Source: a virus
Strand: one strand, 5' to 3'
Virus record (IMG/VR): IMGVR_UViG_3300045911_000368
Location: 1-21,079 of that record
DNA length: 21,079 nucleotides
A program made the translations under genes and the position numbers. The notes beneath the pieces were generated by a model. It was not told the DNA's origin. It was given only the letters and a program-made list of their open reading frames with translations, and did not search any database. Below, piece by piece: positions 1-21,079 of the stretch (the first letter of the stretch is position 1; each line of letters begins with the position of its first letter).

Positions 1-231
1 CGCTAACCAATCAGTAGAAGGTGTATAACGCTCACCATCAGTTGGATAGTTATTAGTGGTAATGGAGGTCTCTGAAAGTAGTAGTAACGCACCCTGCGCT
101 ACTCGCATTTCAACTGGATAAGTAACCGTCAGTTGAATTGAAGTTGGCGTAGGACGGCTAATATCCAGAGTAAATGCACGGGCATCTACCCACAAATCAT
201 GGGTGGTGCGGGTGTTAAAGTCTGTTGCCAT
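1..231 (-). CDS. Unknown protein, N-terminal 77 residues only (runs off window)
   Basis: The gene starts with ATG at 231 and is open to the left edge, so only the first 77 residues are visible and the stop lies outside the window. The reading begins MATDFNTRTTHDLW and ends GERYTPSTDWLA. It shows alternating hydrophobic residues typical of beta-rich proteins, with no signal peptide or catalytic motif. A late-promoter-like GATAAATA lies about 28 bases upstream of the start, which suggests late expression and hence a virion or assembly protein; that role is inference only. I do not recognise the family. Confidence 0.7.
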   Translation of the reverse strand, partial: MATDFNTRTTHDLWVDARAFTLDISRPTPTSIQLTVTYPVEMRVAQGALLLLSETSITTNNYPTDGERYTPSTDWLA

Positions 232-258
232 ACACAGGTCCAGAAAAGTCTCTAGACC

Positions 259-266
259 TATTTATC
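259..266 (-). promoter_or_regulatory. Late-promoter-like box GATAAATA
   Basis: On the minus strand the octamer reads GATAAATA followed by GG, one base away from the T4 late-promoter box TATAAATA. It lies about 28 bases before the ATG at 231. The same spacing is seen in front of other late genes here (boxes at 2800, 8023 and 16988), which supports it. Confidence 0.5.
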
Positions 267-282
267 GCCTATAGATAGAAGT

Positions 283-495
283 ATGAACTACATTATTCAC
301 TGCTTTATGCCAGGTCACACTCTTGAGGGAATCATCAAGAAGGTGGTGCGGCACGACTTACCAAAGAGCGAGGTACTGAAGTACGTTGCGCTCTTCAATC
401 AGCTGAATGGCTGCCCGGTTATCAAGCCGGGAATCAGCTATAAGATACCCACCAGTCTCACCTTCACTGACGGTGAAGGCAGCGATACTGATTAA
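283..495 (+). CDS. Small LysM-like protein
   Basis: This 70-residue protein is encoded on the strand opposite to its neighbours. The pattern resembles a LysM module: PGHTLEGIIKKVV near residues 10-22, a middle helix followed by FNQLNGCPVIKPG (about 38-50), then YKIP. This matches the usual order of a 'GDTL..IA' helix, an 'N.L' turn and 'I.PG..L.IP'. LysM folds bind peptidoglycan, and T4-type phages carry one in baseplate wedge protein gp53; whether this gene does that job is inference. Its stop overlaps the stop of the exonuclease gene convergently (shared TTAA at 492-495), a compact junction that favours a real gene. The ribosome binding site is weak. A TATAGATA box sits only 6 bases before the ATG, so the transcript could be nearly leaderless. 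There is no signal peptide. It could also be an unrelated small phage protein. Confidence 0.55.
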   Translation: MNYIIHCFMPGHTLEGIIKKVVRHDLPKSEVLKYVALFNQLNGCPVIKPGISYKIPTSLTFTDGEGSDTD

Positions 496-1055
496 GACAG
501 CACGTGCAGTAAAATCTTGGCGATGTTCTTGGAATCATCAGCACCGTTGTGGTGACGACCTTCCAGTGGAATACCCAGTTGCTGCAGGGCCCTGTCCATG
601 CCAATCTCTCTCGGCAGTCGGTGACGCAGCGCGAATAACGTTTTGACATTCAGGTGCGTGCGAGCTCGGGCAAATGGATTTGCTGCTCCAGTGATGCCGT
701 ATAGCTGGGAAACCTTCTCACTAAGCATTCTACGGTCATATTCACCATAGGATGCCCAGATAAAGTTGTCCGTCAGCTTGAATTCGGTCTGTATTTCTTG
801 AAGGGCTTCAGCAATATCCAGCCCTTCATCAGCATCAGCCTGTGACCAGCCAGTGAGTTCAGTGCAGAAGGCCGATACCTTAGTCGACCTAGGTTTTACC
901 ATGTAGCTAACCACATTGGTGATACCCTTGCCGGAAGTCACCTCAGTAACGCCGATTTCCAGAATCTCATTAGGCTGAGACCCCTGCTCTTCCTTTGTTT
1001 TCCAGCAAGTGGCTTCAATATCTACTACCAGAATGCGTCTAAGATCAGTTGCCAT
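492..1055 (-). CDS. ERI-1/3'hExo-like DEDDh 3'-5' exonuclease
   Basis: The 187-residue protein is a single DEDDh exonuclease domain. Exo I is VVDIEATC with D12 and E14; Exo II is the SYGEYDRRML region with D107; Exo III is GRHHNGADDSKNIAKIL with H168 and D173. The flanking text matches the ERI-1/3'hExo/KapD subfamily closely: EILEIGV, then MVKP, SAFCTELTG, and the GRHHxGxDDxxNIA block. Eukaryotic members trim RNA 3' ends, while the T4 DEDD enzyme DexA degrades DNA; the substrate here cannot be read from the sequence. The catalytic set is complete, so it should be active with two metal ions. The start is supported by AGGA about 6-7 bases before the ATG. The gene overlaps the upstream 80-residue gene by 11 bases, so the two are probably translated together. 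Two-domain or membrane segments are absent. Confidence 0.85.
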   Translation of the reverse strand: MATDLRRILVVDIEATCWKTKEEQGSQPNEILEIGVTEVTSGKGITNVVSYMVKPRSTKVSAFCTELTGWSQADADEGLDIAEALQEIQTEFKLTDNFIWASYGEYDRRMLSEKVSQLYGITGAANPFARARTHLNVKTLFALRHRLPREIGMDRALQQLGIPLEGRHHNGADDSKNIAKILLHVLS

Positions 1056-1287
1056 TTTTTTCCTGCATGTAATCGTTAATTGCCTGGCGCTCTGCTAGAA
1101 GTGAAAGGCGTTCGATGTTCAGTTGCTGCATAGCATTTAGCGACAATGCCTGCGCTTCGGCACCACTCTCCGTAAGTGAGCGTACCGCAATTCGAACGCC
1201 ATCTCGGCGCAACACGCCGAGAGAACGTGCAATAATGAAAAGACGCTCTTCAATCCATTCAAGACGCTCTTGAGAAACTGGCGGCAT
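1045..1287 (-). CDS. Small helical protein of unknown function
   Basis: I place the start at 1287, giving 80 residues beginning MPPVSQERLEW. A strong GGAGGGG ribosome binding site lies four bases upstream of that ATG. The open frame extends back to an ATG at 1401, but that would bury over 140 bases in the preceding gene and has no comparable ribosome binding site. The protein is mostly predicted helix with many charged residues (RLEWIEERL, then a Leu/Gln/Glu-rich C-terminal helix SLNAMQQLNIERLSLLAERQ). I do not recognise it and see no catalytic motif. It overlaps the upstream gene by 29 bases and the exonuclease gene by 11 bases, so it belongs to the same translation unit. Confidence 0.65.
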   Translation of the reverse strand: MPPVSQERLEWIEERLFIIARSLGVLRRDGVRIAVRSLTESGAEAQALSLNAMQQLNIERLSLLAERQAINDYMQEKNGN

Positions 1288-1897
1288 TTTGCCCCTCCAC
1301 ACGATGTTTGAACCATTCCGGGGTTGAAGTGTACTTCCATTTTGCAAAGCGAACTTTGCTGCCCGCATAGAAGCGGCGATACGCTTCCACAGCATCTTCA
1401 TGCTTATACTCCTCCGGCATCGCTAATGCAAACTGTGAGCGCTCTGCCTGCTTAATGTTAATTGGTGTTTGCGATACGAAATTGGCAATCCGCTCAGCGC
1501 TGTGCTTCTTACCATATCTTTGCGTGTACTCGCGCAGACACCCGTTAAAAAGACGAAACAGCCAATTATAGTTTCCAGAAGTCTCACGTGCCCATATAGA
1601 GCATGGGTGATTAGCATGCGCAACTTGATAGCACTTGGCATTCTGCACTTCCCATCTGTAGTGCGCGCCATTCTCATCTTGTCTTTCTGTAATCACAGGC
1701 ACTTCACCGTGAAATAGCCACATCTTCTTGGGTTTTTGGCGCTGATATTCATCAGCTGCGATTAGAAGCATGCCATCAAGTAGTCGATGGGCTGTTGACA
1801 GCATCTGGCCATACTCCAGAATCATCTTGACAACATGCTTATCGCAGTGATCACGTGCCGATTTTTCAGGGTCAGGATGAAGTACAAAAATGTTCAT
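1259..1897 (-). CDS. Conserved phage protein of the HCDKHVVKM family, function unknown
   Basis: The protein (212 residues from the ATG at 1897) starts MNIFVLHPDP, then carries HCDKHVVKMILEYGQML and LSTAHRLLDG. Further on come HANHPCSIWARET and the Tyr/Trp-rich NYNWLFRLFNGCLREYTQRYG, and near the C-terminus MPEEYK, EAYRRFY and FAKW. I recall this layout from a widespread but uncharacterised family in T4-like phages and some bacteria. The conserved His, Cys and Asp residues hint at a metal site or an enzyme, but no reaction is established as far as I know. An in-frame ATG lies six codons upstream at 1915; I prefer 1897 because the family usually begins at MNIF. Neither start has a clear ribosome binding site, and both are paired in an 8-bp hairpin (1895-1916). 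Confidence 0.75.
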   Translation of the reverse strand: MNIFVLHPDPEKSARDHCDKHVVKMILEYGQMLSTAHRLLDGMLLIAADEYQRQKPKKMWLFHGEVPVITERQDENGAHYRWEVQNAKCYQVAHANHPCSIWARETSGNYNWLFRLFNGCLREYTQRYGKKHSAERIANFVSQTPINIKQAERSQFALAMPEEYKHEDAVEAYRRFYAGSKVRFAKWKYTSTPEWFKHRVEGQNAASFSRAS

Positions 1898-1916
1898 GGT
1901 GTTATTATACACCATG
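1895..1916 (-). repeat. Inverted repeat covering both candidate start codons
   Basis: On the minus strand the 22 bases read CATGGTGT, six unpaired bases, then ACACCATG: an exact 8-bp stem. One candidate ATG lies in each arm. The central part also contains TATAAT. In RNA it would fold the start region of the HCDKHVVKM gene; in DNA it could be an operator or promoter core. Confidence 0.6.
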
Positions 1917-1932
1917 CGGTGGCAGTTGTATA

Positions 1933-2775
1933 TTATCTACTGACCAAAGTATAACCTGAATATGATGAAGAGAAAGTTACTGTCAAAGAATTAGCGCTAG
2001 TATACGTCACATCTGCAGGAATGATAGGTTTCAGGTCAGGTCCATTCTGTACAAAGAAGGTAGAGTGAGCAAGATAAGGCGGGTCTAAATTTAGGTTATG
2101 CGTCACAACCCATGAAGTTGAAGCAGTTACTTGGGGTACAAGCGCGCTGTTTGGTGTTACCCACTGTGATGACCTAAAAACCAACAGCGTGTTTGCAGTT
2201 GGATTGAACCAAAGCATGCCTTCAACAGGGTCAGCAGGAGGGGCACTGCCACTAAAATTCTGCAAACCACGTAGCATGTTCTGTTGAAATACCTCTGCCC
2301 ATCCGGAGAATGAACGACCAAGTAGAGGCACAGGTGCATCATCTATTTCAACACCAGGAGGTACAATGATGGGATTACCACCAGAAACAACAAGGAAAAA
2401 CGTAGAGACGTTAGTGATAAACCCACCTGGTATAAATGGGGATGTTACATTTTCATTGACCCGGATGGTTGTTTGACCGGCTAGAAAACTTGAATCGTAA
2501 TCTAGAATATTAAGAGGTGTGCTGACCGTGTAGCGTCCATTTAGCGCGCCGGCCTCAATGACGTCAAACTGTGTTGCCTTGATAAGAGAGTAGCCAGATG
2601 GAATAGGTGGGGGTGTAAATGGCGGAAGGGTAAGGCCAGCAGAATTTCTATAAAATTCCCCCTTAAAAACTGGTGTCCAATCGCCAGTAGCATTATCAGG
2701 AGTTACCCCAACCACAAAGGTGGCCTTGCTTAAGCCGGTTGGCGATGATCCTAGAATTGGTATGCGACGCGTCAT
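1933..2775 (-). CDS. Likely tail-fibre or other virion structural protein
   Basis: The 280-residue protein is rich in Pro, Ser, Thr, Gly and Asn and looks beta-structured throughout, with no catalytic motif. A diagnostic stretch at about residues 180-206 reads PPADPVEGMLWFNPTAN, followed by LLVFRSSQW. This 'P..PVEGMLWFNP....L.V....W' pattern is common in phage tail-fibre and virion proteins. The C-terminal part resembles a small adhesin-like domain: SWVVTHNLN, then SLTVTFSSSYSGYTLVS at the very end. The N-terminus carries a proline run (LPPFTPPPIP). A GATAAATA late-promoter-like box lies 25 bases upstream, consistent with late expression. It sits between the HCDKHVVKM gene and a Trp-rich phage protein. 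Which fibre or appendage it belongs to cannot be told. Confidence 0.6.
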   Translation of the reverse strand: MTRRIPILGSSPTGLSKATFVVGVTPDNATGDWTPVFKGEFYRNSAGLTLPPFTPPPIPSGYSLIKATQFDVIEAGALNGRYTVSTPLNILDYDSSFLAGQTTIRVNENVTSPFIPGGFITNVSTFFLVVSGGNPIIVPPGVEIDDAPVPLLGRSFSGWAEVFQQNMLRGLQNFSGSAPPADPVEGMLWFNPTANTLLVFRSSQWVTPNSALVPQVTASTSWVVTHNLNLDPPYLAHSTFFVQNGPDLKPIIPADVTYTSANSLTVTFSSSYSGYTLVSR

Positions 2776-2799
2776 GTAGTTTTCTCAGCAATTTGAATC

Positions 2800-2807
2800 T
2801 ATTTATC
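2800..2807 (-). promoter_or_regulatory. Late-promoter-like box GATAAATA
   Basis: The minus strand reads GATAAATA about 25 bases before the ATG at 2775 and a few bases after the stop of the upstream gene (2811). It differs at one position from the T4 late box TATAAATA and equals the box at 259-266. Confidence 0.5.
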
Positions 2808-2810
2808 CTC

Positions 2811-3569
2811 TTAGATAAGCAGCATCAACTCAAATGTTCCACTCTTACTATGGTGCTTTTTAGAGCAGAAATTTATAAAGGCCTCTAGTGGTGTCTGACC
2901 TACTTCCATTACTTCACTAGTGCTCATAAGCCCACCCTTCCAGCTGCCCTTGTCGGGACCAACCTCTTTATCAAATTGAATATTCAATGAACGAACAGTT
3001 TTCGCTGGCGCAAACCATGAAAGCCAGGAGCACCATCTTTCTCCTAGTTTCCACTCACGCTCTTCAATATAGGTGGCAACATTAATTTTTTCTAGGTCAG
3101 TGTCTAATACTGTAAAAACAGCTTTAGGAACTCTTTCTACGAAGTTTCTTTCAGCGTCCCAGTCATGCAGTGTATTACGGCTATACTTGAATTCTTTAAA
3201 AAGAGTTCCGTCCAGATTGTAATACCTGCACGCGGTGAATCGCCAATTCTGCCAAGGAACAAAGCAAGACCATGACTTAGTCGTATCACTAGAGTTGGTT
3301 TGTGGGCCGTAGAATAACTGAAAAAAACCATTGCACCAAGAAAAACCGTATTCTCTTGGTGCTACCTTCCATCCATGTCTCCAGTTAGGAAGAATGTTAG
3401 GAAGTACAATACGCGCAACTCTACCTAGGGCATAGATAGTGAGATTATTTGGCTCATTGCCATCCTCACCTGCCCCTGAACTCCAAACTACTCGCAGCGG
3501 GCGCCAACCGCTAGTTTTTCCCCAGGTAAATGGGCCCCAGCTGCTGTCATTATCTGTTAGTCTAGGCAT
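2811..3569 (-). CDS. Trp-rich conserved phage protein (PREYGF-type), function unknown
   Basis: The 252-residue protein is strikingly rich in Trp and aromatic residues. Marks include SSWGPFTWGKTSGWRPL at the N-terminus, LTIYALGRVARIVLP, then PREYGFSWCNGFFQLFYG at about 72-89, SWSCFVPWQNWRF at about 99-111, and a C-terminal part with WCSWLSW. I recall similar proteins, with the 'W.P..VAPREYGF' layout, scattered in many tailed phages without assigned function. No nuclease, hydrolase or membrane motif is visible. Its ATG overlaps the stop of the MazG-like gene by one base (TAATG), so the two are probably translationally coupled. It could be a virion component or an early host-interaction protein; the sequence does not decide. 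Confidence 0.7.
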   Translation of the reverse strand: MPRLTDNDSSWGPFTWGKTSGWRPLRVVWSSGAGEDGNEPNNLTIYALGRVARIVLPNILPNWRHGWKVAPREYGFSWCNGFFQLFYGPQTNSSDTTKSWSCFVPWQNWRFTACRYYNLDGTLFKEFKYSRNTLHDWDAERNFVERVPKAVFTVLDTDLEKINVATYIEEREWKLGERWCSWLSWFAPAKTVRSLNIQFDKEVGPDKGSWKGGLMSTSEVMEVGQTPLEAFINFCSKKHHSKSGTFELMLLI

Positions 3570-4012
3570 TAATCTTTTAGTGCTTTTGCGATAAGCCCTA
3601 GATTATCCTCATGAGTAGGAGGAGTCCACCCTTGGGGCTTGATGAGGTCGGGGAAACCATATGGATTTGGACGACCTTCTTTGACTCCTGGTTCTTTTGC
3701 CATGTTAGCCTCATGCACCCGGGCCCATGCTTCATAAGCATCTACATTGAAAGCATCAAGAGTGCCGATTGCAAAAACGATAGCATCAATCAGAGCGTCA
3801 ACTACGCCGTCAGCGTCCTTTAACACAAAGGCATTACGCGCTTCATATACCTCTTCTTGCACCATGTCAAGTCGAAACTTCAAATAATCCCGTAACTGTT
3901 CCTTGCTTAACTTTGCTACAACCTCATTCACGCCAAACTTAGCGTGCATATTAGCAATGTCAGCAACCCAATCACCCTCAAGCGTGAAGTCAATACCTTC
4001 TTCCAGCTGCAT
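3569..4012 (-). CDS. MazG-like nucleotide pyrophosphohydrolase
   Basis: The 147-residue protein resembles the all-alpha NTP pyrophosphohydrolase superfamily (MazG, dUTPase-like and HisE-like enzymes). The central helices hold the metal-binding pattern: EEVYEA at 53-58 (ExxE with E54 and E57), then DADGVVDALIDAIV at 66-79 with D72 and D76. Such enzymes cleave nucleoside triphosphates to monophosphates and pyrophosphate, and MazG-type genes are common in cyanophage T4 relatives. The C-terminus (about 108-147) is a proline-rich tail ending in EDNLGLIAKALKD. A GGGGAA ribosome binding site precedes the ATG. The preferred nucleotide cannot be read from the sequence. It heads a two-gene unit with the Trp-rich protein. 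Confidence 0.75.
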   Translation of the reverse strand: MQLEEGIDFTLEGDWVADIANMHAKFGVNEVVAKLSKEQLRDYLKFRLDMVQEEVYEARNAFVLKDADGVVDALIDAIVFAIGTLDAFNVDAYEAWARVHEANMAKEPGVKEGRPNPYGFPDLIKPQGWTPPTHEDNLGLIAKALKD

Positions 4013-4077
4013 AATTGTTCCCCTAGTTGAAATTATGAATCTATTGTAACATTTTTGGCAATATTACTGACCAAAGA

Positions 4078-4530
4078 TTAGGTCAGAAGTGGTTTAAGCT
4101 TTAATAGCAGGACACGACTGCTTCTTTCCTGAGTCCAGCCACTATCAAGCAGGCGCCAAGTTAGAAACTTTGAGGGTTCAACTAGGTGTTTAAAGTTGCT
4201 AAAGGCTACTTGTCCTAAAAAGCGCGCTTTTTGCAGGTCAAGTTGTTGGACAATATCATATATCACATCTCTACCAGCATTCACTTCAGACACAGCAAAC
4301 TCAATTTCTGAGTTAGGTATTGAAATCCAGGTGCCTGCCGAACTCTTAATTTCATGGTAGTATCCATCAAGAAAGTAGTCATGAGGGTCAAACCTATCAG
4401 AAGGTACTGCGCCAACAAGCATGACAGCTTCCTTGATATAAGCATCAATTGCCTGCCCGATGTCAGAAACTCTGTCTTTACCAGGAACTCTATAGTGTTT
4501 TTCCTGAAGATGGATAATTTTTTCAGACAA
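4078..4530 (-). CDS. PD-(D/E)XK-like nuclease-fold protein
   Basis: The 150-residue protein contains a plausible PD-(D/E)XK core: PHDYFLDGYYHEIKSS at about 49-64, with D51 followed after eight residues by E60-x-K62. Next comes GTWISIPNSEIEFAVSE (66-82), which resembles the 'T..EIE.A' helix after the catalytic lysine in DUF3883-like and restriction-type nucleases. The end has YDIVQQLDLQKARFLGQ. This is a fold-level guess; it may instead be a non-catalytic relative. A GGAG ribosome binding site precedes the ATG. It is the last gene before the terminator that closes the head operon, and it stands alone between that terminator and the MazG-like gene. DNA repair or host DNA breakdown are possible roles. 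Confidence 0.55.
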   Translation of the reverse strand: MSEKIIHLQEKHYRVPGKDRVSDIGQAIDAYIKEAVMLVGAVPSDRFDPHDYFLDGYYHEIKSSAGTWISIPNSEIEFAVSEVNAGRDVIYDIVQQLDLQKARFLGQVAFSNFKHLVEPSKFLTWRLLDSGWTQERSSRVLLLKLKPLLT

Positions 4531-4625
4531 AATTTATCTCCTACCCAAATACACGCTAGGTATTAACTAGTATTCTAACAACAACTTAAAACTAAAAGTT
4601 AGGTTGATAGTAATTCTAGCCCAGG

Positions 4626-4655
4626 AAAAAAGAAAGCCTCCCGAAGGAGGCTTTC
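4626..4655 (-). terminator. Rho-independent terminator with UUCG tetraloop, after gp23
   Basis: Read on the minus strand, an exact 10-bp stem GAAAGCCTCC / GGAGGCTTTC closes a TTCG loop and is followed by six T residues. The C(UUCG)G tetraloop is unusually stable. It starts about 20 bases past the gp23 stop, so it ends the head-gene transcript. Confidence 0.93.
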
Positions 4656-4677
4656 GAAGGCTTTTACTAGCTGAAGA

Positions 4678-6036
4678 TCAGCTAAATGCCAGGTTCAGCA
4701 CGTTGATACGTGCATAGTAGTCAGCAGAATTACCAAGGCTGGTAAATGCATTGTTAAATGTAGCCTTGCCATAGCGTGTCATTAGGCTAACAGCTGGCAT
4801 GAACGTGTTAGCATCGACAACAACGCCAGTGCTCATCAGAGGGATGTATGGGCAGTAGAAGTATCCGCTGTCCAGCTCTGAAGAACCACCCTTGAAGCCA
4901 AGGATAACGGTTTCGCCGTCAACTGAGGTAGCGTTAGTGAAACCAACACCTGGTGGGCTAGAGATTGACCAGTTGTCAGTGATACCCCAGTTGTATGAGT
5001 AGACCTTTATTTGACCATTCATAGTACCGACGAGACGGTTTCCAGTTGGGTCAGCAAAGGTACCTGAAACGGCAGGAGCAAAGACTGACTTAGAAGCTGA
5101 CTGCAGGGTTGACACGATAAGGTGTGATCCTACCAGCCAGTTTGCAGGACCACGACGGGTCTTAGCACCGACTTCATTTGCTAGGCGGTTGATGAGCACG
5201 CCAAGGTGAGCATAGCGGTCGCCAAGATAGTTAGGAGCATATGGACCGCCTGGTGTAGCAGCGGTAAAGTCAAATGTTCCAACAGTGCCAGCAAGGGCAG
5301 CCAGGTCAGTCAGGATTTCGTTGTCGATTTCGTGAGCGATTTGCGCTGACAGAGCTGCAGTCAGTTCTGACTCAAGGTCAAGACCATGCTGTGCGCTGAG
5401 GTCTTGAGCAGCTTCCATAGTCCAACGAGCTTGCAGCTTACGTGAGCCAGCGGTGATGGTTTGCTTCAGAACAGACAGACGCATTGAACGGCCGCCGAAA
5501 CCTTCATAGTTGCCGGATACGTTAGCTAGAGGTTCAGGTGCCAGACCGTCAGGTGGATTGTTATTAGCCACAAATGGATCTGGTACTGCAAAACCGTTAG
5601 ACTCACCTGGTGGCACTAAGGCTGGTGGATAACCAGTGGTGCCAGAGGTAGCAGTTGAGTAGAAGCGCTTCATCTTTGCGTTGTTAGCAAAGACTTCATC
5701 TCCAGCTACGATGTCGTTAACGGTTGGGCCGCCAGCAACATCAGCATCTTGCGCGAATGCAAAGCGCAGAGAGTACACCAGACCAACTGGACCGCTCATT
5801 GGCTGAACGCCAACTAGGTCAGAGGCGATGGTGCCTGGGAGAATTCTTCGGATCATCGGAATAACGATTTTTTGGAAATTGCTGATTGCGCCCATGTTAG
5901 TGGACGTTTGACCAGCGGTCTCCATCAGGTGCTGACGCTGATTTTCCATCAGAGTTGCGACGACTTGTTTCTTTGAACCAGAGAGGCCTTCCAAAAGAGC
6001 CTCTTTGGTCTCTTGCCAGTTTTCATTGAGTTGCAT
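4678..6036 (-). CDS. 23: Major capsid protein (T4 gp23-like)
   Basis: The 452-residue protein is the HK97-fold hexamer subunit of T4-like heads. The family mark is at 53-90: NFQKIVIPMIRRILPGTIAS, then DLVGVQPMSGPVGLVYSLRF. The N-terminal segment is a helical, charged delta region removed by the prohead protease; LME at 37-39 fits the gp21 consensus (L/I)-x-E, so maturation after E39 is likely, with LME at 29-31 as alternative. The middle (about 95-185) is Gly/Pro/Asn-rich and shorter than in T4 gp23 (521 residues), as in cyanophage-type relatives. The C-terminus has SVDGETVILGFKGGSSELD and YCPYIPLM. A GGAG ribosome binding site precedes the ATG. It is the last gene of the head operon and is followed directly by a strong terminator. 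Confidence 0.97.
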   Translation of the reverse strand: MQLNENWQETKEALLEGLSGSKKQVVATLMENQRQHLMETAGQTSTNMGAISNFQKIVIPMIRRILPGTIASDLVGVQPMSGPVGLVYSLRFAFAQDADVAGGPTVNDIVAGDEVFANNAKMKRFYSTATSGTTGYPPALVPPGESNGFAVPDPFVANNNPPDGLAPEPLANVSGNYEGFGGRSMRLSVLKQTITAGSRKLQARWTMEAAQDLSAQHGLDLESELTAALSAQIAHEIDNEILTDLAALAGTVGTFDFTAATPGGPYAPNYLGDRYAHLGVLINRLANEVGAKTRRGPANWLVGSHLIVSTLQSASKSVFAPAVSGTFADPTGNRLVGTMNGQIKVYSYNWGITDNWSISSPPGVGFTNATSVDGETVILGFKGGSSELDSGYFYCPYIPLMSTGVVVDANTFMPAVSLMTRYGKATFNNAFTSLGNSADYYARINVLNLAFS

Positions 6037-6076
6037 AGTTATCTCCTTTTAAGAAGTTGGCAGTTGAGCTCAAGCC

Positions 6077-6961
6077 TTAAACAGACTTGATACCTGCGAG
6101 GCGCTTCATGCTCTCAAGATGTTCATTTACTTGAGGGGCGTTCTGCTTGGTTACGTCATTACCAGTAATGACTGTGTTCTTTGATGTTGAGGCGCTTTCT
6201 GTCAGTGACTTGGCTGCAGGAGCAGCTTCATCTTCCTTGAGAATGCGGGCGATAAAAAACTTGTAGCTCTCTTCAAGACGGTCAGTATCAACATTCTTGA
6301 GAACCATGGCCATCTGCTCGCGCTTCTTGCCAGTAAGTGGAGCCAAAATCTTTTCCATTTTTGCTTCACGAACCATCTTAGCAACCTGTTGCTCAGATTC
6401 AGCGAGAGCTGCTTCTGCGTCTTGCAGTTTTTGCTGCATAACGGATAGCTTAGATTGCAGTGAATCTTCATCAACGTATGACTTAGAAAATTCGGTAACA
6501 AAAGCTTCAAAAATGCGGCGGCCAAACTCATTTTGCTTGACCACTTCTAGATCTTCTTTGAGTTCTTCCATTTCTGCTGTAAGACGCATCTCAAAGAATG
6601 CGTCAATTTTGTCGACCAGAGCATCTAGCTCTGATGCAACTTCTTCAGCGAGCTTGTGCTTTTCTTCCACTAGCTTCTCAGCATACTCTGCCTCGAGGTC
6701 GCGGAAACGCTCGATGTCGCCCTTTAGCTCAGCTAGTTCATTGGTGAGAGCCGCGGAGACGAAATCGTCAACCTTAGTTACCAACTCTTCACGCTCTGCG
6801 ATCCACTGCTCCGACAGCTGTAGACGAACTTCATTAGCTACCTCTTCACGCACTTGCGCTTTGTAGGCAGTCACTTGCTTGGTCCACTCTGCGGAGATTT
6901 CAGCTTTCGCTTCTTCGCTAAGCAACTCTGTTTCGAGCAGCTTCTTCAGGATTTCGTCCAT
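6077..6961 (-). CDS. 22: Prohead core scaffolding protein (T4 gp22-like)
   Basis: The 294-residue protein is almost wholly helical and very rich in Glu, Lys, Ala and Leu, with long coiled-coil stretches (about 1-215). It assembles the inner core on which the gp23 shell forms, and the gp21 protease later destroys it to peptides. Many (L/I)-x-E sites fit this fate, for example near the N-terminus (LLE, ISAE). The conserved gp22 region is LAPLTGKKREQMAMVLKNV at about 208-226, followed by YKFFIARIL. The C-terminus ends HLESMKRLAGIKSV, a usual ending for this family. A GGAG ribosome binding site precedes the ATG, and a perfect late-promoter box (7055-7062) lies about 95 bases upstream. Its place directly before gp23 is the standard T4-like order. 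Confidence 0.95.
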   Translation of the reverse strand: MDEILKKLLETELLSEEAKAEISAEWTKQVTAYKAQVREEVANEVRLQLSEQWIAEREELVTKVDDFVSAALTNELAELKGDIERFRDLEAEYAEKLVEEKHKLAEEVASELDALVDKIDAFFEMRLTAEMEELKEDLEVVKQNEFGRRIFEAFVTEFSKSYVDEDSLQSKLSVMQQKLQDAEAALAESEQQVAKMVREAKMEKILAPLTGKKREQMAMVLKNVDTDRLEESYKFFIARILKEDEAAPAAKSLTESASTSKNTVITGNDVTKQNAPQVNEHLESMKRLAGIKSV

Positions 6962-7023
6962 GCGTGTCTCCTTACTTATTAAACATCGACCATTATAGGT
7001 CGGTCTGCGAATTGCTTCAAGGT

Positions 7024-7087
7024 GTTTTCACAACTTGAAACTCTAACGTAAGCCTATTTATATAGGCGTCACGAAAACTTGTGAAAA
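7024..7087. repeat. Inverted repeat flanking the gp22 late promoter
   Basis: GTTTTCACAA at 7024-7033 faces TTGTGAAAA at 7079-7087, nine paired bases separated by 45 bases. The TATAAATA box lies inside the loop. It could be a protein-binding pair or a weak leader/terminator structure; the sequence does not decide. Confidence 0.45.
7055..7062 (-). promoter_or_regulatory. T4-type late promoter TATAAATA before gp22
   Basis: The minus strand reads TATAAATAGG, an exact match to the T4 late-promoter box. It lies between the gp67-like gene and gp22, giving a leader of about 85-90 bases to the gp22 ATG at 6961. It would allow extra transcription of gp22 and gp23. Confidence 0.75.
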
Positions 7088-7099
7088 ACCAACGCTTAT

Positions 7100-7294
7100 T
7101 TACTCTTTGTCATCGGAAGTTTCAAGCGCTGCCAACTCAGCGTCTAGATCGGCGTCAACTTCAGTTGAACCTCCAAGTCCAGAAACTTCACGTGTTTTAG
7201 CCACAAAGTAATCATGCATTGTCACTGTGGCTTGTTCAGTGCGGTCATGAATAATGTCATTTAGCACGCTCTTAAGCATTTCTTTACGGTCCAT
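7100..7294 (-). CDS. Small prohead core protein (gp67/gp68-like)
   Basis: The 64-residue peptide begins MDRKEMLKSVLNDIIHDRTEQA, then has MHDYFVAKTREVSGLGG and a very acidic tail (VDADLDAELAAL and EDDKE-like end). I recall this layout, with 'LKS.L..II.....QA...MH.YFV.K...V', from small prohead core proteins of cyanophage T4 relatives. In T4 gp67 and gp68 sit inside the core and are cleaved by gp21. Position agrees: it lies between gp22 and gp21, where the core genes map in T4-like genomes. A GGAG ribosome binding site stands ahead of the ATG. Whether it corresponds to gp67 or gp68 cannot be settled by eye. Confidence 0.75.
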   Translation of the reverse strand: MDRKEMLKSVLNDIIHDRTEQATVTMHDYFVAKTREVSGLGGSTEVDADLDAELAALETSDDKE

Positions 7295-7376
7295 TTTTAA
7301 CTCCTGTATGATTGGTCTTGCAGACTGTTTTTAGGCATTCCTGCTTCTACTAAAGCTGGAAGTTTTGGGAAGTTGA

Positions 7377-7994
7377 TTATTTTGTTCCTTTACGAATTGA
7401 TTCCAGCAGCTTAAAGATTTCCTTCTTGAAGTAGGCTTGTGCCTTCTTGTCATGTACAACTGCCTCTGCCAATGACATGACCTTCTTGTTGCCCATAGCT
7501 TCCATCACAGCATCAGGATACGCATTGGGGGCAGATGGCTGAGAAACAATATCCACTGTAGTGAAAACGAACCCACCAACTTGGCCACTCTCATTAACAT
7601 TGCCGGTTCCGCGTGATGAAACTCCAAGACGCACGCCGCCTTCAATTAGCGCCTTGGCAATATTGCCACATGGTGTATTAACTAACTTCATCTTGCCGAT
7701 AGCATTATTGCCATCCATGTGCATTTCAGTGATGACATGCGACACTCGATCAAGATTGATGGTCAGCGTATCTGGGTGATTGAGTTCACCGCAGATAGAA
7801 AAACCTTCCTTAATGCGCTTCTGTACTTCTTGAACAGCGTTGCTAATCTCTTCGAGTGGATATACTCTTCCATTACCATTCTTCAACTCTGCTTGCATCA
7901 TAATGCCGCGCAGATAAAGGTCGCCGCTCTTGCGCATCTCGCACAGAGAGGCAGCATTAGGTGTAAGATATTCACAAAGCAATTGAGTAGACAT
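7377..7994 (-). CDS. 21: Prohead maturation protease (T4 gp21-like)
   Basis: The 205-residue serine protease belongs to the T4 gp21 (herpesvirus-assemblin-like) class. It cleaves core and capsid proteins after (L/I)-x-E during head maturation. Visible blocks are LKNGNGRVYPLEEI at 37-50, the catalytic-histidine block CGELNHPDT with H73, and the catalytic-serine block GVRLGVSSRGTG with S126/S127. Downstream is VDIVSQPSAPNA, typical of the family. The C-terminal part (about 168-205) is basic and helical and may be removed on activation. A GGGAG ribosome binding site precedes the ATG and a perfect late-promoter box lies 29 bases upstream. Length is close to T4 gp21 (212 residues). It stands in its usual place between portal and core genes. 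Confidence 0.95.
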   Translation of the reverse strand: MSTQLLCEYLTPNAASLCEMRKSGDLYLRGIMMQAELKNGNGRVYPLEEISNAVQEVQKRIKEGFSICGELNHPDTLTINLDRVSHVITEMHMDGNNAIGKMKLVNTPCGNIAKALIEGGVRLGVSSRGTGNVNESGQVGGFVFTTVDIVSQPSAPNAYPDAVMEAMGNKKVMSLAEAVVHDKKAQAYFKKEIFKLLESIRKGTK

Positions 7995-8022
7995 TCACAC
8001 TCTCCCCACGGTATTCAAAAAG

Positions 8023-8030
8023 TATTTATA
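8023..8030 (-). promoter_or_regulatory. T4-type late promoter TATAAATA before gp21
   Basis: The minus strand reads TATAAATAC, exact to the T4 late box, about 29 bases upstream of the gp21 ATG at 7994. It sits in the 115-base gap between gp20 and gp21. Confidence 0.75.
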
Positions 8031-8031
8031 A

Positions 8032-8043
8032 TAATGCGCATTA
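8032..8043. repeat. 12-bp perfect palindrome TAATGCGCATTA beside the gp21 late promoter
   Basis: The palindrome is exact and lies one base upstream (in the direction of transcription) of the TATAAATA box. Such placement could mark a binding site for a dimeric protein. A second 12-bp palindrome with the same GCGC centre is at 12473-12484. Confidence 0.5.
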
Positions 8044-8109
8044 CTACATTGTCATTTCTTATAAATTTACGCGCTTCTAAAGGTAATGACAGTACAAGTT
8101 TATAGTGCA

Positions 8110-9798
8110 TCAAGAGGTTTGAGCAGGCGCAGGTGCTGGAGCAGGCTCAGGTGCTGGTGCTTCTTGCGTCTCTGCTTGAGCAGCCGGTTCTTCGCCGCCC
8201 CCAAAGAATCCGCCAATATCACCCTCTTGACCAAGTCCACCGCCAAGTGCATCACCGCCCTGCATTCCACCCTCTGGTGCATCAACGCTTACTGCCTCAC
8301 GGTTATCATAAACAGCAGGGTCATACATTTGCTGCAACGGAGGAACATTGGTGTTGTCAAGAATGCCGCGCTCTTCCTTAATCATTACCTCGTTCATCTG
8401 AATTTCATCATCAGTTAGACCAAGATAGCGCTTGAGAACAAAGCGACGAGACAGATACTTGACACCTTCAATATTGTTGAATGAACTAATAAGGTCAGCA
8501 TCAAGTGCTGCTTGGCGATAAGTTGCAAAGTTCGCTGGGTCAGGCAGGCGAATATTGAAGATTTCATCGTCAATGTTTAGTCCGCATACCTTTAGATAAA
8601 TCTTGAACTCCTCATCAAGCACATCATTTAGGCGATCCTGCAAACGCATTACGAACTTGGAGAATCGAAGTTCTTCAATGTACGCAATACCAACCTTACC
8701 ATCATTGTACTGCGCACCCTGCGCATCTTGGCCTACCATGTAAGAAGTTGGTACTCGTAGACCTCGGAAGATTTTTTCTTGGAAGTACTTGAGCAGATTA
8801 GTGCCAAAATCCTCTGTACCACCAGGCAAAGTTTCAACACGCGAACCTCTGCCGTTTGCCGTGACTGGGAAGAACATATCCTCTTGGATAGAAGTTGGGT
8901 CATACTGTCCATCAACTACATCTTTTTGACCATTATTGGACATACCAGGCACGCGTTTCTGCCGGATCTCATTCTTTACTTGTTCAAGATACTGCTTCAC
9001 CCGCTGTGCTGGCATGTTTCCAACATCAACATAGAACACACGTCTCTCAGGAGCCCGCACAATACGATAGATGATGACTGCATCTTCAATCATTGACAGT
9101 TGACGAAATACTCTAAAGATTGGGCGGAGCACTGATTGACCAAATGGGGCGCTGTCGCCCATGTCATCTGACATGGTGAAGTGAATCATCGCTGCTGCCG
9201 GAATAACTTCCATCTCCTCGTTTCGAGTGCCATAGGAAGTGGAGCCTTGCTTGCCTGGCTTACGAATGTGATAGTTTACAATGTTGCCAAGTTGATCGAT
9301 TTCGATACCATACACTAATTCAGGTGCAATATAAATCCACTTCCGCGTATCTGATACTTTACGGAAAAAGCAATCTCCATACTTTATCATTGTGCGCGCA
9401 ATTTGAAATAAACGCTGCTTAAATGTCTGTAGCTCACTCCACTGTCGCACAGCTTGACGCAGCGTAATTGCAGTGGTGTCACTTACATCTTGATTATCTT
9501 CCTTATGGTACTCAATGATAAATGGTAAGGACGTCTTTTCATCTCGCGTCGTCATTTCTTCTGCGATGATGTCAAGAGAGCGTGATACATCAATGTCTGC
9601 ATCCATCACATCATACTGCTTATATGAGCTAATGCGTGAGCCGGGCCCGCGCATAATCTGTCCATACCAAGTTACTGCAGATGAAATAGATGATAGGTCA
9701 GTCGAGTTAGGATTAAATGCATCTGTCGCAACAGTAGTATACATCTCCTTACGCGATGCGGGAGTGATAATCTTCCAGTAATTTTGCAACTGTGACAA
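8110..9798 (-). CDS. 20: Portal vertex protein (T4 gp20-like)
   Basis: The 562-residue protein forms the dodecameric DNA gate of the head. Family marks include SRSLDIIAEEMTT at about 73-85, IARTMIKYGDCFFRKV (about 146-161) and RIVRAPERRVFYVDVGNMPA (about 245-264) followed by a long helix with QVKNEIRQKR. RGLRVPTSYMVGQD comes further on. After about residue 515 there is a disordered tail rich in Gly, then Pro-Ala-Glu repeats (EAPAPEPAPAPAPAQTS), much like no part of T4 gp20. The start codon is TTG at 9798, chosen because an AAAGGAAG ribosome binding site lies just upstream. The gene follows the tape-measure-like gene by 15 bases, so they are likely cotranscribed. Length is near T4 gp20 (524 residues). 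Confidence 0.96.
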   Translation of the reverse strand: MSQLQNYWKIITPASRKEMYTTVATDAFNPNSTDLSSISSAVTWYGQIMRGPGSRISSYKQYDVMDADIDVSRSLDIIAEEMTTRDEKTSLPFIIEYHKEDNQDVSDTTAITLRQAVRQWSELQTFKQRLFQIARTMIKYGDCFFRKVSDTRKWIYIAPELVYGIEIDQLGNIVNYHIRKPGKQGSTSYGTRNEEMEVIPAAAMIHFTMSDDMGDSAPFGQSVLRPIFRVFRQLSMIEDAVIIYRIVRAPERRVFYVDVGNMPAQRVKQYLEQVKNEIRQKRVPGMSNNGQKDVVDGQYDPTSIQEDMFFPVTANGRGSRVETLPGGTEDFGTNLLKYFQEKIFRGLRVPTSYMVGQDAQGAQYNDGKVGIAYIEELRFSKFVMRLQDRLNDVLDEEFKIYLKVCGLNIDDEIFNIRLPDPANFATYRQAALDADLISSFNNIEGVKYLSRRFVLKRYLGLTDDEIQMNEVMIKEERGILDNTNVPPLQQMYDPAVYDNREAVSVDAPEGGMQGGDALGGGLGQEGDIGGFFGGGEEPAAQAETQEAPAPEPAPAPAPAQTS

Positions 9799-9813
9799 GA
9801 TACTTCCTTTTGT

Positions 9814-12465
9814 TTAAGCAGCTGGAATTGCTGCTAGCGGTTGATAGCGCCTTACAGTAAGCTCATTATTATCCATAAATGCAACTTTTCTAGGTGGTTC
9901 AACTTTCAGCATTTGCTCAAGTACTGCTAGCTGCTGCTTCATGATAATTAACTGCTCCTGCAATAGTGGGATCGCGTTGTTTGAATCTAGTTCAGATGTT
10001 TGAATTGCCTTTGAGCCTGTAGTCTGAACTGGTTTAGGTTCTGTTTTCTCTTCATTCTTATTTACTTCAGGGGCCTTTGGTCTTTGCAGGTTAGATACTG
10101 TATCGCTGGGTATTGCAATTTGAGTACCAACAGTTTCCCAAGCCTTTTTAATGCTATCAACAGCTGTAGATTGCACTGAGCTTGTAGCCTGAGAAATCTC
10201 TTGGTTTGCCTTTTTAGCCTGATTCTTAGCTTGTTCTTTCTGCTTTTGTTCAGCCTTACCGATAGTACGCAGGGTAGCGCCTTCAGTCTCCAACATTTTC
10301 TGACGCAGCTCTGACGACTTTATAATGCTGTCATCAATGGTTGCAGCCTTTTCTTTAAGTGCCTTTGCAAAAGGTGGGCTAACGCCAAACAATCCGCCCA
10401 CCTTCTCAAGCCCCCACGCTATACCCTTCATTATGACTGATATTAGTCTCTTGAAGAAATCGGTTAGAGTACTTGTTGCCATATCAACTAGTTTAGTAGT
10501 GTTGACTGTAAAATCAATTCCCAATCCCTCTAGCAGCCAATTGAGAGCACCATCAACTAGTCTGGTAATACCCGTAAAGATTCCATTGAAACCACCAATT
10601 ACCACGCCTAAGATGCGACCAAAGATACCATCGCCTAGTCCGAGTGCAGAGGCCATTTCTCCTGTGAAAGCCTCTTCAATTGCAGAAAAGATGAATGAGA
10701 GAGGACCACCTGCCTTAAAGACTCCCGCCACCTTAGAAAACCCTGCGGCTGCCACTTTATACACGTCATCTGCAAATGAAAGTACAGCAGTACTTTTGCC
10801 AAATGTTGAAGAAATATTCATTAGATTTCTTGCATAAGCAACTATTCCACTACCTCCAGAGGCGACAGCAGACCCAATATTCTTGATGCCCTGCAATAGA
10901 GAAGTGAATGCAGTTCTTAAGGCGCCACTTTCAATGAATGTCTTTAATTTTCCACCGGCGGTCGAGATAACATCAATGAATCCGCTTACTCCAGTACCTA
11001 CAGACTTTAATCCACTGGGAATGCCCTTGACTGCGTCCAAAACCAAAGTAAATGGCTTGAATAGCATTCCACTCAACTTAGAATTCATATCCATAGCAGA
11101 CTTCAGTATTCCTGCCCTATCGCCACCTGCGCCACCTGCAGTGGCTGCGCCCTTGCCAAATTTTTTCAACAGCATAAAAGTCGCAATACCGCCAAGCAAA
11201 GGCAGAGCTGCCTGAATAATCTGGTATAAAGGCGATTTTTGGAAGCCCTGCACAGCAGTTGCAAAGTGCCCCACCCATTGGCCAAAGACACCGACCTGAC
11301 TACCAAAGTCCGTATTAATCATAGGACCGCTTTCTTGGGCTGCTCTAGCCTTTCCTGATGACTCAAGCTGCTGTCTCTGCAGTGCCGTCATTTGGCTGAT
11401 AACTTGGTCCATCATATATTGAATTGCCAGGTTATTAGTGCCCTGCATAGACTGAATGCGCTGCTCGAGTTGGCCGCCTAATGCAAGAAAACGCCTATCC
11501 TCATCAGGAGTTCTGTTCTTCTTCATGAACAGTAACGCAAGTTCTTCTGTATCAGCAGCATTCATGCCTGTCATGGCGCCAGCCATTCGCGCCATACCCA
11601 TTGCTTTAAAGCGGTCTTCAACAGACGCACCCCTCTGCGCGAGTAGAGCTTCAGTGAGCTGCTGTGACTGCTGCGCAGTCATACCCAGCTGCCGGCCAAG
11701 TATGCCAGTTTGAATGAGCTGCTGCTGACGTGCAACCCTTTCCCGAGGAGCTAAACCAAGCAGCTGTGCCTGCACATGCTCATTTTCCATGACACCACGT
11801 GTTAGCTCCATAAAACCGTCAGCAGTGATACCCGTCACTTTACGCAGTTGAGTGAAGGCGGAAATCTGCTGGTCCATGACATTGTTCATGGCTGCCTGTG
11901 GAATACCTACTGCTGTTGCAGTAGTCATCATTGTGGCAGAGAACTGGCGGGCAGCTGGCCCGAAGACGCCTAATTCACCAAGAGCCTTAGTAGAATATTC
12001 TAGCCTCTTGTTGAATGCCTCCATTGAGGACGAGCGGGAAACAACTGTACCTGATTCATCAAGCAGCTTTGCGTATTCTTCTAATGACAAGCCAGCCTTC
12101 GCCGCGGCGAAGTACATGTCATACAGAGTTTGAGTTGCGCTGATGCCTCGTGCCTGTAGACGGAAGTAATCATCGCCAACTGTTCTTACAATGCCAACTA
12201 GATCAGTGAAGGCATTGTACAAAATCGTAGTTTTTCCCGAAAGCAATACAAAGTTTCTGCCAACTGAAGATGAACTAGATCCAAGTTCCATCAATAAATC
12301 AGTTGATTTTTTAGATGCCCTTTGTCTATTTGCTTCATCTCTGTCCGCGCCACCTGCGGCAGACCTAGGGCGTGGTCTGGTAGTACTATCGCGCAGCGTT
12401 GCCGATACTTCTGCAATAGTCCTTTCTAGACTTCGAAATATCCGCGCGAGATCTGAATCATCCAT
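9814..12465 (-). CDS. Large tape-measure-like tail protein
   Basis: The 883-residue protein has the usual make-up of tail tape measure proteins. The N-terminal third is long helices and heptads rich in Gln, Ala and Met (for example GMTAQQSQQLTEALLAQRG at 261-279). The middle is a chain of Gly-rich hydrophobic stretches: IIQAALPLLGGIATFMLL at about 416-433, and ILGVVIGGFNGIFTGIT near 618-634. The C-terminal part is charged coiled coil (KAEQKQKEQAKNQAKKANQ) and ends in a second Gln/Leu-rich helix. In T4 the tape measure is gp29, about 590 residues. Neighbours support a tail role: baseplate-hub genes gp26 and gp51 begin on the other side of the divergent promoter region. I cannot show homology to gp29. 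The ATG at 12465 has no clear ribosome binding site. Confidence 0.65.
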   Translation of the reverse strand: MDDSDLARIFRSLERTIAEVSATLRDSTTRPRPRSAAGGADRDEANRQRASKKSTDLLMELGSSSSSVGRNFVLLSGKTTILYNAFTDLVGIVRTVGDDYFRLQARGISATQTLYDMYFAAAKAGLSLEEYAKLLDESGTVVSRSSSMEAFNKRLEYSTKALGELGVFGPAARQFSATMMTTATAVGIPQAAMNNVMDQQISAFTQLRKVTGITADGFMELTRGVMENEHVQAQLLGLAPRERVARQQQLIQTGILGRQLGMTAQQSQQLTEALLAQRGASVEDRFKAMGMARMAGAMTGMNAADTEELALLFMKKNRTPDEDRRFLALGGQLEQRIQSMQGTNNLAIQYMMDQVISQMTALQRQQLESSGKARAAQESGPMINTDFGSQVGVFGQWVGHFATAVQGFQKSPLYQIIQAALPLLGGIATFMLLKKFGKGAATAGGAGGDRAGILKSAMDMNSKLSGMLFKPFTLVLDAVKGIPSGLKSVGTGVSGFIDVISTAGGKLKTFIESGALRTAFTSLLQGIKNIGSAVASGGSGIVAYARNLMNISSTFGKSTAVLSFADDVYKVAAAGFSKVAGVFKAGGPLSFIFSAIEEAFTGEMASALGLGDGIFGRILGVVIGGFNGIFTGITRLVDGALNWLLEGLGIDFTVNTTKLVDMATSTLTDFFKRLISVIMKGIAWGLEKVGGLFGVSPPFAKALKEKAATIDDSIIKSSELRQKMLETEGATLRTIGKAEQKQKEQAKNQAKKANQEISQATSSVQSTAVDSIKKAWETVGTQIAIPSDTVSNLQRPKAPEVNKNEEKTEPKPVQTTGSKAIQTSELDSNNAIPLLQEQLIIMKQQLAVLEQMLKVEPPRKVAFMDNNELTVRRYQPLAAIPAA

Positions 12466-12472
12466 TGTGGGT

Positions 12473-12484
12473 CAAAGCGCTTTG
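12473..12484. repeat. 12-bp perfect palindrome CAAAGCGCTTTG in divergent promoter region
   Basis: The palindrome is exact and lies 8 bases upstream of the tape-measure-like ATG, between two divergent genes. It could be an operator or a leader hairpin that hides the translation start. Its GCGC core and position near a late box parallel the palindrome at 8032-8043. Confidence 0.5.
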
Positions 12485-12509
12485 GGGCTCAAGTAAATAG
12501 TATAGTCTG

Positions 12510-12517
12510 TATTTATG
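12510..12517 (-). promoter_or_regulatory. Late-promoter-like box CATAAATA
   Basis: The minus strand reads CATAAATAC about 45 bases before the ATG at 12465, one base away from TATAAATA. It would drive the tape-measure-like gene and gp20. The plus strand of this 67-base region has only a weaker AGTAAATA at 12492-12499 for gp26. Confidence 0.5.
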
Positions 12518-12532
12518 TAAGAGTGAAATCAC

Positions 12533-13303
12533 ATGCAAACCTCAAATCCGCTACTGCAACAGCTTAAGCTACCAGGTCGTACCTTTCAGCTTCCATCAAG
12601 GGGCGCTCTATATCAAGATGGCGAGATTTCAAATGCAGATGGAGAGGTACATGTGCATCCACTATCTGCGCTTACTGAAATTTCTCTAAAAAACCCAGAC
12701 TTGCTTTTCAATGGTAAAGCCCTTGAACAAGTGTGCGCAGAGTGTGTTCCAGACATAAAGAAGCCATTGCAGTTATATGGTCGTGACATTGATGCTCTGA
12801 TGTTCTTTATTCGGCTCGTGACATATGGGCCAGAGTTTCAAGTTACATACAAACACACATGCGAGCATGCTAAGCAGCACAGCTATGTCATTGACATTGA
12901 AAAAATGGTACAGGAGATTAAGCCACTTGACCCAACTATTGACTATACTGTAACACTGCCTAATGGTCAGCGGGTAAAGCTTCAACCTATTAAGTTCGAA
13001 CACATCATTAAGATGTACCAGATGAATGCTGGTAAGAAGGAACTTGAGATGGAAGACATGAAGCAAAACATTCTGTTTAACATGCAGGGCATGATTCACA
13101 GCGTAGATGATGTAGTTGATAGAGAATTCATTAAGGAATGGTGTAGCAAGTTAACCACTCCATACCAGATGCGCATCACTGAGATGGCAGAGAAGATGAA
13201 TAATTGGGGCCCGCGTAGTTCTGCAATCTTAAAATGCAAGGATTGCGGTGAAGAAGTAGATGTAGAACTTCCTCTTAATCCAATCAGTTTTTTCACAGAA
13301 TGA
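12533..13303 (+). CDS. 26: Baseplate hub subunit (T4 gp26-like)
   Basis: The 256-residue protein matches the T4-type baseplate protein family of gp26. Marks: LPGRTFQLPSRGALYQDGE at 13-31, GEVHVHPLSALTEISLKNPD at 37-56, LLFNGKALEQV, then the ends of the conserved half KKPLQLYGRDIDALMFFIRLVTYG. The middle carries TYKHTCEHAKQH and the C-terminus a half zinc-ribbon-like CKDC (about 235-238), so a bound metal is possible. In T4, gp26 belongs to the hub assembly pathway. It is somewhat longer than T4 gp26 (208 residues), as in cyanophage relatives. Its last bases overlap the ATG of the gp51-like gene (ATGA), the expected order for these two genes. The ribosome binding site (AAGAGTG) is modest. It is transcribed away from the tape-measure-like gene. 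Confidence 0.88.
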   Translation: MQTSNPLLQQLKLPGRTFQLPSRGALYQDGEISNADGEVHVHPLSALTEISLKNPDLLFNGKALEQVCAECVPDIKKPLQLYGRDIDALMFFIRLVTYGPEFQVTYKHTCEHAKQHSYVIDIEKMVQEIKPLDPTIDYTVTLPNGQRVKLQPIKFEHIIKMYQMNAGKKELEMEDMKQNILFNMQGMIHSVDDVVDREFIKEWCSKLTTPYQMRITEMAEKMNNWGPRSSAILKCKDCGEEVDVELPLNPISFFTE

Positions 13304-13524
13304 TCATCTCAGGAGAGGCGAGTAGGATCTCTGAGATGATCAATCTGATGGCAAAAGATGTTCGAAGCCTACTCAATCTAGCGATAGAAATCGCTTATTT
13401 CTCAAGAGGGTCAATTGGATATTATGATGTGCTAAAAATGACGCCGCTCGAAAGAGATCTAGCGGTGTCATTCATTAACAAAAGATTGGAAATTGCCGCA
13501 AAGTCTCCATTTCCAGTGTATTGA
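13300..13524 (+). CDS. 51: Baseplate hub assembly catalyst (T4 gp51-like)
   Basis: The 74-residue protein contains the short motif shared by gp51-type proteins: IAYFSRGSIGYYDVLKMTPLE at about 30-50, then FINKRLE. The pattern 'F.SRG...Y.D...M...ER......K' is what I recall for cyanophage gp51 downstream of gp26. T4 gp51 is longer (249 residues) and helps hub assembly without ending up in the particle. The ATG overlaps the gp26 stop by four bases and has no ribosome binding site of its own, so translation is probably coupled to gp26. After it comes a 168-base gap to a convergent gene, in which I see only an imperfect hairpin near 13554-13578 and no clear terminator. Confidence 0.75.
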   Translation: MIISGEASRISEMINLMAKDVRSLLNLAIEIAYFSRGSIGYYDVLKMTPLERDLAVSFINKRLEIAAKSPFPVY

Positions 13525-13692
13525 GTGATTACTAAACCAACTTTAGGAATTGTCAGTCTGGTGAATTCATCACGACTGGAGTAAACGTAATCGTACTCAT
13601 TTTTAACACCGCTCAAATGGAATTTATTCGCGTTATTTTTCTAGACTGGTGGGCGCGCCTATTTGCAAGCTAATGCTGTTAAATTATCGCCA

Positions 13693-14904
13693 CTAAGCTG
13701 TAAGCTTAATACCAACCGCTTCTACTATCCTGTCTAGGTCATCTAAGTACCGCTGCGGCAAGCCATCAATGCCATCATGCATCATAATGCCATGACGGTC
13801 GACTTCTTCCCAGATGGCATATCGAGCGGCTCTTTCCCATTCAAAGTATGTTCTGAAGACTAACTTTCGATTGGTCCGGGTCGCTTTTAGGTGAAGGTAA
13901 CTGCGGCATACTTGCTTTTTTGCTAGGACAAACTGCTTTGCTACTTTGTTTAACCTATCGCCTATTACTTTTATAGCATCATCGGTTAAGTAAGGCACGG
14001 CTGACCTAATCAGCTGCGCCGCTTCTGAAAATCTTGCTCCACTCTTTAGAATTTGTGCTGAAATACTGGAGCCATTAGATAGTGACATGATAATATTTTT
14101 GATGAGCTTCTCAGTGTCATCATTCCATGGCAGCTGAAGATCCGTTTCACAAATCTTTTTTCTCCATTCAATCTTATTTTCTACTAGCTGCTGTAGATCA
14201 GGAAATAGCGCGGCAATTGTGCTAGATGAATAGACTTGCTGGATGCGGCTTAATAAGAACTGTGCGTAGGCAGCATCAATGTCGATACCTGGCCCAAATA
14301 GCTCTTCTCGCAGCCATCGGGGCCATGCCTGTACGTTGGCAATTGGCCATACAGAGGTATCTCGCTGCTGTAGTTTGCCAGTCGGCTGAAAGACGAAGTT
14401 GACTTCAGATCTAGCAAGAAGCCAGTTGACGGGCGCTACTAGATCAAATCTGCCAGTTTGTGTTAGCTTGCTCCGGATATCAGCTGCACGCTCTTGCCTA
14501 ATAAAGACTTTTGAGACAATGCCATCTGGTCTAGGTGGCGGTTGATATACCAACTGTATATCATCTATGCATAGAGTATCTACATCTTTAGGAATGAGTT
14601 CGGTGATATCAGCATTATTAGATGAGACATTAAACCCCAACTGCTTGACCTCAAAGAAGTAATCTAGCACTGGTCGAAAATCATAGACAAAGTTGCGCAG
14701 CTCTACAAGACTTAACTTGATACTGCAGAATGCTCTTGGTAAACCAGTACTTAGTGAGGCACGATGTAAAGCTGCTAGATACAGAATGAGAGCCTGCCTA
14801 TCCCTCATTCTAGCCGCATGAGCCCTTTGAGGTTTATAGAAGCGGCTTACATGCAGGGGATGCGATGCAGGCAGTTGCTGCTTCAACTCTGTAAGGTAAA
14901 GCAC
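13693..14904 (-). CDS. Unknown 403-residue protein with polymerase-palm-like motifs
   Basis: I do not recognise the family by name. Three spaced motifs recall DNA/RNA polymerase palms: GIDIDAAYAQFLL at 206-218 (motif A-like, D208/D210), EKLIKNIIMSLSNGSS at 265-280 (motif B-like, K266/K269 and NG), and GIMMHDGIDGL at 372-382 (motif C-like, H376-D377). The A-to-C distance of 166 residues is close to that of family A enzymes. Before motif C comes a helix with FEWERAARYAIWEEV. The N-terminal 200 residues show no exonuclease or primase motif that I can name. The start is GTG at 14904, five bases after the stop of the upstream gene; no ribosome binding site is obvious and an internal ATG (residue 33) is possible. 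It closes a compact operon with an Hjc-like nuclease. A replication role is inference. Confidence 0.6.
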   Translation of the reverse strand: MLYLTELKQQLPASHPLHVSRFYKPQRAHAARMRDRQALILYLAALHRASLSTGLPRAFCSIKLSLVELRNFVYDFRPVLDYFFEVKQLGFNVSSNNADITELIPKDVDTLCIDDIQLVYQPPPRPDGIVSKVFIRQERAADIRSKLTQTGRFDLVAPVNWLLARSEVNFVFQPTGKLQQRDTSVWPIANVQAWPRWLREELFGPGIDIDAAYAQFLLSRIQQVYSSSTIAALFPDLQQLVENKIEWRKKICETDLQLPWNDDTEKLIKNIIMSLSNGSSISAQILKSGARFSEAAQLIRSAVPYLTDDAIKVIGDRLNKVAKQFVLAKKQVCRSYLHLKATRTNRKLVFRTYFEWERAARYAIWEEVDRHGIMMHDGIDGLPQRYLDDLDRIVEAVGIKLTA

Positions 14905-14908
14905 GGCA

Positions 14909-15139
14909 TCAAGTGGCGCGGGCTGCCTTCTTAAGCGACTTGTAAATGCCCTTTAGACTGTCAGGGCGAACCATTATCTGCCAAGACTTCAATGGCTGGC
15001 CTTCTGCGACTTCTTGGAACTTCTTGTCATGGACTTTCGCGATATATCCATCTTGCTTAATATCCTTACCTTGTTCTGCAAGAGTAGTTGCTAGACCCAT
15101 GGATGCTTTGCGAAGGCGCTTTGCTTGTTTCTGATTCAT
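14909..15139 (-). CDS. Small basic protein of unknown function
   Basis: I choose the ATG at 15139, which overlaps the upstream stop as ATGA and has an AGGA ribosome binding site about 8 bases before it; this gives 76 residues. The frame is open to an ATG at 15184, but that would overlap the preceding gene by nearly 50 bases without better signals. The protein is basic, with MNQKQAKRLRKASMG at the start and YKSLKKAARAT at the end, and a middle part PLKSWQIMVRPDSLKG. Basic small proteins of this kind often bind nucleic acid, but no known fold is visible. It stands between the 199-residue protein and the 403-residue palm-like protein and is probably translated with both. Confidence 0.65.
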   Translation of the reverse strand: MNQKQAKRLRKASMGLATTLAEQGKDIKQDGYIAKVHDKKFQEVAEGQPLKSWQIMVRPDSLKGIYKSLKKAARAT

Positions 15140-15735
15140 GCGTAGATTCCTGCGTAGCGTGGATTTAACTGAGTGTCTGCCCAATCAGGAATATATCCTA
15201 ACCATTGCTTAAAAAATAACACCTCCCACTTGTTGGCAGATGGTGTACCAAGCTGTGAGAGCTTAGGTCTGACAATGATAAATGGAAACTGTTCCGGCTG
15301 ACGAAGTCCTTTTACTATAAGCGGTGTTTGAATATGGGTTATGTGTATTACTGTATCATTAGACCCGCTCGTCTCAATGCTAAAGGCAGGTAGAGGAAGT
15401 TGAATAGAATGAATGACAGACGGGTGCGGTTTAGGCAGGGAGCGAAGACCTTTGGTCTGCTCGCAAAACTTTACTAGGCTGTTGATAAATGCCATGTAGG
15501 TAAAATCGTTGATACTGCCTTGACGAATAACCGCTTTTAGTTGTTCTTTTGTTGGCGCGATGTAGGGAAGTTTGCTGCCACGCTGTTTAGCATTGTATGG
15601 GCCAAGAAAGGCATCTGCCTGTGAGTGCAATCTAAAGTGATGATTCACTAGGCTGATAAGGTCACTAAAGCCCGGGTTGACAGCTGGGCGAAAAGCATCA
15701 AGGCGAACACTCCACCGAGGAAGACTAGATTCCAT
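15136..15735 (-). CDS. Unknown 199-residue protein
   Basis: I do not recognise this protein. The N-terminal half is helical and rich in His, Phe and Ser, with SLVNHHFRLHSQADAFLGP near 28-46 and a probable helical bundle around 60-95 (EQLKAVIRQGSINDFTYMAF). The C-terminal half looks beta-structured (VIHITHIQTPLIVKG, then FPFIIVRPKLSQLGTPSANK at about 149-168) and ends with a Trp-rich segment. No Walker, nuclease or zinc motif is evident. Its stop shares ATGA with the next gene, and the stop of the Hjc-like gene lies 12 bases before its ATG with a GAGG ribosome binding site in between, so it is part of a tight operon. The company of a resolvase-like nuclease and a palm-like protein suggests a replication or recombination role, by inference. 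Confidence 0.65.
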   Translation of the reverse strand: MESSLPRWSVRLDAFRPAVNPGFSDLISLVNHHFRLHSQADAFLGPYNAKQRGSKLPYIAPTKEQLKAVIRQGSINDFTYMAFINSLVKFCEQTKGLRSLPKPHPSVIHSIQLPLPAFSIETSGSNDTVIHITHIQTPLIVKGLRQPEQFPFIIVRPKLSQLGTPSANKWEVLFFKQWLGYIPDWADTQLNPRYAGIYA

Positions 15736-15747
15736 GATTGTAAAACC

Positions 15748-16362
15748 TCAGTATTTAGAAAACCAAAAGGCGGTATGTGGAAGCAGATCATCTAGCTCAT
15801 AGATGTCAAGACTATGACGTCCGCCAGCATCGTGCCCGTATTTGAGCAGCGTGATGCGGGGCTTGACGCCTGCAGCGGTCAAGATGGTGTAGTCGGACTT
15901 GCTGTCCATCGTGTCAACTGCAACAAAGATAGGAGTGTGATTCCATTTCCAAATTAGCATTGGGCTTTTATCAACCTTTGAAGCATCGTCCACTGCTTCT
16001 CTAAACCACTTGAAAAGGTTAGAAGTACCGCTCATTAGAGACGTAAAGGAGTCCGGCGTTGAATAGAACTTGCATTCGATTGAATGATGGAACTTGAGAC
16101 CTTCCTGTTGTTCATTCACAGGTACAACATCGCCAACAAAGATTTTAAGTGCATCGGCGCCAAACATCTTACCGATGGTCTCAAAGTTCTTACCACCAAC
16201 TCTAGCACCTGAACCAGGGGTGCGAATAAAGTTGAGCGGCTGAAGTGCTGCACTGAGCTTCTTAGCAACGGTGCCTTCAAAGCCGTTTCCTTTTCCCTTT
16301 GAATTGAAGCGCTTTTTGCGGGTGCTGCTTTTATTATCAGCAACAGCAGCGGGCAAGGTCAT
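15748..16362 (-). CDS. Hjc-like PD-(D/E)XK nuclease (probable Holliday junction resolvase)
   Basis: The 204-residue protein has the layout of archaeal Hjc-type and phage resolvase-like nucleases. There is a basic N-terminus (KSSTRKKRFNSKGKGNGFEG) with E29 in the GFEG block, an RTPGSGAR loop at 47-54, GDVV with D78, and IECK with E96 and K98. E...D...ExK is the catalytic set of the PD-(D/E)XK fold, which cuts branched DNA with magnesium. The remaining 100 residues hold LFKWFREAVDDA and MLIWKWNHTPIFVAV, common as the rest of the core. T4 itself uses a different resolvase (gp49), so this could replace or supplement it. The ATG has AGGA seven bases upstream. It begins the operon that continues into the 199-, 76- and 403-residue genes. 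Confidence 0.78.
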   Translation of the reverse strand: MTLPAAVADNKSSTRKKRFNSKGKGNGFEGTVAKKLSAALQPLNFIRTPGSGARVGGKNFETIGKMFGADALKIFVGDVVPVNEQQEGLKFHHSIECKFYSTPDSFTSLMSGTSNLFKWFREAVDDASKVDKSPMLIWKWNHTPIFVAVDTMDSKSDYTILTAAGVKPRITLLKYGHDAGGRHSLDIYELDDLLPHTAFWFSKY

Positions 16363-16486
16363 TAGTAATCCTAGATAGCAGTGAATATGAAACTATTTAC
16401 GCCACCACGGACACACTCATTTCAGGTTATCCAAGATAGGCCCAGCAGTCGCCCGCCATTAACACAGAGATGGAGACAGTTATCTT

Positions 16487-16963
16487 TTATTTCTTTTCAG
16501 AATATGCGTCTTCGAAATCATTAGAAGATTGCACATCATATTTGAAGGCATTTTCATCTTCTGTACGAATCAGATAGTATCCCTTTTTAAGGGTCTTTTT
16601 CCGACCCTCGAGGTCAGCCTTTACAGTATCACCTTCATACTTGAATGCTTCAACCTCTATTGCATCACGATAGGTAGTGAACCCCTCCACGTCAGGCGTC
16701 TGATTGGATCTAACTGGCACGTATGCAGCTTCCAGGTCCTCGGTGTCCATTGTTGCTACTAGCTTACGCTTGTTACCATCCTTTGAGAACACCTCATATT
16801 CAACGGGATTAGAGTTTTCTTTTTGGCGTACCATATAGGTCGCCTTTGGAATGAAGGTCTTGCTAAAATCCTTATTTTCACTCCAAATGTCAGACGCTAA
16901 CCTAACTTCTATGGCTTCTTCATCAAGTAAGCGAATACTAAGCAGTTCCTGTAGCAGCTTCAT
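16487..16963 (-). CDS. Acidic protein with two tandem copies of a small phage domain
   Basis: The 158-residue protein contains an internal duplication. AIEV at 17-20 recurs at 101-104, KATYMVR (40-46) matches KGYYLIR (127-133), EYEVFS (55-60) matches KYDVQS (141-146), and LEAAY (77-81) matches FEDAY (150-154). The unit resembles a small domain common in phages and prophages, of the form 'VEA.......G...A..GDYIIRG..GE.YP....F...Y', whose function is unknown to me. The first 16 residues (MKLLQELLSIRLLDEE) form a helix with LDE at 13-15, which would fit a gp21 cleavage site, as in T4 internal head proteins; this is inference. A CATAAATA late-type box lies about 25 bases before the ATG, consistent with late expression. 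The 124 bases between this gene and the Hjc-like gene show nothing clear. Confidence 0.65.
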   Translation of the reverse strand: MKLLQELLSIRLLDEEAIEVRLASDIWSENKDFSKTFIPKATYMVRQKENSNPVEYEVFSKDGNKRKLVATMDTEDLEAAYVPVRSNQTPDVEGFTTYRDAIEVEAFKYEGDTVKADLEGRKKTLKKGYYLIRTEDENAFKYDVQSSNDFEDAYSEKK

Positions 16964-16987
16964 TTTGCATCCTATCGTGTTGCGCTA

Positions 16988-16995
16988 TATTTATG
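16988..16995 (-). promoter_or_regulatory. Late-promoter-like box CATAAATA
   Basis: The minus strand reads CATAAATATAG just beyond the gp46 stop (16999) and about 25 bases before the ATG at 16963. It is one base away from TATAAATA and would let the duplicated-domain gene be expressed late, apart from the gp47-gp46 transcript. Confidence 0.5.
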
Positions 16996-16998
16996 CGA

Positions 16999-18954
16999 CT
17001 ACTCAACCACCACTGAACTAAATCCAGATTCCTTGCGTATAATCAAGTTCCTGTCCAACCGACCAGTGATGCTAGGATGATGGCTGATGACGAAGATGCT
17101 CATATTTTCATCACGGCTCTTCTCTTTGAGAACTCTGACAACTGCGTCAATGCCATTCTGGTCAAGCGCACCATCCAACTCGTCAATCAAAAGCAGATTG
17201 GTCTTGGCGTGTAGATGATGCAGAACATCACGAAAGGCGAGCGCTAGACTAGTATTGACTCTTTTCTTTTCACCTGCTGATAGGTTACCAAAGTCCAATT
17301 CTCTTCCAAATTCTGACACTGTGCAACTCATATCAGAATCAAACTTCACAATATGCGGTAGACCTAGAGTGCGCGTGAAGTGATTGATACGCGCATTGAG
17401 AAATGGTATTGTTTGGTTGATGATGCGCCGCCGCAAAAATGAGTTCTTGTCAGTAAGCAGTTTGAGCAGAAAGTTTTGGTGCTCAAGTCGCTTCCTCAGC
17501 TCATCAACCTTCTTGGTATCTACCGCTTCAATTTTTTCAGCCTGCAGTTCACGCAGGGCCTCTTCATGGGGATTAACCGCTGCCTTTAGTTGTTCTAGCC
17601 GTGTCTTAAGTGAAGCAGCATTATCACGTGCCTTGAGCAAATCATCTAGGTCATTATGTTGAATTGCCGCGCTTACCTCGGACAGCTTTGCTTTCTTTTC
17701 TCGTGTCTGTGATTCTAGAACTTCTATGTCTTGTTCAAGTTCTATGAGTATTGCGCCTTTATTCTCAATGATCTGCTGTACAGCAGATAACCGCTGCTGC
17801 GCATCTGCATAATTCTGTAAACAGTATGGGCACTTAGCGTCTCTGAGGTGTTCTTCCTCACTCATTAGCTTTTCCAGCTCTTTATTCAGCTGCTGTAAGT
17901 CCTTCTTCTTAGGAGCTAACTTGACAGCTAAGTAAGCTCCCTCTTGCTGAAGCTTAGAGCGTTCGTTATGCAGAAGTTTTTCAGCATCAAAATCAATTGA
18001 CTGCAGTGTCTTTAGGGTAGACTCAATCTCAGCAATGTCACTAGCTGTTTGAGCTTGCCAGCGGCTTACTCTCTGCTCTGCTTCTTTTACGTGCTTGGCA
18101 TGTAAGTCGATCATGACCTGCTGCTGCGCGCAGACAGCCTCAGCTATCTTAATATCATTTTCTGTAGCCCTAATTTTCTCCTTAAGCAGCTGAGCCTTTT
18201 GCGACAGCATAGTAATGTTGAAGAGTTCCTCAATTTGAGTTCTTTGCTGATGAATAGGCAGCTGTAGAAAGGCAGGTGAGTTACCAGAGAAAATAATCGT
18301 CTTGGTAAATAGCTCATAGCTGATGCCAATAATCTCCTCAATAAGAGCATCGCATTCTGTCACGCTCTTACCTGGCGTGATATCTTCGGCGTCTCTCTTC
18401 AATTCAATACGGTACTCCTCGCCTCTAGCACGATAGATCTCATACTCAACGCCGCCCTTCTCAAAAATGAGACGCACCTCCATCAAGGTGTTCTTGGCAG
18501 CATTGGTGCTGTTGATAAGTCGGTTGAGGCTAATGTTGTCAAATGGCTTGTTGTACAGCGCATAACAGATGGCGTTGATGATGGTTGTGTTATGGGACAA
18601 AAAACCATTAGAGAAGTAACGGTGATCAGGGCTATCAACAGAAACGTCAAACATCTCAACCTGTTCCTGAAGATCCATGACTGAAGTGACGGTTTCAATC
18701 CCATCAACAGTTAGTATTTGATCGCCAGGCACAAGGTCTTTTGCGAATGTCTGAACTAGTCCCTCTTTGAAAAGAATATGATTATCAGCGCATTTAATGG
18801 CTCGATTTGCCGTAGTGACTTGAAACCCGGCGTATGGCACTGTTTTAGCGATAGCAGTTACTGGATGCCAGCCAGTGTCAGTTTCAATCTCAATATCAGA
18901 TAGTGAGACAATGTCTGAAAACTTGCGCCTTATGAGTTCAGAAAGTTCCTGCAT
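16999..18954 (-). CDS. 46: gp46 C-terminal part carrying the C-half of a split intein (IntC + C-extein)
   Basis: The 651-residue protein has two parts. Residues 1-122 are intein: a block-B-like region (FQVTTANRAIKCADNHILF, H59), a block near LVPGDQILTVDG, and the C-terminal block FDVSVDSPDHRYFSNGFLSHN with catalytic H121-N122. The extein starts at T123 as TTIINAICYALYNKPF, the continuation of a P-loop. Residues 123-651 are the rest of gp46, an SMC/Rad50-like nuclease subunit: a coiled coil with a zinc-hook CPYC, an ABC signature LSAGEKKRVNTSL, Walker B LLLIDELDGALD and the ISHH switch. Without trans-splicing the ATPase lacks its Walker A half and could not bind ATP. Spliced to the N-part it gives 579 residues, near T4 gp46 (560). 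The ATG at 18954 overlaps the endonuclease gene by 25 bases and has only a weak ribosome binding site. Confidence 0.92.
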   Translation of the reverse strand: MQELSELIRRKFSDIVSLSDIEIETDTGWHPVTAIAKTVPYAGFQVTTANRAIKCADNHILFKEGLVQTFAKDLVPGDQILTVDGIETVTSVMDLQEQVEMFDVSVDSPDHRYFSNGFLSHNTTIINAICYALYNKPFDNISLNRLINSTNAAKNTLMEVRLIFEKGGVEYEIYRARGEEYRIELKRDAEDITPGKSVTECDALIEEIIGISYELFTKTIIFSGNSPAFLQLPIHQQRTQIEELFNITMLSQKAQLLKEKIRATENDIKIAEAVCAQQQVMIDLHAKHVKEAEQRVSRWQAQTASDIAEIESTLKTLQSIDFDAEKLLHNERSKLQQEGAYLAVKLAPKKKDLQQLNKELEKLMSEEEHLRDAKCPYCLQNYADAQQRLSAVQQIIENKGAILIELEQDIEVLESQTREKKAKLSEVSAAIQHNDLDDLLKARDNAASLKTRLEQLKAAVNPHEEALRELQAEKIEAVDTKKVDELRKRLEHQNFLLKLLTDKNSFLRRRIINQTIPFLNARINHFTRTLGLPHIVKFDSDMSCTVSEFGRELDFGNLSAGEKKRVNTSLALAFRDVLHHLHAKTNLLLIDELDGALDQNGIDAVVRVLKEKSRDENMSIFVISHHPSITGRLDRNLIIRKESGFSSVVVE

Positions 18955-20133
18955 TTTTCAATTGTTCCAATTGGGTCAAGTTTATAGTCTGATTCCCAGA
19001 CTATGAGAAGTTCGTAACCTAATGCAATCAAAGATTGGTGGCGCTCTTCGTCGAGTTTCCATTTCTCTTCTGCTGTACAATATTTGCCCTTTCCTGCAAA
19101 AATTTTATAGTCTGCAGGGTATTTCTTCGGGTTTGCGTGCCAATAGTCTCCATAAAATTCAATTAATTTATTGCCTAAGGAAAAATCTATCATTGCAGAT
19201 TTATTATCATTTAGTTTGATCATCATTTCGCCTAAATTTGTTGGGCTTTTCTTTCCCCAACGTGCTCCAGGACAATCTAACTTCTGAAATAAATCTAATG
19301 AGATAGAAGATAATCCATTCCTATACACTTTTCGCTGATTGATTTCTTCCTGTTCTTCAAATGTCTTTGCCTTTAATGTTGCCTGCCATTTATCCTGCCT
19401 TTCTTTCCAGCGCCTAGTTCCTTCATCGTGCCCGTGCTTCTTCACTAACTCACTTAACGAAAATGTTGCCTGCGCTTCAGACAGCAAGCGCTTTGCTGTT
19501 TCTTCATCATAGCCCCTAACCAAGTAATAACCGAGCGTTCGAGTTGCATACTTGCTATTTCTAGTGTTACCATTTCGGTTATTTTTATCCTTGGCGACAT
19601 TTGCCAATTTCTCGGCTTCTTCGACAGGATAACCTTTCTCCATCCAGTATTCTTTTCTAATTGGGCGAATACTGTTTCTTTTGTACTCGGCTTCTTCTAA
19701 AGTGTAATACGAGCCAGTGTTAGGGTTTATCTTGCTTAACCAATGTTCTACGCCAAATGGAGATTTGATCTTGTCAGTCTTTCTAACACCTGCAAGCTTA
19801 CGCTCTCTTGCTTTCAATGTAGCTTCTTCTGGGCTCCAGCCACGCTGCAACCAATACTTTTGATAGGTCTGCGGGACAGCCGAGAACCTACCGAGGTGAT
19901 CACTTACGATCTTTGCGGCTATGCTCTTGTTTAGATGTTCGGTGTTTTCCAACTTTGACTTTAGATCTTTGACGAGATTGGGGTGCAGATCAACATATCG
20001 AGCTAACGTTTGCTCAATTATCTGCTCCCTTGTGTGCTTCCATCTGCCTTGCAAGCTCATATAATTCTCCAAGTGATACCTGTCTTGTAACACCTTTTAC
20101 TCTAATATTGATACGAGTTTCAGGATAAAGGCA
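18589..20133 (-). mobile_element. Split intein with free-standing homing endonuclease in the gp46 P-loop
   Basis: This span covers the whole inserted element: IntN (codon 51 of the N-part, TGC at 20133, to the stop at 20014), the endonuclease gene, and IntC (18954 to the AAC codon at 18591-18589). The insertion point is exactly between the Lys and Thr codons of GSNGSGK/TT. The first intein residue is Cys, the last two are His-Asn, and the first C-extein residue is Thr, all compatible with a class 1 splicing mechanism. Total intein protein is 39 plus 122 residues, about the size of a mini-intein. The break lies between blocks A and B rather than at the usual endonuclease position between B and F. 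Confidence 0.9.
18930..20060 (-). CDS. Free-standing homing endonuclease, Vsr-like (EDxHD type)
   Basis: I start this 376-residue protein at the ATG at 20060, which has GGAG six bases upstream; an earlier in-frame ATG at 20093 lacks such a site. The N-terminal two thirds hold three copies of a probable DNA-binding repeat: YWLQRGWSPEEA (about 69-80), YWMEKGYPVEEA (about 138-149) and YYLVRGYDEETA (about 178-189). After them comes KKHGHDEGTRRWKERQDKW. The C-terminal domain resembles Vsr-like nucleases: NLGEMMIK (E278), MIDF (D292), EFYGDYWHANP (D305, H308), a helix with DEERHQSLIALGYELL and VWESD (E356, D358). This is the catalytic layout of the homing nuclease family found in fractured genes with split inteins. 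The gene is visibly richer in AT than gp46 (16 G+C in the 60 bases at 19141-19200). It overlaps IntN by 47 bases and IntC by 25 bases, and probably cuts uninterrupted gp46 alleles. Confidence 0.88.
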   Translation of the reverse strand: MSLQGRWKHTREQIIEQTLARYVDLHPNLVKDLKSKLENTEHLNKSIAAKIVSDHLGRFSAVPQTYQKYWLQRGWSPEEATLKARERKLAGVRKTDKIKSPFGVEHWLSKINPNTGSYYTLEEAEYKRNSIRPIRKEYWMEKGYPVEEAEKLANVAKDKNNRNGNTRNSKYATRTLGYYLVRGYDEETAKRLLSEAQATFSLSELVKKHGHDEGTRRWKERQDKWQATLKAKTFEEQEEINQRKVYRNGLSSISLDLFQKLDCPGARWGKKSPTNLGEMMIKLNDNKSAMIDFSLGNKLIEFYGDYWHANPKKYPADYKIFAGKGKYCTAEEKWKLDEERHQSLIALGYELLIVWESDYKLDPIGTIEKCRNFLNS

Positions 20134-20283
20134 CTTTCCAGAACCGTTGGAGCCCCCCTGGTCCATGTTTTCGCCAGTTACTGTGACTGTGCCCTGATCA
20201 GCAAGTTCAATTTGCTGAGCTTGATTTCCGAATGAGAGGAAGTTTCTCAGTTCGATTGTTTTGAAGGTGAATGGTACACTCAT
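20014..20283 (-). CDS. 46: gp46 N-terminal part fused to the N-half of a split intein (N-extein + IntN)
   Basis: The 89-residue protein begins with the N-terminus of a Rad50/SbcC-like ATPase: FKTIELRNFLSFGNQAQ, then TVTVTGENMDQGGSNGSGK, which is the Walker A loop up to its Lys (residue 50). Residue 51 is Cys and opens an intein: CLYPETRINIRVKGVTRQ is block A, followed by VSLGELYELARQ. The protein stops at residue 89, so the intein half is only 39 residues. Alone it has no ATPase function; its role is to be joined to the C-part by protein trans-splicing. The ATG overlaps the gp47 stop as ATGA, the normal T4 gene order 47-46, so it is translated with gp47. The last 47 bases also encode the start of the endonuclease. 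A sequencing frameshift is unlikely, because intein motifs lie on both sides and the middle encodes a separate complete protein. Confidence 0.92.
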   Translation of the reverse strand: MSVPFTFKTIELRNFLSFGNQAQQIELADQGTVTVTGENMDQGGSNGSGKCLYPETRINIRVKGVTRQVSLGELYELARQMEAHKGADN

Positions 20284-21079
20284 GATAGTTCCTCATACAG
20301 CTTAACCAACGTTGCTGGATCAATGGTCGGTGAGGGCGCGACGCCCTCATTGATCAGCCTGCGAACAGTGTTGTCGAGTGATGATAGATCAATCTCACCA
20401 TCTATCACCAGGCCTTCAGCAAGCTGTTCCTGTCTAGCGCTGATGTCCTCCTCAACTGAGAACTCACGAAGGTTCAGAGTTTTTACCATCTCGTCTCTTA
20501 GCGCCTGTACATCACTATAACCAATGTCAATATCCAACACACACCTCACGCGGCTCTTTGCCGGAAAATTTATGTCACCAGCGAGAACGCTGCTCAAGCG
20601 GGTCTTGAAGAACAGAGGAGCGTCGTCCCAGTTGTGAAACCAGACATCTTCAGTTTCAACATCAAAGACCGCGCAGCCCCTTTCAGCGTCACCGGCGTCA
20701 CCGAAGTTGGTCGGAAACGTGTTGCCGATGTAGATGATGTTCTTGTTTGTTTGTCTCTTGTGAAAGTGACCACTGAAGATAAACTTTGGACCACTAAAGG
20801 CGGCGGCATCAGGCCCATGCTCCATTCGGCGGTCGGCGCCAGTCACCACAAAGTCACGAAATTCAAAGTGCCCAAGAACATACCTATGAGAGTTGATGGC
20901 CGCCACCTGTGCTGGATACTCATCTCTAAACAGATATGGAACCGCATAGAAGTTTCTTGTCAGTGACATTGGCTCATTGATTAGAATGAAATTGTCAAGG
21001 TCATTGAAGATATCAGTTGAGAAGATGTTCCGATTGGATCGATGATACAGGTCGTGGTTCCCAATAATGAAAAAGACTG
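20280..21079 (-). CDS. 47: gp47-like recombination nuclease subunit (Mre11/SbcD type), 5' end outside window
   Basis: The frame is open to the right edge of the window, so the N-terminus is missing; about 266 C-terminal residues are visible. The first of these read VFFIIGNHDLYHRS, where GNHD is the third metallophosphoesterase motif. It continues with an internal Met (20969), then YVLGHFEF and FSGHFHKRQ, the GHxH metal-binding motif. The rest is the capping and gp46-binding part, ending LVKLYEELS. With gp46 it forms the Mre11/Rad50-type complex that resects DNA ends for phage recombination and host DNA degradation. The ATG seen at 20969 is not the start. The stop overlaps the gp46 N-part start by four bases (ATGA), which should keep the two subunits in balance. 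Confidence 0.92.
   Translation of the reverse strand, partial: VFFIIGNHDLYHRSNRNIFSTDIFNDLDNFILINEPMSLTRNFYAVPYLFRDEYPAQVAAINSHRYVLGHFEFRDFVVTGADRRMEHGPDAAAFSGPKFIFSGHFHKRQTNKNIIYIGNTFPTNFGDAGDAERGCAVFDVETEDVWFHNWDDAPLFFKTRLSSVLAGDINFPAKSRVRCVLDIDIGYSDVQALRDEMVKTLNLREFSVEEDISARQEQLAEGLVIDGEIDLSSLDNTVRRLINEGVAPSPTIDPATLVKLYEELS

Follow-up and report, generated by a model that had tools for sequence, protein, structure and literature searches.

Fractured genes, in which a host gene is carried as two open reading frames (ORFs) with the halves of a split intein at the break and a free-standing gene for a Vsr-like endonuclease between them, were reportedly described by Dassa et al. in 2009 from phage-like environmental DNA. 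Atypically split inteins in TerL have N and C parts of 25+104 (AceL-TerL), 37+115 (GOS-TerL) and 30+104 residues (Cat-TerL; PMC11766414). The mycobacteriophage TerL1-a inteins lie in the P-loop at the Lys/Thr site, a classic insertion point (PMC5050341), and Pseudomonas phage MIJ3 is reported to have a split PolB intein with an HNH endonuclease (PMC6892783).

The window analysed here, that is, the whole 21,079-base stretch of DNA, is a metagenomic contig held as an IMG/VR virus record. On its minus strand, a partial gp47 gene leads into the N half of gp46, which an endonuclease ORF separates from the C half, each piece overlapping the next (Table 1). The host gene is that of a T4-type gp46 (SbcC/Rad50-like), with the gp46 profile matched over its full length and gp47 adjoining. 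The phrog_77 profile (SbcC-like, gp46) aligns at positions 296–333 with the N ORF (E 1.8e-06), breaks off, and continues from 334 to 953 in the C ORF (E 5.6e-80). The gp47 gene matches phrog_100 (E 1.1e-35), with a Metallophos match at E 0.008, below its cut-off, and its stop codon overlaps the ATG of the gp46 N-extein (ATGA). An ABC signature and a Walker B motif reside near the end of the C-extein.

Table 1. Features of the fractured gene 46 locus, in positions of the window
Feature	Position	Strand	Description
gp47 (SbcD/Mre11-like), partial	20280..21077	(-)	immediately upstream of gp46, as in T4-type phages
ORF of gp46 N part	20014-20283	(-)	89 aa, of which 50 aa gp46 up to GSNGSGK; CLYPETRINIRVKGVTRQVSLGELYELARQMEAHKGADN and stop follow
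gp46 N-extein	20134..20283	(-)	50 aa; Walker A up to Lys (GSNGSGK)
Intein N part (IntN)	20014..20133	(-)	39 aa and stop; Cys1 (block A)
Endonuclease ORF, read from GTG	18930-20093	(-)	387 aa; between the gp46 ORFs
Endonuclease gene, free-standing, putative Vsr-like	18930..20060	(-)	376 aa from ATG
ORF of gp46 C part	16999-18954	(-)	651 aa, of which 122 aa intein up to FLSHN; TTIINAICYALYNKPF... follows (529 aa)
Intein C part (IntC)	18589..18954	(-)	122 aa; block B His59 (CADNH), block F, block G ending FLSHN
gp46 C-extein	16999..18588	(-)	529 aa and stop; begins TT (+1 Thr, remainder of Walker A)

The inserted element, 1,545 bp long (20133-18589), sits exactly between the Walker A lysine and threonine (GSNGSGK/TT). 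A first-pass annotation of this DNA had proposed that one gene ends in GSNGSGK followed by intein block A and a stop, that a later gene runs from intein sequence ending FLSHN into TT and the remainder of gp46, that a complete endonuclease gene lies between them, and that joining the halves restores GSNGSGKTT in a protein of 579 residues. All of this is borne out: the exteins sum to 50 + 529 = 579 residues, and the profile stops and resumes at adjacent positions. The IntN stop overlaps the endonuclease start by 47 nt, and the endonuclease stop overlaps the IntC start by 25 nt. The ribosome-binding site of IntC is weak; because of the latter overlap, IntC may be translated by coupling.

IntN supplies the block A nucleophile, and IntC supplies blocks B, F and G and the terminal His-Asn, followed by the +1 threonine. 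The intein is atypically split near its N terminus, with a short IntN and a long IntC. In a profile comparison with the PDB, IntC matched VidaL (6vgv, E 1.8e-09; profile positions 21–122 against VidaL 42–141), together with gp41-1, NrdJ-1 and a DnaX intein. The Pfam intein model alone scored 19.3 on the window ORF against a cut-off of 35.8. The window IntC is predicted to adopt the intein fold (AlphaFold model, mean pLDDT 90). The nearest PDB structure to this model by Foldseek is again VidaL (E 5.1e-08, TM 0.78, rmsd 1.1); gp41-1, the Cat intein, which is also atypically split, and numerous others matched as well. Residues His59, His121 and Asn122 are invariant among 28 family members, and position +1 is Thr or Ser in the P-loop members. 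The window retains every splicing residue (Cys1, His59, His121, Asn122 and the +1 Thr). A split intein inside the Walker A motif of a T4-type gp46, as first suggested, thus holds at the level of junction, splicing residues, profile and predicted fold.

A scan of IMG/VR with the C ORF recovered 35 related loci. At 32 of them an open frame runs without a gap across the same GK/T codon junction, while the other three (L015, L016 and L034) carry a split intein there. The C-extein is 49–83% identical to these relatives, the nearest being L002/L003 at 83%, and the N-extein is 42–73% identical in amino acids to the start of intact gp46. Several of the related loci sit on contigs of 230–370 kb; the window is therefore probably a fragment of a large phage. 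The two-ORF gene has a junction that matches its uninterrupted orthologues exactly, and the phrog_77 break at 333/334 recurs in most fractured relatives. Taken together, the profile break, the 32 empty sites, the three split loci and a further copy of the element (L121) place the split layout far beyond chance.

A chimeric or strain-mixed contig, or a decaying gene with an intact copy elsewhere, would offer another account of the split, and the locus is indeed known from a 21 kb metagenomic contig. We consider this scarcely credible. L121, from another metagenome, repeats the order of N-extein, IntN and most of the endonuclease up to the end of its contig, and L015, L016 and L034 are split at the same codon. 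In these three, IntN ends in KEKS and a stop, followed by 30 nt and then by an IntC beginning MHQLSD, with no endonuclease gene. Dozens of other fractured genes share a like architecture, and the frames are open and appear to be under purifying selection. Nine fractured records, all of them fragments, show only the two gp46 pieces and no second gp46. With L121 repeating the N-part and endonuclease side, and L015 the split at the same codon, misassembly of the locus is very unlikely. A frameshift or readthrough restoring a single frame was likewise rejected, as 1,059 nt separate IntN from IntC and hold an ORF of their own.

Comparison with L121 also bears on mobility. Its DNA is 95.8% identical to the window in IntN and 94.2% in the endonuclease, versus 72.0% in the N-extein (dS 2.4) and 72.6% in gp47. 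An element at 94–96% identity in flanks at about 72% indicates recent lateral transfer, and is best read as a functional element recently passed between diverged phages. We found no high-identity second copy of the C-part side of the window. In most of the gp46 pairs tried from other lineages, dS in IntC was well below dS in the C-extein (0.01 vs 0.82 for L061/L076, 0.42 vs 3.22 for L045/L049 and 0.35 vs 1.62 for another pair), with closer values in two pairs (0.81 vs 1.15 and 1.59 vs 1.73). These comparisons, too, point to lateral movement, with one site entered in genomes that have diverged.

The gene between the intein halves is a free-standing predicted endonuclease. We prefer the ATG at 20060, 7 nt after a GGAG, as its start, and the GTG at 20093 is also possible. 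The protein carries the motif EFYGDYWH and matches Pfam MTES_1575 at E 2.6e-04, below the cut-off of that model. Among 31 endonuclease members examined at E <= 0.01, MTES_1575 was found in 17 and DUF559 in 10. A PDB match to Vsr has an E of about 0.2, and Foldseek returned 1cw0 (probability 0.69, E 0.39) and I-Bth0305I, 3r3p (probability 0.66, E 0.89); a full-length Foldseek search yielded nothing informative beyond the catalytic end. From these sub-threshold profile and model matches, we assign the nuclease provisionally to the Vsr-like PD-(D/E)xK fold of the EDxHD homing endonucleases. Against L121, dS is 0.22 and dN/dS is 0.10 over 295 codons, consistent with purifying selection. By BLAST, the N-terminal ~45 residues of the window endonuclease align only with gene-46 endonucleases.

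Inteins with residues of this kind splice by way of an N-S shift at Cys1; the +1 threonine attacks, the asparagine cyclises and the exteins are ligated. From the anatomy, the exact junction, the intact residues, the predicted fold and the signs of purifying selection and lateral transfer, all read from sequence, we infer that gp46 is very probably made by protein trans-splicing, on which it would depend, and that the intervening DNA is a mobile element that spreads by homing into gene 46 of large T4-type phages, its endonuclease cleaving this site. The N half with its 39-residue intein tail would associate with the C half and its 122-residue intein head. Excision would proceed through Cys1, the block B histidine, the terminal His-Asn and the +1 threonine, and Lys50 would be ligated to threonine, rebuilding Walker A and full-length gp46. 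In co-infecting phages, the endonuclease would cut intein-free gene 46 at its P-loop codons, and repair of the cut would copy the element in.

Alternatively, the intein could be dead and the two gp46 fragments could associate as separate subunits with no splicing. Expression from separate ORFs is compatible with such an arrangement, for which a precedent is reported in a phage NrdA that a homing endonuclease has interrupted and whose fragments associate as subunits (cited in PMC10448857). The position of the break makes it highly improbable: with the Walker A lysine and threonine on different proteins, neither half has a nucleotide site, and for that reason unspliced gp46 should not bind ATP. 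Moreover, the splicing residues are intact in both the window and the L015 lineage despite only 48% identity between their IntC sequences, and IntC dN/dS is about 0.04–0.19 in related gp46 inteins, as expected of purifying selection. If gp46 is indeed made by trans-splicing, the recombination nuclease of the phage gains its nucleotide site only once two proteins have come together and spliced.

The window is not a lone case. A scan with IntC as query gave 223 relatives, of which 80 were kept, and gene 46 hosts 29 distinct IntC sequences in uncultured phages, counting those of the window and L015. The first-pass annotation knew of no such fracture reported in gene 46; we likewise found no earlier report of a gp46, phage Rad50 or SbcC intein in the portions of the literature searched, to which the founding gene list of 2009 does not belong. 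A literature search combining intein, Walker A and terminase found nothing. In the P-loop branch, with host genes profile-checked for examples of each gene, the insertion is at GK/T or GK/S in gp46, TerL, gp41/DnaB-like helicase, ClpB-like AAA+, UvsW and others, and slightly earlier in the motif in UvsX. In TerL, related inteins also lie at the Walker B motif and within the nuclease domain. IntN is mostly about 31–50 residues and a stop; behind it come either about 1 kb holding an endonuclease ORF or, in L015, L059, L094 and L114, a short gap. In isolates, the nearest IntC regions among the matches listed were contiguous TerL mini-inteins of Ackermannviridae at Lys/Thr, about 45% identical; the isolate PA5oct has a fractured uvsX carrying the family, and no gp46 intein was among the isolate matches listed.

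The endonuclease tree is tidier than the IntC tree. Endonucleases taken from 23 gene-46 fractures cluster in a single group (90/97; one change, in 92% of bootstrap trees), and therefore the endonuclease tracks its target gene; that of the window belongs to a starred set (98/92), together with gp46c endonucleases. On the IntC tree the gp46 label has to change six times. The inteins of the window and L015 are close to those of uvsX and uvsW, and a starred branch unites L114 (gp46) with L086 (TerL). A single gp46 intein clade was not rejected by the AU test (p 0.112), and we therefore do not claim repeated gene-to-gene jumps as shown. At L132 and L145, gp46-type endonucleases are joined to far-off inteins, which suggests reassortment, albeit on long branches.

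Tentatively, we propose that one atypically split intein family moved among phage NTPases that are not homologous to one another (gp46, UvsX, UvsW, gp41, TerL, ClpB-like and probably PhoH), each time at Walker A, while its endonucleases diverged into gene-specific lineages able to pair with different inteins. Since gp46/47, UvsX, UvsW and gp41 are recombination machinery that homing uses, the element may also be coupled to when it spreads. PMC2988022 lists gp46/gp47 as possible players in the recombination behind homing, and the element would then occupy a gene whose product may take part in the process it relies on. A further addition to trans-splicing, which we regard as unlikely, is that the intein is kept as a regulator, slow or conditional splicing timing active gp46/47 in infection. 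L015, L059 and L114 retain the split intein with a short gap replacing the endonuclease gene, so the intein persists where that locus cannot drive homing; yet losing it precisely is difficult in any essential gene, and retention needs no benefit. The wider P-loop family occupies a single motif in many NTPases, with endonucleases that sort by gene, and so opens to testing how a homing element changes from one target gene to another. For protein engineering it is a source of numerous new natural split inteins that have a short N part and Thr or Ser at +1.

Like the fractured genes attributed to Dassa et al. in 2009, the window has two ORFs, intein halves at the break and a free-standing endonuclease gene between them; it differs in its host, gene 46, and in being split near the intein N terminus, unlike the common ~100 + 40 split of gp41-1. 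The short IntN and long IntC are shared with AceL-, GOS- and Cat-TerL and with VidaL, the nearest solved structure. The atypical TerL inteins are reported to have a +1 cysteine (PMC11766414), in contrast to the +1 threonine at the Walker A Lys/Thr of gp46. Ackermannviridae carry contiguous TerL mini-inteins, which are annotated in phage Maynard (KF669654), at the same P-loop position, but these and the mycobacteriophage inteins lie within one continuous, unfractured TerL polypeptide. MIJ3, a cultured jumbo phage, also has a fractured gene, with a different host (PolB) and endonuclease (HNH); in its close relative PA5oct, the uvsX fracture carries the intein family of the window. The fractured-gene layout, P-loop inteins at Lys/Thr and atypically split TerL inteins were thus already known. 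What is new, as far as the portions of the literature searched indicate, is gene 46 as a host, and, beyond it, an intein family shared by the P-loops of TerL, gp41, ClpB-like, UvsX and UvsW genes, whose endonucleases sort by target gene.

L121, a contig from another metagenome with a window-like intein N part and endonuclease in gene 46, carries a GIY-YIG endonuclease-like ORF on the opposite strand, between gp47 and the fractured gp46. At two other loci, L132 and L145, gp46-type endonucleases are joined with inteins that cluster with the terminase (TerL) Walker-B/nuclease group, pairings that hint at endonuclease-intein reassortment. On a single 70-kb record, the L069 contig (G014, 69,897 bases), the profile built on the window's intein C part (IntC) family has six matches, fractured gp41 and gp46-like genes among them; several related split inteins within one phage could cross-splice.

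The annotated terminase ORF of Vibrio phage VP-1 contains a P-loop mini-intein followed by GIY-YIG-like sequence, and the remaining TerL lies in the next ORF, behind a second IntC-like stretch; the gene seems to be broken twice. A PIN-PhoH-like gene of an uncultured phage (L203) appears fractured at the P-loop, where VLTGKAG runs into CLYPDEKIKIYKM, and the break is followed by a related endonuclease ORF and an ORF with IntC.

Features and their locations
Feature	Record	Position	Description
Head genes	window	within 4678-16362	T4-like major head protein, maturation protease, portal
Hub gene	window	within 4678-16362	baseplate hub-like
Resolvase	window	within 4678-16362	RusA-like
GIY-YIG-like ORF	L121	3049-3798(-)	
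Second IntC-like stretch	VP-1, MH363700.1 (L038)	5167-5487	
PIN-PhoH-like locus	LR756500.1 (L203)	36944-44002 reversed	
uvsX locus	PA5oct, NC_071039.1 (L200)	134722-137728	
gp276	PA5oct		N piece; AGESG at end, then CLPETAKVKIRLSKKQS
gp275	PA5oct		related Vsr-like endonuclease
gp274	PA5oct		UvsX; IntC at its start

In Pseudomonas phage PA5oct, uvsX is likewise broken within the P-loop. For its close relative MIJ3, the consulted portion of the published description mentions no split intein besides that of PolB (PMC6892783).
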